From positions 1-64,000 of the forward strand of contig JAPLKI010000007.1 of NCBI GenBank assembly GCA_026388155.1: a stretch of DNA of 64,000 bases. Reading direction: 5' to 3'. The DNA comes from Elusimicrobiota bacterium (GTDB taxonomy: Bacteria; Elusimicrobiota; Elusimicrobia; Elusimicrobiales; UBA9959). Position numbers and translations under genes: made by a program. Positions 1 through 64,000 of this stretch are shown here, one piece after another; positions within the stretch are counted from its first letter, which is position 1; each line of letters starts with the position of its first letter. Under the pieces are notes generated by a model, which saw only the letters and a list, made by a program, of their open reading frames with translations, had not been told where the DNA came from and ran no database searches.

Positions 1-9
1 CAAAAAACA

Positions 10-89
10 CCGGATTTTTTCACATTGTTGTTTTTTTGACATTTTTCCGAATTCCCGCGCGCGCAAAGAATTAAAATTTAGCAGGAATT
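10..89. repeat. left arm of 80-bp perfect inverted repeat
   Basis: These 80 bases are the exact reverse complement of 1790-1869. The two arms enclose the serine recombinase gene. The outer end begins with CCGGA plus a T-run. On the right arm the same bases form the last bases of a tRNA-Ser and its trailing T-run. Identity stops sharply at position 9 on this side and at 1870 on the other. Confidence 0.95.
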
Positions 90-134
90 CCCCCGGATTT
101 TTGAATTCAAACGGCGAGAAGCCCGGAAGTTCGG
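81..134 (-). pseudogene. degenerate remnant of a recombinase 3' end
   Basis: Read on the minus strand, this stretch resembles the 3' coding end of the recombinase gene (about 1729-1798) with substitutions and small gaps; shared blocks include CGAACTTCCGG and CGTTTGAATT. The perfect inverted repeat therefore grades into a diverged one. This suggests a second, inverted and decayed recombinase copy ended here. The alignment was made by eye. Confidence 0.5.
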
Positions 135-183
135 CGCTGGCGCGCCGGGAAGCAAAGCTTCCCGAACCAATCTCTTCCTTAAG

Positions 184-299
184 CGCCGCCAGTAAGGCCG
201 TCTTCGCTTTGCTAAGCCAAGTCGGCCTTACGCGCGGCGGAGAATTGATAGTAGGCCCTTTATGCCGGTTTCGCTTTGCTAAGCCAAACCGGCATAAAG
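184..299. repeat. two hairpins with a shared loop upstream of the recombinase
   Basis: Hairpin 1 has arms 192-200 and 223-231, extended by a CGCCGCC / GGCGG outer stem. Hairpin 2 has arms 258-271 and 286-299 (14 bp, perfect). Both loops contain TTCGCTTTGCTAAGCCAA. Two different stems displaying the same loop suggests a recognition site for the recombinase or a transcript structure. No open frame here is convincing. Confidence 0.7.
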
Positions 300-375
300 C
301 GCAAGGTAAAAGCGAACTTATACAAAACCACACAATAAGGTCAGGAGAACCAGATAATAAGGTAAGGAGAAACTT

Positions 376-1935
376 ATGCAAAACCAAACAATGCGGTATT
401 TCCTTTATGCCAGAAAATCTACAGATGAACCTGACAGACAGATATTGTCCATAGAGGGACAGCTTGCCGAGTTGCGCGAGTATGCCAAAAAGGAAAACCT
501 TATAATCGTAAAGGAATTCATAGAAAGCAAAACCGCCAAGGAGCCTGGCCGCGAGATATTCAATGATATGGTAGCCGCCATAGAGCAGGGCAGCGCACAG
601 GGTATTATTTCCTGGCACCCGGACCGCCTAGCCCGTAATTCCATCGACGGCGGACGCATTGTCTATCTTGTGGACACCGGCAAAATAACAGCTTTGAAGT
701 TCCCTACCTTTTGGTTTGACCCCACGCCGCAGGGTAAGTTTATGCTATCCATAGCTTTCGGCCAGTCAAAGTATTATGTGGACAACCTTTCGGAAAATAT
801 CAGGCGGGGCTTTAGGCAAAAACTTCGCAACGGCATTTGGCCCTGTTGCGCTCCGCTCGGCTACTTAAACGACAAGAATACCCGGACCATCTTGCCGGAT
901 AAAGACCGGGCGGTCTTTATCCGCAAGACTTTTGAGTTGTATGCCTCCGGGGATTATACACTGGCCGAGGTGCGCCGTATTATCAACGGGGTAGGCATGA
1001 AAGGGCGGCATACCGCCCTTTCAACCTCCAATTATCAGTATATGCTCCGTAATCCGGTCTATTACGGCGTTATAAGGTATAAGGGCGAGATTTACGAGGG
1101 CAAGCATGAGCCGATCATCACCAAGGCCCTATTCGACCGCTGCCAAATCGTAATGCTTGATAAAAGTAAGCCTAAGGGCCGCCCTAAATTGAAACCCTAT
1201 ACCTACCGCGGCCTGTTCCGCTGTAAGGAATGCGGTTGCCTTATAACCACGGAAACACAGAAAGGGCATAATTATTTACACTGCACCAAGCGCAAGAAGC
1301 CTTGCGCTGAGCCTTATGTGAGAGAGGAATTGATTGAGGCCCAGATAAAAGGTGAATTAAAAACTGTTTCCTTACCCCCGGCCCTGGCCGCTGGGCTCAT
1401 CTCTATGGCGGAAGAGGAAAGAGCCACATCGGCCCAGGCCGTGGCAGGGACCGTACAAAAGCTGCGATTTGATATTGATATCCTTAATAAACAAATGAAC
1501 GCTCTTTTGGACTTGACCTTAAGCGGGGAAGTGACGCAGGTTGAATATGCCCAAAAGAAGCGTTCATTTATTGAAAAGAAAAGGTATTTACAAGATGATT
1601 TAGCAGCTTTTGAACGGGAGAGTGTAAATCGGTTCGAACCGACCTTGGAGTTTCTTAAAGAGACTATTCACGTCGGAGAACTGGCGGAGAGCGGAAAACC
1701 TGATGAAAACCGGGAAAAGTTGAAAAAGATCGGTTCGAACTTCCGGATTAGCGAGAAGCGGCTGACGTTTGAATTAAAAAAACCGTGGAAATTCCTGCTA
1801 AATTTTAATTCTTTGCGCGCGCGGGAATTCGGAAAAATGTCAAAAAAACAACAATGTGAAAAAATCCGGAGAGGGAGGGATTCGAACCCTCGAAGGCTTG
1901 CGCCTTACAGGTTTTCGAGACCTGCTGTTTCATAA
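376..1935 (+). CDS. large serine recombinase (resolvase/invertase family integrase)
   Basis: A site-specific DNA recombinase using a catalytic serine. The N-terminal resolvase domain carries the YARKST motif (Ser about residue 15) and an RLAR motif near residue 85. A recombinase domain and a zinc ribbon (CKECGC ... CTKRKKPC, about 282-312) follow, then a coiled-coil-like segment (about 345-420). The start at 376 is preceded by AAGGAG. From about residue 472 the frame runs through the right 80-bp inverted repeat and then antisense through tRNA-Ser sequence (about 497-519), so the natural stop has probably been lost and the last ~48 residues are not native. The gene lies next to a truncated tRNA-Ser, a likely integration target. 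The N-terminal catalytic region looks intact; activity is uncertain. Confidence 0.88.
   Translation: MQNQTMRYFLYARKSTDEPDRQILSIEGQLAELREYAKKENLIIVKEFIESKTAKEPGREIFNDMVAAIEQGSAQGIISWHPDRLARNSIDGGRIVYLVDTGKITALKFPTFWFDPTPQGKFMLSIAFGQSKYYVDNLSENIRRGFRQKLRNGIWPCCAPLGYLNDKNTRTILPDKDRAVFIRKTFELYASGDYTLAEVRRIINGVGMKGRHTALSTSNYQYMLRNPVYYGVIRYKGEIYEGKHEPIITKALFDRCQIVMLDKSKPKGRPKLKPYTYRGLFRCKECGCLITTETQKGHNYLHCTKRKKPCAEPYVREELIEAQIKGELKTVSLPPALAAGLISMAEEERATSAQAVAGTVQKLRFDIDILNKQMNALLDLTLSGEVTQVEYAQKKRSFIEKKRYLQDDLAAFERESVNRFEPTLEFLKETIHVGELAESGKPDENREKLKKIGSNFRISEKRLTFELKKPWKFLLNFNSLRAREFGKMSKKQQCEKIRRGRDSNPRRLAPYRFSRPAVS
1790..1869. repeat. right arm of 80-bp perfect inverted repeat
   Basis: Exact reverse complement of 10-89. 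It covers the 3' end of the recombinase frame and stops at the 3' end of the tRNA-Ser remnant, so the tRNA terminator T-run (A-run on this strand) lies inside the arm. Confidence 0.95.
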
Positions 1936-1936
1936 G
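1868..1936 (-). pseudogene. 5'-truncated tRNA-Ser(CGA)
   Basis: On the minus strand the sequence gives an anticodon arm with loop CTCGAAA (anticodon CGA), a serine-type long variable arm (AAGGCGCAAGCCTT), a T arm GAGGGTTCGAATCCCTC and the 3' acceptor strand CCTCTCC plus G. The matching 5' acceptor strand and most of the D arm are missing: similarity ends near 1936 and is replaced by unrelated sequence. The 3' part is nearly the same as that of the intact tRNA-Ser at 12344-12434. It is either an attachment-site scar or a broken tRNA gene. Confidence 0.75.
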
Positions 1937-2010
1937 GTAGACGCCCGGCGCTCTACGAGGGGAACGAAGTTCCCCTTCGTCGTTCGTTATGCCGCCTTCG
2001 GCGGCCCACT

Positions 2011-2060
2011 CACTGTGACTCTGGCCTGTCGCGGGCCTATGGCGCTGTCCGCGACTGAAC
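2011..2060 (-). repeat. dispersed repeat, copy related to 22788-22833
   Basis: The minus strand reads TCAGTCGCGGACAGCGCCA, then AGGCCCGCGACAGG after one variable base. The same order occurs at 22788-22833. It lies in the gap 1936-2185, which holds a short GGGGAACG/CGTTCCCC hairpin near 1960 and no gene that I can support. Confidence 0.7.
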
Positions 2061-2185
2061 CCCTCTTATAAGGTACCTGTGCTCACTACGAAGGTATTCG
2101 CACGGGCTTATCATACCGCTTTTGTTCACCGTAATGGCGAAACTGCGCTTTTTAATTATACAAAATAAGAAAATATCGCCGGGGG

Positions 2186-2971
2186 TTACTGGATTATAAA
2201 ACTTCGCATGGAAATACTGGCATTCTGCATCGATTCGTGCAGGAATGAAATTTGTTCATCTGTGTCTTTAAGGGCCAGGGCGTAAAGCATCGGCAGGTAA
2301 TGTTCATTGGTCGGCACGGCGTATTGTGAGAGTTCGCCCCACTTTGAGTAGTTGATCAGGGCTTCGTGGTCGTTGTTTTCCAGACATTCCTTAGCTTTAG
2401 CGTCAAATTCAACTGCCCACGGGTATGGCTCGGCTTTTTCCTCAAAATCCATAATCCTCAGATTATGGACTATGTTCCCGCTTCCGATTATCAGCGCCCC
2501 GCGCTCCCTTAATGGCGCAAGCGCGCGGCCCAGGTCGTAGTGCGCCCGCGGGCTCTTGGTTATATCCAGGCTTAATTCCAAAACCGGCACGTCGGCTTTT
2601 GGCAAAAGATGCTTCAGCACGGCCCAAGCCGCGTGGTCTATGCCCCGCTTTCCGTCCGGAGTTATTTTAACTTTATGCGTACTCTCCGCAACAAGAGCCG
2701 CGTGGACGGGCGAGCCCGGCGCGGCATACTTGAAATTGTACAGGCTGTCGGGAAAGCCGTAAAAATCGTATATCTGCTCGAGATTTTTTCCTGAAGTTAC
2801 AAAAGTTCCGTTCGTAAGCCAATGGGCCGAAACGACCAGCACGCATTCCGGTTTGGCCAGCGTTTTTGAAAATGCGGCAAGGTCCCTGGTATAGGCATTG
2901 TCAGCCAAAACGTTCATGGGCGACCCATGGCCGATAAAAATAGCCGGTGTTTTTTTAGCGTGTTTTGTCAT
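2186..2971 (-). CDS. ygiD: extradiol ring-cleavage dioxygenase-like protein (DODA/YgiD family)
   Basis: 261 residues, the usual length for the class III extradiol dioxygenase family that includes 4,5-DOPA dioxygenase. The N-terminus has the family signature IFIGHGSP, followed by VVSAHW (second metal-binding His region), GIDHAAW (about residue 115) and SGNIVHNLR (about 165). These supply the histidines expected for a non-haem metal site. It probably acts on a catechol-type substrate in the cytosol; the true substrate cannot be told from sequence. The gene is divergent from prfC with about 120 bases between start codons. The ATG at 2969-2971 fits the family start. Confidence 0.85.
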   Translation of the reverse strand: MTKHAKKTPAIFIGHGSPMNVLADNAYTRDLAAFSKTLAKPECVLVVSAHWLTNGTFVTSGKNLEQIYDFYGFPDSLYNFKYAAPGSPVHAALVAESTHKVKITPDGKRGIDHAAWAVLKHLLPKADVPVLELSLDITKSPRAHYDLGRALAPLRERGALIIGSGNIVHNLRIMDFEEKAEPYPWAVEFDAKAKECLENNDHEALINYSKWGELSQYAVPTNEHYLPMLYALALKDTDEQISFLHESMQNASISMRSFIIQ

Positions 2972-3089
2972 AACAAAGATTTTAGCAAAACACGGGTTTG
3001 AAGCGATAATGAACCCGGTTTCAGTCCGGCTTTCATTGGGAGGATGCGGTACTTATGTTATAATAAAAAGCGCCGACGGCCTTACAACA

Positions 3090-4691
3090 ATGACGACTGA
3101 CAATCAAATTTCCAGACGGCGCACCTTCGCCATTATCTCTCATCCCGACGCGGGCAAAACCACGCTTACCGAGAAACTTTTGCTTTACGGCGGCGCAGTG
3201 CAGCTGGCCGGGTCCGTTACCGCCCGCAGAAACCAGCAAAACACCACTTCCGACTGGATGGAACTTGAAAAAAAGCGCGGCATATCCATCAGCTCAACCG
3301 TGCTTCAGTTTGAATACCGCGATTTTTACATAAACCTGCTGGATACTCCCGGCCACAGGGACTTTTCCGAAGATACTTACCGCGTTTTGATGGCCGTGGA
3401 CGCGGCAATAATGGTCCTTGACGCCGGCAAGGGTATTGAGAGCCAGACGCTCAAGCTTTTTGAGATCTGCCGCCTGCGACAGATACCTATTTTCACTTTC
3501 ATAAACAAGCTGGACAGGCCCTCAAAGGACTCTTTGGAATTGCTGGATGAAATAGAAAAGTCGCTCCAACTCCATGTTTTTCCCGTCAACCTGCCGCTTG
3601 GCTCCGGCCAGGATTTTAAGGGCGTTTATGACCGCCGCCTTAAACAGGTGCATTTTTTTGAGCGAGTCCCCGGCGGCGCTTTCCGCGCGCCGGTAACCGT
3701 TCTGGACCGCTTTGACGAAGAGGTGTTGGCAAGGCTTGACGCTATCACCCGAAAGCGGGTTATTGAAGAAATTTCGGTGTTGGACCACGCCGGAGAACCG
3801 TTTGACGCCAAGGCGGTGCTTGCCGGAGATATGACGCCGGTGTTTTTCGGGAGCGCCATGAATAATTTCGGCGTGCAGATGCTGCTGGACGGCTTTCTTG
3901 AACTCTCGCCTCCGCCCCGCCCACAAAAAACCTTGTCCGGCAATATTTTGCCGGAGGACCCGCGGTTTTCCGGTTTTATTTTCAAGATCCAGTCCAACAT
4001 GGACCCGAAGCACAGGGATCAGATAGCTTTTTTAAGGGTGTGTTCGGGGGTGTTTCAAAGAGATATGCGGGTTTTGCACTCGCGCAGCGGCAAGAGCGTC
4101 CGGCTTTCAAGCTCGCACAAGCTTTTCGGCAGGAGCCGCGAAACCGTAAACGAAGCGTATCCCGGAGATGTTATAGGCATAGTGGGACATTCGGAATTCC
4201 GCATCGGCGACACGCTCACTGATGACGCTTCCATAGTTTACAAGGAAGTTCCGCGCTTCCCGCCGGAACATTTCGCGTTCCTTCACTGTTCAAACACGAT
4301 ACAGTTTAAAAAGTTTCAAACCGGCCTGGAGCAGCTTCTGCAGGAGGGCGTGGTGCAGGTATTTTCGTTTGGGGACGGCGCCCGGCGTCTTCCGCTTTTG
4401 GGAGCCGTGGGCCCGCTGCAGTTCGAGGTTTTGCAGCACAGACTGCAATTTGAATATGGGGCCGAAACCCGCCTTGAAGCCGCCCCCTGGAACATAGCCC
4501 GCTGGGCGGTTAAAACTCCGACTGAAGTTTTGGATGCGGCGACGCTCCCTTCCGGCTCCCGCCGGGCGCAGGACGCGAAAGGCAACACGGTCCTGCTGTT
4601 CCCCAAAGAATGGGAATGCGCATACTTCCTTAAGAACAACCCGAAGATCACCCTCTCAAAACTGCCCCCGGAAGCCCAGAAAACGCCCTGA
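3090..4691 (+). CDS. prfC: peptide chain release factor 3
   Basis: A GTPase that recycles release factors 1 and 2 from terminated ribosomes. From the ATG at 3090 the protein is about 533 residues, normal for RF3. It begins MTTDNQISRRRTF and then shows the G1 loop SHPDAGKTT, the G3 motif DTPGHRDFSEDTYR and G4 NKLD, all typical of RF3/EF-G GTPases. The reading frame is open further upstream, but those codons lie in the divergent promoter region and show no family similarity. The C-terminal half has the expected beta-barrel and RF3 domain (GPLQFEVLQHRL). The lasso cluster starts about 200 bases downstream on the same strand. Confidence 0.95.
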   Translation: MTTDNQISRRRTFAIISHPDAGKTTLTEKLLLYGGAVQLAGSVTARRNQQNTTSDWMELEKKRGISISSTVLQFEYRDFYINLLDTPGHRDFSEDTYRVLMAVDAAIMVLDAGKGIESQTLKLFEICRLRQIPIFTFINKLDRPSKDSLELLDEIEKSLQLHVFPVNLPLGSGQDFKGVYDRRLKQVHFFERVPGGAFRAPVTVLDRFDEEVLARLDAITRKRVIEEISVLDHAGEPFDAKAVLAGDMTPVFFGSAMNNFGVQMLLDGFLELSPPPRPQKTLSGNILPEDPRFSGFIFKIQSNMDPKHRDQIAFLRVCSGVFQRDMRVLHSRSGKSVRLSSSHKLFGRSRETVNEAYPGDVIGIVGHSEFRIGDTLTDDASIVYKEVPRFPPEHFAFLHCSNTIQFKKFQTGLEQLLQEGVVQVFSFGDGARRLPLLGAVGPLQFEVLQHRLQFEYGAETRLEAAPWNIARWAVKTPTEVLDAATLPSGSRRAQDAKGNTVLLFPKEWECAYFLKNNPKITLSKLPPEAQKTP

Positions 4692-4887
4692 TTTTATTTA
4701 CAAACGTGAACAATAGCCTTTTTAACCGTGGCACACTGGATTATAAAGTAAATAACCTGACTTTGGGGATATAATTCAGATTGCGATGAGAACTCGGGGT
4801 CCCAGTCAAAAATCATCAATTTGCTAAAATATCTACGCACATATTCTTTTAACAGTGACATTTAAAATCCATGTTGCCGGGATTACT
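4692..4887 (+). promoter_or_regulatory. intergenic region with candidate lasso-cluster promoter
   Basis: A good -10 hexamer TATAAT lies at 4770-4775, about 113 bases before the ATG at 4888. I see no convincing -35 hexamer at normal spacing and no strong intrinsic terminator for prfC. The assignment rests on the -10 box and on position only. Confidence 0.35.
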
Positions 4888-5193
4888 ATGACAAAAAAAG
4901 AGAAACCAACAGACCTTAAAAAAGAGTTTATCCGCAATACGGATATTTTGGCGTCGCCTATTCAGGAAGAGTTGGTAATGTTCGATGTGGAGGCCGGGAA
5001 ATATTTTAGCCTCAATGGGATGGCCGCCGTTATCTGGCGGCATCTGGGGACCCCCGTAACCGTTGAGGCGCTGTGCACTGAGTTGCAGAAAAATTTTGAC
5101 GTCTCTGCCGAGCGGTGCAAACAGGAAGTCGCGGCCTTTGTATCGGAACTGGAGGCCAAGGGCCTGATACGGACGCTGGAGCCGGAAAAATGA
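4888..5193 (+). CDS. lasso peptide B1 protein: PqqD-type RiPP recognition element
   Basis: 101 residues. PqqD-like proteins hold the leader of a ribosomal peptide and present it to the processing enzymes. Visible PqqD features are FDVEAGKYFSLNGMAAVIW, a typical beta-strand and helix entry (about residues 32-50), and a C-terminal helical part ending FVSELEAKGLI. In split-B lasso clusters this is the B1 protein, working with the B2 protease (here 10833-11312). The ATG at 4888 is preferred over a GTG 33 bases upstream because PqqD similarity begins shortly after it. It is the first gene of the cluster, 71 bases before the cyclase. Confidence 0.9.
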   Translation: MTKKEKPTDLKKEFIRNTDILASPIQEELVMFDVEAGKYFSLNGMAAVIWRHLGTPVTVEALCTELQKNFDVSAERCKQEVAAFVSELEAKGLIRTLEPEK

Positions 5194-5264
5194 CGGGTGC
5201 GTAGATTCAAAGACGGGATTCACACGGAATTAGACCATATCATCAGGAGAGAAATTACGTCAAC

Positions 5265-7199
5265 ATGAGCGCCATTTTTGGTCTGATCTATCTAGATGGA
5301 AGGCCCGTCACGCCGGAGCGTTTGGAAATAATGCGCCGCGCCCTGAAAGGCTGGGGGCCCGACGGTATCGTCAGCCGCATTAAGGGCTGTGCCGGGATGG
5401 GTTATGCCAACCTTCACACCACGCCTGAAGCCAGGTATGAAACGATGCCCTGGGAGGATCCGGATTCGGGGATCCTTATTACCGCCGCCGCCCGACTGGA
5501 CAATCGGGACGAGCTCTGCGATCTTTTCCACATCCCCGCACCCGAGCGGCCCGCCGTCCCGGACGGCCGCCTGGTCGCGCTGGCTTTCAGCCGCTGGGGG
5601 GACGACACACCCTCCCGCCTGTTCGGCGATTGGTCCTTTGCCGCCTGGGACCAGGCGCAACGCCGCCTATTTGTCGCCCGGGATCAGCTGGGGAATACGG
5701 GACTCTTTTACTGTCACAAGCATCCCTTCTTCGCTTTCGCCTCATCGCCCCAGGCGATTCTTACCTTACCCGAATTTTCCGTTAAACTAGATGAATGGCA
5801 GCTCGCCCGTTATCTAGTAATCTTCCCCGGCGCGGAGAAGGGATGGTCCCACACCTTCTGGGAGGATGTCCGTTCCCTCTTGCCCGCCCACAGCATGACC
5901 GTAACGCCCCAAACCCTGCAGCTCCGGAAATACTGGCGCATCGACGATGCCCCGGTCGTCCGCCTGGGTTCCGACAAAGACTATATGGAAGGGTTCATGG
6001 ACCATTTCCGGCGGGCCGTACGCGTACGGCTGCGCTCCGACAGGCCCATCGGGACCACATTGAGCGCCGGCCTGGATTCCGGTTCCGTCACGGCACTTGC
6101 GGCGGAAGCTCTGCAGGGCGCGGGGCAAACGCTGGCTGCCTTCACTTCCGTTCCCCTTTATCCGGCGGAACATCTGGTTCCCGGCGCCCTGGCCGATGAA
6201 TGGCCCCTGGCCCGCACGGTGGCTGAAAAGTATAAAAATATCCGGCATATTCCTATCAATGCCTCCGGCGTCTCCCCTGTCGGAGCCATCCGCGACAGTC
6301 TTGATGTGTTCGGCTGCCCCCTGCATGCGGCAGGCAACCTGTACTGGCTTCAGGCAATAACCAGCGAAGCCAGGCGTCAGGAGCTTGGTGTGCTGCTGAC
6401 GGGACAAATGGGCAACGGTACGGTCTCCTGGAGCGGCGGGAGGAACCGGATATTCTTTCTGCTTGCCGGCAGGCACTGGGATGAAGGGTTCAGCGCCTTG
6501 CGGACTTATCGGCAAAGAGAGGGCTGCTCCTGGTACCGGACTATGCGCCGCCATTTGTTGAGCCCCCTGCTGGGTCCCCTGTGGCGCAGACGACGGCTAT
6601 TTGTTCACCCCTCAAAACAGCCCTGGGGCGAATACAGCGCCATACTTCCGGCTTTTGCAAGGAGGATGGATCTTCAGGCGGCCATGCGCCGGGAGGATCA
6701 CGACCCGTTCTTTGCGGCACCCATGTCCCCCGAACAGGAACGGCGCCTGACCATCGAACAAAACTCGCCCGGGCTGTACATACACCACGGGCTTGGCGCG
6801 GCGGCCGGACTGGATGTCAGGGACCCCACTGCCGATGTCCGTCTGCTTATGTTCTGCCTTGGCGTACCCGAAGAAAAACACAGCAGCGGCGGCGGAGAGC
6901 GCATGCTGCTGCGTCGGGCCATGTGCGCGCTGCCGGACGAGGTGCGCTGGAATACTGCGCGGGGAAAGCAGGCGGCCGATGTGGGAAGGCGACTACTGGA
7001 TCACCGGGAAGAAATGGAGGAGGAACTGCAGGCACTGGCATCACACCGCTCGGTTCCGGCCTATGTGGACTGCGGCTCCCTGCAAAGCGCCTGGAAAGAG
7101 CTCCAGACGGAGGTTACCCCTCATACGAACCATCGGGCGGCATCGCTGCTCCTGCGTGGCGTTATGGCCGGGCGTTTTATAATGAATTCACTAAACTAA
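5265..7199 (+). CDS. lasso cyclase (asparagine-synthetase-like, C protein)
   Basis: 644 residues, similar to lasso macrolactam synthetases. It would adenylate the side-chain carboxylate of a core Asp and join it to the core N-terminal amine. An N-terminal glutaminase-like domain (about 1-210) starts SAIFG instead of the CGIFG of true asparagine synthetases, so the nucleophilic Cys2 is absent, as is usual in lasso cyclases, which do not use glutamine. The ATP-pyrophosphatase domain has the PP-loop LSAGLDSGS near residue 267. The C-terminus shows the DVRDPTADVRLLMFCLGVP region near residues 505-525, which matches the family. The stop overlaps the segment just before the first precursor, suggesting co-transcription. 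Confidence 0.93.
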   Translation: MSAIFGLIYLDGRPVTPERLEIMRRALKGWGPDGIVSRIKGCAGMGYANLHTTPEARYETMPWEDPDSGILITAAARLDNRDELCDLFHIPAPERPAVPDGRLVALAFSRWGDDTPSRLFGDWSFAAWDQAQRRLFVARDQLGNTGLFYCHKHPFFAFASSPQAILTLPEFSVKLDEWQLARYLVIFPGAEKGWSHTFWEDVRSLLPAHSMTVTPQTLQLRKYWRIDDAPVVRLGSDKDYMEGFMDHFRRAVRVRLRSDRPIGTTLSAGLDSGSVTALAAEALQGAGQTLAAFTSVPLYPAEHLVPGALADEWPLARTVAEKYKNIRHIPINASGVSPVGAIRDSLDVFGCPLHAAGNLYWLQAITSEARRQELGVLLTGQMGNGTVSWSGGRNRIFFLLAGRHWDEGFSALRTYRQREGCSWYRTMRRHLLSPLLGPLWRRRRLFVHPSKQPWGEYSAILPAFARRMDLQAAMRREDHDPFFAAPMSPEQERRLTIEQNSPGLYIHHGLGAAAGLDVRDPTADVRLLMFCLGVPEEKHSSGGGERMLLRRAMCALPDEVRWNTARGKQAADVGRRLLDHREEMEEELQALASHRSVPAYVDCGSLQSAWKELQTEVTPHTNHRAASLLLRGVMAGRFIMNSLN

Positions 7200-7217
7200 A
7201 TGAATAGAGGAGGAAAC

Positions 7218-7394
7218 ATGAAAAATAATGATAAGAACGGAAAAGGAATGAAACGGCGGGTAGATTCCTCTAAAGCGGTAGACAACAAATCCATCAAGAA
7301 GCAGTGGCAAACACCTGAGATCATTGAAGAGGATGTCCGGAAAACCGAATCCGGTAGTGGGATCGCTAAGACGGATGCGGGGATTTATTCATAG
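7218..7394 (+). CDS. lasso peptide precursor 1
   Basis: 58 residues starting at the ATG at 7218, behind a strong GAGGAGG ribosome site. The leader contains KKQWQTPEIIEEDVRKTE. W, P and I lie in the register of the YxxPxL leader motif read by PqqD-type B1 proteins, and a Thr lies near the leader-core junction as in other lasso precursors. If that Thr is at -2, the core is SGSGIAKTDAGIYS, giving a ring between Ser1 and Asp9 and a five-residue tail. Cleavage one residue later would give Gly1 to Asp8. The C-terminal Ser fits the kinase in this cluster. The leader is almost identical to precursor 2, while the cores differ. Confidence 0.88.
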   Translation: MKNNDKNGKGMKRRVDSSKAVDNKSIKKQWQTPEIIEEDVRKTESGSGIAKTDAGIYS

Positions 7395-7397
7395 GTG

Positions 7398-7431
7398 TCA
7401 AATGTAAAGGTATTTATGCGACACTACACTA
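7398..7431 (+). repeat. solo copy of the terminal repeat of the 268-bp element
   Basis: 34 bases between the two precursors match the right terminal repeat of the element at 21613-21880 at 28 of 34 positions by eye, including ACACTACACTA at the end. No internal element sequence is present. It could be an excision scar, or a recombination site that took part in the precursor duplication. Confidence 0.6.
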
Positions 7432-7451
7432 GAGACTATGGAGATTAAAAC

Positions 7452-7631
7452 ATGAAAAATATTGACAAAAACAGTAAAGGAATGAAACAGCGGATAGATT
7501 CTCCTAAAGCGGCGGATGATAAATCCCTCAAGAAACAGTGGCAAACGCCTGAAATTATTGAAGAGGATGTCCGGAAAACTGAAGTCTCCATTAATGGGGG
7601 GAAGGGTGCGGATCTGGGGTCCTATTCATAA
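7452..7631 (+). CDS. lasso peptide precursor 2
   Basis: 59 residues with ATG at 7452 and GGAG eight bases upstream. The leader repeats KKQWQTPEIIEEDVRKTE of precursor 1 exactly; the earlier part differs at several positions. The sequence after the conserved leader is VSINGGKGADLGSYS. With Thr at -2 the Asp would be core residue 10, outside the usual 7-9. If cleavage is after Val, core Ser1 to Asp9 gives a standard nine-residue ring. The peptide ends YS like precursor 1, so both could be phosphorylated at the C-terminal Ser. It is clearly a tandem duplicate with a diversified core. Confidence 0.85.
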   Translation: MKNIDKNSKGMKQRIDSPKAADDKSLKKQWQTPEIIEEDVRKTEVSINGGKGADLGSYS

Positions 7632-7742
7632 TAATACGCTCCCTTACAGGAGATTACATCTGACAACGCGACTGTCTCAATATTGCAGTCCGGAAGTTCA
7701 AAAACGGGATAATACCCCGAAGGATTCGTGATAAGGGAAGAA

Positions 7743-8861
7743 ATGAACTTATACTATCGACGGAGCCCGGCCTTTACAGACTGCCGCAATGGGATACTTC
7801 ACGCCCGGCCGCCGGACAGCAATAAACAACTGCGTTTAGAGGGCACAGGCAGACGGATATGGGAACTTCTGGAATATCCTGTCACGATTACTGAGATATC
7901 CCTTAACCTGGCCGGTGAGTTCTCAGGCGATGTTGAAAAGATCGCCGGGTATACCGGCAGGTTCTTGAAATCGTTGCAGGAGCGGGGCCTGACGGAAACC
8001 CGCCGTAAGGCGCCGTCGCCCGAAGACAAGCAGCGGTTCAGCTACCTGGGGCTTCTGAAGCGCGCCCTAGTCAACCTGATCTATCCCGAGCATGAGCTGC
8101 GGATACGGTTTCTCGAAAAGCGGGCTGCCGGCATGACCGGGCTGGAACGAAAGCGCTACCTGCGGGACATAAGGTACCGGGAACCGGAGCTGTATCAGGC
8201 GGTAATTGACGCCAAGCATGACTTCGGCATGTCGGACCGGGCGCGCTACGCTTTCAGCCACACAATGATCGGACTCCCGGGACTGGATAATCTGGAGCGG
8301 TGCGCCGAGGCGGTGTTCTCGGAAAATATCCCCGGCGATTTCATGGAGGCGGGCGTCTGCCAGGGCGGCGCTGCCATCTTTATGCGGGCGCTGCAGAGAG
8401 CTTATGGAGAGGGAGGCCGCCGTCTTTGGGCCGCCGATTCCTTCGAGGGGCTGCCGCCGCCCGGGTCAGGACCGGACGCGGCGCAGGGGTTTGATCTGTC
8501 AGAAACGAAGGTGCCGTCTTTGGCGTTTTCTTTAGACGGCGTGCGCGACAATTTCATCCGTTACGATCTTTTAGACTCGCAGGTCGTTTTCCTGCCGGGC
8601 TGGTTTACCGACACCCTTCCGACAGCGCCTATAGAACAACTTGCCATCCTGAGATTGGATGCCGACCTCTATTCATCGACCAAAACCGCCCTGGAGTGTC
8701 TCTATCCCAAGGTTGTCCCAGGCGGATTTATTATCATTGACGATTACGGTTTTTTTGCGGCCTGCCGTCAGGCAGTTGACGAATATCGCGCCCGGCACGG
8801 TATTAAAGAGCCCATTAAACTTGTCAACCGGTCATGCGTTTATTGGAGGAAACGAAGATGA
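7743..8861 (+). CDS. PqqD-domain / TylF-type methyltransferase fusion
   Basis: About 372 residues from the ATG at 7743 (GGGAAG just upstream). Residues 1 to about 95 look like a PqqD-type recognition element (RIWELLEYPVTITEISLNL ... FLKSLQERGLTE), comparable in layout to the B1 protein. The remainder is a TylF/MycF-type class I methyltransferase, with GDFMEAGVCQGGAAIFMRAL as the SAM-binding segment, AADSFEGLPPP, LRLDADLYSSTKTALE and GGFIIIDDYGF carrying the metal and substrate acidic residues seen in macrocin O-methyltransferases. I infer a leader-guided O-methylation of the lasso precursor. The last bases overlap the next start (ATGA). Confidence 0.85.
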   Translation: MNLYYRRSPAFTDCRNGILHARPPDSNKQLRLEGTGRRIWELLEYPVTITEISLNLAGEFSGDVEKIAGYTGRFLKSLQERGLTETRRKAPSPEDKQRFSYLGLLKRALVNLIYPEHELRIRFLEKRAAGMTGLERKRYLRDIRYREPELYQAVIDAKHDFGMSDRARYAFSHTMIGLPGLDNLERCAEAVFSENIPGDFMEAGVCQGGAAIFMRALQRAYGEGGRRLWAADSFEGLPPPGSGPDAAQGFDLSETKVPSLAFSLDGVRDNFIRYDLLDSQVVFLPGWFTDTLPTAPIEQLAILRLDADLYSSTKTALECLYPKVVPGGFIIIDDYGFFAACRQAVDEYRARHGIKEPIKLVNRSCVYWRKRR

Positions 8862-9817
8862 CGCGCCGCCCCAACCCGACGCCGGCCGTCTCCGTGGTCA
8901 TGACGGTCTATAACAGCGCCGTCTTTGTCGCGGAGGCTATCGAATCCATACTGGGGCAGACCTTTGAAGATTTTGAGTTTATCATTGTGGACGACGGTTC
9001 CACCGACGGCTCGCCGGATGTTGTCCGACGCTACGCCTCCGGCGATCCCCGTATCCGCCCGTTCTTTCTAAGTCACGGGGGCAGTCACTCCGCTGTCAAT
9101 TTCGGCGTACGGCAGGCGGCTGGAAACTGGATCGCCCGCTGCGACCATGACGATATCTCGCTCCCTTCCCGTCTTCGGACCCAACTAGACTGGGCGCAGG
9201 CGGCAGGCGTTGATATCTGCGGCAGCAGTTACGAAAACATGGGACTGCGTGAGGGGGAAGCGTGGTGTCCCGAGTCCCACGAAGCGATCTGCCGTGAGAT
9301 GCTGTTCCGGGTAGTTATTCTGTGCGGCGCAACTATGATGCGAACCGAAATAGCCAAAAACAATCCCTACCGGGAGAACATTTTTCTGGACGATTATGAA
9401 TGGGTAATGCGGATGGCTCCGAAGGTCCGTCTTGGGAATGTTCCCGCCGTACTATTGAAGCGCCGCTGCCACGAGTTGCAGGCCAGCCGCCTGAACGCGG
9501 GACGGATCAGAACTGATCTTCAAAGGTACAGGTTCCAATATTTCTATGCGCGGTACCCGCACACACCACTGGCCGACTATCTGGCACTGGCGCGGGTTTC
9601 CGACAAGCAGCCCATGACAAGCCCTGCCGAATTGCGCCGGGCGGGCGAGTGGCTGTTGGAGCTGGCCCGGCACCCGGACCCAATGTTGCGGAAAATGATG
9701 GCCCAACGCTGGCGGGAAACCTGTGACCGCTCTATAGTGTTGGGAGATAAATGCGAGACTGTCTTCAGGGAGTACCGGGAACGGTTTGACGCCGATACCG
9801 AAAACAATGAATACTGA
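8858..9817 (+). CDS. family 2 glycosyltransferase
   Basis: About 319 residues from the ATG at 8858, preceded by GGAGG and overlapping the methyltransferase stop by four bases. The N-terminal GT-A fold shows VSVVMTVYNSAVFVAEAIES, the nucleotide-sugar loop IIVDDGSTDGS and CDHDDISLPSRL with the metal-binding acidic residues. FLDDYEWVMRM (about residue 175) holds the likely catalytic-base region. In this cluster it most likely glycosylates the lasso peptide or its phosphate; some related clusters with HPr-like kinases give glycosylated phospho-lasso peptides. Donor and acceptor cannot be read from sequence. Confidence 0.88.
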   Translation: MTRRPNPTPAVSVVMTVYNSAVFVAEAIESILGQTFEDFEFIIVDDGSTDGSPDVVRRYASGDPRIRPFFLSHGGSHSAVNFGVRQAAGNWIARCDHDDISLPSRLRTQLDWAQAAGVDICGSSYENMGLREGEAWCPESHEAICREMLFRVVILCGATMMRTEIAKNNPYRENIFLDDYEWVMRMAPKVRLGNVPAVLLKRRCHELQASRLNAGRIRTDLQRYRFQYFYARYPHTPLADYLALARVSDKQPMTSPAELRRAGEWLLELARHPDPMLRKMMAQRWRETCDRSIVLGDKCETVFREYRERFDADTENNEY

Positions 9818-10766
9818 CGCCATATCCGGCTCCACTGCGGCGCCGAAACCTGCGACTTACTCCCTCTATGGCTTGCGGGTCCGCAGCGATCTGCCCCTTC
9901 CTCTGGCGCACGAAAGTAACGACGGCACCGATCTTACAGTCCGCTTTGCCGGGCTTATCCCACGCTCTGATTCCATGCCCCTGTTCAAGGAATGGCGCCG
10001 GGAAGGAGATCAATGGCTGTTGCGTTTTCAGAGCCGTAAGGGCCATGTGCTTGAATTTCGTTATGACCTTGGCGGAAAGACCATTACCATCCGCCAAAGC
10101 TATCCGGAACCGTCTAACGCGCTGTTCGCGCTTATGTGTCCCGCTATGGCCGCCGCGCTCCATCTGCAGGGAAGGCTTGCATTGCACGCCACATCCCTGG
10201 TGCATAACGGCGAAGCGTTCCTGCTGATGGGTTCGAGCGGGACCGGCAAATCCACCCTGGCCGCCGCCCTCGCCTCCGCGGGCCTGTCTTTCCATGCCGA
10301 CGACATCAGCGCCCTGAGTTGGGATAACGGCCGCCCCGTTATTCAGGCGGGTTATCCGCGCCTTAAGGTCACTCCCCGGGTCTGTGAAGCTCTTGGTTTG
10401 CCGGCAAACGCTCTGCGTCCCCTCTTCGTTGCGGCTCCCGAGTATCCGGAAACATGGGTGGACTGCGCTGTTCTGCCGGGGGGCTTTCACTGCGGTCCGG
10501 CTCCACTCAAGGCAATTTATCTCCTGTCCGACCGCAAAGCCTGTCTTAAGACCCCACGCCTGGAAACCCTGTCCCCCGGCCAGGCCGCGATGGCTATGGT
10601 TCGCTTTCTATACGGCGCACCCTGGCTTGCAACTCCGACGGCTTCTGCAATGCAGTTTTGCGCACGGATAGCCGCGACTACATCCGTCCGCCGTTTGTGG
10701 CTGCCGGAAGGCTTGGAAAACCTCCGTGACTCTGCGCATGCCATAACTGCCGATATGAATTTTTAA
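9807..10766 (+). CDS. HPr-kinase-like lasso peptide kinase
   Basis: About 319 residues, ATG at 9807 overlapping the glycosyltransferase stop; a GTG at 9786 is the alternative start. The C-terminal kinase domain has the P-loop MGSSGTGKSTLAAAL (about residue 143) and FHADDISAL, the acidic motif of HPr kinases and their lasso-tailoring relatives. YSLYGLRVRSDLPLPL at the N-terminus is the typical start of the relatives found beside Asn-synthetase-like genes. Kinases of the paeninodin type phosphorylate the C-terminal Ser of lasso precursors, and both precursors here end in Ser. I infer the same role. Confidence 0.88.
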   Translation: MNTDAISGSTAAPKPATYSLYGLRVRSDLPLPLAHESNDGTDLTVRFAGLIPRSDSMPLFKEWRREGDQWLLRFQSRKGHVLEFRYDLGGKTITIRQSYPEPSNALFALMCPAMAAALHLQGRLALHATSLVHNGEAFLLMGSSGTGKSTLAAALASAGLSFHADDISALSWDNGRPVIQAGYPRLKVTPRVCEALGLPANALRPLFVAAPEYPETWVDCAVLPGGFHCGPAPLKAIYLLSDRKACLKTPRLETLSPGQAAMAMVRFLYGAPWLATPTASAMQFCARIAATTSVRRLWLPEGLENLRDSAHAITADMNF

Positions 10767-10832
10767 ATCATATAGAGGTTTTTTAAAAAAAGCGGTGTTT
10801 TAATAAGACAGCGGGAATATCGTTTACTGATA

Positions 10833-11312
10833 ATGAATACCGATATAAGAATGTCATGGTTTAACTACTTTTACGCCGTTCCCGCCAAATGGCGCCGCCG
10901 CACGCGTGTTGAGCGGTTGTTATTGCTAGAAGCGTTCGTGCTGCTGGGCATCGCGCGTCTGACGGTGCTGGCTCTGCCTTTCAAATGGCTGTCCGGCTCT
11001 TTGGGCAGGCATATGAACGAAGCAGCGGACCTTGTCAGCGCCTCCGAGCTTGAGCTTGCCCGGCAGGTGGGCAGGGCCGTGCGTTCGGCCGCGAACTATA
11101 CTCTATGGGAGAGCGTCTGCCTGCCACAAGCGGTCGCGGCCCAGTGGATGCTGAAACGCCGTCATATCGCCGGCACTCTGTACCTGGGTCTGGCAAAAGA
11201 TGAGGCAAAGACGGAAAAACTTGCTGCTCACGCCTGGCTTAGTTGTGGAGGTCTCGTTCTTACGGGCGCACGGGGACATCGGCAATACACAGTGGTATCC
11301 ATGTTTTCCTGA
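10833..11312 (+). CDS. lasso peptide B2 leader peptidase (transglutaminase-like)
   Basis: 159 residues. The B2 proteins of split lasso systems are Cys-His-Asp proteases of the transglutaminase fold that cut the leader once B1 presents it. The likely catalytic Cys is in LWESVCLPQA (about residue 95) and the His in LAAHAWLSC (about 131). The C-terminal GARGHRQYTVVSMF fits the family ending. A hydrophobic segment near residues 28-48 is usual for B2. Its start lies 66 bases after the kinase stop with no strong ribosome site; ATG 10851 is an alternative. Confidence 0.9.
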   Translation: MNTDIRMSWFNYFYAVPAKWRRRTRVERLLLLEAFVLLGIARLTVLALPFKWLSGSLGRHMNEAADLVSASELELARQVGRAVRSAANYTLWESVCLPQAVAAQWMLKRRHIAGTLYLGLAKDEAKTEKLAAHAWLSCGGLVLTGARGHRQYTVVSMFS

Positions 11313-11339
11313 ATCCCTGGAGGAAAGGTAATTCAACAG

Positions 11340-11906
11340 ATGACCGGAACCGATATTACGCAGCCACAGGGTACAGAAGGCAATATCTGCATTGAATGCG
11401 GCTTGTGCTGCGACGGAACATTGTTCCCGAAGGCAATAATTAAAAACAATGATGATCCGGCGTTCCTTAAAGAGATGGAGGTTGAATCCTTTTCGGAAGG
11501 CGGCAAGCGGTACTTCCGTCTGCCTTGCAGGGGACAGAAAGGCAAATTGTGCGCCTTGTATAGTGATGAAAGGCGCTATGAAATCTGCAAAACATTCAGG
11601 TGCAGGCTGCTCAGACAGTATGCTGCCGGGGAAATATCCTATGACTCCTCCATTGCCGTGATCAAGGAGGCTTTATCACTTGGCCTGCGCGTAAAGGAGT
11701 TTTCCGGAAGGCTGAGGGCCGCTGGCATCAGCAGCGAGGAATTTATGCCTTCTCTTCTCAAGGACCTGAAGCTGAACGGAAAACTTGAGGATCTTTCGTT
11801 CAGGAGAACATATTCAAAACAGCTAATGGACTGCTTTATGTTTATAGAGCTGCTCAAGCGGAGATTCTATAAAATACCCGGCAAAGCGGTGGAATGCGCG
11901 AAGTAA
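11340..11906 (+). CDS. YkgJ-type cysteine-cluster protein
   Basis: 188 residues. The N-terminal third holds clustered cysteines: CIECGLCCDG, CRGQKGKLCALY and CKTFRC. This is the pattern of YkgJ/FliB-type zinc or iron-sulfur binding proteins. The remainder is helical and charged with no motif I recognise. GGAGGAAAGG lies about 12-20 bases before the ATG. It is same-strand with the lasso genes at a 27-base gap, so it may be a tailoring enzyme or metal-dependent helper. This family is not a standard lasso component, and its role here is open. Confidence 0.7.
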   Translation: MTGTDITQPQGTEGNICIECGLCCDGTLFPKAIIKNNDDPAFLKEMEVESFSEGGKRYFRLPCRGQKGKLCALYSDERRYEICKTFRCRLLRQYAAGEISYDSSIAVIKEALSLGLRVKEFSGRLRAAGISSEEFMPSLLKDLKLNGKLEDLSFRRTYSKQLMDCFMFIELLKRRFYKIPGKAVECAK

Positions 11907-11949
11907 TATTTGCAAGAAAGGATCGCTCCGTCCTTTGCATATTCTGGAT

Positions 11950-12142
11950 ATGAAAAAACAAATTCTTGACGCAGCCAGGCGCTTCCGGCAACAGCTTCCC
12001 TATCTGCCGCTGGCATTTAAACTGATTAGACAGGCGGCCGGCGGATTGGCCCTCGTTTGGGCGGTCCTGCTTCTGGTCCAGGGACTGTTGCCTGTTGCCG
12101 CGGTGTATCTTACCCGGACACTTGTGAACGGAATTGAACGCG
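11950..12142 (+). pseudogene. truncated ABC exporter (lasso D protein remnant)
   Basis: Only the first ~64 native codons remain: a charged N-terminus, RRFRQQLPYLPLAFKLIRQA, then one or two hydrophobic segments (LALVWAVLLLVQGLLPVAA) and VYLTRTLVNGIERG. This is the usual start of an ABC transporter transmembrane domain, as in lasso exporters. At 12143 the frame enters an inverted-repeat element and stops at 12174. No nucleotide-binding domain follows. The expected ~600-residue exporter is therefore missing its permease remainder and ATPase. Confidence 0.8.
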
Positions 12143-12244
12143 GGGGGACGCTGCACGATAACTCGATAACTTGAAGGGGCACTAACAAATAATCGTTCTG
12201 AGGCAATGAGAACAAAACAATCGAGTTATCGTGCAGCGTCCCCC
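12143..12244. mobile_element. 102-bp element with 25-bp perfect terminal inverted repeats
   Basis: The arms 12143-12167 and 12220-12244 are perfect reverse complements, starting GGGGGACGCTGC. The 52-base interior has no coding capacity. It is a MITE-like remnant that ends the ABC exporter gene. The sequence after 12244 does not resume the transporter, so the insertion was accompanied by deletion or rearrangement. Confidence 0.85.
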
Positions 12245-12343
12245 ATTCCCATCCTTTTAAAACGAATTTATACCTGTTTTGATTTTTGGTATACTCTTAA
12301 TTGTCCAATGCCCGCATATCTGTAAAGTACGGGCACAACAAAT

Positions 12344-12434
12344 GGAGAGGTGGCCGAGCGGCTGAAGGCACCGGTTTGCTAAACCGACATACGTGTGTAA
12401 ACGCGTATCGAGGGTTCGAATCCCTCCCTCTCCG
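12344..12434 (+). tRNA. tRNA-Ser(GCT)
   Basis: A 91-nt serine tRNA: acceptor GGAGAGG / CCTCTCC with discriminator G, D arm, anticodon GCT at 12378-12380 in loop TTGCTAA, a long variable arm (ACATACGTGTGTAAACGCGTAT) and T arm GAGGGTTCGAATCCCTC. A -10-like TATACT precedes it near 12291. The acceptor and T arm match the broken tRNA-Ser at 1868-1936. Confidence 0.97.
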
Positions 12435-12766
12435 AAACGCTTTTAAAGAGAAGAACGAGCCAACTGCTTGGCTCGAGTGAGGGATGAGAAAGGCGGAGCG
12501 TTGCCGCACTTTGTGCGGCGCGAGCCGGGGTCGCGACCTGCGGCTCAGAGGCCGCAGAGTTGTGACCGAATCCCTCCCTCTCCGAACTAATTTTCGCTGA
12601 CGCAGAAATTAATTCGAAGGATCAAGTAGAAAGAATTGAGAAACGAGTAAAAACGAAAATTAGTTCCCTTGCTGCTTACTCCTTGTTCCTGTCGACAGGT
12701 TAGCGTAGCCGACCCCGATCTTTTTTCCTATTTGACTCCGCTATCTCCTGTTTAAAAAGAGGAACC
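12435..12766. other. intergenic region with a duplicated tRNA-Ser 3' end
   Basis: The 20 bases CGAATCCCTCCCTCTCCGAA that end the tRNA (12417-12436) recur at 12567-12586, a footprint like those left by integration at tRNA 3' ends. Between the copies are GC-rich palindromic pieces. Further on, AACTAATTTTCG (12585-12596) is inverted at 12653-12664. No gene is supported. Confidence 0.7.
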
Positions 12767-13276
12767 ATGTCAAAAATAGCCATAATAATGGGGAGCGATT
12801 CCGACCTGGGGATCATGCGGGAAGCGGCGCTTACGCTTGAATCTTTCTCTGTTGAATGCGAAGTGAACGTTCTCTCGGCCCACCGAACCCATGCCGCGCT
12901 GCAAAACTACGTTAAAGCCGCCGTAAAAAAAGGCGTAAAGATATTTATCTCCGGAGCGGGGGGGGCCGCCCACCTGCCGGGGGTAATAGCCGCCATGACC
13001 GAACTGCCGGTTATAGGCGTGCCCATAAAAAGCGCCGCCCTGGACGGGTTGGACGCCATACTCTCCATCATCCAGATGCCCTCAGGCATCCCCGTGGCCG
13101 CCGTGGGAGTAAATGGCGCAAAAAACGCCGCATTGCTGGCCGTTTCCATGCTTGCCTTAAGCGACAGAAAACTTGCCGTAAAACTTTCCAGCTACCGCAA
13201 AAAAATGCGCGTGGAAATTCTTAAAAAGAACTCCAGGCTCCGGAAAATCGGCCACAAAAAATATCTCAGCAGGTAA
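12767..13276 (+). CDS. purE: N5-carboxyaminoimidazole ribonucleotide mutase
   Basis: 169 residues, a purine biosynthesis enzyme converting N5-CAIR to CAIR. It has the family start IIMGSDSDL, then SAHRTH (about residue 41), FISGAGGAAHLPGVIAA, GVPI and MPSGIPVAAVGVNGAKNAAL. This is the bacterial class I PurE pattern, with the active-site SDSD and His. AAGAGGAA precedes the ATG. The C-terminal tail (about 20 residues rich in Lys and Arg) is a small extra. It overlaps the next gene by one base (TAATG), so the two form an operon. Confidence 0.96.
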   Translation: MSKIAIIMGSDSDLGIMREAALTLESFSVECEVNVLSAHRTHAALQNYVKAAVKKGVKIFISGAGGAAHLPGVIAAMTELPVIGVPIKSAALDGLDAILSIIQMPSGIPVAAVGVNGAKNAALLAVSMLALSDRKLAVKLSSYRKKMRVEILKKNSRLRKIGHKKYLSR

Positions 13277-14229
13277 TGAAAATAGTAAAAGCCACGCCGG
13301 CGAATATTAGAAAAGCCGCGGCCATAATACGCCGCGGCGGGGTGGCGGCTTTCCCCACGGAAACTGTTTACGGACTGGGGGCTGACGGACTGAACCCGCA
13401 AGCCTGCGCGCGGATCTTTGAAATTAAAAAAAGGCCCCGTTTTGATCCCCTTATACTGCATGCGGCCTCGCTTGGACAGGCAAAAAAACTTTTTTTAAAA
13501 ATACCGAAACCGGCCCTTAAACTGATGAAAAAGTTCTGGCCGGGCCCGCTGACTTTGGTTTTACCGAAGAACGACATCGTGCCCGACATTGTAACTTCCG
13601 GCCTTCCCACCGTAGCGGTGCGCGTACCGGCGCACCCCGTGGCACTAAAACTTATAAAACTCTCAGGCCGGCCTATAGCCGCCCCAAGCGCGAATCTTTT
13701 CGGGCGGCTCAGCCCCACAACCGCCACCCATGTAAAGAATCATCTTGGGAACAGCCCTGATATTATTCTGGACGGGGGGAAAACCAGCGTGGGAGTGGAA
13801 TCCACCATCCTAACTTTTATAAAAAACAGGCCGGTGCTGCTGCGGGCCGGAGGAATTACCGTTGAAGAGATAGAGAAGACGGTAGGAAAACTGGTTTCCC
13901 GGCCTAAAGGTGCGAAAAGAATAACCGCGCCCGGCGGGCTTAAAAAACATTATGCCCCGGTCGTAAAGCTTAAACTGGTAAATACCGAAGCCGAGGCAAT
14001 ACCCGGCCAGTATTCGGCTTACCTTGCATTCTCAAAAATGCCGCTTGGAAAATATAAAAAAGCGGCGGTGCTTTCCGCCAGCGGCGACCTGCGTGAGGCC
14101 GCGGCCAATCTGTTTAAATGCCTTCATTCGCTTGAACAAAAGGGCGTAAGAGTCATTTACGCGGAGCGCGTGCCTAAGCATGGCCTGGGGCTCGCCATAA
14201 TGGAAAGGCTCAGGAGAGCTCAGCATTAG
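13276..14229 (+). CDS. tsaC: threonylcarbamoyl-AMP synthase (Sua5/YwlC type)
   Basis: 317 residues. The enzyme makes L-threonylcarbamoyladenylate for the t6A modification at position 37 of ANN-decoding tRNAs. The YrdC domain shows GGVAAFPTETVYGLGADGL, KKRPRFDPLILH, WPGPLTL, VAVRVPAHP and APSANLFGRLSPTTA. The extra ~110 C-terminal residues after APGGLKKHYAPV make it the long Sua5 form rather than the short TsaC form. It is translationally coupled to purE. Confidence 0.95.
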   Translation: MKIVKATPANIRKAAAIIRRGGVAAFPTETVYGLGADGLNPQACARIFEIKKRPRFDPLILHAASLGQAKKLFLKIPKPALKLMKKFWPGPLTLVLPKNDIVPDIVTSGLPTVAVRVPAHPVALKLIKLSGRPIAAPSANLFGRLSPTTATHVKNHLGNSPDIILDGGKTSVGVESTILTFIKNRPVLLRAGGITVEEIEKTVGKLVSRPKGAKRITAPGGLKKHYAPVVKLKLVNTEAEAIPGQYSAYLAFSKMPLGKYKKAAVLSASGDLREAAANLFKCLHSLEQKGVRVIYAERVPKHGLGLAIMERLRRAQH

Positions 14230-14388
14230 GTATATGGAAAAATTGCCATAGGCCATATGGGCGCTGCGCCCGCCATAGGCCAGAGGCCATAAGCTATAAG
14301 AAAACTCCAAAAAAGCATATAGCCTACAGCCTATAGCGTACGGCATTTTTCTGCCTATGGCTTATGGCCGAAAGCATACGGCGATTTC
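14230..14388. repeat. intergenic cluster of CCATAGGC/GGCTATAGC-type repeats
   Basis: A convergent intergenic region filled with degenerate alternating units such as GCCATAGGCC, AGGCCATAAGCTATA, AGCCTATAGCGTACGG and GGCTTATGGC. These can pair into hairpins. Similar units recur at 27660-27776 and 38075-38100, so this is a dispersed intergenic family. Confidence 0.7.
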
Positions 14389-16359
14389 TCAACACTTATA
14401 ATATTTAAACATTTCCGCCATGAACAGGAACTGCGCCGCATGGGCTGCGGCCGGCTTTGGGAGCGAGATTTTAACCCGTGAGCGGTACTCGCTCAGGCGC
14501 TGGCTGAAAGCGGCGGCCGCTTCCTTTTCCGTGACCTTAAGTTTTTCAAAATCCAGTACCAGCTTAACCTTTGTTTCCTTCAGATAAATCCGCAGTTCCT
14601 CGGCCAGCTTCTCTCCCTGATAACGGTCCAGCGCGCCCTCAAGGCGCACCCGCAGCTGGTTTTTGCGGCCGTCGTATTGCTCAACCAGCACGGATAGTTT
14701 CTGCGGCACATTGTAAGCGGCTATGCGCTGGGCCAGCCATTCACGGCTGAACTGCGGCGGCGGCATGCGCCAGGAAGCGCGCATAAGCGCGGGGTTCTGG
14801 AATAAATTGAAGCGCAGTTTAAAAGAAGTCCACAAGGCCGCGGCCACGGCGCCCCAGGCCAGCGCCCTGTCGGCAAAGGAAGGGTTGCCGAGAGCCGCGT
14901 AAACATTTTTCTTAATACGGTGCACTATGGCGCGCGCGCGCAGCGTGGGGCCGAACAATTCTCCCGCCAGAAAAACGGGATAGCCCTTGCGCGCTTCAGC
15001 GGCGTAGCGCGCGGCTTTAATCCTAAGAAAGGGGTTGCTGGAGTCTTTATGTTTAAGGTAGCCGGTCAGCAGGGTCTCGGCCACGCGGTAGATGGAGGGG
15101 CCCAGCTCGCGGAAGTCGGTCCTGAAGCAGTATTCCTGGGAATTTTCTATTTCCGCTGCCGTCATGCGGGGATGTTCCAGCAGTGACTTGAAACCGCTGG
15201 CAACTTTCCAGTACTTGGCGGGATTCTCGGCGTATTCCCGGCGCAGAAGGCCGCCGGCGCGCACCTTATCGTAAAGCGGGGTGCCGGGATTCGGATTATA
15301 GATCATGAACTGGCAGAGGTCCGGTTTCATGGCCAGTAGTTTCTTAAGCTCGCCGCGGATTATGTCGGTGGTCTGGTAATCAAAGCCCACTATCATGGAA
15401 GCCAGGATCATTACGCCGTTATCTTTCAGTCCCTTGAATATCTCTTCGGCTGACTTGCCGGCGCGCTTATCATAACCCGAGCGTTCGCCCTCGTAACCTA
15501 TCCACACGCCGTCCACGCCCATTTCGAGCAGTTCTTCCGGCTGGTAAAGGCTGAGCGCCTTGATGCTCGCGAAAGCAAAAATTGAAAGCGGCCGGCCGCC
15601 GGCCACCACCAGGTCGCGGAACTCAAGGGCCCGTTTGCGGTCAAGCAGGAACTCCTCGTCTAAAATAGTGAACTGCGCGTCCGGATTTACTTTGAGGTGC
15701 CTTTTCACCACTTCGTAAACCTGCGCGCCGGTGGAAAGCAGGCGCAGATGCTGACGCTTGAAAAAATGTGAGGTGGAGCAGAAGTCGCAGCCGTTAGGGC
15801 AGCCGAGCCCCGCGAAGATCATGCCGGTGCGGGAAATTGTTTTTGAAAAGATCTGCATCTGGCTTTCTATGAACGGATGCTTATGCTCAAGCAGCGGCGG
15901 CTGACCCAGTAATTCGCGCGTGAAAGCCACGCCCTCGCCCCGGCAGATATGATCGCCAAAAGGTGTAAGGGCCTCGTCCGGCAGCACGGTTCCGTAGCCG
16001 CCCAGGATTATTTTGCTATTCGGGGAATACTTGCGCACCAGGGTTGAAAGCTCCTTCATGCGGTGATAAGTGACCACTATGAAGGAAATTCCCACGTAGT
16101 CATAACCTTTTTTAAGTTCTTTTATCAGTTCCCGCTTTGAGGGATAATGCAGCGCCACGGTGGGATTGTCAAGGTTTTCGGCTATGTAATCCAGGGAGAA
16201 CTGGCGGTGCACGGCGCGCGGGCTGAACATCCCCTGCGCCCTGGTGACCTGCGCGTGAAGCAGCTCATAGCCCACGCTCTGGGCGTCGCCATAGGCGGGT
16301 CCTATGGGGCGCATAATGCTGGTAAGTAAAAGTTTCGGCGCTTTGTTGCCTGTGGTCAC
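14389..16359 (-). CDS. B12-binding-type radical SAM protein with a C-terminal STAS-like domain
   Basis: 656 residues, GTG start with GGAGA upstream. The N-terminus (about 1-155) looks like a cobalamin-binding Rossmann domain without an obvious DxHxxG: YDYVGISFIVVTYHRMKEL and SKIILGGYGTVLPDEAL. The radical SAM cluster is CPNGCDFC (CxxxCxxC, about residue 190), followed by FTILDEEFLLDRKRALEF and a TIM-barrel-like core to about 400. Residues ~540-640 (LRVRLEGALDRYQGEKLAEE ... VKLVLDFEKLKVTEKEAAAA) resemble a STAS domain. The substrate is unknown; relatives often act in lipid, hopanoid or secondary metabolism. Confidence 0.82.
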   Translation of the reverse strand: MTTGNKAPKLLLTSIMRPIGPAYGDAQSVGYELLHAQVTRAQGMFSPRAVHRQFSLDYIAENLDNPTVALHYPSKRELIKELKKGYDYVGISFIVVTYHRMKELSTLVRKYSPNSKIILGGYGTVLPDEALTPFGDHICRGEGVAFTRELLGQPPLLEHKHPFIESQMQIFSKTISRTGMIFAGLGCPNGCDFCSTSHFFKRQHLRLLSTGAQVYEVVKRHLKVNPDAQFTILDEEFLLDRKRALEFRDLVVAGGRPLSIFAFASIKALSLYQPEELLEMGVDGVWIGYEGERSGYDKRAGKSAEEIFKGLKDNGVMILASMIVGFDYQTTDIIRGELKKLLAMKPDLCQFMIYNPNPGTPLYDKVRAGGLLRREYAENPAKYWKVASGFKSLLEHPRMTAAEIENSQEYCFRTDFRELGPSIYRVAETLLTGYLKHKDSSNPFLRIKAARYAAEARKGYPVFLAGELFGPTLRARAIVHRIKKNVYAALGNPSFADRALAWGAVAAALWTSFKLRFNLFQNPALMRASWRMPPPQFSREWLAQRIAAYNVPQKLSVLVEQYDGRKNQLRVRLEGALDRYQGEKLAEELRIYLKETKVKLVLDFEKLKVTEKEAAAAFSQRLSEYRSRVKISLPKPAAAHAAQFLFMAEMFKYYKC

Positions 16360-16475
16360 TTAAATCTCCAAAATTTCCCAACCCCTGGTTCAATTATATA
16401 AAATTAACAGGGAACACAGGTGATTTGACTTAGAGACGCAACATGCTAGAATAATAAGCCGTCAGGGGAATTAAA

Positions 16476-17639
16476 ATGAAAAATTTCACTTTTTATAATC
16501 CGGTAAAAATAATTTTCGGAAAAGGAACGATTGAAAAAATCGGAGCCGAGGCCGCCGGCTACGGCAAAAAGGCCCTGCTTGTTTACGGAAAGGGCAGCAT
16601 AAAAAAGAACGGCGTTTACTCCGCCGTAACGGACAGTCTTAAGGCATCGGGCGTGGCTTTTGCGGAGCATGAAGGAGTAAAATCCAACCCGGTCCTTTCT
16701 CACGCCCGCGAAGGCATAAAAAAAACCAGAGAGAATAAATGCGATGTCATCATAGCGGCGGGCGGCGGCAGCGTGATAGACGAGTCAAAAACCATAGCGG
16801 CCGGCGCCTTATACGCGGGCGATGTCTGGGATTTTTTTACCGGCAAAGCGGGAGTTAAAAACGCGATGCCGCTGCTGACAGTTCTGACCATTCCGGCCAC
16901 GGGCTCGGAGATGAACTCGGGTTTCGTATTGACAAACGAGGGCACAAAAGAAAAATTCGCATCCGGCTCGGCCATGTCTTTCCCCAAGGTCTCGATAATG
17001 GACCCGCTCGTCACCGTTACCCTCCCTAAAGCGCAGACGGCCAACGGCGCGGTGGACGCTTTGGCTCATATCGTTGAGGGCTATTTCACCACTAAAGATA
17101 AAGACGCCGCGATAACCGACGAACTGGTGCACGCCATTGCCCGCTCGGTCATCGCAAGCACGGACCGGATACTCGAAAACCCCGGGGATTATAACGCCCG
17201 GGCCTCCATGATGTGGTCGGCCACGCTCGCCCTGAACGGTTTGCAGGCCCTGGGCTACGGCGGGGGAAGCTTCATAAATCACGCGATAGAACATTCACTG
17301 AGCGCCTTGTACGATATCGCGCACGGAGCGGGGCTGGCCATAGTTATGCCGGCCTGGTTTAAATATGACCTGAAAACTTCGGGGCCGGAGCGCCTTGCTA
17401 AATTCGGCAAAGCGGTATTCGGCATTGCCGCGGCTTCGGACGCGGAAGCGGCGGAAATGACGATAGCCGCTTTTGAAAAATGGTTTTCCAAAATAGGCGC
17501 TCCGCTGAAACTTTCGGAAGTGAAAATACCGGCTGCGGACATCCCGAAAATAGCGGAAAACGCCATGGGACTTATAAACATGTGGGAAATAGACTGCGAC
17601 CGGAAGTCTGTTGAGGAGATACTCCGCAAGGCGGCGTAA
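16476..17639 (+). CDS. iron-containing alcohol dehydrogenase (butanol dehydrogenase/YqhD-like)
   Basis: 387 residues, the normal length. It should reduce aldehydes with NAD(P)H. The nucleotide-binding half shows KALLVYGKGSIKKNGVY and AAGGGSVIDESKTIAAG; TIPATGSEMNSGFV follows. Metal ligands fit GAVDALAHIVEGY (Asp, His), FINHAIEHSLSALYDIAHG (two His) in the expected order. TFYNPVKIIFGKG at the start is typical of YqhD-like enzymes. It is alone between two convergent or divergent intergenic gaps and probably acts in fermentation or aldehyde removal. Confidence 0.93.
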   Translation: MKNFTFYNPVKIIFGKGTIEKIGAEAAGYGKKALLVYGKGSIKKNGVYSAVTDSLKASGVAFAEHEGVKSNPVLSHAREGIKKTRENKCDVIIAAGGGSVIDESKTIAAGALYAGDVWDFFTGKAGVKNAMPLLTVLTIPATGSEMNSGFVLTNEGTKEKFASGSAMSFPKVSIMDPLVTVTLPKAQTANGAVDALAHIVEGYFTTKDKDAAITDELVHAIARSVIASTDRILENPGDYNARASMMWSATLALNGLQALGYGGGSFINHAIEHSLSALYDIAHGAGLAIVMPAWFKYDLKTSGPERLAKFGKAVFGIAAASDAEAAEMTIAAFEKWFSKIGAPLKLSEVKIPAADIPKIAENAMGLINMWEIDCDRKSVEEILRKAA

Positions 17640-17647
17640 TAGTAACA

Positions 17648-17708
17648 CAGGTAGACAGAATTCAGGAGTCAGAATTCAGAATTCCGGCTTCTGACTCCTA
17701 GCTGCCTG
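17648..17708. repeat. dispersed hairpin repeat (GAATTCAGGAGTCAGAATTC family), copy 1
   Basis: It begins CAGGTAGACAGAATTCAGG, continues AGTCAGAATTCAGAATTC and closes with CTTCTGACTCCT...CTGCCTG, giving a hairpin. Related copies are at 33324-33422 and 58597-58702. Confidence 0.85.
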
Positions 17709-17725
17709 ATAAGCATAATCTTGTA

Positions 17726-19171
17726 ATGAATAAAATCAACCCGCCTGTCCGCTGGCTTCTCGCCGGGCTTTCCGGAGCTCTGCTGGTATTTTCTTTCCCG
17801 CCTTTCGCCTTATGGCCGCTGGCCTGGGTCGCGTTATGCCCGCTGCTTCTGGCCGTTCTGGACTGCCCCGACGCCAAAAGCGCCGCCAACTTGGGGGCAT
17901 TTACGGGCCTCGTCTTTTACGCGACCTCCCTGCATTGGCTGGTAAACATATTCGGGCCGGTGGCCGCCGCTTTCTGGTGTGTTTTCTCCCTCTGGCTCGC
18001 TCTCCACGCAGCATTGCTCTGGAAGATATGGAACGGCAAAATAGCGGGCGGGAATGCCTCGCTTAAAGATTTTCTCTTTATAGCGGCGGCAGGCGCCCTC
18101 TGGGCCGGGCTTGAATATTTCAGGTGTGAAGTGTGGTGGCTGGAATGCGCCTGGCTGGCTTTGGGCTACAGCCAGACGCCGGCGCTGCCGATCCTGCAAA
18201 CCGCAAGCCTTATCGGTATATACGGTCTTTCCGCGCTGATAATCTCGGTCAACGCCGCCCTGTGCCTGCTGATAAAAGAACGGCGCGCCGCTCCGGCTGT
18301 TTCACTTATCCTGCTTTTATTCCTTCTTGCGCTCTGGGGCTGGCGCCGCGTCTGCATCCTGCCGATAGAATGGGGCGGGAAATTATCAGTGGCTTTGGTG
18401 CAGAACGAAAGCTTTAATCTGGCAAGTCTTTCTAAATACAGCTTAACCCCTGAAGCAAAAAAAGCGGATTTGCTGATATGGCCGGAATATTCATTCGTGG
18501 TGCAGCCGGGCCAGGAAGATCAATATCTCGCTTTACTTTTAAAGATCCTTAAAGGCTCCCACGCCGTAAAAATGATAGGGGCGGGCGTGTTTCCGGAGGA
18601 CGATAATTCAAAGAGCCGGATGAGAGATTTCGCCTGGTTCATATCTCCCGAAGGGAAAACCCTCGGCTTCTACGACAAGCTTCATCCCATTCCCTATGTT
18701 GAAAAGCGCCTCCTACCGGGCGACAAAGGCCTGATTCCGAATCCTTCCCCCGGGCCTGTCGCCACACCGCTGGGGAAACTGGGTCCGCAGATATGCTACG
18801 ACCTTGACTTCGAGGACGGCTCCCGCAAAATGGCGGCGCAAGGAGCGCAGATACTGGCCGTGAACAGCCTGGACCCGGCCGCCTGGGGGAAATGGCAGCA
18901 CCTCCAGCATTCAGCCATGGCGCCGGCAAGAGCGGTGGAATCGGGGTTATGGGTTGTCAGGGCCGCGTCTTCCGGCTCCTCGCAGATAATAGACCCGCTG
19001 GGAGATATAAGAGCCGCCCTGCCGCCGGCAGGTCCCGGCATTCTTACAGGAACGGCATATCTCACAATACCGGGAACTTTTTACTCGAGCTACGGCTGGC
19101 TTTTCGCCCGCTTCTGCCTTTTTGCGGCGCTGTCAGCCATACTGATATACTGGCGGCCATTTAAAAAATGA
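17726..19171 (+). CDS. lnt: apolipoprotein N-acyltransferase
   Basis: 481 residues. It N-acylates the lipid-modified cysteine of lipoproteins in the inner membrane, which implies a Gram-negative envelope. Residues 1 to ~210 form about six transmembrane helices (LAGLSGALLVFSFPPFALW near the start is typical). The nitrilase-like domain has LLIWPEYSF with the catalytic Glu (about residue 252), FYDKLHPIPYVEK with the Lys (about 313) and QICYDLDFED with the Cys (about 357). A last helix anchors the C-terminus. It has several lipoprotein clients in this window. Confidence 0.94.
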   Translation: MNKINPPVRWLLAGLSGALLVFSFPPFALWPLAWVALCPLLLAVLDCPDAKSAANLGAFTGLVFYATSLHWLVNIFGPVAAAFWCVFSLWLALHAALLWKIWNGKIAGGNASLKDFLFIAAAGALWAGLEYFRCEVWWLECAWLALGYSQTPALPILQTASLIGIYGLSALIISVNAALCLLIKERRAAPAVSLILLLFLLALWGWRRVCILPIEWGGKLSVALVQNESFNLASLSKYSLTPEAKKADLLIWPEYSFVVQPGQEDQYLALLLKILKGSHAVKMIGAGVFPEDDNSKSRMRDFAWFISPEGKTLGFYDKLHPIPYVEKRLLPGDKGLIPNPSPGPVATPLGKLGPQICYDLDFEDGSRKMAAQGAQILAVNSLDPAAWGKWQHLQHSAMAPARAVESGLWVVRAASSGSSQIIDPLGDIRAALPPAGPGILTGTAYLTIPGTFYSSYGWLFARFCLFAALSAILIYWRPFKK

Positions 19172-19203
19172 CGATATAGCTGCACAGTTGACAGACCGTT
19201 AAT

Positions 19204-20208
19204 TCAATCCCTTACGCATGTGCTTACTTTCCCGCGCGCGGCATATTCCTTTCTAGCCTTCGCCTCAAGTTCCGCGCTGTCCTTGTCTTCTGAGACCGAA
19301 GAGCCGCAGGAAAAAATAACGAGTTTTGCCTTCTCCTTCCCGTACAGGAAAGAATCTTTATTACTGTCCGCGTAATCCAGTATTATGTCCAGCTTGCGCA
19401 GGGCGTCGAACGAGACGTCGGCCCGGCCATAGCCTGACAGGTAGGAGTTCATGGCGGCCAGCGTCGGAAAATGCTCCTCTCCAAGCTGCGCGCCGTCGAA
19501 TACCATGGAATAAGCGTAGCGGACGGCGCGGTAGCCTTCTTTTGTCTTTTCGGCGAAGATGTCGCTGTCCTGCGCGAACTGTATTACCGCGCCGCGGTGC
19601 CGGGGGGAGAAAGATACGGGGCGCGCCAGGTCCTCTTCGGTCAGGGCCCGCTGGTAGCCGGCGCTTTTTAAAAGGCTTCTGGGCAGTTTTCCGAAAGAAG
19701 AGGTATCCACAAGAAAAGTTGAGCCGTCCTTATCCTCCACCTCCACCAGCGCGTGCCCTCCGGACTGGCTTGAGGCATTGAACGAGCCGATAGCCCTGGC
19801 TTTAAACTCCGGATAAGCGGTCCTGAAAAGGCGAAAGAACACCCTCTCAGCCTCCACACAGCCATTGAACGTACCGTAGCCCAGCGACTGCTGCGCCGTC
19901 CACTCATGCGGACCGCGCTGGGCCGGCTGGTCCGGGGCGTATCTTAGCGCGCTGTTCATGAAAACCAGCACATTGCTGACCGCCTCACGGGGGCTGTCGG
20001 CGCTCAGAGTTTCAAGGAATTCCACGGCTTTCTCCATGACCGCCGCGAGCTGCGGCCTGTCATCGAACAGCGCGCGCCTGCGGGATTCAAATTCGTCAAG
20101 CAGAGCCCTGTTACGGTCGGTCACAAAAGGTCCGCGCGGAGCGTCTCCGCAATAAGCGCCGCGGACCGTCAGCATAAGGCAAACCGCCAAAAAATATTTA
20201 AGGGTCAT
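19204..20208 (-). CDS. secreted transglutaminase-like protein
   Basis: About 334 residues from the ATG at 20208; a TTG at 20226 is possible. A signal peptide (TLKYFLAVCLMLTVRGAYC) leads an exported protein. The middle has a transglutaminase-type triad candidate: Cys in YGTFNGCVEAERVFFRLFR, His in SGGHALVEVED and Asp in FLVDTSSFG, correctly ordered and spaced. The C-terminal third has no motif I know (LYGKEKAKLVIFSCGSS). It may cut or cross-link peptides in the periplasm; the function is inferred from the triad only. Confidence 0.6.
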   Translation of the reverse strand: MTLKYFLAVCLMLTVRGAYCGDAPRGPFVTDRNRALLDEFESRRRALFDDRPQLAAVMEKAVEFLETLSADSPREAVSNVLVFMNSALRYAPDQPAQRGPHEWTAQQSLGYGTFNGCVEAERVFFRLFRTAYPEFKARAIGSFNASSQSGGHALVEVEDKDGSTFLVDTSSFGKLPRSLLKSAGYQRALTEEDLARPVSFSPRHRGAVIQFAQDSDIFAEKTKEGYRAVRYAYSMVFDGAQLGEEHFPTLAAMNSYLSGYGRADVSFDALRKLDIILDYADSNKDSFLYGKEKAKLVIFSCGSSVSEDKDSAELEAKARKEYAARGKVSTCVRD

Positions 20209-20248
20209 ATGGAGAACAGTATACAAAACCGGCCCGGACGATTTTTCG

Positions 20249-20953
20249 TCACGGTTTTGAGGTGTCTCCGTTGAATACCGCGTCTTCGCGGCTTTGATCC
20301 TGGCGTTCGGCCGTCAGGACTATCCAATGGAATATGGAAGGAAAGGTTTTTTGTTTCCGCTCTTTGCCGGTTTGCGCGCAATCAATTTCGTACACGGTAT
20401 CTTCACCAGGCCGGATAGCGACCTCTTCGTCAAAATATCCGCCGATACTTAAAAATCCGGCCGCCGCCCTGGAGGCGAGCATCTCTTTTTGATCCAGCCG
20501 GACATCTTTCGGGTAATCGCGCGCTTCTATCAATTCATAAACAAGAAAAAGTTCCCTCACCGACGGCGGCAATTCCCGCTCCGGCGGCGTTTTTGCCGGT
20601 ATACATTGGAACTTCATCGGATCTTTAAGAAGCTCCAAAGCTTTCGCCTTCGCCTCCGCAAGCGGCAGAGCGGCGATCTTTTTCCGAGACCGGTCTTCCT
20701 CTTCTCCAGCCTGTACAATAACGCAGTACACCAGAAAAAGATTGTACAGGAACGAATGCCACGCGATCATCAAAACGACAAAAGCGAGGATGAAGGCCTG
20801 CTCCTTGGACATTCCCCAGTGAACTTCCTGCCAGGGTTCCGTAACCCGGTAAATTATCCACACAGCCAGCGCGACGCCCGGATAACCCCACCATTTGGAA
20901 GGCGGCTCAGGTGTTGCCGATGCCCGATTAGTATCCGTATCGTTTATTGTCAT
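20249..20953 (-). CDS. hypothetical membrane protein
   Basis: 234 residues, not recognised. Two hydrophobic helices lie near residues 24-40 (YPGVALAVWIIYRV) and 52-80 (AFILAFVVLMIAWHSF ... LVYCVIV). A charged cytoplasmic-like C-terminal domain of about 150 residues follows, with ERELPPSVRELFLVYELIE and VYEIDCAQTGKER. It lies 22-40 bases upstream of the transglutaminase-like gene on the same strand, so the two may be co-transcribed. Confidence 0.6.
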   Translation of the reverse strand: MTINDTDTNRASATPEPPSKWWGYPGVALAVWIIYRVTEPWQEVHWGMSKEQAFILAFVVLMIAWHSFLYNLFLVYCVIVQAGEEEDRSRKKIAALPLAEAKAKALELLKDPMKFQCIPAKTPPERELPPSVRELFLVYELIEARDYPKDVRLDQKEMLASRAAAGFLSIGGYFDEEVAIRPGEDTVYEIDCAQTGKERKQKTFPSIFHWIVLTAERQDQSREDAVFNGDTSKP

Positions 20954-20963
20954 AATTCGTATC

Positions 20964-21072
20964 AGGGTTCATAGGTTCACAGTTCACGGTTCAAGGTTGT
21001 TTTTTCACACTCTCTTCTTGTATCCCCTGATTTCCAACCGTTGAACCATTAAACCGCTGAACCGTGAACCTG
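20964..21072. repeat. hairpin repeat of GGTTCACGGTTCA type
   Basis: GGTTCATAGGTTCACAGTTC and ACGGTTCAAGG on the left are mirrored by CCGTTGAACCATTAAACCGC and TGAACCGTGAACC on the right, with about 45 unpaired bases between. It is an imperfect long hairpin in the gap between two minus-strand genes and may end transcription of the upstream gene. Confidence 0.75.
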
Positions 21073-21103
21073 AATAGTAACATTTATACATTTATCCGGC
21101 GGC

Positions 21104-21544
21104 TCAAGATTGCAGCGCCGAGGACAGCGAATACAGGCGCCGGCGGGCCATCTCCTCAACTTTGAACCGGAGATCGGAATGGCGGGTCAGCAGCTCTTTG
21201 AATTCGTTTAAAACCATACAGCACACTTCACAATGCCCCTTCGCCACAATGGACGCCGTACGGGTCGTCGGCATAAGGAAACCTATCTCCCCGAAAAGGT
21301 CTCCGGGCCTTAGTTCCGCCACTTCTTTAGATAAAACGAACCAGCGCGAATGCCGCACCGACACCTTGCCATGGCGCACGACATAAACATCGGTCCCGAC
21401 CGTCCCTTCCTTAACGATAACGTCTCCGGGCTCGTATATGCAGACCGCCAGCGAGCGCAGCGTCTTTTCAAGTTCCGGCGCGGCTACGCATAACGTTCTG
21501 GAGAGCATTTCCAGGTCCCCATAGACTATTTTTCGTTTTTCCAT
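21104..21544 (-). CDS. cyclic-nucleotide-binding domain protein
   Basis: 146 residues from the ATG at 21544, chosen because GGGAGG lies about six bases upstream; an in-frame start 33 bases earlier lacks this. It is a single CRP-type cNMP-binding domain: IYEPGDVIVKEGTVGTDVYV, then GKVSVRHS, ELRPGDLFGEIGFL and TRTASIVAKG. The FGE and R-TAS residues form the phosphate-binding cassette. There is no DNA-binding domain, so it is a stand-alone sensor or regulator. Confidence 0.85.
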   Translation of the reverse strand: MEKRKIVYGDLEMLSRTLCVAAPELEKTLRSLAVCIYEPGDVIVKEGTVGTDVYVVRHGKVSVRHSRWFVLSKEVAELRPGDLFGEIGFLMPTTRTASIVAKGHCEVCCMVLNEFKELLTRHSDLRFKVEEMARRRLYSLSSALQS

Positions 21545-21612
21545 CTTCGCCTCCCGTTTTTCGCCGCTTTCAATCAACTTTGTGCGGCTTGTCCCCTTAC
21601 CCGATGTCTTAC

Positions 21613-21880
21613 TAGTGTAGTGTCTCGCAAATGGCTTTACTTTTGACTAGCCGATTTTGGAGCGAAACAAGGAACGAGGAGCGCGCATAGCGGGGCTATG
21701 TAAGTGACGAGTGACGCAGTTGTAGCCCAAAAGCGGCCAGCCCCCCGGGGGAGGCTCATCTTTGGCCGGCTGTTTCGTTGCTCCTCACTCACAGACCCCC
21801 GGTATGCTCATTCGTCGCGCCTCGCATCCGGCTCAAATCTGAGCCTTCAAAAGTAAAGCCATTTGCGAGACACTACACTA
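21613..21880. mobile_element. 268-bp non-coding element with 34-bp inverted repeats (type E1)
   Basis: The perfect 34-bp arms are 21613-21646 and 21847-21880 (outer TAGTGTAGTGTCTCGC). The interior contains GCCGATTTTGGAGCG, AGCCCCCCGGGGGAGGC and GTTGCTCCTCACTCACA. The same interior is found in the 268-bp element at 24201-24468, but the terminal repeats are unrelated. It sits at the 3' end of the Bax-inhibitor gene and provides its TAG stop. A solo terminal repeat lies at 7398-7431. Confidence 0.88.
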
Positions 21881-22570
21881 ACGCCTCTTGCCCGTAGCCC
21901 GCAGCAGGCTCAGGAAGAGATTTATAAAATCAAGATACAGCGTTAACGCCCCGGAAATCGCCTCTTTCTTATCTTCATCCGTTCCTTCATTGCCTATGAT
22001 ATTAAGGTTTTTTATTTTCTGAGTATCATAAGCGGTCAGTCCCACAAAAACCAGAATACCGAGATATGTGGTGATCCAGTAGACGGCGGCATTGTGCAGG
22101 AAAAAATTCACAAGCGAGGCCATAATTATTCCGACGAGGCCCATGAAGCAGAGATTTCCCACAGTCGTAAGGTCGGTTTTTGTGGTATACCCGTACAAGC
22201 TCATTAGCCCGAAGGTCCCGGCGGTGACAAAAAATGTGGAAGCGATGGAGGAGGCAGTGTATACCAGAAAAATTATGGAGATGGTTACGCCGTTCAGCAC
22301 CGCATAAGCCACAAAAACGGCGGACGCGGTGAATGCGGACATGGCTTTGAGCCATATAGCCAGATAGGCCACCAGGATAAGTTCGGCTATCAGCAGGCCG
22401 AAGAAAAGAAAACGGATCTTTACAAGACTGATCATCATTGCGGGATTTGCCGCCATATACCAGGCAACCGCTCCCGTTACGGCGAGTCCCGCTGTCATCC
22501 AGCTATATACATGGTTTATGAAAGTGCGGGTTTCCGCCTCCGCCTGGCTTAGAACCAATGTGTTTTCCAT
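21878..22570 (-). CDS. Bax inhibitor-1 / YccA family membrane protein
   Basis: 230 residues from the ATG at 22570 (AGGAG upstream). About seven hydrophobic segments follow a short N-terminus that ends ETRTFINHVYSWMTAGLA, the usual YccA/YbhL start. GYTTKTDLTTVG and LTAYDTQKIKNL (acidic pair of the calcium-leak family) are visible. Such proteins are integral inner-membrane proteins linked to ion leak and FtsH. The C-terminus LYLDFINLFLSLLRATGKRR is normal, so the neighbouring element removed little or nothing. Confidence 0.92.
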   Translation of the reverse strand: MENTLVLSQAEAETRTFINHVYSWMTAGLAVTGAVAWYMAANPAMMISLVKIRFLFFGLLIAELILVAYLAIWLKAMSAFTASAVFVAYAVLNGVTISIIFLVYTASSIASTFFVTAGTFGLMSLYGYTTKTDLTTVGNLCFMGLVGIIMASLVNFFLHNAAVYWITTYLGILVFVGLTAYDTQKIKNLNIIGNEGTDEDKKEAISGALTLYLDFINLFLSLLRATGKRR

Positions 22571-22949
22571 GTGTTTTCTCCTGTGGGGATGAGACGCACC
22601 CCCCGGGACGCCGGTTTGCGGGAAATACAAGCGATTATCGCACCTGACTTCCCCCGGAGACCCTTCTTCCCGTTGCCGGAACTGCACTTCAAAGGATATA
22701 ATACAATAACTTATGTAGGAGGGGAAACCGCAATGCGGTGTCCCCTCAGTTGTTGGGAAAGGGTGGAAACCGCAATGCGGTGTCCCCTCAGTCGCGGACA
22801 GCGCCAGAGGCCCGCGACAGGTCAGTGCCACAGCTGTTGGGAAAAGGGTCGTCTACTCATGGACGGTATCCCTCAGACGGCCAAAAAAGACCGCCGGGAA
22901 GTTTAGCTCGTTTTTAGTCAATGCTTCCGCATAAAGCGGGAAAAAGGTT
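22571..22949. repeat. repeat-rich intergenic region
   Basis: It contains a tandem duplication: GGAAACCGCAATGCGGTGTC plus CCCTCAGT at 22723-22750 and again at 22765-22792, each with a CCGCAATGCGG palindrome. At 22788-22833 follows the repeat shared with 2011-2060. CCTCAGACGGCC near 22873 recurs at about 24762. No gene is supported. It serves as the divergent region between the Bax-inhibitor gene and the YihY gene. Confidence 0.7.
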
Positions 22950-23792
22950 ATGACCGAAAAAGAAAAAAGCCGGAAACTGAGCCTTACCGTCCTTATTTCC
23001 AGGGTCTGGCAGGGCCTGGGAAATAATTATTGCTTCGACATGGCGGCGGAGCTTGGTTTTTATTTTCTTTATTCCCTTTTTCCCTTCCTGATTTTTCTGG
23101 GCGCGGTGGCGGGCTATTTTCCGATAGCTTCCAACCCGGAAAAAATTCTCCGCCTCATGAAGGAATTCTTACCCGACTATCTCTTTACCATGGCGGGACC
23201 GGCCGTCCTTGACCTTCTTTTTAAACCCAGAAAACTGCTGGCAGCCGGGACCCTTATATTGGCGTTCTGGTCGGCGTCTTCCGCCGTCTCGGCCCTGATG
23301 GCCGCGCTCAACAGGATACATTGCGTCCAGGAACGGCGCTCGTATTGGAGAACCAAGGGAATTTCCCTCCTGCTCACCACCGCTCTCATCGGAGTCATCC
23401 TGACAGCGGTTATGGCGCTGGTGATGGGGCCCATCGTCAGGAACTGGCTTATAGCCGAGATCGGTTTTCCGGTCGGATTGAGGGTTCTTTTCGGGGCGTT
23501 CCGCTGGGCCATTTGGGTTACCGTGATCTTTCTTGTGTTGGCGCTGGTTTTCAGTTTCGGGCCTAATATTAAACGCCCTTTCAAGTTATTCAGCTATGGG
23601 GCTTTCGTCACCCTTGTCGGGCAGTTCGTTTTTTCCGAGCTTTTCCGTATTTATCTCCATAGCACGGGACCCTATAATCTGTTTTACGGCGCCGCGGGGG
23701 GCATAATAGGCCTCATGACCTGGCTGTACATAATGGGCTTTATGATATTGGCCGGAGCGCAGGTCAACCACGAACTGGGAGAGCAGAACTGA
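22950..23792 (+). CDS. YihY/BrkB family inner-membrane protein
   Basis: 280 residues with about six transmembrane segments. Family signatures are MAAELGFYFLYSLFPFLIFL (residues ~31-50), WSASSAVSALMAALNRIH and YGAAGGIIGLMTWLYIMGF near the end. The old name ribonuclease BN is not valid for this family; its members are membrane proteins of unclear, possibly transport, function. Start ATG 22950. Confidence 0.9.
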   Translation: MTEKEKSRKLSLTVLISRVWQGLGNNYCFDMAAELGFYFLYSLFPFLIFLGAVAGYFPIASNPEKILRLMKEFLPDYLFTMAGPAVLDLLFKPRKLLAAGTLILAFWSASSAVSALMAALNRIHCVQERRSYWRTKGISLLLTTALIGVILTAVMALVMGPIVRNWLIAEIGFPVGLRVLFGAFRWAIWVTVIFLVLALVFSFGPNIKRPFKLFSYGAFVTLVGQFVFSELFRIYLHSTGPYNLFYGAAGGIIGLMTWLYIMGFMILAGAQVNHELGEQN

Positions 23793-23917
23793 CACGGAGA
23801 TGGGGCGCTCATTTATCCTTAGCCGTGCCCGCCCGGATAAATGCATAGCGCGGGGGACAAAATGCCCGTGACCGCCCGCCGGGTAAAGTTGTATATGGAT
23901 CTCACACTGGAGGCTAA

Positions 23918-24620
23918 ATGAAACCTGTATTTTTCGCGGTTTTCACCGCCGTCTGCTGGAGCGTGGGGGGATTTTTCGAGAAGAAAGGCCTGCATCTCGG
24001 CGGCTTGTCGCCGGTAATAGGGATAACCATAAGGACAGGGACGGCCCTCTTAGTGCTGGGGATAGCAAGCTATCCCGGCTGGAAAACCCTGTCCGGCGCC
24101 GGAATAACGCCGCTTCTGTATCTGATACTCGGCGGCGGGGTAGTGGCCGGCTCTCTGGGGATGTTGTCTTTTTATACCGCGATAGGGACCGGGGAACTGG
24201 GGGCTTGCAACAAAATAATAGGACCATTTGGCTGAGCCGATTTTGGAGCGAGCCGAAGCGGCATGTAGCGACATGTACTACACGTACATTAGCGGAATGC
24301 CGCAAAGGCGCAGCCCGAAAGCGGCTCAGCCCCCAGGGGGAGGCCCACCTTTGAACCGACTGCCGCGTTGCTCCTCAGTTACATAGGCACCGCTATGCTC
24401 CCTCGTCGCGCCTTGCATCCGGCTCAAATTTGGGCCTCCAAATGGTCCTATTATTTTGTTGCAAGCCCTAAACCGCGTCATGCCCGTGGCGTTCGGTTTG
24501 ACGCCCCTGCTTGGATTCGCCCTTGGCGCGCTTTTCATGAAAGAACCGGCGACCTTTCAGAAACTGGCGGGCGTTGTCCTTACCTCCGCCGGAGTGATCT
24601 GCCTGACCGCGGGCCGGTAA
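23918..24620 (+). pseudogene. EamA/DMT-type transporter split by a 268-bp element
   Basis: The first part encodes ~94 residues (FTAVCWSVGGFFEKKGLHLG ... LSFYTAIGTGEL) of a small drug/metabolite transporter. At 24201 it is broken by the E2 element. After 24468 the same frame resumes with NRVMPVAFGLTPLLG and ALFMKEPATFQKLAG and stops at 24618-24620. Joining 24200 to 24469 restores one open frame of about 144 residues (single EamA domain) without adding or losing a base, so excision would repair it. GGAGG precedes the start. Confidence 0.85.
24201..24468. mobile_element. 268-bp non-coding element with 31-bp inverted repeats (type E2)
   Basis: Arms are 24201-24231 and 24438-24468, perfect over 31 bases (outer GGGCTTGCAACAAAATAATA). 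Interior blocks GAGCCGATTTTGGAGCGAG, CAGCCCCCAGGGGGAGGC, GTTGCTCCTCAGTTACA and GCATCCGGCTCAAAT match element E1 at 21613-21880 of identical length. There is no target duplication visible, and the host frame is continuous across it. Confidence 0.88.
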
Positions 24621-25371
24621 CCTGAATCCTGCAGTTCAATCTGATTTCCATAGTAGAATCAGGTGAATAAAAAAATGCAGGATTCCCCGCAGCAGCGGGT
24701 TGAAAACCAAGCGCAATGCGCGCCAATGCTTGCGCAGGTGCCGTTTCAAGCACGGTGTGCCTCAGACGGCCAGGTTTTCGAAGGTGGCCGTCTGAAGGCC
24801 ATAGGCCCTGATACGGCACGCACATGGTGCAGTATGCCGCGCAAAGCGCACCTGAGCTCCGCGAAGGGAAAAATGCAACTGCATTTTTCAGGCTGACCGG
24901 ATAGTTCCATAAAAGGGGCAAACGGGACACTGATTAAACGCTTAAATGCACGATAATTCACCCTGTGTTTTTGCCTGTTTGGCGGCATCAATTTTCAGCG
25001 CGTTTAAAAAACGGCAGAATATTTTTCTATAAGTCTGCTTCAACAACTGGGGTGGGAAAAGATGTATCTACAGGGCGGGAGATATTAATGTAGAGAGGCT
25101 AACACTACCGCCAAGGGGTGTCGGCGGATTTGTTTGAGGGGGTTTTCCGGAAGGGTAGATTACCTTGTAGCTAAATAATTTCCTTTAAGGGCTGGGTTGC
25201 TCTGGAGCCACATAGCGGATGGGGGGCCCCGTTTCGGGGGGAAACCACGGGAGGGTTTCCTACGTGGCGGAATGGGCAAGCCCATGACTGGCCCGCTCCC
25301 CACCCGACCCCCGCGTAGGAAATCCCTCGGCAGGCCCCCGCCACAAATCTATATCAGCGCAACTTTCACCA
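24621..25371. other. 750-bp convergent gap with palindromes and a GC-rich structured block
   Basis: 24740-24800 holds CAGACGGCCA mirrored by TGGCCGTCTG. At 25221-25339 is a dense set of pairings: an outer stem (25222-25228 with 25333-25339), a small hairpin GTTTC/GAAAC (25231-25245), and a long stem 25251-25264 with 25314-25328. Inside the long stem is ATGGGC/GCCCAT (25272-25285). This could be a structured RNA or complex terminator. It matches no RNA family I can name. No protein gene is supported. Confidence 0.4.
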
Positions 25372-27639
25372 TCAAGCTTTCAGCGCGTATTCCAGATATT
25401 CCCGGTAAATTTCCACGGCGCGGTCGGCTGAACGGAATACCGGGATGCCCAGCTCCAGCGCGTAAGCGCAATAGGGTTCGTAAAGCGTGCCAGCAGCCAC
25501 GCAGAAAAGCAGAGGCTTCCTTAAACTTTTAGCCGCGGCAGCGGCGTCCTTCAGAAAAGAGCGTTCCATGTCATCGGGGTGGTTTTCGCCCTTCGGCAAA
25601 GTGTCCATGGCCGCCGTAAGCGGCACCATGGATACCACCGCCCCGCCGAATTCCGGGGAGGCAAGCGCTTTATTTATTGTTTCGCCTATCGCCCTGTCCG
25701 AAGCCATCGGAGTTATATCCATCGGATTTTTAACGTCCACGATAGAGTCCAGTTTAAAATCCGCAAGAACTTTTTCCAGCTCCGCTTTCAGCCCCTCGTC
25801 GTTCAGAGCGGCGGAAATGCCGGATTTAACGCTGTCGGCCATACCGGCCGTCTCGAAACCCGCGTTGCTGACAAAAAACGTGTTCCGGTTCTTGATTTCA
25901 AGACCCGCGAAATGGCAGGCAAGCAGGGCGTAGTCGTTAAAGTCGTCAAAAGTCTCGGCCACCAGCGCGCCGGCATGTTCCAGTATCAGTTTTGTAACCA
26001 GATAATCGCCGGCGATCGAAGCCGTATGGCCCATTACGGCCTTCTGTCCCACAGCCGTACGGCCGGCCTTGTAAAGCACCACCTGCTTGCCGTTCCTGCG
26101 GGCTTTCTCGATAATTTTGGCCAGAGCCAGGCCGTCGCCGGGTTTAAAGCCCTCAATGTAAACCAAAAGCACATTAAGGTCTTTCTCGTCGGCCAGCGTA
26201 TCGAGGTAATCCGCCACGGTTATGTCCTGCTGGTTGCCCACGGTTATACTGTACGCCGGTTTAAGCCAGGGCATACAGCTTTCCGCCGAAATCACAAAAG
26301 CCCCGCTCTGACTGACAAAGGCGGTTGCCGCCGTGTGCGGGTTTATTCCGATAGGGTACGCCATTTTGTATTCCGGAATAAAAAGGATGTTTATCTTAGC
26401 TTCATTCAGCACAAGGCCCAGCGAATTGCCCCCCGAGAGCACAAAATCGGGATTATTTTCACGGGCCCGCTCGATAGCCGCGCTTACGCCGCGGCCTATA
26501 TGCTCGGAACCTGCCTTTTCGCCCATGCCGCCGGAAATAAGCACCACGCCGTGCACTTTGCGCGAGTCGCCCGCCTCGGAGATCACACGCGGAACCTCGG
26601 ACGAGGGAACGGCCACCACATACATATCCACGATTTCAGGCAAAAGGGAGGGGGAAGGAATACATCTGACCCCGTCTATCTGCGCGACGCCTTCCTTTAT
26701 AATGTAAGTGTGCTCTTTGGGGAACCCGGCTTTAGAAATATTATTAAGGATAATGCGGGCCATATTCATTTTCTTTTCGCTCACTCCGACCACGGCGACG
26801 CTGGCCGGTTTTAAAAGCCCGGCTATGCCTTTTTTTGAAGGAAGCCGGCGGAAATTGTTTTTGGCCGCCTTGAAGCGAAGCACACCGTCAAGCGCCACAA
26901 GCCCGCCCTTCGTAACGGCAAGCGGGTTCACCTCAAATTCCGATATGGCCCATTTGGAGGCGCCGCCGTCGCGGAAATGGCGCATTATAGCCGCGAAAGT
27001 TTCAAGCCATTTGATGATCTCATCGTCCCCGGCAAGCCTTTTGCCGCCGCGTACCGCGCCGGAGCTGTAACGCCAAACCCACGAACCGGCAAGGAACTCA
27101 CGCCAGCTTTGGCTGCTGAGGGCCAGTTCCGCGGGAATGATGGAGGGGGAAAGCCCTTCCTTAAGCGAGCGGGTGAGATCTTCGGCGTTGGTGCCGCCGA
27201 CCCCGAGGGTAATAACCGGGCCGAAAGCGTCGTCGGAGCGAGCCCCAAGCATCAATTCCTCGCCCAGGGAAAAAGCGGAATGCTCGGCGAACTCGGACGC
27301 CATAAACCCCTCGGCGTCGGAGAAGGCGGTTTTCATTGAGCGCAGAGCCTGCGCCGCGGCTTCTTTATCTTTCAGGATTATCTTCACGCCCCCGGACTCA
27401 GTTTTATGGAGAGTTTTTGAAGAAACCAGTTTAAGGACCAGCCTATCGCCCGAAAGCCTGGAGCAGGCATCAAGCGCCGCAGCCGCCGGCTCAAGCGCCG
27501 CGGCTGGATAAAGTATGTATTGCGGCGCGGCAAGGCCCGCTATTTTCAGGACCTCGTAAACTTCCGTTTCAGTAAGAGCCGCGCGGCCCTCGCTTCCCGC
27601 TTGACCGAGTATTTTTTCTATCCCGGAAAATTTTTTCAT
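25372..27639 (-). CDS. ADP-forming acyl-CoA (acetyl-CoA) synthetase, fused subunits
   Basis: About 755 residues from the ATG at 27639 (GGAG upstream). It makes ATP from an acyl-CoA, ADP and phosphate, or the reverse. Order is unusual but known: first an ATP-grasp (beta) part (LVLKLVSSKTLHKTESGGV, LMLGARSDDAFGPVITLGVG), then from about residue 265 a CoA-binding domain (KPASVAVVGVSEKKMNMA) and the succinyl-CoA-ligase-like part with VSQSGAFVISAE and the phospho-His loop MGHTASIAGD. It suggests fermentative energy metabolism. It is followed on the same strand by a PfkB kinase. Confidence 0.9.
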   Translation of the reverse strand: MKKFSGIEKILGQAGSEGRAALTETEVYEVLKIAGLAAPQYILYPAAALEPAAAALDACSRLSGDRLVLKLVSSKTLHKTESGGVKIILKDKEAAAQALRSMKTAFSDAEGFMASEFAEHSAFSLGEELMLGARSDDAFGPVITLGVGGTNAEDLTRSLKEGLSPSIIPAELALSSQSWREFLAGSWVWRYSSGAVRGGKRLAGDDEIIKWLETFAAIMRHFRDGGASKWAISEFEVNPLAVTKGGLVALDGVLRFKAAKNNFRRLPSKKGIAGLLKPASVAVVGVSEKKMNMARIILNNISKAGFPKEHTYIIKEGVAQIDGVRCIPSPSLLPEIVDMYVVAVPSSEVPRVISEAGDSRKVHGVVLISGGMGEKAGSEHIGRGVSAAIERARENNPDFVLSGGNSLGLVLNEAKINILFIPEYKMAYPIGINPHTAATAFVSQSGAFVISAESCMPWLKPAYSITVGNQQDITVADYLDTLADEKDLNVLLVYIEGFKPGDGLALAKIIEKARRNGKQVVLYKAGRTAVGQKAVMGHTASIAGDYLVTKLILEHAGALVAETFDDFNDYALLACHFAGLEIKNRNTFFVSNAGFETAGMADSVKSGISAALNDEGLKAELEKVLADFKLDSIVDVKNPMDITPMASDRAIGETINKALASPEFGGAVVSMVPLTAAMDTLPKGENHPDDMERSFLKDAAAAAKSLRKPLLFCVAAGTLYEPYCAYALELGIPVFRSADRAVEIYREYLEYALKA

Positions 27640-27659
27640 ATAAGCTCCATACAATTTAC

Positions 27660-27776
27660 ATTACTACTCAGATTATTTGGCTGGAAAACGCCATAAGCTA
27701 TAAACAGGTTGCACAAAACAAATCATAAATATTTCCATGCAGCTTACGGCATATGGCGTACGGCCTAAAGCAGCCC
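27660..27776. repeat. intergenic GGCATATGGCGTACGGCC-type repeats
   Basis: Between two minus-strand genes. CGCCATAAGCTATAA and GCTTACGGCATATGGCGTAC are related to units at 14230-14388 and can form a hairpin. Confidence 0.55.
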
Positions 27777-28715
27777 CTACAGTATCTTCTTTACCGCGGC
27801 CTTTTGCGCGAAGGCGAGGGCCTCACGCCGATCTATAACTCCGGAGCCCAGGCTAAGGCAGTCCGAAGCCGCGAAGCCTGCTGCAAGTTTAAGCGTCCTT
27901 TCAAAATAAAAACCATTCATGAATCCCGCCAGGAAGCCGGCCAGGAAAGAATCTCCGGCGCCTACCGGGCTTTTAAGCCCCGCAAGTTTAGGCGGGGCTA
28001 TCCGCCACAGACCGAAGGGTGAGACAGCGAACGAGGGGTTTGCGCGGTCGGTCACAATAAGCGCCTTAAGCCCGTTTTTCTCGTATTTCTTAAAAAAAGC
28101 CGAAAGGCCGCGCGCGGAAAACCCGCGGCCAGAAAGTTCCTCAAATTCATAACGATTTATTTTTACGGCGTCGGCGCCCGCGGCCAGCCCCTCTTTCAGA
28201 ACCCAGCCGCTGGCGTCAAAAACGGTAAAACAGCCGCGGGCTTTGCCCATGCGCACGATTTTCGCATAAAAACCTTTTTTAAGCCCGGCTGAAACTCTGC
28301 CGCATACCGCAAGAACCTTGAAGCCGCCGGCCATGGCCGCCAGACGCCGCAGAAAATCAGCCTGCGCCCGGGCCGGCACGGCCGGCCCCTCCTCATTAAA
28401 ATCCGTGGAAAGCCCCCTTGAGTCGACAACTGAAAGACAAACGCGCGATTCTCCGCTTTTGTGCCTTACCAGAAAAGCGCCAAGTCCCTCGGCCTTCAGG
28501 GCCCGTTCTATCCATAAACCGTTAAGGCCGCTTATGAAGCCAGTTACTTTAGGGCGCAAGCCCCACGCCAGCAGCGCTCTGGCCACATTAACGCCTTTGC
28601 CGCCCGGCGCGGTAAGCGTTTCACTGAAGCGGTAAATACGGCCCCTTTCAAGGCGGCCGGCCAGAACGGTTTTGTCAACGGCCAGATTAAGGTTCAATAT
28701 AAGTACATTCATCAA
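27777..28715 (-). CDS. PfkB family sugar kinase (1-phosphofructokinase/tagatose-6-P kinase-like)
   Basis: 312 residues. It begins VLILNLNLAVDKTVLAGRL and has the first PfkB signature APGGKGVNVARALLAWG (about residue 36) and the second SPVGAGDSFLAGFLAGF with catalytic Asp (about residue 255). The opening and the GGKGVNVA form are those of the FruK/LacC branch, so a sugar phosphate such as fructose-1-phosphate is the likely substrate. The lack of a neighbouring PTS gene leaves this open. Confidence 0.87.
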   Translation of the reverse strand: MMNVLILNLNLAVDKTVLAGRLERGRIYRFSETLTAPGGKGVNVARALLAWGLRPKVTGFISGLNGLWIERALKAEGLGAFLVRHKSGESRVCLSVVDSRGLSTDFNEEGPAVPARAQADFLRRLAAMAGGFKVLAVCGRVSAGLKKGFYAKIVRMGKARGCFTVFDASGWVLKEGLAAGADAVKINRYEFEELSGRGFSARGLSAFFKKYEKNGLKALIVTDRANPSFAVSPFGLWRIAPPKLAGLKSPVGAGDSFLAGFLAGFMNGFYFERTLKLAAGFAASDCLSLGSGVIDRREALAFAQKAAVKKIL

Positions 28716-28852
28716 CGCTACTAATCTAGCATTTTTATCTAAACCTGAAAAAGGAAAAGAGGCCGTAGCGTCCGGTGCCGGTTAAACACCTTATTCTATT
28801 GTCACGCTCGGGACCGCCACATTTTATTGGCGAGTTTTGTATAATTGAGAAT

Positions 28853-31102
28853 ATGAAAAAGCTTGTTAAAATTTCGCTATGGACCGGCGGAGTTTTGGCG
28901 GCGCTTGCACTTGCGGGAGCGCTGGCCCTGAAGATATATTTTACTCCTGAGAGAGTCAAACGCCTGGCGCTTGATTACGCCTCCTCAAATCTGAAAAGGG
29001 AGATCGATTTTAAAAGCGCGTCGGTGAATTTATCCGGTTTCTCTGTGGCCGGCCTCAGGGTTTCGGAATACCCCGACTTTTCAAAAGGGGAATTTTTAAG
29101 CGCCGAAGCGGTTTCCGTGCGCCCGTCGCTGCGGGAACTTATTTTCAGCGGAAAGATAAAAGTAAGGTCGGTTTCAGCCGACGGATTGAAGCTGAAGGTC
29201 ATGGAAATAAAAAAAGACACTTATAATTTTTCCGACCTGCTTTCCGCCAAAGGGAACGCCGGACCTCCGGCGGCCCGAAAAAGCTCCGCCGCGCCCGCGC
29301 CGCTTGGGATTTCGAAGCTGAGCGTAAAAAACTCCCGATTTTCATACCGCAACTTCGCGGGCGACATGGCTGTCACCATTAAAGACATCACCCTTGATGC
29401 CAAAAATATTTCGCCTGATACTTTATTTCCGCTTGAGGCTAATTTCACGCTGGATATAGCGATGCCCGCTTTTAAAGGGTCAATGCCCGTTTACCTGAAA
29501 GGCAGAGCGGCGCTGGGCGGCTGGGATCCGCAAAAAGGCCGCGCGGAAATCGAGCATGCCCGGCTTTCGCTCGGCGCGCTGAAACTGGAATTCAGCGGAA
29601 AACTCTCGAATCTGATGGAGCCCGAGGCCGAGCTTAAACTCGCCCTGAAGTCTTTTTCCACCTCCGATCTGAAGCCGTTTTTCCCGGCCGCGCCCGGGGG
29701 GATAATTGTGCCCGCCACTGACGCCGACACCGCTTTCAAGATGACTTTCAATGACCTGCGACTGAACAGCCTGACCTTCAAGGCCGGGCCCGCCTCGGGC
29801 GCTTTGAAAGGCGCTCTGGCGTGGAACCCGCTTTTTGACTACTCTTTTAACGCGGAGCTGAAAGCGCAAATACCGGAAATGGACTCATCAGAGCTGTCGA
29901 AACAATTTCCGATGGTTCCGGCCGGCTTTAAAATACCGCTTACCGACATAAAAGTCTCCGCCGCAATAAAACCCTCGGCGGCGGACATAAGATCTTTTGA
30001 GGCGCACACAAAGGGCATGGATCTTTCGGGTTCGGCGGCAATAAAACTCGCGCCCGCCATGCAGGCGACTGTAAAACTCAAAGCGGAAATAACGGATCTC
30101 TCCCGGCTTTCAAAACTTGCAACAGCCCTTGAGCCCTACGCCTTAATCGGCCGCGCTGGCGCGGACCTGTCCTGCGGCTGGACCGGCGCCCTGTCGGTTT
30201 CCGGCAGGGCCGACTTCAGCGGCGTGGGAGCCGGGGCCGCCGGCAGAAAACTTTCCGGCCTTAAAGGCGCGCTCGACTTTTCAAAAGACATGATCGTTTC
30301 GGGGCCGCTTTCGGGCAAACTTGACGGCGAAGACTTTAAAGGCTCTTTCAGCGTGAAAAACTACACCTCGCATCCTAAAGCAGTCTTTGATTTCAAGCTG
30401 GCAAAATTCGCCATGAAAGACCTGCCTGCGGCCTCCGGCGGCGGCAAGGACGCGAAAAAACCGCCGCAAAAGCCGGATGCGCAGCCCTTTTACGTTGACC
30501 TGGCCGGAGCGGCCGAAGTGGGGGCGATAGAACATCCCAATTTTTCCGCAAAAGCCGCGGCTTTTAAATGCGACCTTAAAAATATTTCGCCGGACCTGAA
30601 AGAACTGTCGGGCGTCGCGGCATTTAACGTCGGAGCGGGAAAATTATCCGAACTTTACGAACTTGCAAAAAACAATAAGGCCGCGAAGGTCGCGCTTTAT
30701 CCGCTTATTGTGCTTCAGAAGGCCTCAAAGCTTGCGAAGGGCGCACGCCTGCCGGATTTCAACAACATCGCTTTTGACAAAATAGAGGGGGATTACCTTT
30801 TTGACAAAGGCGTGATGAAAATAAACAAATCGCTGCTGACAGCCGCGGTGGCGGATGTTTCATCGTCCGGCAGCATAAACCTGAGCGCGGAAACGCTGGA
30901 CATGAAGCTGAACAACAGGCTGAAAGAGGCCAGCGGCATAAAGATGTCCGCCCCTTTGACCCTTTTGGTAACGGGCACAATGGCTTCTCCGTCCGTCAAG
31001 CTCGACATAAAATCCGTGATGGAGCAGCCCGCAGTTAAAAAGGCCGTTGATAATGCCGTGAAGCAGGGCTCAAAGCTGCTTAAAGGCCTGTTCAAAAAAT
31101 GA
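28853..31102 (+). CDS. AsmA family envelope protein
   Basis: 749 residues. An N-terminal membrane anchor (SLWTGGVLAALALAGALALK) is followed by YFTPERVKRLALDYASSNLK and SVNLSGFSVAGLRVSEYP, the typical AsmA start. Long stretches of alternating beta-strand follow, with a late DMKLNNRLKEASGIKMSAPL and TLLVTGTMASPSVKLDI ending as in AsmA C-terminal domains. Such proteins span the periplasm and are linked to phospholipid transport and outer-membrane homeostasis. A start upstream at 28775 is open, but the ATG at 28853 fits the anchor. It overlaps the next gene by four bases. Confidence 0.85.
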   Translation: MKKLVKISLWTGGVLAALALAGALALKIYFTPERVKRLALDYASSNLKREIDFKSASVNLSGFSVAGLRVSEYPDFSKGEFLSAEAVSVRPSLRELIFSGKIKVRSVSADGLKLKVMEIKKDTYNFSDLLSAKGNAGPPAARKSSAAPAPLGISKLSVKNSRFSYRNFAGDMAVTIKDITLDAKNISPDTLFPLEANFTLDIAMPAFKGSMPVYLKGRAALGGWDPQKGRAEIEHARLSLGALKLEFSGKLSNLMEPEAELKLALKSFSTSDLKPFFPAAPGGIIVPATDADTAFKMTFNDLRLNSLTFKAGPASGALKGALAWNPLFDYSFNAELKAQIPEMDSSELSKQFPMVPAGFKIPLTDIKVSAAIKPSAADIRSFEAHTKGMDLSGSAAIKLAPAMQATVKLKAEITDLSRLSKLATALEPYALIGRAGADLSCGWTGALSVSGRADFSGVGAGAAGRKLSGLKGALDFSKDMIVSGPLSGKLDGEDFKGSFSVKNYTSHPKAVFDFKLAKFAMKDLPAASGGGKDAKKPPQKPDAQPFYVDLAGAAEVGAIEHPNFSAKAAAFKCDLKNISPDLKELSGVAAFNVGAGKLSELYELAKNNKAAKVALYPLIVLQKASKLAKGARLPDFNNIAFDKIEGDYLFDKGVMKINKSLLTAAVADVSSSGSINLSAETLDMKLNNRLKEASGIKMSAPLTLLVTGTMASPSVKLDIKSVMEQPAVKKAVDNAVKQGSKLLKGLFKK

Positions 31103-31989
31103 AAATCCGCTTTATTCTTTCAGTCCTGCTTTTCAGCGCCGCCGCCTGCTCGGGGTCCCGGAGAAAGGATATTATTCTGACAAGCGAACCTTCCATAGAA
31201 CGCGCCCTGGACAAACTCACGAGCGTTCCCGAGGGCAAACAGCTGGTGGATTTCCTCTATAAAGAACCCGCGCGTTTTGAATACTCCAACACTCCCGGCT
31301 TCTGCCCCAAATTTTCGCTTAGAGCGCGAAAAATTTTTTTACCGGCCGCGTTCCGGGACTTCGACACGCTGCTCGCGTTAGCGCTCGGGCGGGCCGCCTA
31401 TATTTACCGCCTTTACGCGGAATCGGGCCTTGAGGACATCATAGTTGAAGAAGAAGAGGCCGCCGCCCTTTTCCAGGCCAGGACGGCCATTGAAATGAAT
31501 GTCCTGAACCAGGATTTTGAAAATAAAAAATTCGCGCAGGAGATCAAATCGGATTTTTGCACTTACATCTTTGACGGCTCCCGCTATGCCGCGCAGAAAG
31601 CGCGGGCTTTGGCGCTTTCATCCGACGCCGACTGCCAGCGTCCGTTTGATACCCTGAACGACCAGCGCCTGTGGCTTGAAAGGATCAGACAATCCATGAA
31701 TGAAGAAACATTCTTCCAGCTGCTCTATGACCGCGACCAGCAGAAAGTGCGAAAGGGCCTGCTAAGCCGGTCGGACGCGATGAAAAACGACGCCAATATC
31801 CGGGCCATGCCGATGTATGACATTTACCGTTTTCAGCGCACATTTTACGATAAGCAAAGCGATATCTTTTCGAGGTTTGAAAAGGCCTCCCGGCGGGCGC
31901 TGGAAGAAGATAAAGCGTGGAACGCGGACAACGCCGGCCTGATACAGCACGCAAGGGAAGAATTCTCGGGCTGCAATCTGCCGGAATAA
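31099..31989 (+). CDS. hypothetical lipoprotein
   Basis: 296 residues. The N-terminal signal ends in SAAACSG, a lipobox with Cys17, so it should be lipidated. The mature part is mostly helical with conserved-looking cysteines (TPGFCPKF, SDFCTYIF, DADCQRP, FSGCNLPE). I recognise no family. Its ATG overlaps the AsmA stop, so the two are translationally coupled and it may be an envelope partner of the AsmA protein. Confidence 0.75.
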   Translation: MKIRFILSVLLFSAAACSGSRRKDIILTSEPSIERALDKLTSVPEGKQLVDFLYKEPARFEYSNTPGFCPKFSLRARKIFLPAAFRDFDTLLALALGRAAYIYRLYAESGLEDIIVEEEEAAALFQARTAIEMNVLNQDFENKKFAQEIKSDFCTYIFDGSRYAAQKARALALSSDADCQRPFDTLNDQRLWLERIRQSMNEETFFQLLYDRDQQKVRKGLLSRSDAMKNDANIRAMPMYDIYRFQRTFYDKQSDIFSRFEKASRRALEEDKAWNADNAGLIQHAREEFSGCNLPE

Positions 31990-32118
31990 GACTTGAAGAA
32001 GTGGATAGGGGATAGGGGATAAGGAAGGAGTTCCTTATACTCTGCCCCACCCTCTGCGCTAGCCCCTCTCCCCTGAAGTTATTTGACTTATCAGGCTTCT
32101 ATTTATATTATCTATGTT

Positions 32119-32484
32119 ATGCCAACACCTTACGATATCTGTTTTGTGACCGTGAGTGACGAAAAGACCGCCTCTATAATAACCGACGAGCTTATAAAAG
32201 AGAAACTCGCCGCCTGCGTTTCCGCCGTGCCCGGACTTTCCTCCACCTATCGTTGGCAGGGGAAAATCGAACACACCCAGGAGATCCTGCTGATAATAAA
32301 GACGAGAAAAGTCCTGCGCGAGGACATAATACAGGCGGTGCGCCGCAAACACGCCTACAGCGTGCCTGAAACAGTTTTCTTAAACATTGACGAAGGCAAT
32401 AAAGAATACCTGGACTGGCTGGGCGCCAACACGCTTTTTACCAGCAATATTTCAAAGGACAGGCCTGAACTCAACGAAATATGA
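32119..32484 (+). CDS. cutA: divalent-cation tolerance protein CutA
   Basis: 121 residues, normal for CutA, a trimeric PII-like protein that binds copper and other divalent ions. Motifs: CFVTVSDEKTASIITDELI, KLAACVSAVPGLSSTYRWQG and EEILLIIKTR-like EILLIIKTRK, then YSVPETVFLNIDEGN. An open frame extends 36 bases upstream, but the ATG at 32119 matches the family start. It overlaps the next gene by four bases. Confidence 0.94.
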   Translation: MPTPYDICFVTVSDEKTASIITDELIKEKLAACVSAVPGLSSTYRWQGKIEHTQEILLIIKTRKVLREDIIQAVRRKHAYSVPETVFLNIDEGNKEYLDWLGANTLFTSNISKDRPELNEI

Positions 32485-32744
32485 AAAACATACTTCATGT
32501 GGTGGTGGTGATAGTGGTGGGGGCGCTTCTCGGAATTTTATTCAGCAAAATATGCAATATATGGCTGCCGGCCGGAGCGATAGCCAACCTTATAAACACC
32601 GGCATAGACACGGGGCTCAAACCGACCACACTGGACCTGAACCTGATAGAATGTACCGTGGGGCTGGTTTTCAAATTCAACATCGCAAGCATAGCCGGAA
32701 TTTTCATCTCGGCGGTAATCTATAAACAGCTGATCAAGGGATGA
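32481..32744 (+). CDS. DUF4321-like small membrane protein
   Basis: 87 residues with two hydrophobic helices (VVVVIVVGALLGILFSKI near the N-terminus and IASIAGIFISAVIYKQLI at the end) around a polar loop with LDLNLIECTVGLVFKFNI. This layout is that of DUF4321 proteins, often next to maf in bacteria. Function unknown. It overlaps cutA and maf by four bases each, so it is inside a tight operon. Confidence 0.8.
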   Translation: MKNILHVVVVIVVGALLGILFSKICNIWLPAGAIANLINTGIDTGLKPTTLDLNLIECTVGLVFKFNIASIAGIFISAVIYKQLIKG

Positions 32745-33325
32745 GACATCCACGGCTTATACTTGCCTCCAAATCTCCGAGGCGCATAAAACTGCTGACG
32801 CTTTCCGGTATAAAACACCGCGTAATACCCAGCCATATCGCGGAAATCTCCTCCTACAAACGCCCCGCTCTTATAGTACGGGAACTGGCGTACAAAAAAG
32901 CGCTCAGCGTGGCCGTTAAATACCCGGGCTCGCCGGTGCTTGGCTCCGACACACTGGTTTACTGCAAGAACCGGGTGCTTGGCAAACCTGAAAACAAAAA
33001 AGAGGCGCTGCGGCTGCTGCGGCTGCAGAACGGTTCGTGGCAGGCTGTGCATACGGGCGTGGCCCTGATCTGGCTTGAAAAAGGCGTATTTCTGGCCGGC
33101 GCGGAAATTTCCCGCTGCAAAGCGCGCAGGTTGAAGGAGGCCGAACTTAAAGATATGGCCTCAAAGCACTTAGACAAGGCCGGAGCCTACGCCGTGCAGG
33201 ACACAGATGATATTTTTATAGAAAAGATGGAAGGCCGTTTTGACACAGTGGTAGGGCTATCCATGAACCTGGTGCGTAAATTCATGAAGAAGACAGGGCT
33301 GAAGGTAAAAAAAGCAACGGCTTAG
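32741..33325 (+). CDS. maf: Maf family nucleoside triphosphate pyrophosphatase
   Basis: 194 residues. It hydrolyses non-canonical or selected nucleoside triphosphates to monophosphates. The N-terminal signature LILASKSPRRIKLL is the Maf substrate loop. VLGSDTLVYCKNRVLGKP holds the catalytic Asp, and KAGAYAVQDT-type sequence appears as DKAGAYAVQDTDD. The normal length and operon with cutA and DUF4321 support it. Confidence 0.95.
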   Translation: MRHPRLILASKSPRRIKLLTLSGIKHRVIPSHIAEISSYKRPALIVRELAYKKALSVAVKYPGSPVLGSDTLVYCKNRVLGKPENKKEALRLLRLQNGSWQAVHTGVALIWLEKGVFLAGAEISRCKARRLKEAELKDMASKHLDKAGAYAVQDTDDIFIEKMEGRFDTVVGLSMNLVRKFMKKTGLKVKKATA

Positions 33326-33422
33326 GTATACAGAATTCAGTAGTCAGAATTCAGAATGGTGGAACCTTTCTCATCGCTGGTATTCTAATTCTGGCTCCTG
33401 AATTCTGGCTTCTGTCTACTAG
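33324..33422. repeat. dispersed hairpin repeat (GAATTCAGGAGTCAGAATTC family), copy 2
   Basis: TAGGTATACAGAATTCAG and TAGTCAGAATTCAGAAT on the left are answered by TTCTGGCTCCTGAATTC and TGGCTTCTGTCTACTAG on the right, around about 30 loop bases. See copies at 17648 and 58597. Confidence 0.85.
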
Positions 33423-33441
33423 GGCCGTACCGGAAGAAACT

Positions 33442-33849
33442 ATGTATAAAGTCAGCAAAACCGTATCTTTCGCCTACAGTCACAGGCTGCTGGATCATAA
33501 CGGCAAATGTAAAAATCTGCACGGCCATAACGCCAGGGTGGAATTGATACTTGAAACCGAAACGCTTGACAGTTCGGCTATGGTGGCGGACTTCACGGAG
33601 TTCGGCGCCGCGCTGAAGATGTGGGTGGATTCGAACCTTGACCATAAAGTTATACTTTGCGCGCGGGATCCTCTGCTTAAACTTCTTAAAAAAGCGCGCC
33701 AGGCCTGTTTTGAAACGCGTGACAACCCGACGGCTGAGGCGCTGGCCGAACTGATCTTCATTAAAATGAAGAAGCTGGGCCTGCCCGTCTCGAAAGTAAA
33801 ATTCTGGGAAACAGACAATTCAATGGCTTCTTACAAAGAGGAAAGATGA
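33442..33849 (+). CDS. queD: 6-pyruvoyl-tetrahydropterin synthase / QueD family
   Basis: 135 residues. 6-carboxytetrahydropterin synthase acts in queuosine and other deazapurine pathways. Zinc-binding histidines fit SFAYSHRL and CKNLHGHNARVEL; the Cys in NGKCKNLHGH is the catalytic Cys of the family. FTEFGAALKMWVDSNLDHK and NPTAEALAELIF are also typical. No other queuosine genes are nearby, so the pterin or queuosine assignment rests on family alone. One base separates it from trxB. Confidence 0.9.
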   Translation: MYKVSKTVSFAYSHRLLDHNGKCKNLHGHNARVELILETETLDSSAMVADFTEFGAALKMWVDSNLDHKVILCARDPLLKLLKKARQACFETRDNPTAEALAELIFIKMKKLGLPVSKVKFWETDNSMASYKEER

Positions 33850-33850
33850 C

Positions 33851-34789
33851 ATGAACGAGAACGACAACCACTACGATCTTTTGATAATCGGCTCCGGCCC
33901 CGCCGGTTTTACGGCGGCCATTTACGGCGCCAGGGGAGGTCTTAAAACCGCCCTTATCGGAGGCGCGGCCCCCGGCGGACAGCTTCTGCAAACCACGGAA
34001 ATAGAAAATTTCCCCGGCTTTCAGGAGCCGGTGAACGGAGCCGACCTGATGACTCGCATGCTTAACCAGGCAAAACGCCTGGGGGCGGCAATACTTCAGG
34101 AAGACGCCGTAAAAGTTGACCTTAAAGTTTCTCCCTTCGCCGTAACCGGCTCAAGCGCCAATATATACACCGCCCGCGCGGTAATAGCCGCCACCGGCGC
34201 CAGGGCCAGGTGGCTTGGCCTCGCCTCGGAGGGGAAATATATAGGAAAGGGCGTTTCAGGCTGCGCGACCTGTGACGGATTCTTTTACCGCGGGAAAGAA
34301 GTGTGCGTGGTGGGAGGGGGGGACTCCGCCGCCGAAGACGCGCTGTTCCTGACCAGATTCGCCTCGCGTGTTTATCTGGTGCACCGGCGGGACCAACTGC
34401 GCGCCAATTTCCGCCTTCAGGAAAAGTTGAAAGCGAACCCGAAAATAGAGATTATCTACGACTGCGTGCCGCTTGAGATGCTTGGAGACTCAAAGCTGAA
34501 AACCGTAAAGCTTAAAAATGTTAAAACCGGCGCGATACGCGAGCTGAATTTAACCGGCGCGTTCATTGCCATCGGCCACTCGCCGGAAACGGCTGTTTTT
34601 GAAGGGCAGCTTAAACTTGACCAGGATGGGTATATCTTAACCGACGGACACGCCGGAACTTCCGTGCCGGGGGTCTTCGCGGCCGGGGATGTGATGGACC
34701 GCAATTACAAACAGGCGGTAGTGGCCGCCGGTTCAGGCTGCGTAGCCTCCATGGAAGCCGGGAAATACCTGGAAGCAAACGGGGAATAG
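33851..34789 (+). CDS. trxB: thioredoxin reductase
   Basis: 312 residues, a flavoprotein that reduces thioredoxin with NADPH. FAD loop IIGSGPAGFTAAIYGARGG, GGQLLQTTEIENFPGF, redox-active pair CATCDGFF (about 138-141), NADPH loop VCVVGGGDSAAEDALFL with HRRDQLRA (NADPH-type), and the FAD-binding ending GVFAAGDVMDRNYKQAVVAA. All parts are present and in order. Confidence 0.96.
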   Translation: MNENDNHYDLLIIGSGPAGFTAAIYGARGGLKTALIGGAAPGGQLLQTTEIENFPGFQEPVNGADLMTRMLNQAKRLGAAILQEDAVKVDLKVSPFAVTGSSANIYTARAVIAATGARARWLGLASEGKYIGKGVSGCATCDGFFYRGKEVCVVGGGDSAAEDALFLTRFASRVYLVHRRDQLRANFRLQEKLKANPKIEIIYDCVPLEMLGDSKLKTVKLKNVKTGAIRELNLTGAFIAIGHSPETAVFEGQLKLDQDGYILTDGHAGTSVPGVFAAGDVMDRNYKQAVVAAGSGCVASMEAGKYLEANGE

Positions 34790-34828
34790 GGATTAAGTGA
34801 TTTAGTGATTAAGTCCAGAGTGAAATTT

Positions 34829-36538
34829 TCATTTACTCGCCGCAATAACCTGTTCAAGTTCGGGCTGCACGTAAAATCCCCTATTGCGCATCTGCTCAAT
34901 ATAAAATTTCGCCTTGGTTATGTCTTTTTTCTGATAGTTCAGAAAGGCCAGATTTGCGTAGACTTTAGCGAAGTCCGGGTTTATCCGGAGAGCCATTTCC
35001 CAGGAAAGCTCCGCTTTATCGACAAAGCCGCCGCCATAGTATAAAATCCCCAGATTAAGATAGACATTGTCGTAAAGAGGATTAAGCTTTATCTCTTTGA
35101 GGTAATATTCTTCCGCTTCCTTAAATTTGCCCCGGTTCATGTAAAGGAGGCCTAAATTGCCGTAAACCAGCTTTTCCTCCGGATTTACTGAAACCGCTTT
35201 TTTCCACAGGCTTTCGGCGTTAGGCAGATCTCCGTCAAGATAATACATTGAGCCGAGATTATTATAACTGAAAGCGTAACTGGGTGAAGATTCAACCGCT
35301 TTTTTCCAAAAACTTATTTTATCCCTGAAATTTCCGCAGTGGATAAAAGCGATCAAAAAAAACAGGCACAGAACTCCGGCGCCAAGCGCCAGTGCCCCGC
35401 GCCCGCGCAATTTTAATATCCCGGGGATATCCAGTTCCGCAAGCATAAAAATAAAACCTGTCAGCGGAAGATATAGCCTGTGCTCGCTGAAATCAGGCAC
35501 AGCCGAACCTGAGCGTATAAATGACGGCAGCAGGAACAGCAGGAACCAGAATATCCCGAAAGCGACGTAATTCGCCCGTTTTGCCCTGGAAACATATATC
35601 AGCGCCCCGGTAATGATACCCGCGCATACTCCGTACCGCATCGGCAGATCTTTAAGTACCGGCATTATCCCGAGATCGAAGGGGAAAAAGATTTTGCCGA
35701 TATAGGGGATAAGAGCGGGGGAATTTTCCATCAGCGATCTTATGATGTTAAAGTCGGAATTTCCTATAATTGTTTTTAGAACGGCGCTTCTCGCCAGAAA
35801 CCAGCCCGAAACAACCAATATCCAGCCGGCAAAAAGCGAAAGATTGCCTCCGGCAGCCGGTTCAGATTCCTTCTTAATAAAAACGACAAAGAACAGGCAC
35901 AAAGCGCAGAGGAAAACCGCGTTTTCCTTGGTCAGCAGCGCAAGCAGTAAAAACAGCAAATGAGCCGCTAACTGTGCCCGTTTCCGGCCCTCCAAAAAAG
36001 ACAGGAACGAAATAAAGCTCAAAAGCGTGAATAAGGCGAGCAGGATGTCGTTCCTTCCCGGTATCCACGCCACGGCCTGCGTCAAAACGGGATGTACCGT
36101 AAAAAGAAGGGCGTAAAAAAACGACAGCGCCCTGTTATAATTCAATTTCACCAAAACCCGGAACACGAGGCAGCACACGAACAAGTGCAAAAGCACGTTG
36201 GTAAAATGATACGCGCCCGGATTTTTCCCTCCCCACAGGGCGTCCAGCATAAATGAAACGGTGATCATCGGCCGGTAATATGAGCCGCCCAGGTGGGAGT
36301 GGAAAACTTCTTCCCTGAAAAAATTAATGATGTTCGAAGCTCTGGAGATAAAGTCAAACTTGTCCAGTATAAGCGCGTTGTCGTCAAGGTAGCTGAAGTT
36401 AAAAAAAATGGTCCTGAAATAAAGCAAAAAGCCGACAAAAAATATCCATACGAACGGTTTATACGAATTTAAAAAAGCGTCGCCGGATAAAACTCCGGCG
36501 GCTTCAATTGTGCGGATATCTTTATGTTTCCGGGTCAT
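34829..36538 (-). CDS. polytopic membrane protein with C-terminal TPR repeats
   Basis: 569 residues. About ten hydrophobic segments span residues 25-385. NFSYLDDNALILDKFDFI near residue 48 and PGRNDILLALFTLLSF near residue 158 are typical of the DUF1736/TMTC-like and PMT-related glycosyltransferase group. Then come about four tetratricopeptide repeats (AFSYNNLGSMYYLDGDLPNA, LVYGNLGLLYMNRGKFKEAE, VYLNLGILYYGGGFVDKAEL). It could be a lipid-linked sugar transferase acting on exported proteins; the reaction is not proven by sequence. Ten bases separate it from the kinase gene upstream. Confidence 0.75.
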   Translation of the reverse strand: MTRKHKDIRTIEAAGVLSGDAFLNSYKPFVWIFFVGFLLYFRTIFFNFSYLDDNALILDKFDFISRASNIINFFREEVFHSHLGGSYYRPMITVSFMLDALWGGKNPGAYHFTNVLLHLFVCCLVFRVLVKLNYNRALSFFYALLFTVHPVLTQAVAWIPGRNDILLALFTLLSFISFLSFLEGRKRAQLAAHLLFLLLALLTKENAVFLCALCLFFVVFIKKESEPAAGGNLSLFAGWILVVSGWFLARSAVLKTIIGNSDFNIIRSLMENSPALIPYIGKIFFPFDLGIMPVLKDLPMRYGVCAGIITGALIYVSRAKRANYVAFGIFWFLLFLLPSFIRSGSAVPDFSEHRLYLPLTGFIFMLAELDIPGILKLRGRGALALGAGVLCLFFLIAFIHCGNFRDKISFWKKAVESSPSYAFSYNNLGSMYYLDGDLPNAESLWKKAVSVNPEEKLVYGNLGLLYMNRGKFKEAEEYYLKEIKLNPLYDNVYLNLGILYYGGGFVDKAELSWEMALRINPDFAKVYANLAFLNYQKKDITKAKFYIEQMRNRGFYVQPELEQVIAASK

Positions 36539-36548
36539 AGCATCTGGC

Positions 36549-38063
36549 TTATGCGTGGGGGAGCGCGCCCAGGCGGCGCAAAGCTTGGCTGGTTTTCCGG
36601 GTCGCCTTCACGAACGCGCGCCAGCTCTTGATCAATTTCTGGCGTTCTTCTTCGCTTAATTGCGGCGCGAATTCCCGCGGCGAAGTTTTTATTTTCCAGG
36701 AGGGATTAAGGCCGATAGAGCGCGCGGCGGCAAGGGCCGCTCCCGCGGCGGTGGCCTCGGCTTCTTCCAGGCGCAGCACTTTGGCGCCCGTAATATCGGC
36801 CTGAAACTGCAGCAGCCAGTCTATTTTTGAAAGACCGCCAGAAACTTTCAGCTCGTCTATTTTAAAACCTTTGCGCTTTACAAGGTCAAGCGAATCGCCC
36901 ACCATGAAAGCCACGCCCTCAACCATGCCGCGCACGACATCGTACTTGTCGGAGCCGGCGGAAAACCCGGTAAAAGTGGTAAAAGCGGAGAAATCCCAAT
37001 ACGGCGAGCCAATGCCGCCTATGGCCGGCAGACAGAAAAGACGGTTTTTGGATTTGCGGCACATGCCGTCTACATCATTTATATCGTCAAAAAGGTTAAA
37101 CTTCACTTTCAGCCATTCAAGGGCCGTGCCGGCTGAATTGACTGTGCTTTCGGTAAAATAACAAAGCGATTTTTTACCGCGCCCCGTTTGCCAGCCCACT
37201 GAATTAAGCAGACCGCGTATTTTTACGGGGGTAGCACCGGTGTTTACCAGCAGAAAAGCGCCGGTGCCATAATTAAGGGCGGCGGCATTTTCGCCCTCAA
37301 CCCCCAGGCCCAGCATAGCGGCCTGCTGGTCGCCAAGCATGGCGCGAACCGGCAGCGTAAAACCGTCCGTTTCAATGCGCCCGTAATCTCCGAAACTTGG
37401 GCGCACTTCCGGCAGGCACTCCGGGGGCACTCCGAAAGCCTCAAGCAGGCGCTTGTCCCACTTCAGCCGCCTGATGTTGAACAGCAGGGTGCGCTGGGCC
37501 TGGCCCGGATCCAGAGCGAAGACAGAGCCGTTCGAGAATTTCCAAAGCAGGAAGCCGGCCACCGGCGAGATAAGAAGATTTTTCTCTTCGGCGGCTTTTT
37601 TGACCGCGGGATAATTTTTAAGACACCAGGCTATTTTTGAGGCGCTGTAATACGGGGTTTTATACAGGCCGGTGGCATCATGGATTTTGCGGTTTGAAAG
37701 GCCCACCGAAGACAAAAGTTCAAGCGCGCGCCCGTCCTGCCAGCTAAGCGCGGGGCAAAGCGGCGCGCCGCTGCGCTTATCCCAGAACACCACCGTTGAA
37801 CGCTGGGCCGCCACGGAAAGCGCCAAAACCTTTGAGCCGGGGGGGAGTTTGGAAAGCACTTCACTTAAACTTTCTTTCTGTGTCCTGAAGATCTCTTCGG
37901 CGTCGTACTCCGCCAGCCCCTGGGCGGGGTAAGCAGCCTCAAGCTTGCGCTGGGCCTTGAAACGTACCTTTCCCTCAAGGTCAAAAACAAGCGTCCTTGA
38001 GCTGGAACTCCCCTGGTCAAGCACCAGAATAAAATCTTCGCCGCCAGCCGGCATATCAGTCAT
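36549..38063 (-). CDS. glpK: glycerol kinase (FGGY family)
   Basis: 504 residues, GAGG before the ATG. It opens FILVLDQGSSSSRTLVFDLE, the FGGY ATP-binding start, and has ALSVAAQRSTVVFWDK, PALSWQDGRALE, AMLGDQQAAMLGLGV and LNYGTGAFLLVNTG, which are closest to glycerol kinases. ELKVSGGLSKIDWLLQFQAD and TAAGAALAAARSIG complete the C-terminal part. It would phosphorylate glycerol in the cytosol. No glpF or glpD is nearby, so another polyol substrate is possible. Confidence 0.82.
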   Translation of the reverse strand: MTDMPAGGEDFILVLDQGSSSSRTLVFDLEGKVRFKAQRKLEAAYPAQGLAEYDAEEIFRTQKESLSEVLSKLPPGSKVLALSVAAQRSTVVFWDKRSGAPLCPALSWQDGRALELLSSVGLSNRKIHDATGLYKTPYYSASKIAWCLKNYPAVKKAAEEKNLLISPVAGFLLWKFSNGSVFALDPGQAQRTLLFNIRRLKWDKRLLEAFGVPPECLPEVRPSFGDYGRIETDGFTLPVRAMLGDQQAAMLGLGVEGENAAALNYGTGAFLLVNTGATPVKIRGLLNSVGWQTGRGKKSLCYFTESTVNSAGTALEWLKVKFNLFDDINDVDGMCRKSKNRLFCLPAIGGIGSPYWDFSAFTTFTGFSAGSDKYDVVRGMVEGVAFMVGDSLDLVKRKGFKIDELKVSGGLSKIDWLLQFQADITGAKVLRLEEAEATAAGAALAAARSIGLNPSWKIKTSPREFAPQLSEEERQKLIKSWRAFVKATRKTSQALRRLGALPHA

Positions 38064-38167
38064 TCATTACCTCTGCCATAAGCCATAGGCTATACGCCTT
38101 CATTGTTGAATCCAAATCTTAAATCTTGAATCTTGAATCTTAAATCATCGATCTTCAGCCCTCAGCC
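38064..38167. repeat. intergenic repeat units before glpK
   Basis: GCCATAAGCCATAGGCTATA at 38075-38094 belongs to the family at 14230. It is followed by tandem ATCTTAAATCTTGAATCTTG units (38115-38147). No gene is supported. Confidence 0.55.
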
Positions 38168-39499
38168 TTAAGCCTTTTTTCTCTTCAGATTTATTTCAAA
38201 GCGGGGAGAGCTCACACCGTGGCGCTTCAGTTTGTTTTTTGCGTCTTCCGGCACCGCGGGGTCGCTAAGCATAGCCACTATTTTGGGCAGCGTAAGGCCA
38301 AGGGCCTTCTTGTAAAGGTCAAATTCGTTCAGCACTCCTATAACCGCCTCGCGGTCGCTGAATTTCCAGTTTTCTCCGCGGCTGAGCTCAAGGCTGTATT
38401 TTTCGCCGGATAATTCTTTTTTACCGGACCCCGCGTGTATTTCGCCAAGCTCGCGCGCCACTTCCTCAAGCTGGGTGTTCAGCTTGTCCATTTCTTCTTT
38501 CAGGTGGCCGTAGCGGTCCACCAAATCTTCAACTTTAACGTTGGAGCCGCGCGGCGGCACCGCCGCTTCGCCAGCGGCCGGTTGTTCCTTTTTGTAGTCT
38601 TTTGCCGGGGCAGAAGAGGCAGACGGCTTGCGCGAAGCGGAGTGAACGGGACAGAAATTTTTAAAGTCGCAGAAATGGCACTGGAATTCCCCGGGATTTG
38701 GCTCAAATTTTAAACCGCGTATATTTTCCGCCGCGCCAAGCACCCTTTCCCAGAAGACGCCTATCTCCTTATCGTCGGCGCGCTCAAACGGATATTGTTT
38801 TAAAGTCGGCACATGGTAATAAAGCATCTGCCGTATTTTCACCGAACTTACCTTTTTGCCGTAACGCTCCGCTATCTTTTCCTTCAGCCGCGGGTCCAGT
38901 TCGGTTATTTTCTGGTACATGTAAAGCTGGTCAGGCTGGCGTTTTACGTCCTTGCCGGTTTTATAATCTATTATTTCCACTTCGCCCCCGCCCAGGTATT
39001 CAATGCGGTCGGCTATTATGCGCACTTTAAGGCCGTCCACTTCCACGTCGGTGGAATATTCAAGCAGGAAGGGAGGTTTTAGAGCGGCCTTATTATGGGC
39101 GTAATACGCCTGCAGCATTTCAAGCCCTTTTTGGAAGTCGACCGCTTCTTTGTCCGGGTCTTTGTATCCTTTTTCAAGCCACGACTTAACGCCCCACTCT
39201 TTTTTGTAGAACTCAAGCACTTCTTCAATGGACGGGAAAGGCGGATTGCTTACGGCGTGAAGGAACTCAAGCGCCTTGTGAATGCTGTTTCCGAAAGCAA
39301 AATATGATTTAGGCTCCTCTTTCAGCTTATCCAGATATTTGAACTTATACTTCAGCGGGCACTCCGTATACATGGAAAGCTTGGAGTAGGAAAACGCGAG
39401 CAGGCCGGAAGATTTTTTTACGGGTACGGGAGGGGGGGCCACAGCGGGTTCCGCGCCGAAAAGGGCCGGGGTATTTTCCTCACTTTGTTTTTTCTTCAT
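38168..39499 (-). CDS. PD-(D/E)XK nuclease superfamily protein (AddB/Cas4-like)
   Basis: 443 residues. LLAFSYSKLSMYTECPLKYK (Y..C start), FGNSIHKALEFLH and EVEIIDYKTGKD (catalytic D/ExK) together with CHFCDFKNFCP near residue 290 make the Cas4/AddB-like nuclease with a probable Fe-S cluster. The N-terminal Cys of the set is in ECPLKY. Residues ~300-350 are a low-complexity linker and a coiled coil (VDRYGHLKEEMDKLNTQLEE) precedes a further C-terminal part. It is probably a DNA-repair nuclease without a helicase partner here. Confidence 0.85.
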   Translation of the reverse strand: MKKKQSEENTPALFGAEPAVAPPPVPVKKSSGLLAFSYSKLSMYTECPLKYKFKYLDKLKEEPKSYFAFGNSIHKALEFLHAVSNPPFPSIEEVLEFYKKEWGVKSWLEKGYKDPDKEAVDFQKGLEMLQAYYAHNKAALKPPFLLEYSTDVEVDGLKVRIIADRIEYLGGGEVEIIDYKTGKDVKRQPDQLYMYQKITELDPRLKEKIAERYGKKVSSVKIRQMLYYHVPTLKQYPFERADDKEIGVFWERVLGAAENIRGLKFEPNPGEFQCHFCDFKNFCPVHSASRKPSASSAPAKDYKKEQPAAGEAAVPPRGSNVKVEDLVDRYGHLKEEMDKLNTQLEEVARELGEIHAGSGKKELSGEKYSLELSRGENWKFSDREAVIGVLNEFDLYKKALGLTLPKIVAMLSDPAVPEDAKNKLKRHGVSSPRFEINLKRKKA

Positions 39500-40286
39500 A
39501 AGAGATAAGCTCCGTTACCCTGTTTTCAAAACCCTTCCCGCCCACCGAGGTAAGGATCTTGCCTTTCCAGGGCGCGTAATATTCATAGATCCAGGAAGAC
39601 ATGCCCGCCATGCGCCTGCTTATTTTAACGCAATTCTCGAACTCGCCGGCGCGCGTCTTCACTTTCAGGCCCGCGGCCTCAACCTTGAAAGACAAACGCC
39701 CGCCCTGCCACTTTGAAGTCCAGCCGGCGCCGGAACTCAGAGGATACCGGAGGATAATTGTATCAAAACCGTCCTGCTTCTCAATTAAGTCACCTCCGGA
39801 AAGGCTATAGGCGCGTTTTTGGCGGCTTACCAGCTGGCGGCCGGCGTAAAAAGTGTTTTCGGCGGTGGTTTTATCCGGAGCGACCCCGGTAATCAAAAAT
39901 TCCTGCCTGGCGTTTTTGCCGCCGGTCTGCGAGTCGCCGTAAAGCCAAATACCCGCAGTGTCCATGGGGAAATAATCGGGACAGATCAACAGCCCGCGCA
40001 TGGCTTCGCGGCGGAACTTTGTGATGGGATAATTCCTCAGCAACTTTTCAAAAAGCGGGCCGGATTTTGCGCAGAGGCCGAATTCCCTTGAATAAATGCC
40101 GGCGGCCTTAAAAAGCGCCCGCTCCGTACGGGGGTCTGAAGAGCTTGTTTCGGCAAAAAGTTTATACTGGTCCGCGGCCGCAAGCGCCAGACCCTGTGAG
40201 CGGAGTTTTTCCGCCTCTTCGTAATGGTAATTTCCGCAGGAGGAAAGGGCAGCCGCGGTTAAAACGAGAAACAATGTTTTCTTCAT
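39480..40286 (-). CDS. hypothetical lipoprotein with TPR-like N-terminus
   Basis: 268 residues. Lipobox LSSCG (Cys16) after a normal signal sequence. EEAEKLRSQGLALAAADQYK and ALFKAAGIYSREF resemble tetratricopeptide helices. The C-terminal half is beta-rich, with TRAGEFENCVKISRR and WIYEYYAPWKGKILT, similar in style to DUF3108-type proteins. It overlaps the nuclease gene by 20 bases at its 3' end. Confidence 0.75.
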   Translation of the reverse strand: MKKTLFLVLTAAALSSCGNYHYEEAEKLRSQGLALAAADQYKLFAETSSSDPRTERALFKAAGIYSREFGLCAKSGPLFEKLLRNYPITKFRREAMRGLLICPDYFPMDTAGIWLYGDSQTGGKNARQEFLITGVAPDKTTAENTFYAGRQLVSRQKRAYSLSGGDLIEKQDGFDTIILRYPLSSGAGWTSKWQGGRLSFKVEAAGLKVKTRAGEFENCVKISRRMAGMSSWIYEYYAPWKGKILTSVGGKGFENRVTELISYEEKTK

Positions 40287-40341
40287 TATAGAAACCGGAA
40301 AGTATCCAGGATAGTCCTCAGCCTTCAGCCTTCTAAAAGCT

Positions 40342-40413
40342 TGCCCCCATCAGGAATCGAACCTGAATTACCTGCTTAGAAGGCAGGTGCTCTATCCATT
40401 GAGCTATGGGGGC
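40342..40413 (-). tRNA. tRNA-Arg(TCT), island attachment target
   Basis: On the minus strand a complete cloverleaf: acceptor GCCCCCA / TGGGGGC with discriminator A, D arm GCTC/GAGC, anticodon loop CTTCTAA (anticodon TCT) and T arm CAGGTTCGATTCCTG. The 5' half and its upstream flank are repeated at 56148-56191, so an element integrated within this gene, probably in the anticodon loop. Confidence 0.97.
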
Positions 40414-40418
40414 GTTCA
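40375..40418. repeat. left attachment repeat (attL-like)
   Basis: 44 bases identical to 56148-56191: from the anticodon loop of tRNA-Arg(TCT) to five bases upstream of its 5' end. Beyond them, CTATATTTTACAA and then about 30 more bases remain similar but diverged. The left copy belongs to the intact tRNA. Confidence 0.9.
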
Positions 40419-40513
40419 ACTATATTTTACAATAATAATTTATGTTTCAGGGGTGGAGCCATAACTGTGGTGGTGCCCGATTTGTGCCCTCTCAGTAATG
40501 GTTTTATACTGTT

Positions 40514-40680
40514 CTACGCTTCAAAAGCCGCCATGCTGGAGGCCAGATGTTCCACGCTTCAATGCGCGTAGCGCATTGTCAGGTTTGGGGTTGAATGCCC
40601 TAGAATGATTTGCAATGCTGCCATATCACGGGTATCCATTGCAAAATAATTGGTATGAATTACAGGGGGAAGGTCATCGC
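40514..40680 (-). pseudogene. C-terminal remnant of a tyrosine recombinase (integrase)
   Basis: The minus strand encodes DDLPPVIHTNYFAMDTRDM and ALQIILGHSTPNLTMRYAH, the HT..., LGH and catalytic-Tyr (MRYAH) end of phage-type integrases. A TGA at 40559-40561 interrupts it, and the frame continues with SVEHLASSMAAFEA and a stop at 40514, as in YAHLS-type endings. Nothing of the catalytic core upstream survives. Its place right next to the attachment tRNA is the usual one for an island integrase. Confidence 0.75.
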
Positions 40681-40712
40681 TTTTGCATGTTCCCAATAAG
40701 AAAGCAACCTAA

Positions 40713-40745
40713 CGACACCACGCTGTCGGCGCGGGCCTGTATATT
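40713..40745 (+). promoter_or_regulatory. island promoter a: 17-bp dyad, 10 bases, -10 box
   Basis: Dyad CGACACCACGCTGTCGG at 40713-40729, ten bases, TATATT at 40740-40745. The ATG of the first DnaB-like gene begins seven bases after the -10 box, so the transcript probably starts at the start codon (leaderless). Confidence 0.85.
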
Positions 40746-40751
40746 ATTTTC

Positions 40752-41651
40752 ATGACAATATTTAAAAAACCCGACACGCTTTGCCGTGAATTTAATGAAA
40801 GCACCGAAAAAGCGTGGGTTAGCTACTCCAAACTGGATATCCCACTGGGCTTCAGTCTGCATCACTGTCCTGACTTCAGGCGCGGGGGGGTCTCTATAAT
40901 TTCCTCACGGCCACGCCAGGGCAAAACAGCTTTCATTATATCGGTTCTAAATAACCTTATAACTTCCGGAAAGTTTAATGCGGCGGTTTTCCTGCCGGAT
41001 ATGCCCACGGCTGAGTTCTTTTCAAGGCTTACGGCAAGCCGGGCAGGCGTGGCGTACTCAAAAGTTAAAAGAGGCACAATTACACGTGATGATTGGCTTC
41101 TGCTTACAAAAGCCATTCCAGCTCTTTCTAAAACAGGGCTTTGGGTTTCCGCTTCCAAGCGTTTTTCATCCAATTCCGTGCGCACGGAGGCCTTGGGACT
41201 GGTCCGTGAGCTGAAGCGGGAAAAGAATAAGCTGGACGTGATCTTTATAGATTCCGTTAACTATCTTTCAGATTTTCCCGAACGAAGCTTAGATAAAACC
41301 GCTATACTGCACGCGCTTAGACGCCTGGCCGAAGATACAGATACGGCTGTTGTCTGCGCTTACGGCCTTAACGAACTTAAACCGGACGGGCTTTCGCCCC
41401 GCGCGTGCCCCAAACTCCGCGATTTCCGCGCCCGCGGCATATTTGAAGACGCGGTCGGAATTATCCTCAATATACGCATGCTGCAATACCGCGTTGCTGG
41501 TATTGATAGTAAAGAGGATGTATCTCTGGATATTGTCTGGAGCAATACGGGAAAATACGGGCATTCTATTCCAGCTAGTTTTGATTGCGTCAATTTAATG
41601 TTTTATGCTGAAAAACTGCCCCCTGGCAAAAAACCAAGGTTAAACCGCTGA
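40752..41651 (+). CDS. DnaB-helicase-like RecA-fold ATPase 1
   Basis: 299 residues, not assigned to a named family. It resembles the C-terminal ATPase domain of DnaB: Walker A SRPRQGKTAF (about residue 53), Walker B LDVIFIDSVNYL (about 157), and KLRDFRARGIFEDAVG (about 221), which is laid out like the DnaB segment that reports on nucleotide. There is no DnaB N-terminal domain and no primase. It shares DMPTAEF and most of the surrounding segment with the paralogue at 51474. The ATG at 40752 is placed exactly where a leaderless transcript would start. It probably acts on DNA as a multimeric motor. Confidence 0.75.
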   Translation: MTIFKKPDTLCREFNESTEKAWVSYSKLDIPLGFSLHHCPDFRRGGVSIISSRPRQGKTAFIISVLNNLITSGKFNAAVFLPDMPTAEFFSRLTASRAGVAYSKVKRGTITRDDWLLLTKAIPALSKTGLWVSASKRFSSNSVRTEALGLVRELKREKNKLDVIFIDSVNYLSDFPERSLDKTAILHALRRLAEDTDTAVVCAYGLNELKPDGLSPRACPKLRDFRARGIFEDAVGIILNIRMLQYRVAGIDSKEDVSLDIVWSNTGKYGHSIPASFDCVNLMFYAEKLPPGKKPRLNR

Positions 41652-41666
41652 GGCATTTTATCCTGC

Positions 41667-41699
41667 CGACGCCACGCTGTCGGCACGGTACTATATACT
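41667..41699 (+). promoter_or_regulatory. island promoter b
   Basis: Dyad CGACGCCACGCTGTCGG at 41667-41683, ten bases, TATACT at 41694-41699. It drives the small membrane protein and beta-CASP genes; the ATG at 41729 has a GGAGG ribosome site, so this transcript has a short leader. Confidence 0.85.
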
Positions 41700-41728
41700 A
41701 TTAATAAGGGATTGTTTTGGAGGTTTAT

Positions 41729-41971
41729 ATGGCAGTTATAGCGGTTTTTATGTTAATTTGGCTGGGTTTCGCGGCTTTGTGTGACAGAGGCAATGCCGAT
41801 GTTAGACGGATTGTGGCCGAAGACCGCATTGCCACGCTTTTAAAACTGATTGAGTACCTTGAAGCCCACGAACAGCCCGCTAAATTGGCAGTATTGCCGG
41901 AATATCTAGCCATGAAAAAAGTTATAGCCGAAGCCGAACAAAACGCCGGGAAATATTTTCCCAGGGAGTAG
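41729..41971 (+). CDS. small membrane-anchored protein
   Basis: 80 residues. One N-terminal hydrophobic segment (MAVIAVFMLIWLGFAALC) is followed by a charged helical domain (IVAEDRIATLLKLIEYLEAH). No family recognised. The ATG at 41729 is preferred to a TTG twelve bases earlier because GGAGG stands six bases before it. It lies 12 bases upstream of the beta-CASP gene and shares promoter b, so it may be a membrane partner of that protein. Confidence 0.7.
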   Translation: MAVIAVFMLIWLGFAALCDRGNADVRRIVAEDRIATLLKLIEYLEAHEQPAKLAVLPEYLAMKKVIAEAEQNAGKYFPRE

Positions 41972-41983
41972 AAGAATAAACAT

Positions 41984-43336
41984 ATGGAATTCACAATGTA
42001 CAGAGGAAGTAACCAGGTGGGGGGAACCTGTATAGAAATAAAATCCGGCAGTTCAAGGATACTTTTAGACCTTGGCATGCCGCTTAACGACAAAGCGGGC
42101 AAGGATTTTCTTGTTGATCCGCTGAAAGGCAAGAAGGTGTGGGAGAAAAAAGATATTTCAGACCTTAAGCAAAGCGGTATTTTGCCGGATATCAAAGGGC
42201 TGTATCAAGATGACAAAAAGGATTTTGATGCTATTCTGGTCAGCCATTCCCATGGCGACCATTACGGGCTTTTGCATTTTGCCAACCCGGAAATCCCCGT
42301 GGTTATGAGCCCCGGAGCCATGAGAATGATAGAAACGCTTAATGCGTTCGTCCCAAGGCAAGTGCCGCTTTCAAACATCATCCCGGCTATTCATAATGAG
42401 GATATTCCGATAGGCGGTTTTATAATAAAGCCGTACCTGATGGACCACTCAGCTTTTGATGCTCGTGGTTTTTTTATAACGGAAAAGATCACGGGGCAAA
42501 AATTGTTTTATTCCGGCGACTTTAGGTCAGGCGGGCATAAGAAGAATGCGTTTGAGATGCTTGTGGACCGCCCACCCATGAAACCGGATTATTTAGTGTT
42601 AGAAGGGACGTCAATCGGGAGGGGGGAACCGGAATATAAGACTGAGAAAGAGACACAGCAAGCTATCCGTGAAACCCTTAAGAATGGGCCCAGGTTGGTG
42701 CTGGTGGCCTGTTCCGGGCAAAACATAGACCGGATATGCTCCCTATATGCTGAAGCGCGCAGGGCCGGTTATGAGCTTGTAATAGACCCATATGTGGCCT
42801 GTGTGCTTGAGAACCTGAGGAATTTGCCTTATGCCGGCAAGATTCCGTTACTGGAAAACCCCGGGATAAGGGCGTTAATCCATAATTACGGCAGGGGTGA
42901 CAAATATGTGGGCAAGATTGATAAAGAAGGCTGCAAGTTTAAGCCGTTTATTACCATTCTTGGCCGGAAAAAGTTAAAACCCAGGGATATGGGGGAGGGG
43001 AAATATATTGTTTTAGTGCGGGACGGTATAGTGTCGGCAATTAAAGCCATTCCCGGCTATAAGGATGCATTGCTGATATACTCGCAATGGCAGGGCTACC
43101 TAAAGAAATCTCACATGAAGTTGACCGAGTTTATTTTTGAGTCCGGGCTGAATAAAAACATGAAGCACATCCACTCCTCCGGCCACGCGGACGTGGCGAC
43201 TCTCCAGCAATTGGTCGCAGCACTAAATTCAGGCAAAATCATTCCTGTGCATACGGAACACCCGGGTGGATACGAGAAATTATTCCGGGGTCATGAGATA
43301 GTAAAAATTAAAGACGCCAAAAGAGTTGAGTTATAA
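41984..43336 (+). CDS. beta-CASP metallo-beta-lactamase nuclease-like protein
   Basis: 450 residues. The metal site motifs are SHSHGDH (HxHxDH, about residue 89), MDHSAFDARGFF, YSGDFRSGGH and near the end HIHSSGHADV and IIPVHTEHPGGYEKLF. The last two fit motifs B and C of the beta-CASP branch that includes RNase J and CPSF-type nucleases. It has no obvious RNase J C-terminal domain. RNA or DNA hydrolysis is likely; the substrate is unknown. It overlaps the convergent gene at 43331-43699 by six bases. Confidence 0.82.
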   Translation: MEFTMYRGSNQVGGTCIEIKSGSSRILLDLGMPLNDKAGKDFLVDPLKGKKVWEKKDISDLKQSGILPDIKGLYQDDKKDFDAILVSHSHGDHYGLLHFANPEIPVVMSPGAMRMIETLNAFVPRQVPLSNIIPAIHNEDIPIGGFIIKPYLMDHSAFDARGFFITEKITGQKLFYSGDFRSGGHKKNAFEMLVDRPPMKPDYLVLEGTSIGRGEPEYKTEKETQQAIRETLKNGPRLVLVACSGQNIDRICSLYAEARRAGYELVIDPYVACVLENLRNLPYAGKIPLLENPGIRALIHNYGRGDKYVGKIDKEGCKFKPFITILGRKKLKPRDMGEGKYIVLVRDGIVSAIKAIPGYKDALLIYSQWQGYLKKSHMKLTEFIFESGLNKNMKHIHSSGHADVATLQQLVAALNSGKIIPVHTEHPGGYEKLFRGHEIVKIKDAKRVEL

Positions 43337-43699
43337 TTGTGGATGGACCTTGAAGTAAGTCATGCTCTCTATAGGGATATCGTTTTTTGAATATTTTCCG
43401 AATCCCCAATAATCCTCACGTTCCATTAATATTATCCAGACAAAGAGGCCAAAGCATTTGCCGGAAGCTTCTCGGTTAGACCGGCAAGCAGTTTCGTAGA
43501 TAGCTTGAAAAGGTGTTCCAACCCAGTTTGTCCCGGGGATCCATCCAGCTGTGGCAATTTCATCACCCGCAATTTTCCGTAAGATTTCTTGCTTTATACT
43601 CTGAATCTGTTCCCCAGACAGTCGTGAGATCCAAACATCATAGTCCTGCTGGTGCGGAATAGTAGTAATCTCTCTATTGCTGTTAACATCCCAAAGCAT
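43331..43699 (-). CDS. hypothetical protein
   Basis: 122 residues, not recognised. It starts MLWDVNSNREITTIPHQQDY, with a hydrophobic FGLFVWIILMEREDYWGFG near the C-terminus. No catalytic motif is obvious. It is the last gene of the long minus-strand series 50211 to 43331. TCTCC-type purines (GGAG) precede the start. Confidence 0.6.
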   Translation of the reverse strand: MLWDVNSNREITTIPHQQDYDVWISRLSGEQIQSIKQEILRKIAGDEIATAGWIPGTNWVGTPFQAIYETACRSNREASGKCFGLFVWIILMEREDYWGFGKYSKNDIPIESMTYFKVHPQL

Positions 43700-43824
43700 A
43701 TTATCTCCTTTTCGCCGATTTGTTAAACGACAATCCTATATCAATTCTATATGGAGCATAAGTAATCGTCAAACGCTTACCACAAACCGCTGCTAAGGTA
43801 CGAATAAAATGGTCCAACAAAGAA

Positions 43825-44781
43825 TCAGTGCCTATTATATAAATTAAATAAAAGTTCTTCACGATAGGTAACTATTTTAAAGTGCAATTTATCAGGTCCA
43901 AGAGTCTTGAGATTTAAAAGTTTATCAAACTCTTTAGCAATTACCTTCTTTTGACGCTCTTCAATACAGACAACAACATCAATGTGTAAACATGCGGGGA
44001 TTTTAACATTTTCGATTTTAATCTTTTTTGCAAAATCACACACAGATTGATACCACTGCCGGCCCAAATCTGATCGGAGTATTTTCAAAAGCGTAACAGC
44101 ATATATATAGGCTTGTCGTGCAGCATGTTGTGTCTCGCCAGGCCTTTTAAGTTCCCATACAGATAACCGTGGGGCAAACTCGGTATTGGCTTTACTTCGA
44201 GCAAGGATGTCAATATGCCCAGAACCACTATTAAATACTGGGTAGCCGTTACAGGCTGAAATAGGCAACGGAACCTGCAGCGGAAAACCGACCATAGTAA
44301 CGGGCTGTATCCCATCTGGAAACACACCGCTTAGTTTTTGCGAGTTTGGCTTCATCATCTCATGTATTATTAAACTTTCATACTTATGTTCAGTCACACT
44401 GGGCTCACCATTACAGGCTTTTAAATGATTTTGTATTCTTTTAATGTTTTTTGAATTTGTATTGAATACACCGGCGGTTCTAAATCCGAAATCACGCTCA
44501 TTTGTTTTTTGTTTTTCTTTTAAAATATTAATCACAGGGATTTCACCATTAAAAACCAGTGTCCCTATGCTTTGCCCACGAAATCGAAGATCAAGTGCAT
44601 TATTGTTACCAATAGAAGCATAAAGTTCTAATGGCTCAATATCTAACGTTTTTATTTTTTTAATATTCTCAGTTAACTTTTCCCGTTGTTTGGCGGCTTT
44701 TTTAATCCAAGAGATTAGCCTTGGCTTAATTTTTTCAAAATGGGTATCCCATGTGTCAAGTATTTCGTCGCGAAGGTTCAT
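43825..44781 (-). CDS. PD-(D/E)XK-like nuclease, AT-rich
   Basis: 318 residues. The central part has GSGHIDILARSKANTEFAP and VWELKRPGETQHAARQAYIY. D...ExK plus a Gln two turns later is a PD-(D/E)XK nuclease arrangement, as in restriction-type or DUF4268-like proteins. The N-terminal third is basic and helical. Base composition is clearly richer in A+T than neighbouring island genes, which suggests separate acquisition. It has no dyad promoter of its own. Confidence 0.6.
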   Translation of the reverse strand: MNLRDEILDTWDTHFEKIKPRLISWIKKAAKQREKLTENIKKIKTLDIEPLELYASIGNNNALDLRFRGQSIGTLVFNGEIPVINILKEKQKTNERDFGFRTAGVFNTNSKNIKRIQNHLKACNGEPSVTEHKYESLIIHEMMKPNSQKLSGVFPDGIQPVTMVGFPLQVPLPISACNGYPVFNSGSGHIDILARSKANTEFAPRLSVWELKRPGETQHAARQAYIYAVTLLKILRSDLGRQWYQSVCDFAKKIKIENVKIPACLHIDVVVCIEERQKKVIAKEFDKLLNLKTLGPDKLHFKIVTYREELLFNLYNRH

Positions 44782-44897
44782 GCTTTCTCCTTGTGTTATA
44801 GTTTGTGTTTATATTCGCACCCGAACCCGTTGTTGTTTAGATACTCTATAATATTTTTAGCACTTCCTGTTACCAGGCGTACAAGTGAGCTTTGCGT

Positions 44898-45365
44898 CTA
44901 AAAAACAGTCGGTTCTTCTGAAGTCTTTGGCAGTCTTCGCACATTATCCCACCAGCCGAACCCTGTGTAGTCGGAATCAGTGAAGTCACGCAGAGAAACA
45001 TGGTATCTAGGCTCATTGTAGGCGGGACCTTTGGGATTTATGTTTATATACGGTACATAATCCTGCAGACTCATAAACAAAACGATGTTGTCCGGGTATA
45101 AACATGCTTTCCCGCCTATTTCTTTTTTTGTAAACCAGATAGAGATAGAACCATCCTCGTTTTCAGCGACTATTTGCCGCATATCTGCGGAGAACCCGGC
45201 TTTAAGTATCGTTCCATGCATTTCCATAAAGCCGAGCACATTGGAATTGTCTTCCAGTTTCCGCACTTGGATCACCCCGCCTAAAGACCAGGCAAGTGAA
45301 TACTTCCTGTCAGGCGAAATAGGGGTTGCATTTTTTAGCACAGATTGAATGTCAATAGTTTGCAT
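44898..45365 (-). CDS. hypothetical protein with beta-propeller-like blades
   Basis: 155 residues. ATPISPDRKYSLAWSLGGVI, QVRKLEDNSNVLGF and LKAGFSADMRQIVAENEDG plus SISIWF resemble WD40-type blades (about two). The C-terminal third (HVSLRDFTDSDYTGFGWW) is different. It is too short for a closed propeller, so it may be a fragment or pair with another protein. It lies in line with the AAA+ genes on the minus strand. Confidence 0.5.
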   Translation of the reverse strand: MQTIDIQSVLKNATPISPDRKYSLAWSLGGVIQVRKLEDNSNVLGFMEMHGTILKAGFSADMRQIVAENEDGSISIWFTKKEIGGKACLYPDNIVLFMSLQDYVPYININPKGPAYNEPRYHVSLRDFTDSDYTGFGWWDNVRRLPKTSEEPTVF

Positions 45366-45383
45366 ATATTTCCGGTGATTTCC

Positions 45384-45845
45384 CTAGTTGCATTGCCCAT
45401 ATACTTTAAAGAATATTTTCCCTGCCTCTTTTTCGCCGTATAGCTCTAGTATAAATTGTTTCAATATTTTGAACCCTCTAAGCAGCCGCCAGGTTATTAC
45501 GCTTCTTGCCGGTGCCGCGCCTCTTACCATACCTTCTTCAATCCATGAATCCGGGCATGTAAAGATATGTAATTCATAATTTTTGAAACCAAGTTTTTTG
45601 ATTTCATGCAGATAACAGATAATCCTGCCAAATAGTTCCGGATAGGTATCCAACCCAAAGGTATCCGTAAAGATATATGTATCAGTCTCTTTGTCCCTGA
45701 AACAGTCATCAAGGAGGGGCGGCGGCTTTTCAGCGGGCCAACCGTCAAGCCAAAAGGCAAGCAGGCGGCTCTCCGACCCTGTTTTATATTTTTGCCGCAG
45801 ATTTCCCGCCTCTATCACCCCAAGTAACCCGGTAAATTGCTCCAT
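45384..45845 (-). CDS. hypothetical protein
   Basis: 153 residues, not recognised. N-terminus MEQFTGLLGVIEAGNLRQKY; middle DTYIFTDTFGLDTYPELF and YELHIFTCPDSW, the look of a mixed alpha/beta fold. The 5' end of this gene and its upstream bases are duplicated at 48145-48210. It lies 25 bases downstream of the AAA+ gene. Confidence 0.55.
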   Translation of the reverse strand: MEQFTGLLGVIEAGNLRQKYKTGSESRLLAFWLDGWPAEKPPPLLDDCFRDKETDTYIFTDTFGLDTYPELFGRIICYLHEIKKLGFKNYELHIFTCPDSWIEEGMVRGAAPARSVITWRLLRGFKILKQFILELYGEKEAGKIFFKVYGQCN

Positions 45846-45870
45846 AAATAGTCCTCCGTAAACGGGCTTA

Positions 45871-47088
45871 TTACACCTGTACGAAACCCAGGTGTTGGGA
45901 AGAGTTTCCCACCTCCGCCGCGGACCTGGGGGCAGATTTTATCTGCTTTTTTAGTATTTCCACACTTTTAAGCATGTCTTTGTCAGCCACCTGCCGATTT
46001 TCCCTTATCGCGAGCGAAGTAGCCGAGGCGAATATTTCCTGCACATAGGCCATGGAGAATCCGCCTGATTGTTTAGCGAGGGTTTCCAGCACGGAGCCGG
46101 CAAAATAGCCGTTTGCCTTTTTCTTCAGCAGTTTCAGGCGAGCAGCATAGTCCGGCAGGGGGAAATTCCAAACCCGGTCAAAGCGGCTGGGCCGTAATAT
46201 CAGGGCCGGGTCTATCTTTTCCGGATAATTAGTGGTGGCAATAACAAGCACGCCGCGCATGGTAACTAGCCCATCCATATGGTTAAGCACCTGCGAAATA
46301 TATGCCGGATCCGATAATTTTTCCAGCTCTTCTATCAATATCACTGCAGGTGCGTGGCAAGCCGCTGCGGAAAAGGTATAGGCGATGTCACATGAGGTTC
46401 GGTCCCTGTCGGAACTTGCTGTCAGCAAATGCGATGGCAGGTGAAGGGTTGAAAGTATAACCTTAGCGGTAAGGGTTTTGCCGCAGCCTGCCGGGCCGGA
46501 AAAGATGAAGCCGCGCTTGTAGGGCAGGCCGAATTGTTTATAAATAGCCTTAGATTTAAAAAATGTTTCCACACCGGCCTTCAGGTCTTCCGCCATCATA
46601 TCCGGCAGTATAACATCATCCCAGGAAACGCAAGGCATCGGTATTTTACCCCCGCTCGGGGTTAATATATTATTTCTATAATCATTTTTTGCCTGCTGTG
46701 TTTCAAGTTTAAAGATTATTTTGTAAAAGTTTTCTAGCACTTTCCAGGTTTTAGCGGCTATAAGGAAATAAGGGCTTGAGCCGCGATTTTCATAGCAAAG
46801 CGACCGTATTGCCAGTTGTTCACCTGCCCACTCAAGATTAAAATCCCCGGTCCAGCACTTTGAGTGTATTTTAAATTCAGGAGCGTACTTGTTTTCCGGA
46901 AAATTGGTATCGTAGTACACTGCCTTAATCAGTTCCGAGTTTTTTAGTGCGCTGGGATATTTCCGGATTAATTCCGAAACGATGAATAACAATCTATTCT
47001 CGCTTTTGAATATGTTCCAGCCTTCCGATGCGGGGAACTGGATTTTAAATTTTTCTGTTTGTTGTTGCAAATAAGCGCTTTCAGACAT
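45871..47088 (-). CDS. AAA+ ATPase (classic AAA, CDC48/FtsH-like)
   Basis: 405 residues, strong AGGAGG before the ATG. Residues 1 to ~165 form an N-terminal domain I do not recognise. The AAA module has Walker A FSGPAGCGKTLTAKVI (about residue 200), Walker B PAVILIEELEKL, the second region of homology VIATTNYPEKIDPALILRPS with arginine finger RPSRFDRVW, and a helical lid. It should remodel or unfold protein or nucleoprotein targets. It shares a strand and probably a transcript with the ClpX-like gene. Confidence 0.85.
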   Translation of the reverse strand: MSESAYLQQQTEKFKIQFPASEGWNIFKSENRLLFIVSELIRKYPSALKNSELIKAVYYDTNFPENKYAPEFKIHSKCWTGDFNLEWAGEQLAIRSLCYENRGSSPYFLIAAKTWKVLENFYKIIFKLETQQAKNDYRNNILTPSGGKIPMPCVSWDDVILPDMMAEDLKAGVETFFKSKAIYKQFGLPYKRGFIFSGPAGCGKTLTAKVILSTLHLPSHLLTASSDRDRTSCDIAYTFSAAACHAPAVILIEELEKLSDPAYISQVLNHMDGLVTMRGVLVIATTNYPEKIDPALILRPSRFDRVWNFPLPDYAARLKLLKKKANGYFAGSVLETLAKQSGGFSMAYVQEIFASATSLAIRENRQVADKDMLKSVEILKKQIKSAPRSAAEVGNSSQHLGFVQV

Positions 47089-47114
47089 AAATCCTCCTGT
47101 GATTTTTGTTTCCT

Positions 47115-48104
47115 CTAAAAATGAAAGGCTATCCGGGTGTAAGGACCAAAAAACCTCTCGCTCATTTTCACCCTGCTTCCGGGATTGTACTTATATTCTG
47201 TATCGTCATAGCCGCCTTTTCCCGCAATTATATTGCTGGTCCTATAGCGGACCCCCAACTCGAAATCAATGTTGTCAGACGAATGAACTATAGCAGTGTC
47301 AAACTCAAACATTGGGCCATAATCTTTTTCCTCCTTAAAGCAACTTTTTCCGCTCATAGCCGAATTAGTGACTTTCGTAATTCCATAACCCACGGCAAAA
47401 CGAGGCACACTAATCTGCCAATCTTTTCTAATCCCAGGCAAAGCCTCAGCCCCAAAAGTCAGCATCAGTGTGGAAAAGCTTGTATCTAAGAACGACACCT
47501 TAGATAAGCCCATTGAATCATAAGTTTCCACCTGGGCCGGAAGGTTGTAACGCAAATATCTAAACCCTAACATTCCACCGGCGCCGGTAGCCTCCTTCAT
47601 TTCCGGCCAGACGAATATCATGCTGATGTCGCCTTGGAACCAGTTGGTGTCTACGGGCAGGCTCTTTGCGGACTCAGGCCCGCCGCCTCTGGCCCACTCC
47701 ACACCGACGGCATTTCCCTTAAACCTACCTGAGGATATACTGTTCTTCAGATACCAAGTATCACTCAAACGGCCTAAAACTGCCAGCCGAAGGTCCCGGG
47801 TTAATGCTGATGTGTTATAACCGGCACTAGACTCAATGGCCTTTTCACTTTTAGCCATCAGGTAGCTTCCAAAAAGGCCATAATCGCCATAAAGCATAGA
47901 GACAGCTACCCCGCAAAGAACAGAAGGGTCCACTTTGTAGGAAGCATACTGCACTTCTGTGGTATCGGCAGGGTCTTTAAATCCAGGCTGCCATTTCGCG
48001 TACCATATCTCGGGGGCGATGCTTAACTGGACAGTGTTTTCGGCCATAACATGCACAGTTGGAAGCATAGTTAGAACCAAAGCGCCAAATATAATTCGTT
48101 TCAT
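47115..48104 (-). CDS. predicted outer-membrane beta-barrel protein
   Basis: 329 residues. Signal peptide IIFGALVLTMLPTVHVMAEN, then amphipathic strands (VQLSIAPEIWYAKWQ, DYGLFGSYLMAKSE, GGMLGFRYLRYNLPA, FAVGYGITKV) and a C-terminal RFFGPYTRIAFHF ending in Phe, the usual BAM recognition end. No family recognised. An exported barrel among nucleic-acid proteins is odd and could be cargo or a surface receptor function. It appears inserted between a duplicated 5' fragment of the 45384 gene and the AAA+ gene. Confidence 0.65.
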   Translation of the reverse strand: MKRIIFGALVLTMLPTVHVMAENTVQLSIAPEIWYAKWQPGFKDPADTTEVQYASYKVDPSVLCGVAVSMLYGDYGLFGSYLMAKSEKAIESSAGYNTSALTRDLRLAVLGRLSDTWYLKNSISSGRFKGNAVGVEWARGGGPESAKSLPVDTNWFQGDISMIFVWPEMKEATGAGGMLGFRYLRYNLPAQVETYDSMGLSKVSFLDTSFSTLMLTFGAEALPGIRKDWQISVPRFAVGYGITKVTNSAMSGKSCFKEEKDYGPMFEFDTAIVHSSDNIDFELGVRYRTSNIIAGKGGYDDTEYKYNPGSRVKMSERFFGPYTRIAFHF

Positions 48105-48144
48105 AACAAGATGTCCGCCATGGAAAAGTTAAAGGCCGGGCGCA

Positions 48145-48210
48145 GTTTCTGTATTTTGCCGCAGATTTCCCGCCTTCAGCCGCCCCAAGTAACCCGAGAA
48201 ATTGTTCCAT
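48145..48210 (-). pseudogene. duplicated 5' fragment of the 45384-45845 gene
   Basis: The first ~22 codons (MEQFLGLLGAAEGGKSAAKY) and about 20 upstream bases match the start of the gene ending at 45845 (MEQFTGLLGVIEAG). After that the frame runs into unrelated sequence. A partial copy left by rearrangement, just upstream of the barrel gene. Confidence 0.65.
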
Positions 48211-48227
48211 GATAATCCGCACAAACT

Positions 48228-48404
48228 TCATATTTTGCGGAGAGCTTTCTTTCGCAGGTCTATCATCTGCGAAAGTTCCGCCATGTCTCGCCGTGGCAAA
48301 TGCCCGAAGTTCAACCGCGCTTTCAGGCTTGCGAGTTCCTCGGTCAGCATGGCCCGCCTAACTGCCAGGCTTTGCACCGTTTTATTTTTGCCCTTTTTAT
48401 TCAT
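48228..48404 (-). CDS. small basic helical protein
   Basis: 58 residues, ATG at 48404 with GGAG upstream. Sequence is basic and helical: KNKTVQSLAVRRAMLTEELA, then HLPRRDMAELSQMIDLRKKA. It may be a helical adaptor; no family recognised. A longer upstream frame exists but its codons look non-coding. It lies about 180 bases after the ClpX-like gene on the same strand. Confidence 0.5.
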   Translation of the reverse strand: MNKKGKNKTVQSLAVRRAMLTEELASLKARLNFGHLPRRDMAELSQMIDLRKKALRKI

Positions 48405-48582
48405 ATTGCCCTCCGCCTGAATTTCCTGGGAGATATAGCGGCCCCCACTATATATATACGAAGCCGGGGGCCAAAATTTCCGCAGAAAAAAAGAAGCGCT
48501 TGTTTTATAAGGACATTTTGTGTTTTTAAACACCTCGCAACTATTTATGGATCCCGGCCAACAGATCGCCGGGATGACGGCA

Positions 48583-50211
48583 CTAAGCAAGCAGTTCCTT
48601 AAGCCGGCCCGGATGCAGGCAATCCATTATATTTACCTTTTGCTCGCAGGTACCGGACTTACGATCCAATAGTTCATACATAAGCTCGGAGAAGAAATTC
48701 TCCACCGCCGCGTTCAGCCCCCTGGCGCCCAAATCCCGGGTGGCGGCCTTGTCGGCCATTTCCTCAAGGAAGGCGGGGGGGATTTCAAGCTCAATGCCGT
48801 TCTGGGCGAAGAAAGTTGTGTAGTGCTCAAGCAGACTGGTGCGTGGGTTACCCAGTATGCTTAAAAAATCCGCCTTGGTAAGCCTGTCCAGGGCTATTAT
48901 GTTTGGAAAGCGGCCGATAAGCTCCGGTATAAAGCCGTATTTTATTATGTCCTGCGGCTTGGCCTGATGTAAAAGGTTAGCCTGGTCAATTTCAACCCGC
49001 GCAGCAGATGCCTGGTCCTTAAACCCTATCTGCTTTTTGGTTTTAATCCGGTCGTTTATTATCTCCCCCAGGCCCTGGAATGCGCCCGCGGCTATAAAGA
49101 GCACATTTTTAACATTAAACTGGTATGTGCCGCAGCCGTCTCCGCGGAATTTTTCATAGGTGAGTGTTTCTCCTTCAAGCATTTTAAGCAGTTCCTGCTG
49201 GACGCTTAGGCCGCTTACATCGCGTTCGCTATGATGTGACTCTCCTACATTTTGCGCGCGTATTTTGTCTATTTCATCTATAAAAATTATGCCGTATTCC
49301 GCGGTTTTCAGGTTATCGCCGGCGGCTTTTGCAAGCTTAATCAGCATCTCTTCCACATTAGAGCCCACATAGCCGGTTTCGGTATATTGAGTGGCGTCGC
49401 AAAACGCTATAGGTGCGCCCAATATTTCCGCCAGACGCCTTGTAATATATGTTTTGCCGCAGCCCGTCGGGCCTAAAAGCAGGGTATTAAGGCGCGGCGC
49501 GGCAATGTTTGCCTTGGCGGGATGGCCTGCCCTTTCCATATGCTGAAAGGCCACCGTTGATAACTGCCTTTTTGCTGTTTCCTGCGCTATAACGCTAAGG
49601 TTAAGCTGTTCCGCGATCTGGCGCGGCCGCGCCGGTTTAGCCGCGCGCTTTTTTTTCTTTGTGGGTTTGCCGCCTTTAAGCAACAGCTCAATAACCGACT
49701 CTTTAAGGTTCATTACGGACCTAAGTCCTTCTTCGCGGCCATAGCGCTCGTGCAGGAAAAGCCCGGATTTTTTGAGCCTTCCGCTTGAAAGGAAGTACGG
49801 CAAGATCTCTATTTTTGGCCGGTCCAGCAGTAAGAAAATGATTTTTAACACGTTGTCATGGCCGCGGAACGGGTTTCCGTCCATATCCCGGCCAGAAATT
49901 TCCATGGCCACAAATACGGCAAGAATAAGCGTTTCGTTCTCGTCAAATTTGTGCTTGCGGCAGATTTGCGCGAAAGGTATTTTAACGCCTTCTTTGAGCC
50001 CCTGTTTTCCCATAGCAAAAAGTTCGCGCAGCTGCGCCAAGGCCGCAGAGCAGATTTTCTTCGGATCCGGCTGTTTCTCCTGTTTGCCCCTGACAGGCCG
50101 CGATACAGGCGATCGCTCGGCGCGCCCGCCTACAGCCAGGCTCAATTCCGGCGCTTCCAGAATTTCAAGCAGCCTTTTGAGGTAATCTTTATTGCTGTGT
50201 ATTTTTTTCAT
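48583..50211 (-). CDS. ClpX-like AAA+ ATPase with a winged-helix-like N-terminus
   Basis: 542 residues, ATG at 50211 with GGAG upstream. The ATPase core is ClpX-like: Walker A LLLGPTGCGKTYITRRLAEI, QYTETGYVGSNVEEML (the ClpX pore region), Walker B IIFIDEIDKI, VQQELLKMLEG, YGFIPELIGRFPNIIAL (sensor and arginine-finger region) and a C-terminal lid DLGARGLNAAVENF. The ClpX zinc-binding domain is absent. Residues ~60-180 (FAQICRKHKFDENETLILAV ... RLKKSGLFLHERYG) resemble the winged-helix module found before some AAA ATPases. No ClpP gene is close. The lack of a ClpP-binding IGF-type loop could not be judged with certainty. Confidence 0.83.
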   Translation of the reverse strand: MKKIHSNKDYLKRLLEILEAPELSLAVGGRAERSPVSRPVRGKQEKQPDPKKICSAALAQLRELFAMGKQGLKEGVKIPFAQICRKHKFDENETLILAVFVAMEISGRDMDGNPFRGHDNVLKIIFLLLDRPKIEILPYFLSSGRLKKSGLFLHERYGREEGLRSVMNLKESVIELLLKGGKPTKKKKRAAKPARPRQIAEQLNLSVIAQETAKRQLSTVAFQHMERAGHPAKANIAAPRLNTLLLGPTGCGKTYITRRLAEILGAPIAFCDATQYTETGYVGSNVEEMLIKLAKAAGDNLKTAEYGIIFIDEIDKIRAQNVGESHHSERDVSGLSVQQELLKMLEGETLTYEKFRGDGCGTYQFNVKNVLFIAAGAFQGLGEIINDRIKTKKQIGFKDQASAARVEIDQANLLHQAKPQDIIKYGFIPELIGRFPNIIALDRLTKADFLSILGNPRTSLLEHYTTFFAQNGIELEIPPAFLEEMADKAATRDLGARGLNAAVENFFSELMYELLDRKSGTCEQKVNIMDCLHPGRLKELLA

Positions 50212-50228
50212 AAATTCTCCATACAAAT

Positions 50229-50261
50229 AGTATAGACCACCGCACCGACAGCGTGGCGTCG
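50229..50261 (-). promoter_or_regulatory. island promoter c
   Basis: On the minus strand: dyad CGACGCCACGCTGTCGG (50245-50261), ten bases, TATACT (50229-50234). The ClpX-like ATG is 18 bases beyond the -10 box, giving a leader of about ten bases with GGAG. It may serve the whole minus-strand series to 43331. Confidence 0.85.
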
Positions 50262-50346
50262 TTAGGGGGGATTTTGTAAGGGGGAATAAAAAACCTGCCC
50301 CGGCCGCTTAAACAGCCAGGGCGGTTTTATTGCGGGGTATTTGTGC

Positions 50347-51342
50347 CTATTTTTTGCTGCCCAGGTAATCGTTTATCCGGCGATTTACCTCGTCCCTAAG
50401 GTCTTTGGGTTCAAGCACTTTTATATATGGCAGAAACCGTAGGATATTGGGCACCGCTTCATTGTGGACGCAGATTTTGGACTCAACTTTAAAAGAGAGC
50501 GGCCCTTCCTCTATTATCTTCTGCGCAGGGAAGTATTCGCTAAGTTTAAAATAATCCTTAATGCAGTTGGAAACCTGCATAACCACCCGGGTGCTGCGGT
50601 CGCGGTTGAACCAGATATTGCGCGCGGTCTTTAAGGTTTCCTTAACCCAGGCGGGTTTTTCAAAGTTTTCCTCAATCAGGGGATCAACCCCAAGAATATG
50701 CGAGTAGCGCACCGTCCGTATTTCCTGCTTTCGCCGGCCTGCAGGCTCCAGCAGATAGCCCAAATACCACATGCTGTCGCACATAATAAGGGAGATCGGC
50801 CAGGCCTTTACGGTTTTCTCGCCGCCGTCGCTCTGGTAGGCAAGGTTGATTTTATTCTTGTGCTGTATGGAATTGTAAAGGTCTTTATAAAACGGGAACT
50901 CGGTATCGGGCCGTTTCACACGGGGGGTTATCATAAAGAAAGGGTACTCGGCGTCGTCCAGGTAGAACATTTTGTCTATGGCTTTCAGCACTGATTTACT
51001 TATCTGCCCGCCGAACACTTTTGAAAATTTATATAAAAAAGCCAGGGTGGCGGCGTCGTGGTCTGTTACTTCCACTTTATCCCAGCACTGGTCCGTGGTG
51101 TCAAACAGCCACTTACCCTTTTCAAACTCATCCTCAACTATAAAATGGTCTTCCTTCAGTATGTTCAGGTCGCGCTCTATAGTGCGCACGCCAATGTTAA
51201 GCTTGGCCTCCAGATCTTTCGCGCGCACAAATTTTTTATTGTGCAATTCGGCTATTATGCGCATGACCCTGTATTTAAAATCGTTAAATTTCCGTATGCG
51301 CTTTTTAGGATTAGAGGTAATTGTTATTCTTTTTGTAGCCAT
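50347..51342 (-). CDS. WYL-domain transcriptional regulator (PafBC-like)
   Basis: 331 residues. An N-terminal winged HTH (VMRIIAELHNKKFVRAKDLE, TIERDLNILKEDH; about 25-80), a WYL domain with the name-giving residues in CDSMWYLGYLLEP and EIRTVRYSHILGV (about 185-225), and a C-terminal WCX-type extension. WYL proteins sense nucleic acid or related ligands. PafBC activates promoters with TGTCGG placed ten bases before a TANNNT box, which is what seven units of this island carry. A single protein and a palindromic site suggest a homodimer. Its own start has a plain TATAAT at about 51379-51384 (minus strand) and no dyad, fitting constitutive expression of a sensor. Confidence 0.88.
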   Translation of the reverse strand: MATKRITITSNPKKRIRKFNDFKYRVMRIIAELHNKKFVRAKDLEAKLNIGVRTIERDLNILKEDHFIVEDEFEKGKWLFDTTDQCWDKVEVTDHDAATLAFLYKFSKVFGGQISKSVLKAIDKMFYLDDAEYPFFMITPRVKRPDTEFPFYKDLYNSIQHKNKINLAYQSDGGEKTVKAWPISLIMCDSMWYLGYLLEPAGRRKQEIRTVRYSHILGVDPLIEENFEKPAWVKETLKTARNIWFNRDRSTRVVMQVSNCIKDYFKLSEYFPAQKIIEEGPLSFKVESKICVHNEAVPNILRFLPYIKVLEPKDLRDEVNRRINDYLGSKK

Positions 51343-51434
51343 GGCGCCCCCGTTGATGTTAAGCTGCTTTGTTGATTATAGAATTTAAGCGGGGGGATAA
51401 GGTAATTCACCCAAGTAAACCTTAAAAACGCTAA

Positions 51435-51467
51435 CGACACCACGCTGTCGGTGCGGGCTTATATACT
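51435..51467 (+). promoter_or_regulatory. island promoter d
   Basis: Dyad CGACACCACGCTGTCGG at 51435-51451, ten bases, TATACT at 51462-51467. The ATG at 51474 is seven bases past the -10 box, as in promoter a, pointing to a leaderless transcript. Confidence 0.88.
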
Positions 51468-51473
51468 ATGGGC

Positions 51474-52463
51474 ATGAAACCAATTAATAAAGCCGAGATA
51501 GTCTATCCGACGTATAATGAAATTGAAGAAAAGGTGGATTTCTCTCCGGAGATTCCCCAAAAAGTTGAATTGGTTTATAAGGCGTATGCAGAACAGGTTC
51601 GGGATTCCTCTAACCGTAAACCGATCCCGCCGGATATTATGCTTGACTTAAACCCTAACCTGCCATTTGATCACGGACTTGGATTCGGAATTGGCTTCAG
51701 ACGTAAAACAGTATCGCTTGTTGCATCCCGGCCCGGTGCCGGCAAAACGGCTTTCCTGCTAAACGCCATAAATAACATTATAACCTCCGGCAAGTTCAAT
51801 ATTGCCGTTTTCCTTCCGGATATGCCGACGGCGGAGTTCTGCGAAATGCTTACCGCAGTAAGGGCCGGTGTGGACTATAATTGCTTCAGGCGAGGGGGAA
51901 TCCGAAGGGACAAAATGGGAGCTGTAAAAAAAGCCGGGAAAGAAATTTCAGGCGCCAATTTATGGATTTCAACTGAGAAGACATTCTCATTGGAATCCGT
52001 GGTCAAATCTGCACAGAAATTAAATTCCAACTTAAAAAGAGAGAAGAAAAAGCTGGATGCCATTTTCATTGATTCCTATAATTACCTGGAGGGATGCGGA
52101 GATCCGTTCGGACATAAGGGGTGGGACTTTGAACGGCTCACCGACTTAGCGAAGGCAACTGATAGCGCAGTAATCTGTGCGTATGGCCTTGAGCCGGAGA
52201 AGGCGGATGTCTCGGCCCAAACCCATTTTAAGCTGCGGGATTTCCGCATAAGGGGCATTTCTGAGGATGCTGTCGGGCTTATTATCAATATAGTACACCC
52301 CGACCATTCAGAGCCCCCACTTATTAGCAGGGACGAAATGTACCTGGATATTGTCTGGGACAAGTTCGCCCCCTACGGGCATGGGTTTATGGTGCTGTTT
52401 AATCGTAGTGCCCTGAGGTTTTACCCCAAGGATTCCTGCAATAATGTCACCCATAGCCGATAA
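51474..52463 (+). CDS. DnaB-helicase-like RecA-fold ATPase 2
   Basis: 329 residues from ATG 51474; ATG 51468 is in frame but overlaps the position just after the -10 box, so it is unlikely to be in the mRNA. Walker A SRPGAGKTAFLL (about residue 86), Walker B LDAIFIDSYNYL, and KLRDFRIRGISEDAVGL as in paralogue 1 at 40752. ITSGKFNIAVFLPDMPTAEF is nearly the same in both. An extra ~35-residue N-terminal piece distinguishes it. Two separate copies under the same promoter type suggest a hetero-oligomer or diverged paired functions. Confidence 0.78.
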   Translation: MKPINKAEIVYPTYNEIEEKVDFSPEIPQKVELVYKAYAEQVRDSSNRKPIPPDIMLDLNPNLPFDHGLGFGIGFRRKTVSLVASRPGAGKTAFLLNAINNIITSGKFNIAVFLPDMPTAEFCEMLTAVRAGVDYNCFRRGGIRRDKMGAVKKAGKEISGANLWISTEKTFSLESVVKSAQKLNSNLKREKKKLDAIFIDSYNYLEGCGDPFGHKGWDFERLTDLAKATDSAVICAYGLEPEKADVSAQTHFKLRDFRIRGISEDAVGLIINIVHPDHSEPPLISRDEMYLDIVWDKFAPYGHGFMVLFNRSALRFYPKDSCNNVTHSR

Positions 52464-52505
52464 ACGCTGTAGTTTGGTAGAGTAAAGTTGTTCTAGGGAG
52501 GACCA

Positions 52506-52946
52506 ATGAAAGAAATAGCAAAATATATTAACGATAAAAAGTTTGAAGCAAAACAACCTGTTGATTTTAATGTTACAGAGAATGATCTCGCTGGAAAACT
52601 TCGAGCTGTAGTGGTAAGTGGTTATGGAGTTTACATTATTTACGACTGCGCTAAGGTCTCGGGATCTCCTTTATATATAGGGAAAGCAGGGAGTTTTACA
52701 AATGAAGGGTTTGGAAAACAGGATCTTTTTTTACGTCTTACTCGTGGTAGGCAAGAAAAGAAGTCAAGAAAAGAATATTTTAAGAAAAAAATGAATGACA
52801 CCAAGCGCAAAGCTATTCGTATTTGTTGTTATGTGACTTGGAAAGATGGAGTAGGAATGCTTCCCGCTAAAGCTGAAGCCGATTTGATTCAATTATATTA
52901 TGATCATTCTCATGGGAAATTGCCTGAGTGGAACAAGTCGTTTTAA
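52506..52946 (+). CDS. GIY-YIG-like nuclease domain protein
   Basis: 146 residues, with AGGGAGG-type bases before the ATG. GYGVYIIYDCA and SPLYIGKAGSF match the GIY and YIG strands; FLRLTRGRQEKKSRKEYF gives the conserved Arg helix and KAEADLIQLYYDH the catalytic Glu. It is richer in A+T than its neighbours. It follows ATPase 2 at 42 bases and may share its transcript. A DNA endonuclease role is likely. Confidence 0.75.
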   Translation: MKEIAKYINDKKFEAKQPVDFNVTENDLAGKLRAVVVSGYGVYIIYDCAKVSGSPLYIGKAGSFTNEGFGKQDLFLRLTRGRQEKKSRKEYFKKKMNDTKRKAIRICCYVTWKDGVGMLPAKAEADLIQLYYDHSHGKLPEWNKSF

Positions 52947-52963
52947 GTGTTCTCCATTAGTAA

Positions 52964-53551
52964 TCAGTTAATATTCGGATACGCCCGGCATTCTTTTGCT
53001 GTTATATCGGAACGGAATTTTAAAAGTGTTTCAAGACTTTGCCGCGGATTCCAGCAGCTTACCGCATCCGCCCTGTTAAATAATTCAAGTTGGTATAGTG
53101 CCCGCACGCGGCCAATTCTGGGAGCTAGGGGCAAAGCGAGAGTTTTAAGGTAAAACGGCATAAGCGGGGAGTGGTCCGCGCCGGATAATTCTATAAGCAC
53201 CAGCTTTCTCATATTCTGCCAGACAGGCATCCTGAAACTACGCAACACCTTGCGTATTAAACTCCAATCCGAACCATCCTTACCATAATCACTCAGCACT
53301 AGGCAGTCCCATTCCTTGTAATTCCTTTCAAAATCGCCAAAAATGCCGGTAAACACACAGATGAAAACTTGCTTAAGATAGGCGAGTGTCCAGTCACATT
53401 TTATTTTAGGCTCTACGCCGGCAATCTTCGCCAGGTAGCGGCAGATAACTTGAAGGCCGGGCCTAAAATTGCGCCCGGATCCGTAAACAAAATAAACCAA
53501 GGGCGATAAATGCACTTTACTGCCTGGGTTATAGTGGTAGTTATTTTTCAT
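52964..53551 (-). CDS. hypothetical protein
   Basis: 195 residues from the ATG at 53551, eight bases after the -10 box of promoter e, so again a possible leaderless start; ATG 53554 is the alternative. NNYHYNPGSKVHLSPLVYFV, EWDCLVLSDYGKDGSDWSL and MRKLVLIELSGADHSPLMPF suggest an alpha/beta fold. Not recognised. A fragment of the C-terminus reads SDITAKECRAYPNIN. Confidence 0.6.
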   Translation of the reverse strand: MKNNYHYNPGSKVHLSPLVYFVYGSGRNFRPGLQVICRYLAKIAGVEPKIKCDWTLAYLKQVFICVFTGIFGDFERNYKEWDCLVLSDYGKDGSDWSLIRKVLRSFRMPVWQNMRKLVLIELSGADHSPLMPFYLKTLALPLAPRIGRVRALYQLELFNRADAVSCWNPRQSLETLLKFRSDITAKECRAYPNIN

Positions 53552-53558
53552 CATAAAT

Positions 53559-53591
53559 AGTTTACACGGCTGTCCCGACAGCATGGCGTCG
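53559..53591 (-). promoter_or_regulatory. island promoter e
   Basis: Minus strand: dyad CGACGCCATGCTGTCGG (53575-53591; one C-to-T change from the others), ten bases, TAAACT (53559-53564). Confidence 0.82.
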
Positions 53592-53630
53592 CCGGAAATT
53601 TTATTCTTCCGGCTTTAAGGCTCAAGCTGC

Positions 53631-53663
53631 CGACACCACGCTGTCGGCAGTGCTATTTACAAT
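53631..53663 (+). promoter_or_regulatory. island promoter f
   Basis: Dyad CGACACCACGCTGTCGG at 53631-53647, ten bases, TACAAT at 53658-53663. It lies back to back with promoter e, 39 bases apart, and reads into the small gene at 53713 with a leader of about 45 bases. Confidence 0.85.
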
Positions 53664-53712
53664 ATATTGGCTCGGAAACTGAACATAAAATATTCACCTA
53701 CAGGAAAATTAT

Positions 53713-53910
53713 ATGACAGAAGAAGAAAAGAACCATTTAAAGATGATTGAAGAATATGGGTTGGGACTAAAGATCGTGAAGGCTGGCCTTGTCCACACCG
53801 ACAAAATATTAACCGATCTTCTTTCGGTTACAAAAGACGCCGAAGAAAAAAGCAAGGCACAATTTATTCAAGAGCGCGTGCGGCAATGTCTGGTACAATT
53901 AACTAAATGA
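53713..53910 (+). CDS. small helical protein
   Basis: 65 residues, AGGA upstream. MTEEEKNHLKMIEEYGLGLK and FIQERVRQCLVQLTK suggest a short helical protein. Not recognised. Its own dyad promoter argues that it is a real, regulated gene. Confidence 0.6.
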   Translation: MTEEEKNHLKMIEEYGLGLKIVKAGLVHTDKILTDLLSVTKDAEEKSKAQFIQERVRQCLVQLTK

Positions 53911-54020
53911 CGGTAAAAACGCCCACGGCGTCAATGGTCCGGATATAGAGGCATCGTTTCCTGCTCAAAGCGGCTGTGCGGCATGTTAAACTGATGCGGT
54001 GACATAATACCTATATCATT

Positions 54021-54404
54021 ATGAATATTCAGATAGACATAGACGGCACGATTGATAAGGCGCCGGAATTCTTTAAGTGGCTGACGCGTAGTCTGCGCGC
54101 CGACGGGCATAAGGTCTTTATAGTTTCCTCGCGGACTTCCTCGCCGCGAAATGACCGGGAGACGGCGAAAGAGCTGGAAGGATACGGCGTAGTGTATGAT
54201 AAACTCATTTTAAGCCCGGAGCTCAAAAATCTGGACTCAAAAAGATTTCCGCCGGATATGAATGCAGGGCATAAACTCTACATCCATAAGTTGTTTGCGG
54301 CAGAGGACAATGGCATAGAGATCCTTTTCGACGATTGTGGGATAACCACCGAGCTATTCCGCAAACACCTCCCCGAAGTTAAAGTGTTCCGGCCCTTGCC
54401 CTAA
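54021..54404 (+). CDS. HAD-superfamily phosphatase (5'-nucleotidase-like)
   Basis: 127 residues. It opens MNIQIDIDGTIDKAPEF (DxDGT nucleophile motif at about 6-10). FIVSSRTSSPRNDRETAKEL gives the Ser/Thr motif, and EILFDDCGITTELF the acidic motif, as in NT5C-like nucleotidases. It would remove phosphate from a nucleotide or related molecule. A copy of GGTGACATAATAC stands just upstream (53999-54011). Confidence 0.75.
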   Translation: MNIQIDIDGTIDKAPEFFKWLTRSLRADGHKVFIVSSRTSSPRNDRETAKELEGYGVVYDKLILSPELKNLDSKRFPPDMNAGHKLYIHKLFAAEDNGIEILFDDCGITTELFRKHLPEVKVFRPLP

Positions 54405-54440
54405 TTCCCTTAGAGTTTTGCATGAAGAGGGGCTTAAGGA

Positions 54441-55922
54441 TCAGGCAATTTTTTGCAGGTGTTCGAGGATTTTAACCATTGCCAGTGTGTCCTGGCCGCA
54501 GTAGGTGATTAAATCCTTGCGGAGTTGGACTTCTTCTTTTGTAGTGAGCTTGCCGGAGAGCAGGGCCTTGTAGGCGTTCTGGGCATCGCCACCGTTGGCC
54601 ACAGCCATCCCCTCGTAAGTCATTGTGGGAACAAGGGCCGGCAGCACGGCTTTCATGGAAAAACTGCCTTGGAATTCAGGCAATAACACATGGCGCGCGC
54701 GGAATGGGGATGCCAGGTCCACAAAACGGTCAGCCAGAGCCAGCAGTTTCTTGGCGTGCCGGGGGGAGAACTCCGCCAGCCCCTTTATAACACTTTTCTC
54801 AAAACCCGCGCAGTAAGCCAAAGGTGTCCCAGTCAGGCCTATACTCTTAAGCAGAAAATCCACAATATCCGGGCGGGGATCCTTCTTTGCGTCGGCAAGG
54901 TACTCCAGGTGCTTCACCGGGCCTCCCGGTTGTTGCTGTATATGCAGCGAAGCCTGGAAAGGCATTTGCATGTAGGGGCGCAAGCCGTCGTACAGCGGCA
55001 CGGCTGGGTTTATGGTTTCAAAGTCCAGGTGGTAAAGCGGATACTCCAAAGCTTCTACAAACTCCCGTATAGGCTCCGGCATAATTATAGGCTTGCCGGT
55101 TTTGGCTACGGTCACATAATCCGCAGCGGCGGAGCACAGGTCTATGTCTTCCGGGAAGTCTTTAAGTTCCAAAATACCTTTCCTGCGTAGGTCGTCCTTT
55201 ATTTCGCCATCCAGGCGGGGGAGATTGTAAACGGAGTGCGCCGGTATCTCCTTCCAGCAATAGGAGCAGAAGTCGCATTCGTACGGGTCGGAGCAGCGCC
55301 CGCCTATTTCAATGGCCGGCTCCTTGGAATCGTTTGAGAGGATTTTGAAAAACTCCTTAAGAGTGCCGGGCACCGCGGCTTCGGCATCTTCTATGGCTTC
55401 CGTCACGTCTTCCAACTTGAATAACTGTTTCGGGTCTATGGGGCCCTTCTTCACATAAGAGGTGTCTATGACCATCAGGAAGGCCTTAGCGACCTTAATA
55501 CCGGCAGCTTCCAACACGTATTTCTGTATAGCTATGTCGCCAAGATGCTGTTCTTTAAGCTCAGTTGAGCTTTTTACTTCTATAAGGTGCCAGGCCTTGC
55601 CCACCTTGCGCAGTATGTCACAGCGCACAAGCACGCCCTCAGCTTGAAAGGCAGCCTCGTAAAGCAGGTTTGCGCCTTTTGCAATCAACTCCTGTGTTCC
55701 TTTTAAGGCGCCGGCTATATCGGTATGGTACTGAGCCAGCATTACGCCGCCCTTGTAATATTTGCGCGCCCAGTCGCCCACCTCGTTGCCTTGGTCGAAT
55801 ATAGCCTGCTGGCTGGCGGAGACCTCTCCCATCAGGTCCTTACGGTAATTGTAAAGCCAAAGGCTTTTAACACACTGCAGCCCGCGTGTGTATTGAGATT
55901 TTGAAATTTTCTTATTAGCCAT
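54441..55922 (-). CDS. DUF2779-type protein: Cas4-like nuclease plus RNase-H-like exonuclease
   Basis: 493 residues, GAGG before the ATG. ISKSQYTRGLQCVKSLWLYN is the Cas4-like start; LIEVKSSTELKEQHLGDIAI gives the ExK catalytic motif and CSDPYECDFCSYCW the cysteine cluster for Fe-S. The C-terminal half has YHLDFETINPAVPLYDGLRP and TYCGQDTLAMVKILEHL, a DEDD-type 3'-5' exonuclease layout. This two-part architecture fits DUF2779 proteins. It probably processes DNA ends. Confidence 0.85.
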   Translation of the reverse strand: MANKKISKSQYTRGLQCVKSLWLYNYRKDLMGEVSASQQAIFDQGNEVGDWARKYYKGGVMLAQYHTDIAGALKGTQELIAKGANLLYEAAFQAEGVLVRCDILRKVGKAWHLIEVKSSTELKEQHLGDIAIQKYVLEAAGIKVAKAFLMVIDTSYVKKGPIDPKQLFKLEDVTEAIEDAEAAVPGTLKEFFKILSNDSKEPAIEIGGRCSDPYECDFCSYCWKEIPAHSVYNLPRLDGEIKDDLRRKGILELKDFPEDIDLCSAAADYVTVAKTGKPIIMPEPIREFVEALEYPLYHLDFETINPAVPLYDGLRPYMQMPFQASLHIQQQPGGPVKHLEYLADAKKDPRPDIVDFLLKSIGLTGTPLAYCAGFEKSVIKGLAEFSPRHAKKLLALADRFVDLASPFRARHVLLPEFQGSFSMKAVLPALVPTMTYEGMAVANGGDAQNAYKALLSGKLTTKEEVQLRKDLITYCGQDTLAMVKILEHLQKIA

Positions 55923-55939
55923 ATGTGTACCTCTAGAAT

Positions 55940-55972
55940 ATTATAAAACATCCCGCCGACAGCGTGGTGTCG
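55940..55972 (-). promoter_or_regulatory. island promoter g
   Basis: Minus strand: dyad CGACACCACGCTGTCGG (55956-55972), ten bases, TATAAT (55940-55945). It drives the DUF2779-type gene, whose ATG is 18 bases past the -10 box with GAGG. Confidence 0.88.
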
Positions 55973-56147
55973 TAGGTCGGGGATTGGGAGGTGGAAAAGC
56001 GCCGCATTGCGCGGCCGTCTGATGGTGCCGCCTGTGGTGCCACTCCGGCAGGCAAATCCGGCATAATCGAACATCAGTCAACAAACCCGAAACGGATTTT
56101 ACGTCGAAGAACACTGTCGGACAAAATTGTGCAAACTGGTTGGGCCT

Positions 56148-56191
56148 CTTAGAAGGCAGGTGCTCTATCCATTGAGCTATGGGGGCGTTCA
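56148..56191. repeat. right attachment repeat (attR-like), tRNA-Arg 5'-half copy
   Basis: 44 bases identical to 40375-40418, carrying the 5' half of tRNA-Arg(TCT) from the anticodon loop out, with no 3' half. The flank after it (CTATATTTTACAACAATATTC) is a diverged relative of the flank of the intact tRNA. The gap 55973-56147 has no gene. Confidence 0.9.
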
Positions 56192-56254
56192 GCTATATTT
56201 TACAACAATATTCTGTGTTCCGGGACGGAGCCGCCGGCTGGTACGGCTTTTATT

Positions 56255-58582
56255 TTATCCGGCGGCGGACAGGATCGCTTTTTGAAGCAGGGCTTTTACG
56301 ATCTGCACCTTGAAGCGGTTCTTTGCCAGGGGCCGGACTTCTTTTGCCGCAAGTTCGCCCGCCGCAACAGCCGTCTTTTCTCCGGCGGACTTACCCTCCA
56401 GAAACTTCTCAACGGCTTTAAGCCGCAGCGGAATGGGGGCCACGGCGCTCAGCACAAGTCTGGCGTCCCTGATCTTTCCGGCGCCGGTGTTGAAAACTCC
56501 CGCCAGCCCGGCAATGGGGAAGTCTATTGAGTTCCGTATCCTGAACTTGTGGTAGCTTTGGCTGCTGCCCGGCCGTGGCGCGGGTATAAGTATTTCCGTC
56601 ACCAGTTCGTCCCGGTCCAGCACGGTGGACTTCAGCACGCCGGCGGTAAAGAAATTTTCGGCCGCAAGGGTGCGCCTGGTTGTTTTTATGCTTGCGCCGA
56701 GGGCCGCCAGCGCCGGCGCCAAATCCGAAGCGTTTACGGCCACGCAGCTGCAGTCAATACAGCGCTTAGCCTCCGCACACAGCTGCTCCAGGGTTAAACC
56801 TTTGCTTTCGGAGTGTTTAGTCCGAGCGCAGCGCGTACTGCAATCGGCGTTCAGCGCAAGCAGCGGGCTTACCGCAGCGTGCTCGATCTTTTTCGGCCGC
56901 TTCCGGCCGCTGGCCAGGTAAGCTTCTATCGCGCGCGCGGCCCTGCGCCCCGCGGCGATAGCGTGGATTACCGAAGAGGGGCCGCTGACGGCGTCGCCTC
57001 CCGCGAACACTCCGGGCAGGTTGGCGGCCTGTGTTGTTTCATCCGCGCAGATCAATCCCCGCAATGTCTTAACACCCGCGGCGTAGCCGAGCTCGGCGGC
57101 CTGGCCGATGGCCAGTATGATCTGGTCGGCTTTGATAACCTGTTTTTGCGCCGCGTCAAAGCTTGGATCAAAGCGGCCCTGCCCGTCAAAAACCGAAGAG
57201 CACCGCGCGAACTCCATTCCTTTAACTTTCCCTCCGGCTTCAAAGATCCGCTGCGGTCCCCAGCCCGGTAGAATGCGGACGCCTTCCTTTACAGCTTCGG
57301 CTATTTCCGCCGGGAAGGCCGGCATGGCGTCCCGGGCTTCCAGGCAAACCATCGTAACGCGCCGCGCGCCCGCGCGCCGGGCGCTGACCGCCACATCCAC
57401 CGCCACATTCCCGCCGCCTATAACCAGCACAGTCCTGCCCGCGGACTTGCGGCCTGTTCCGCCGTCCGTAAGAAAAGCCATGCCGGAAGTGAGCAGCTCC
57501 GATTTCTCAAGCCGGATATTCTTCTGCGCCCAGGCGCCTGTAGCCAGGAACACGCTGTTAAAATCCCTGCGCAGGGCGCGCAAAGAGAGGCCGGGACCGA
57601 TTTCCACATTGAGTTTGAAAATTATCCCCATCGCTTCCAGCGCCGCTATCTGGGCGCGGACCAGGTTCCTGGGGAGGCGGTACGGCGGGATGGCATAGGC
57701 GAGCATTCCGCCCGCGCGGGGCAGCCTGTCAAACACCGTCACCTGGTGGCCGGCCAGCCGCAGGTAATAGGCGGCCGCAAGCCCCGCCGGGCCCGAGCCG
57801 ACCACCGCTATTTTTTTCTTTGTCCGCTTAACCGGCGGCTTCATAAGTTCTGCGGCATGCCCGAGGATATTATTTCCGATAAACCGTTCCATGGCGCGGA
57901 TGGAAACCGCTTCATCAAACTCGCCGCGGTTGCACTTGCTTTCGCAGAGATGCGGGCAGACACGGCCGGTGATGGCCGGGAGGGGGTTGTTGCTGAGAAT
58001 AATTTCCGCCGCGGCGTTCAAATTCCCCTCACGCACCAGGGCGAGGTAGTCCGCTGTCTCCACGCTGCCCGGGCAGGCGTCCGTGCAGGCCGGCGCGGCT
58101 ACACGCGCGCCTCCGAAGATAGAGTGATAGCGGTTTTCGCCCAGGAGCGCGCCGCAATGCGTTCCGCCTTTTCTCAGGCAATGGAACCGGTCGTCGGGGG
58201 TGCGGTAGTACCAGCACCTGGGCTCCTGGCAGAGATTGCCGGCTATAGTGGCCATGTTCCTCAACTGGGGGGCGGCCACGCTGCGCGCCGCCTCGGCGAG
58301 GAGTTTATAGCTGCCCTTAACCGCCCTGTGCGCGGCTATTTCATTAAGCGGCGTCAGCGCGCCAATGCGCAGCCCGCGTCTGTCCTCGGCTATATAATTT
58401 AAGCCGGGAATAGTTTTAAGGTCCACTACCAACCCGGGGCTTTCTTTGTGGATCTTGTCTTTCAGGGCGCCCAGCGCGTCGGTGCCGCCGGCAATTGCGA
58501 GAACCCGGCCCGCACCGGAAAGAACGGCGGCCGCCTCTTTGAGCGATTTCGCCGGCAGATAATCAAATTTTTTCATTGCCAT
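56255..58582 (-). CDS. xanthine-dehydrogenase-type FAD subunit with a nested GltD-like oxidoreductase
   Basis: 775 residues. Residues 1 to ~165 are a molybdopterin-dehydrogenase FAD-binding domain (FDYLPAKSLKEAAAVLSG, AIAGGTDALG, RNMATIAGNLCQEPRCWYYR). From about 165 to 600 sits a GltD/NADPH-glutamate-synthase-beta-like module with ACTDACPGS and GRVCPHLCESKCNRG for Fe-S clusters, VVGSGPAGLAAAYYLRLAGH for FAD and VIGGGNVAVDVAVSARRAGA for NAD(P)H. The FAD domain then resumes (AAENFFTAGVLKSTVLDRDE, KFRIRNSIDFPIAGLAGV). The nested module could link hydroxylase electrons to NAD(P). It is last in the operon 63288 to 56255. Confidence 0.88.
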   Translation of the reverse strand: MAMKKFDYLPAKSLKEAAAVLSGAGRVLAIAGGTDALGALKDKIHKESPGLVVDLKTIPGLNYIAEDRRGLRIGALTPLNEIAAHRAVKGSYKLLAEAARSVAAPQLRNMATIAGNLCQEPRCWYYRTPDDRFHCLRKGGTHCGALLGENRYHSIFGGARVAAPACTDACPGSVETADYLALVREGNLNAAAEIILSNNPLPAITGRVCPHLCESKCNRGEFDEAVSIRAMERFIGNNILGHAAELMKPPVKRTKKKIAVVGSGPAGLAAAYYLRLAGHQVTVFDRLPRAGGMLAYAIPPYRLPRNLVRAQIAALEAMGIIFKLNVEIGPGLSLRALRRDFNSVFLATGAWAQKNIRLEKSELLTSGMAFLTDGGTGRKSAGRTVLVIGGGNVAVDVAVSARRAGARRVTMVCLEARDAMPAFPAEIAEAVKEGVRILPGWGPQRIFEAGGKVKGMEFARCSSVFDGQGRFDPSFDAAQKQVIKADQIILAIGQAAELGYAAGVKTLRGLICADETTQAANLPGVFAGGDAVSGPSSVIHAIAAGRRAARAIEAYLASGRKRPKKIEHAAVSPLLALNADCSTRCARTKHSESKGLTLEQLCAEAKRCIDCSCVAVNASDLAPALAALGASIKTTRRTLAAENFFTAGVLKSTVLDRDELVTEILIPAPRPGSSQSYHKFRIRNSIDFPIAGLAGVFNTGAGKIRDARLVLSAVAPIPLRLKAVEKFLEGKSAGEKTAVAAGELAAKEVRPLAKNRFKVQIVKALLQKAILSAAG

Positions 58583-58596
58583 GATTTACGTTACTC

Positions 58597-58702
58597 CAGG
58601 TAGACAGGATTCAGGAGTCAGAATTCAGAATGGCCTGCGAATAGGCCTCTAACAGTTTTAAAAAACCATATTCTGACTACTGAATTCTGACTTCTGGCTA
58701 CT
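58597..58702. repeat. dispersed hairpin repeat (GAATTCAGGAGTCAGAATTC family), copy 3
   Basis: CAGGTAGACAGGATTCAGG and AGTCAGAATTCAGAATGG on the left; ATATTCTGACTACTGAATTC and TGACTTCTGGCTACTT on the right. It lies between two genes of the xanthine-dehydrogenase operon and may reduce expression of the last gene. Confidence 0.85.
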
Positions 58703-58717
58703 TAAGCAGTTACTAAT

Positions 58718-61084
58718 TTACGCCTTCCCTAACGCTTTTAGGACTTTTTCCGGCTTGACCGGGATATCGTCGATACGCACTCCGATAGCGTTGTAAACGG
58801 CGTTCAGCACCGCGCGCGGGGTACAGGTAAGCGTGCCCTCGCCGATGCCGCACGCGCCGTACTCCCCGGCGCCTCTCCAGACCTCCAGCAGAGCAGGGTC
58901 AATATCGGGCATGTCGGCCATGGTCGCTATCTTGTAATCTATCCAGTTGAAGTTAAGCGGAACGCCCGTGGCCTCGTCGTAGATTATCTCTTCGGTCAGG
59001 GCCTCGCCGAGGCCCATTACCTGGCCGCCTATCTGCTGGGCTTCCGCGCCCGAGGCGTACATTACGGTCCCACAGTCGTTAAGGACCACCAGCTTCAGTA
59101 CCTGCGTCCGGCCAGTGCTCGTGTCCACTTCCACTTCGGCGAAATTGGCGATATAGGGAACGCCGGTTTTTTCGGCGTTGGGCGGCCTGCCCATTTCCAC
59201 CACTACCGGGAGCATGTCACCCTTGCGGAAAATGTCCCTGACCGTCATACCTTTGGCCGGAGCCGCCTTGCGGTATACGCGCCCGCCGGCGATGTCCAGA
59301 TCTTCGGGTTTAGCTTTTATAAGGGCGGCCGCTTTTTCCAGGAGCCGCCGCTTCACCTCCCGGGCGGCGTGGGCGACTACCTCGGACTGCAGGTAGGAAA
59401 CGGCGCTGTCGGTCTGCACGCAATCTTTTAAGCTGGTTTCGGTATCGACCGTGTGCGGCCAGACAATATCTCCGGGGCCGATGCCCAGGAAACCCAGCGC
59501 TTCGGCGCAGCCCAGCACATTGCAGGTGTTGGAGCCCGTGCCGGTTTCCACCGTGGGCGCGTCCAGCACCACGCTGCAGTCCGGGTTTACGGTTATCCTG
59601 ACGCGGATCTCGCCGCGGCGGGCTTCCTGCCACTCGGCGTGCCAGGCGGGATGGAAAGAAAACCCCACACCGCGCTTCTTTACCCGGTCATACACCGGCC
59701 CGGCTCCGGGCTTGTGGCGCTTTGCGCGCCAGCCGATACGCCTGGCCCCCTCGCCAAGGACCGCTTTGAGGCTCTTGTCCGGCAGGCCGCCCCATTCATG
59801 CCCGAAATTTTTTAATGCCAGGTCTATGGGATCCATGCCGAGTTTTTCGGCCAGCATGTCCACCACATGACCGAAGATGAGATTGAACTGCGAGTTGCCC
59901 ACTCCGCGCATCATGCAGGCGGGCAGCTTGTTGGTATAAACGCCGTAGGACTCCATCCTGACATTAGGGATGTGGGCGAGCGCCACCTCGGTGATCTCGG
60001 TAGGGGCGAACTTAAGGGCGAACATGGTGTGGTCGGCGTACGCCCCGGAATTACCGATGGATTTGAAATACATGGATGTGATGGTGCCGTCCTTTTTAGC
60101 GCCCGCCTTGCCGGTATAAATGGCCGGCTGGCGGGAGTCGTGGAAACTTTCCCGGCGGCTGTGCCTGAACTTTACGGGACGGCCGGTCTTTTTTGAAAGC
60201 AGCGCGGTGAAAAGGAAAAAGGGCTGGTCGCCGGTATCCCCGCGCCCGAACTGCCCTCCGACATAGGAGCTGATCACGCGGACTTTGTTTATCGGCAGGC
60301 CGAGCATCTGGCTGATATGCATTCTGGTCTGATCCGCTTCGTAGGAATTGGACATCACCGTAAGCTTGTCGCTCTTCCAGTCCACAAGGCAGCACCAGTT
60401 ATCCAGCGAAGCCTGCGTGGCGTTATGGTGCACCGAAACGGCCTCTATAACCACCTCGGCCCGGGCAAAACCTTTATCTACGTCTCCCTTGTCCACGAAC
60501 ACGTCCGAGCCACCGACGGCGTCTTTGGGCAGGATATTGCGCGGGGCGATCTCGGGATGAATTACCGGCGCGCCCGGCTTCATGGCTTCCATGGGGTCAA
60601 GCACGAAGGGCAGCACTTCCCATTCCACTTTTATAAGCCTTAGCGCCTCTTCGGCTATCTGCTCGCTCTCGGCCGCCACCACCGCGCCCACCTCGTCGGT
60701 GGCCCAGCAGGCGCGGTCGCCCAGCACCCGCCTGTCGCGGAAATGGCGCCACATCATGCGCTCGTAGGAAACCGTATCCACGCCGTCGGTCCAGCCGGCG
60801 CTTGTGGGCTTAAGTGAGGACACTTCGGGGTCTTTGCAGGTGAGCACCGCTTTTACGCCCGGAAGCTGTTCGGCAAGGCTTGCGTCTATGCTTTTTATGC
60901 GCGCGTGGGCGTACGGGCTGCGCATCACTTTGGCGTACAGCATGCCGGGGAAGCGGCTTTTCAGCGTTATGTCGTCCACGAACTGCACCTTGCCGGAGGC
61001 TTTCTCCAGGGCGTCGATGCGGGGACGGTAAGCGCCTATGAATTTGCGGGCCACGCGGGGCGTGTAGGGCCGGGGGGGGGTCAT
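58718..61084 (-). CDS. xanthine-dehydrogenase-type molybdenum-binding subunit
   Basis: 788 residues from ATG 61084, overlapping the small-subunit stop (ATGA); an upstream in-frame stretch lies inside the small-subunit gene and is not used. N-terminal domain IDALEKASGKVQFVDDITLK and MRSPYAHARIKSIDAS; molybdopterin parts SYVGGQFGRGDTGDQPFFLF, MMRGVGNSQFNLIFGHVVDM and GTLTCTPRAVLNAVYNA near the end, where Glu-rich GIGEGT serves the active site. The family hydroxylates purines or other heterocycles. The exact substrate is not readable. Confidence 0.92.
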   Translation of the reverse strand: MTPPRPYTPRVARKFIGAYRPRIDALEKASGKVQFVDDITLKSRFPGMLYAKVMRSPYAHARIKSIDASLAEQLPGVKAVLTCKDPEVSSLKPTSAGWTDGVDTVSYERMMWRHFRDRRVLGDRACWATDEVGAVVAAESEQIAEEALRLIKVEWEVLPFVLDPMEAMKPGAPVIHPEIAPRNILPKDAVGGSDVFVDKGDVDKGFARAEVVIEAVSVHHNATQASLDNWCCLVDWKSDKLTVMSNSYEADQTRMHISQMLGLPINKVRVISSYVGGQFGRGDTGDQPFFLFTALLSKKTGRPVKFRHSRRESFHDSRQPAIYTGKAGAKKDGTITSMYFKSIGNSGAYADHTMFALKFAPTEITEVALAHIPNVRMESYGVYTNKLPACMMRGVGNSQFNLIFGHVVDMLAEKLGMDPIDLALKNFGHEWGGLPDKSLKAVLGEGARRIGWRAKRHKPGAGPVYDRVKKRGVGFSFHPAWHAEWQEARRGEIRVRITVNPDCSVVLDAPTVETGTGSNTCNVLGCAEALGFLGIGPGDIVWPHTVDTETSLKDCVQTDSAVSYLQSEVVAHAAREVKRRLLEKAAALIKAKPEDLDIAGGRVYRKAAPAKGMTVRDIFRKGDMLPVVVEMGRPPNAEKTGVPYIANFAEVEVDTSTGRTQVLKLVVLNDCGTVMYASGAEAQQIGGQVMGLGEALTEEIIYDEATGVPLNFNWIDYKIATMADMPDIDPALLEVWRGAGEYGACGIGEGTLTCTPRAVLNAVYNAIGVRIDDIPVKPEKVLKALGKA

Positions 61085-61704
61085 GGCTTGCCCCGCCCTT
61101 TTGGCCGTGAAGTGGAAGCCGGTAGCCGCACGCTTGGACCGATCGGCAAATGCATCGATCCAAAAGAGCGGGGCTTGCCCCCTTTGTTTTCTTCGCAAGC
61201 GTGCAGCACCGCCCGGGCGATTCCGGAATAGCAGCCGCAGCGGCAGATGTTCCCCGAAAGGCCCTCTTTGATCTCTCCCGTAGTCGGCTTCGGGTTTTCA
61301 TTGAGCAGGCCTTTTGCCGCCATCACAAAGCCGGGCGTGCAGAACCCGCACTGCAGGGCCGTGCCGTAGCCGGGCTCACACTGTGCGACAAAAGCCCGGA
61401 TAACCGGGTCATCTTCGGGGAGGCCTTCAATGGTGAGGATTTCATGCCCGTGCGCCTCTGCCGCCAGCTTCATGCATGACAGCACCGCCTTGCCGTCCAT
61501 CAGCACCGTGCAGGCGCCGCAGGCCCCCTCGTCGCAGGCGACTTTAAGGCCGGTGAAGCCGAGCTTCTCCCGCAGCAGGTAGGAAAGAGTCATCTCCGGC
61601 ACTATATCGCGACCCGGCTCAAATTCATGCCATTGTCCGTTGATCTTGATCTTTATAGGCGTCTTTTTCGTCTCCCGCGCCTGTTTCCCCGGTTTTGTCG
61701 CCAT
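61081..61704 (-). CDS. 2Fe-2S subunit of the molybdenum hydroxylase
   Basis: 207 residues. Plant-type ferredoxin cluster CDEGACGACTVLMDG, and second cluster CGFCTPGFVMAAKGLL and GNICRCGCYSGIARAV, as in XdhC/CoxS subunits. The usual ~160-residue protein is extended by about 35 residues after ARAVLHACEE, perhaps because of its overlap with the next gene. It carries electrons from the Mo centre to the FAD subunit. Confidence 0.93.
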   Translation of the reverse strand: MATKPGKQARETKKTPIKIKINGQWHEFEPGRDIVPEMTLSYLLREKLGFTGLKVACDEGACGACTVLMDGKAVLSCMKLAAEAHGHEILTIEGLPEDDPVIRAFVAQCEPGYGTALQCGFCTPGFVMAAKGLLNENPKPTTGEIKEGLSGNICRCGCYSGIARAVLHACEENKGGKPRSFGSMHLPIGPSVRLPASTSRPKGRGKP

Positions 61705-61725
61705 ACTCTTTCCCCCGTTCTATAT

Positions 61726-63288
61726 CTATATTTTTCCGCCTGCCAGAAGGCCTTTTGCCAGAAGGCTGAAGATCCCCTGGCCTTTTTTATACGGCACCCC
61801 TTTCAGCAAAAGCTTTTCAACCTTCAGTTCCAAAAGTTCGTTTGGTTTCATGGCCAGCGGATCCCTGTTCACGATGACCATATCGGCCATCTTACCCGCT
61901 TCGAGGCTGCCGCGTTCTTTTTCGTCAAAGGCGGCCCAGGCGGCGTTATAGGTGAACATTTTCAGGGCCTCCTCCACGGTGAGGGACTGCCCGGGAACAT
62001 AATGGTTGCAGGCGGCATGGATGCCGGCTATGGGGTCCGGCGGGGTGCAGGGCGCGTCGGAGCCGCCGCTAAGCACAATTCCCATTTCCGTCATTTGCCG
62101 CAGGGGGGAAATTTCCTCCGCCCGGCCGCCCAGGAGCGTGCGAAGATACTCAAGGGGTTCAAGGTCCCACGCCAGGAAGGCGGGCTGAAGGGGTATCTGG
62201 ATGCCGAGCGCGGCGCATTTCCGGAGCCCCTCTTCGGAAGGAAGACAGGCGTGGATGATGCCGTGGCGGTGGTCGGACCTGGGGCAGTCCTTCAGGGCCG
62301 CCTCAAGGGCCATGACAGCCTGCTCAAAGGCCGCGTCGCCGACGGCGTGCATCTCGATCTGAAAGCCCTCGCGGTTCGCCTGTTTTGTAAATTTTACAAC
62401 CTCTTCATCGCGGTAGAAGAGAACTCCCCTGTTTTGGGGATCGTTGCTATAAGGCAGCCGCAGCGCCGCGTCCTGGCTGCCAAAGCAGCCGTCAAGGGCC
62501 GCGGCGAAACAGCCTCCCACGCGGGGAAACTTTCGCTTTTGCACCTTTTTTAAATCCATGGTCTGAAAGAAGAGGCGGGTCTGGAAACCGCTGCTGAGCC
62601 CCCTGCCCAGGAGCGTCTCCAGGGTGACGTCCAGATCGAAAGGAAAACCCACGCCGGAGGCCGTATGCATCAGCCCGATCCCTTTCAGCGCCATATCATC
62701 CACCGCGAGAAGCATGTTTTGAACGGTCCGCAAAAGGGGAATCTTTCTGGTAATAAAATCGGTGACGGCAAAAAAAGTTTCCTGATTCATTTCCCCCGTG
62801 TCCTGGTGAAAGCCCCGGAGGGTTTTTACTTTAGCCGGCAGCATGGCGATCAGCGCGCTGTTGAGAATGCAGGCGTGCCCGTCGTACTTGACCAGGTACA
62901 GCGGCCTTTCCGGGCAGGCCTGGTCAAGCTCGGCTTTTAAGATCAGCCGGCGCTCCGCGACGCAGTGCGGCGACGCCCCGAAGCCCATCAGTATTTTGTC
63001 CCGGCGGCCGGACGCGAATTTTGTTATCTTCCCGCACATTTCAGGCAGGCTCCGCGCGGACCGCACGTCCAGCCCGGCGTTAAAGAGAGCATAGGAGGCA
63101 AAGTGCAGGTGGGTATCTCCGAAGCAGGGGAGCAGCGCCCGGGCGCCAAGCGCCTCCCGCGGCGCGCCCTGATACGCCGCCGGAAGCTCCGCCCCGGTAT
63201 AAAGGATGCGCCCCTTGTCTTCTACAAGGTATTTGTGCACCCGGTTTTCCCGGTCGCACGAAATGATAGTCCCGTTATAAACTTTCAA
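61726..63288 (-). CDS. amidohydrolase (YtcJ-like)
   Basis: 520 residues, TTG start with GGAG upstream. The metal site begins LLPCFGDTHLHF (HxH, about residue 60); EMHAVGDAAFEQAVMALEAA and HGIIHACLPSEEGLRKCA hold later histidines, and VLSGGSDAPCTPPDPIAGI the final Asp, as in the amidohydrolase-3 group. It could open rings or cleave amides of the compounds the hydroxylase acts on. First gene of the operon. Confidence 0.88.
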   Translation of the reverse strand: MKVYNGTIISCDRENRVHKYLVEDKGRILYTGAELPAAYQGAPREALGARALLPCFGDTHLHFASYALFNAGLDVRSARSLPEMCGKITKFASGRRDKILMGFGASPHCVAERRLILKAELDQACPERPLYLVKYDGHACILNSALIAMLPAKVKTLRGFHQDTGEMNQETFFAVTDFITRKIPLLRTVQNMLLAVDDMALKGIGLMHTASGVGFPFDLDVTLETLLGRGLSSGFQTRLFFQTMDLKKVQKRKFPRVGGCFAAALDGCFGSQDAALRLPYSNDPQNRGVLFYRDEEVVKFTKQANREGFQIEMHAVGDAAFEQAVMALEAALKDCPRSDHRHGIIHACLPSEEGLRKCAALGIQIPLQPAFLAWDLEPLEYLRTLLGGRAEEISPLRQMTEMGIVLSGGSDAPCTPPDPIAGIHAACNHYVPGQSLTVEEALKMFTYNAAWAAFDEKERGSLEAGKMADMVIVNRDPLAMKPNELLELKVEKLLLKGVPYKKGQGIFSLLAKGLLAGGKI

Positions 63289-63349
63289 TCTTGTCGCTCC
63301 AGCCTATGATCGCTTTCCAGAAAACTATTCTACCAAATGAGGGAATTCC

Positions 63350-63393
63350 GGTGACATAATACTTAATTCCAGGGAAACAGGTATTGTGTCACC
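63350..63393. repeat. hairpin GGTGACATAATAC / GTATTGTGTCACC
   Basis: Arms 63350-63362 and 63381-63393, one mismatch. A single arm also occurs at 53999-54011. It is a dispersed repeat in the intergenic space 63289-63477. Confidence 0.7.
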
Positions 63394-63477
63394 TTATTTC
63401 CCATAGGCCTTTTGGCCCATTACCTTTTGGGCATTTTTGCTCTTACCAAACCAGTCGAAACAGCGTATAATATTTTC

Positions 63478-63942
63478 ATGAAAAACAAAATTGCATTCCT
63501 TACAATAGTTTCCGGATTCGTTTTATCGATGGGTTGCGGTTTAGCTTCAGCCGAAAACAGCCCCACGTATGACCTGCTGAAGAATGCGAATGATATTCCA
63601 AACTATGACAATACGGCCGCGCATAAAGCCGCGCCGGCGCTTAACGTGGCGGGGTTTTTGCCCGATAAAGCTGCAACTACCACAAAAGCGACTACCACGC
63701 TGAAAGCGGCACCGGCCGTCTCGTCCGGCACGGCGGTAGCTGCGGCGACGGCGGCGCCTGCAGATCCGACACTGCTTGAAAAAATGGGCAAGGATCTTAA
63801 AGACCACAAAACGGACTATGCCATAGCGGGCATGACCGGCGCGCTCACCGGTTATTTTCTGGCGGGATGCGTCCTGTCGGGCGCGCTGCTCGGATTCGGC
63901 ATAATAGTGGTGTTCCTGCTGCTGTTCAGGAATGTGAGTTAA
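63478..63942 (+). CDS. hypothetical exported/membrane protein
   Basis: 154 residues, ATG at 63478 just after a TATAAT (63467-63472). Signal peptide (IAFLTIVSGFVLSMGCGLAS; possible lipobox MGCG), a Thr/Ala-rich linker (KAATTTKATTTLKAAPA) and a C-terminal hydrophobic Gly-rich segment (TGALTGYFLAGCVLSGALLG) ending FLLLFRNVS. No family recognised. The start codon is six bases after the -10 box, so a leaderless transcript is possible or the -10 box is by chance. Confidence 0.6.
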   Translation: MKNKIAFLTIVSGFVLSMGCGLASAENSPTYDLLKNANDIPNYDNTAAHKAAPALNVAGFLPDKAATTTKATTTLKAAPAVSSGTAVAAATAAPADPTLLEKMGKDLKDHKTDYAIAGMTGALTGYFLAGCVLSGALLGFGIIVVFLLLFRNVS

Positions 63943-63950
63943 GCAAAGAT

Positions 63951-64000
63951 TTACAGCCCTTCCTCAAAAGAATCCACCGTGTAAACATAAAGCGCGGTGG
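63951..64000 (-). CDS. 3' end of a gene continuing past the window
   Basis: The minus strand gives TALYVYTVDSFEEGL followed by a TAA at 63951-63953. It is protein-like but too short for assignment. Confidence 0.3.
   Translation of the reverse strand, partial: TALYVYTVDSFEEGL

Follow-up and report, generated by a model that had tools for sequence, protein, structure and literature searches.

Gene content of the cluster

The window, a 64,000-nucleotide stretch of DNA from an Elusimicrobiota metagenome-assembled genome (MAG), contains a lasso peptide gene cluster whose genes (positions 4888-11906) all lie on the plus strand in open, uninterrupted frames. These genes encode a discrete RiPP recognition element (RRE), B1; a lasso cyclase; two precursors; an RRE fused to a TylF-type methyltransferase; a family-2 glycosyltransferase (GT2); an HprK-type kinase; the leader peptidase B2; and a Cys-rich protein. 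The presence of B1, B2, and a lasso cyclase adjoining a precursor identifies the locus as a lasso cluster. The first-pass annotation had listed B1, the cyclase, B2, both precursors, three tailoring enzymes, and the Cys protein, all of which were borne out, while its description of the set as "fully armed" was overstated given that the dedicated exporter is truncated. The PqqD/RRE domain in the methyltransferase, the truncated ABC exporter, and an inverted-repeat element were absent from that annotation. The cluster is confirmed as real; a chance origin is excluded because the same genes occur at 81-92% amino acid identity, with dN/dS values of 0.18-0.39 across the seven intact genes other than the precursors (the glycosyltransferase, methyltransferase, and kinase among them), in a second Elusimicrobiota genome (G158, locus L012). 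The cluster is of a known kind, and its set of decorating enzymes is unusual.

B1 (4888..5193, plus strand, 101 aa) belongs to the PqqD family (PF05402, E 4.7e-20) and matches a lasso PqqD-family chaperone structure (PDB 9x90, E 4e-9). At the position of PbaB1 Gly42, B1 of both the window and the ortholog cluster carries Asn rather than the paeninodin-type Gly. The Asn-synthase-like macrolactam cyclase (5265..7199, plus strand, 644 aa; NF033535, E 5.9e-105) contains the SAGLDS ATP motif and is 90.5% identical at the amino acid level to its ortholog in L012, which was the sole match returned by a GTDB scan with the cyclase. B1 (69 bits against NF033536 lasso_PqqD_Bac, cut-off 80), the cyclase (352 bits, curated cut-off 525), and the kinase described below all score under the NCBI curated cut-offs. 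B2, a transglutaminase-like leader peptidase (10833..11312, plus strand, alternative start 10851), scores well above its model cut-off (NF033537 lasso_biosyn_B2, 101 bits, cut-off 33), with its Cys located in CLPQA. A cyclase tree joins the window enzyme to two paeninodin-like cyclases from Bacillota (96/94); as the tree holds just 11 sequences with long branches, this grouping is no more than a hint.

Precursor peptides

Precursor A1 (7218..7394, plus strand, 58 aa) has a WxxP leader and a predicted core SGSGIAKTDAGIYS with Asp9 and a C-terminal Ser, as read from the sequence, and weakly matches the NF033524 paeninodin family (E 0.003). Precursor A2 (7452..7631, plus strand, 59 aa), assigned from its sequence and from the ortholog precursor in L045, has an A1-like leader and a C-terminal Ser; its core is predicted to be SINGGKGADLGSYS if cleavage follows Val, giving Ser1 and Asp9, or VSINGGKGADLGSYS if it follows Glu, which would give Val1 and a 10-residue ring. 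The leader ends of A1 and A2 are near-identical (KKQWQTPEIIEEDVRKTE) and their cores differ, with both ending in YS, so that the pair displays the paeninodin-type combination of a WxxP leader motif (WQTP) and a C-terminal Ser. The ortholog's precursor ends in Ser as well, as do those of the second lasso clusters. The [Y/W]xxP leader together with Asp/Glu at core position 7-9 is present in A1, and also in A2 provided that cleavage follows Val. A1 has Thr at leader position -2 as well; for A2 and the precursor of G158, alignments indicate that a Thr placed there would require a ring of 10 residues, making Thr at -2 and Asp at position 7-9 mutually exclusive. This shifted core position in A2 and the ortholog's precursor allows the strictness of the Thr-2/ring-size rule to be tested.

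Tailoring enzymes

The methyltransferase (7743..8861, plus strand, 372 aa) is a fusion of an N-terminal PqqD/RRE domain (PF05402, E 5.7e-8) and a C-terminal TylF-type O-methyltransferase domain (PF05711, E 1.3e-81). Among 341 Elusimicrobiota genomes, the PF05402-PF05711 fusion is confined to the window cluster and its G158 ortholog; no further RRE-TylF fusion was found in these genomes or among plasmid records, and the remaining TylF homologues of the phylum align to the fusion only from residue 82 on. The literature search found no paper joining 'lasso peptide' with 'TylF'. Alignment of the TylF domain to NovP (2wk1) and MycF (4x7u and 4cdz) showed that the LRxD Asp and the I(I/V)DDY Asp-Asp of the TylF/MycF/NovP family, which we take to be metal ligands, are kept. 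By analogy with characterized family members, the domain may methylate a sugar hydroxyl. Leader binding by the fused RRE is a prediction, because Glu occupies the leader-contact position where discrete B1 proteins have Asn or Gly; an AlphaFold model of the fusion, built from a two-sequence alignment, reached pLDDT 34 and was left unused. Whether an RRE is able to recruit a sugar-type methyltransferase to a RiPP precursor could be tested directly with this fusion.

The family-2 glycosyltransferase (8858..9817, plus strand; PF00535 Glycos_transf_2, E 9.3e-30) has a start that overlaps the methyltransferase stop (ATGA), and is 87% identical at the amino acid level to its ortholog with a dN/dS of 0.18. 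The HprK-type precursor kinase (9807..10766, plus strand, 319 aa; TIGR04352, E 1.7e-9) scores 37 bits against HprK_rel_A, with a curated cut-off of 200. It carries the paeninodin-type H-G-G-G-K-S-D-D motif, whose spacing (H-x14-G-x2-G-x-GKS-x15-DD) is exactly that of characterized lasso kinases. The last gene of the block encodes a CxxCxxCC-type Cys-rich protein (11340..11906, plus strand, 188 aa; PF03692, 20.2 bits, cut-off 23) that is kept in the ortholog cluster at 81% amino acid identity and is the least constrained of the set (dN/dS 0.39).

The first-pass annotation had raised the possibility of a new phosphorylated, glycosylated, and methylated product. Phosphorylation is probable and well supported, since the kinase motif is intact and every precursor ends in Ser. 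The enzyme families, their conserved co-localization, and selection make glycosylation and methylation plausible.

Truncated exporter and inverted-repeat element

Downstream of the Cys-rich protein lies the truncated 5' end of an ABC exporter gene (11950..12138, plus strand, about 63 codons). Its product is 85% identical to residues 1-68 of the exporter in the ortholog cluster, which is complete at 611 aa; the window cluster lacks a full dedicated exporter. The exporter is ended by an element of ~100 bp with perfect 25-bp terminal inverted repeats (12142..12245, no strand assigned), within which its frame continues to a stop at 12174; contigs C18 and C20 hold related copies of the element. That the element simply inserted into the exporter was rejected as a full account, because no fragment of the ~540 remaining exporter codons was found anywhere in the genome assembly. 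The truncation may mean decay. Assembly across a ~100-bp repeat could in principle give a false junction.

Contig C22 of this genome carries a second lasso cluster, which encodes an ABC protein 86% identical to the ortholog's exporter. With the cluster's own exporter cut off, this paralogue would therefore have to serve.

Conservation and horizontal transfer

The first-pass annotation had suggested mining for homologous clusters. The ortholog cluster in G158/L012 comes from another Elusimicrobiota genus. Its gene order is the same as in the window cluster, and its first precursor copy is broken by an insertion beside a contig end. The cross-genus similarity of the clusters (81-92% amino acid identity, dS 0.19-0.34) is far above that of prfC, which is just 63% identical to that of the ortholog's genus at the amino acid level, and different genes lie between prfC and purE in the congener G001. 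These comparisons indicate that the cluster block moved horizontally into the Elusimicrobiota chromosome. An old vertical family trait was rejected on the basis of this similarity and of the absence of the cluster from two congeners in a B2 search.

B2 exceeded the model cut-off in only 3 of the 341 Elusimicrobiota genomes, which together with the MAG host upholds the earlier assignment of a phosphorylated-type lasso cluster to a little-studied phylum. Candidate lasso B2 genes in G162 and G017 were rejected as sub-threshold, the G162 copy also containing stops. Judged by title and abstract, no relevant paper on lasso clusters in Elusimicrobiota was found. The findings extend phosphorylated-type lasso peptides to Elusimicrobiota and provide evidence that the genes recently passed from one genus to another.

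Proposed pathway and alternative explanations

Combined, these results make it fairly probable that the locus is a horizontally acquired, phosphorylated (paeninodin-like) lasso cluster with a pathway that includes sugar and methyl additions and a substitute exporter. The chemistry up to ring closure would follow from the enzyme families: the WxxP leader would be bound by B1, the C-terminal Ser phosphorylated by the HprK-type kinase, and a sugar added by the family-2 glycosyltransferase, perhaps at the phospho-Ser, following the pseudomycoidin precedent. The RRE-TylF protein would then dock on the WxxP leader via its own RRE and O-methylate the added sugar or a core hydroxyl, after which B2 would remove the leader and the cyclase would join residue 1 to Asp9. 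Export would proceed via an ABC exporter, with the C22 second-cluster paralogue substituting. The data establish the identity of the genes, the kinase motif, the design of the precursors, the exporter's truncation as assembled, and the horizontal transfer, while we infer the sugar and methyl steps and the exporter substitution. The most likely product is predicted to be a lasso peptide of 14 residues, nine of them in the ring, with a phosphorylated terminal Ser; a sugar and a methyl group may be added while the leader is still attached. A more specific proposal, speculative and rather unlikely as a whole, is that the leader-reading RRE-methyltransferase O-methylates a sugar on the phosphorylated terminal Ser before leader removal; this would give the first phospho-glyco-methyl lasso peptide, in which the glycan and not the peptide is methylated under leader guidance.

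The exporter cut at about 63 codons, with no other fragment in the assembly, could also mean that the cluster is a decaying relic, unused since exporter loss, whose open frames are merely too recent to be broken. The broken first precursor copy of the ortholog and the Cys-rich protein, as the least constrained of the set, agree with such decay. Against it, the remaining seven genes besides the precursors have open frames and are under purifying selection on average (a pairwise value that cannot separate the time before the loss from the time after it), and use is suggested by the presence of two precursors whose leaders are conserved and whose cores differ. Considering also the related exporter on C22 and the false junction that the repeat could produce, we regard decay as doubtful. 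It is less likely again that only the kinase acts on the peptide and that the glycosyltransferase and methyltransferase are surface-polysaccharide enzymes merely sharing the operon. Polysaccharide loci commonly contain GT2 and TylF enzymes, capsule loci often house paeninodin-type clusters (PMC13381572), and GT2 genes also surround the second cluster on C22; here, however, both genes follow the precursors and precede the kinase gene, stop codons overlapping start codons, both were kept in the ortholog across the horizontal transfer, and the methyltransferase bears a domain that binds precursors, the RRE.

Paeninodin clusters and those for linear polyphosphorylated peptides (LPP) have the same types of kinase, RRE, and exporter (PMC13381572), which raises the question of whether a linear phosphopeptide is made and the ring never formed. 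This is very improbable in view of the conserved B2 and lasso cyclase with its ATP motif, the Asp at ring-forming distance in the cores, and the lack of an SpI-type peptidase in the cluster.

Comparison with known systems

The phosphorylated lasso cluster proposed here shares with the LPP systems an HprK kinase, a discrete RRE, and an MsbA-like exporter (PMC13381572); LPP clusters encode an SpI-type peptidase and no cyclase, whereas the window cluster encodes a cyclase and B2, and none of its proteins matched an S26 peptidase. With the paeninodin-type systems of Bacillota (PadeK/ThcoK), it shares discrete B1 and B2 proteins, the cyclase, the HprK kinase motif, the WxxP leader, and the C-terminal Ser. 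It differs in its short 14-aa cores, the added GT2 and RRE-TylF enzymes, the lack of an NTP transferase, and its non-Bacillota host; the cyclases are only 29-30% identical, and paeninodin RREs have Gly where the window B1 has Asn. Paeninodins have been stated to be restricted to Bacillota (PMC13381572), and WxxP precursors beside a B1 without the discriminating Bacillota Gly bear on that statement. The first-pass annotation had held kinase-bearing clusters to be known mainly from Firmicutes and proteobacteria; their spread is wider, with relatives on alphaproteobacterial and even haloarchaeal plasmids. The Bsf lasso cluster of Bradymonas (PMC10368454) is also of kinase type outside Bacillota with an unusual -2 residue (Ile), but combines a YxxP leader with Ser3 phosphorylation, in contrast to the WxxP leader and C-terminal Ser in the window.

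For the remaining decorations, methyltransferases are known from the lassomycin/StspM and cellulonodin/lihuanodin clusters (PMC9266682), as C-terminal carboxyl methyltransferases forming a methyl ester in the former and PIMT homologues in the latter, whereas the window encodes a TylF-type enzyme with an RRE. Pseudomycoidin, as described in a review (PMC9266682), is a phosphorylated and glycosylated lasso peptide whose cluster includes the kinase PsmK and the nucleotidyltransferase-like PsmN. The two clusters share a kinase and, as predicted for the window, the addition of a sugar to the lasso peptide, with a family-2 glycosyltransferase and a methyltransferase in the window instead of PsmN.

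Cluster genes and precursors

The genome under study (G000) is a 3.36-Mb MAG, 96.9% complete, and the window opens its contig C7. The gene set claimed by the first-pass annotation was confirmed on the forward strand; family matches identified the discrete PqqD/RRE protein B1 (4888-5193), a cyclase (5265-7199), a methyltransferase (7743-8861), a family-2 glycosyltransferase (8858-9817), an HprK-like kinase (9807-10766), the leader peptidase B2 (10833-11312) and a CxxCxxCC protein (11340-11906), and precursors A1 (7218-7394) and A2 (7452-7631) were recognized by sequence. Every gene from B1 to the CxxCxxCC protein (4888-11906) has an open reading frame. The core of the cluster is ordinary; its tailoring set and the fusion of a RiPP recognition element (RRE) to a TylF domain are unusual.

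Both precursors carry a C-terminal Ser and a WxxP leader motif, as paeninodin-type precursors do (PMC13381572); in the latter, the C-terminal Ser receives its phosphate ahead of maturation (PMC9266682). A1 reads KTE/SGSGIAKTDAGIYS: its 14-residue core has Asp at 9, and Thr stands at -2. In A2 (KTEVSINGGKGADLGSYS) and the precursor of the ortholog cluster in genome G158 (KTEVGPPNFGTTDMGMYS) there is one extra residue; for these, a cut after Val (Asp9, 14-residue core, Thr at -3) is favoured over a ten-member ring. Motif comparison showed the kinase spacing H-x14-G-x2-G-x-GKS-x15-DD to be that of lasso precursor kinases, residues of which are described in PMC10368454 and PMC9266682.

The RRE-TylF methyltransferase and the proposed pathway

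The N-terminus of the methyltransferase is a PqqD/RRE domain (PF05402, E 5.7e-8, above cut-off), followed by the TylF domain (E 1.3e-81). Among the 341 Elusimicrobiota genomes searched, the N-terminal RRE was matched only by this protein and its ortholog, the remaining TylF matches in the phylum beginning at query residue 82 at the earliest, and 0 of 29 matching plasmid records reached 80% coverage of the protein. Structure alignment identified NovP and MycF, enzymes of sugar methylation, as solved relatives of the TylF domain. Because the enzyme carries an RRE, its substrate stage is suggested to be the leader-bearing precursor. A literature search for 'lasso peptide' together with 'TylF' found no paper, TylF-class methyltransferases are absent from the lasso tailoring steps in the available text of the review PMC9266682, and the available text of an RRE survey (PMC12710340) names glycosyltransferase fusions and not TylF.

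In the proposed pathway, the kinase would phosphorylate the C-terminal Ser of the precursor; in a related system, B1 aids the kinase as well as B2 (PMC10368454). The glycosyltransferase would add a sugar, by analogy with pseudomycoidin, where another enzyme type puts a hexose onto phosphorylated Ser (PMC9266682), and the TylF enzyme might methylate the added sugar or a core hydroxyl. The phosphorylated, glycosylated and methylated product first envisaged is partly supported, by kinase spacing and precursor pattern, the sugar and methyl steps being predictions.

Exporter truncation and a repeated element

After the CxxCxxCC protein an ABC exporter starts (M at 11950) and then breaks off, with 85% identity to the ortholog's 611-aa exporter over the first 68 residues; other pieces of it were not found in the G000 assembly. 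The break is the site of an element of ~100 bp (12142-12245) whose 25-bp inverted repeats are perfect. Counting related copies and single ends, this MITE-like element (inverted repeats GGGGACGCTGCACGATAACTCGAT) lies at four places in the genome, the others being contig C18 at 63014-63116 and contig C20 at 5409-5509 and 85454-85485. Since the repeat recurs within a MAG, the break may be a false assembly join. A full exporter paralogue, 86% identical, is encoded on contig C22, and this transporter would be needed for export.

Two tRNA traces were also observed in the window. A tRNA-Ser(CGA) remnant (1868-1932), which lacks the 5' end and was not called by ARAGORN, is identical to the intact gene of congeners G001 and G002 over its 3'-terminal 66 nt. 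The tRNA-Ser(GCT) 3' end (GAATCCCTCCCTCTCC) lies at 12418-12433 and again 150 bp downstream at 12568-12583, like an att trace of an integrated element.

Ortholog cluster and horizontal transfer

The sole named relative found via the cyclase gene was the uncultured Elusimicrobia MAG AlinenLipids_bin-3311, whose assembly content is that of G158, a genome of the same family as G000 and a different genus. G158 holds the same genes on separate contigs with a complete exporter; its first precursor copy is interrupted just short of a contig end, and another precursor lies on the next contig. Nucleotide homology spans 4821-12134 of the window and excludes the flanks, with per-gene amino acid identity of 81-92%, dS of 0.19-0.34 and dN/dS of 0.18-0.39. 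In contrast, prfC, which adjoins the cluster, is only 63% identical (amino acids) between G000 and G158, and 92-93% identical between G000 and its congeners (dS 0.60 vs G002); in G001 the prfC-purE interval holds an MFS transporter and a putative lipoprotein in place of the cluster. The straightforward reading is that the cluster was transferred horizontally and that its intact genes have, on average, been under purifying selection.

Other lasso loci

A second G000 lasso cluster (C22 region 350000-369999, at ~8009-19477 of that region) comprises a cyclase, HprK kinase, GT2, B1, precursor, B2, complete ABC exporter and NTP_transf_5, with a HAD-like gene inside it on the opposite strand. It is distant from the window cluster; its cyclase groups with alphaproteobacterial cyclases in a tree of 11 sequences, and its precursor has a WRTP leader motif and ends SGSGQGVDAGLTS. 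Both lasso types appear to adjoin in G158 with a SynChlorMet-type cassette between them, because C65 and C31 have a contig end in common, within a radical-SAM gene. The scarcity of B2 (above cut-off in only 3 of 341 Elusimicrobiota genomes), the second C22 cluster and the paired types in G158 together suggest that phosphopeptide-type RiPP clusters are exchanged within the family.

Two further loci were noted. A third, distant Elusimicrobiota cluster (G217:C22:50000-69999, at ~3955-11035) holds a cyclase, B1, B2, ABC and several YxxP-type precursor-like ORFs. The haloarchaeal plasmid pHALXA01 of Halopiger xanaduensis (22163-28943) has a kinase-type lasso cluster, made up of an asnB-type cyclase candidate, B2, PqqD, a nucleotidyltransferase, a split HprK-like gene and a YxxP precursor-like ORF.

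Comparison with paeninodins

Elusimicrobiota have already been noted as BGC carriers (PMC8692599, PMC11834409). The window cluster resembles paeninodin clusters in its kinase and precursor design and, weakly, in its cyclase, which groups with two Bacillota cyclases (96/94) in a tree of only 11 sequences. It differs at the RRE position that separates paeninodins, where PbaB1, a paeninodin-type B1, has Gly (PMC13381572) and the window B1 has Asn. Because of this Asn and the broken exporter, the cluster is placed as a new variant rather than as a paeninodin.
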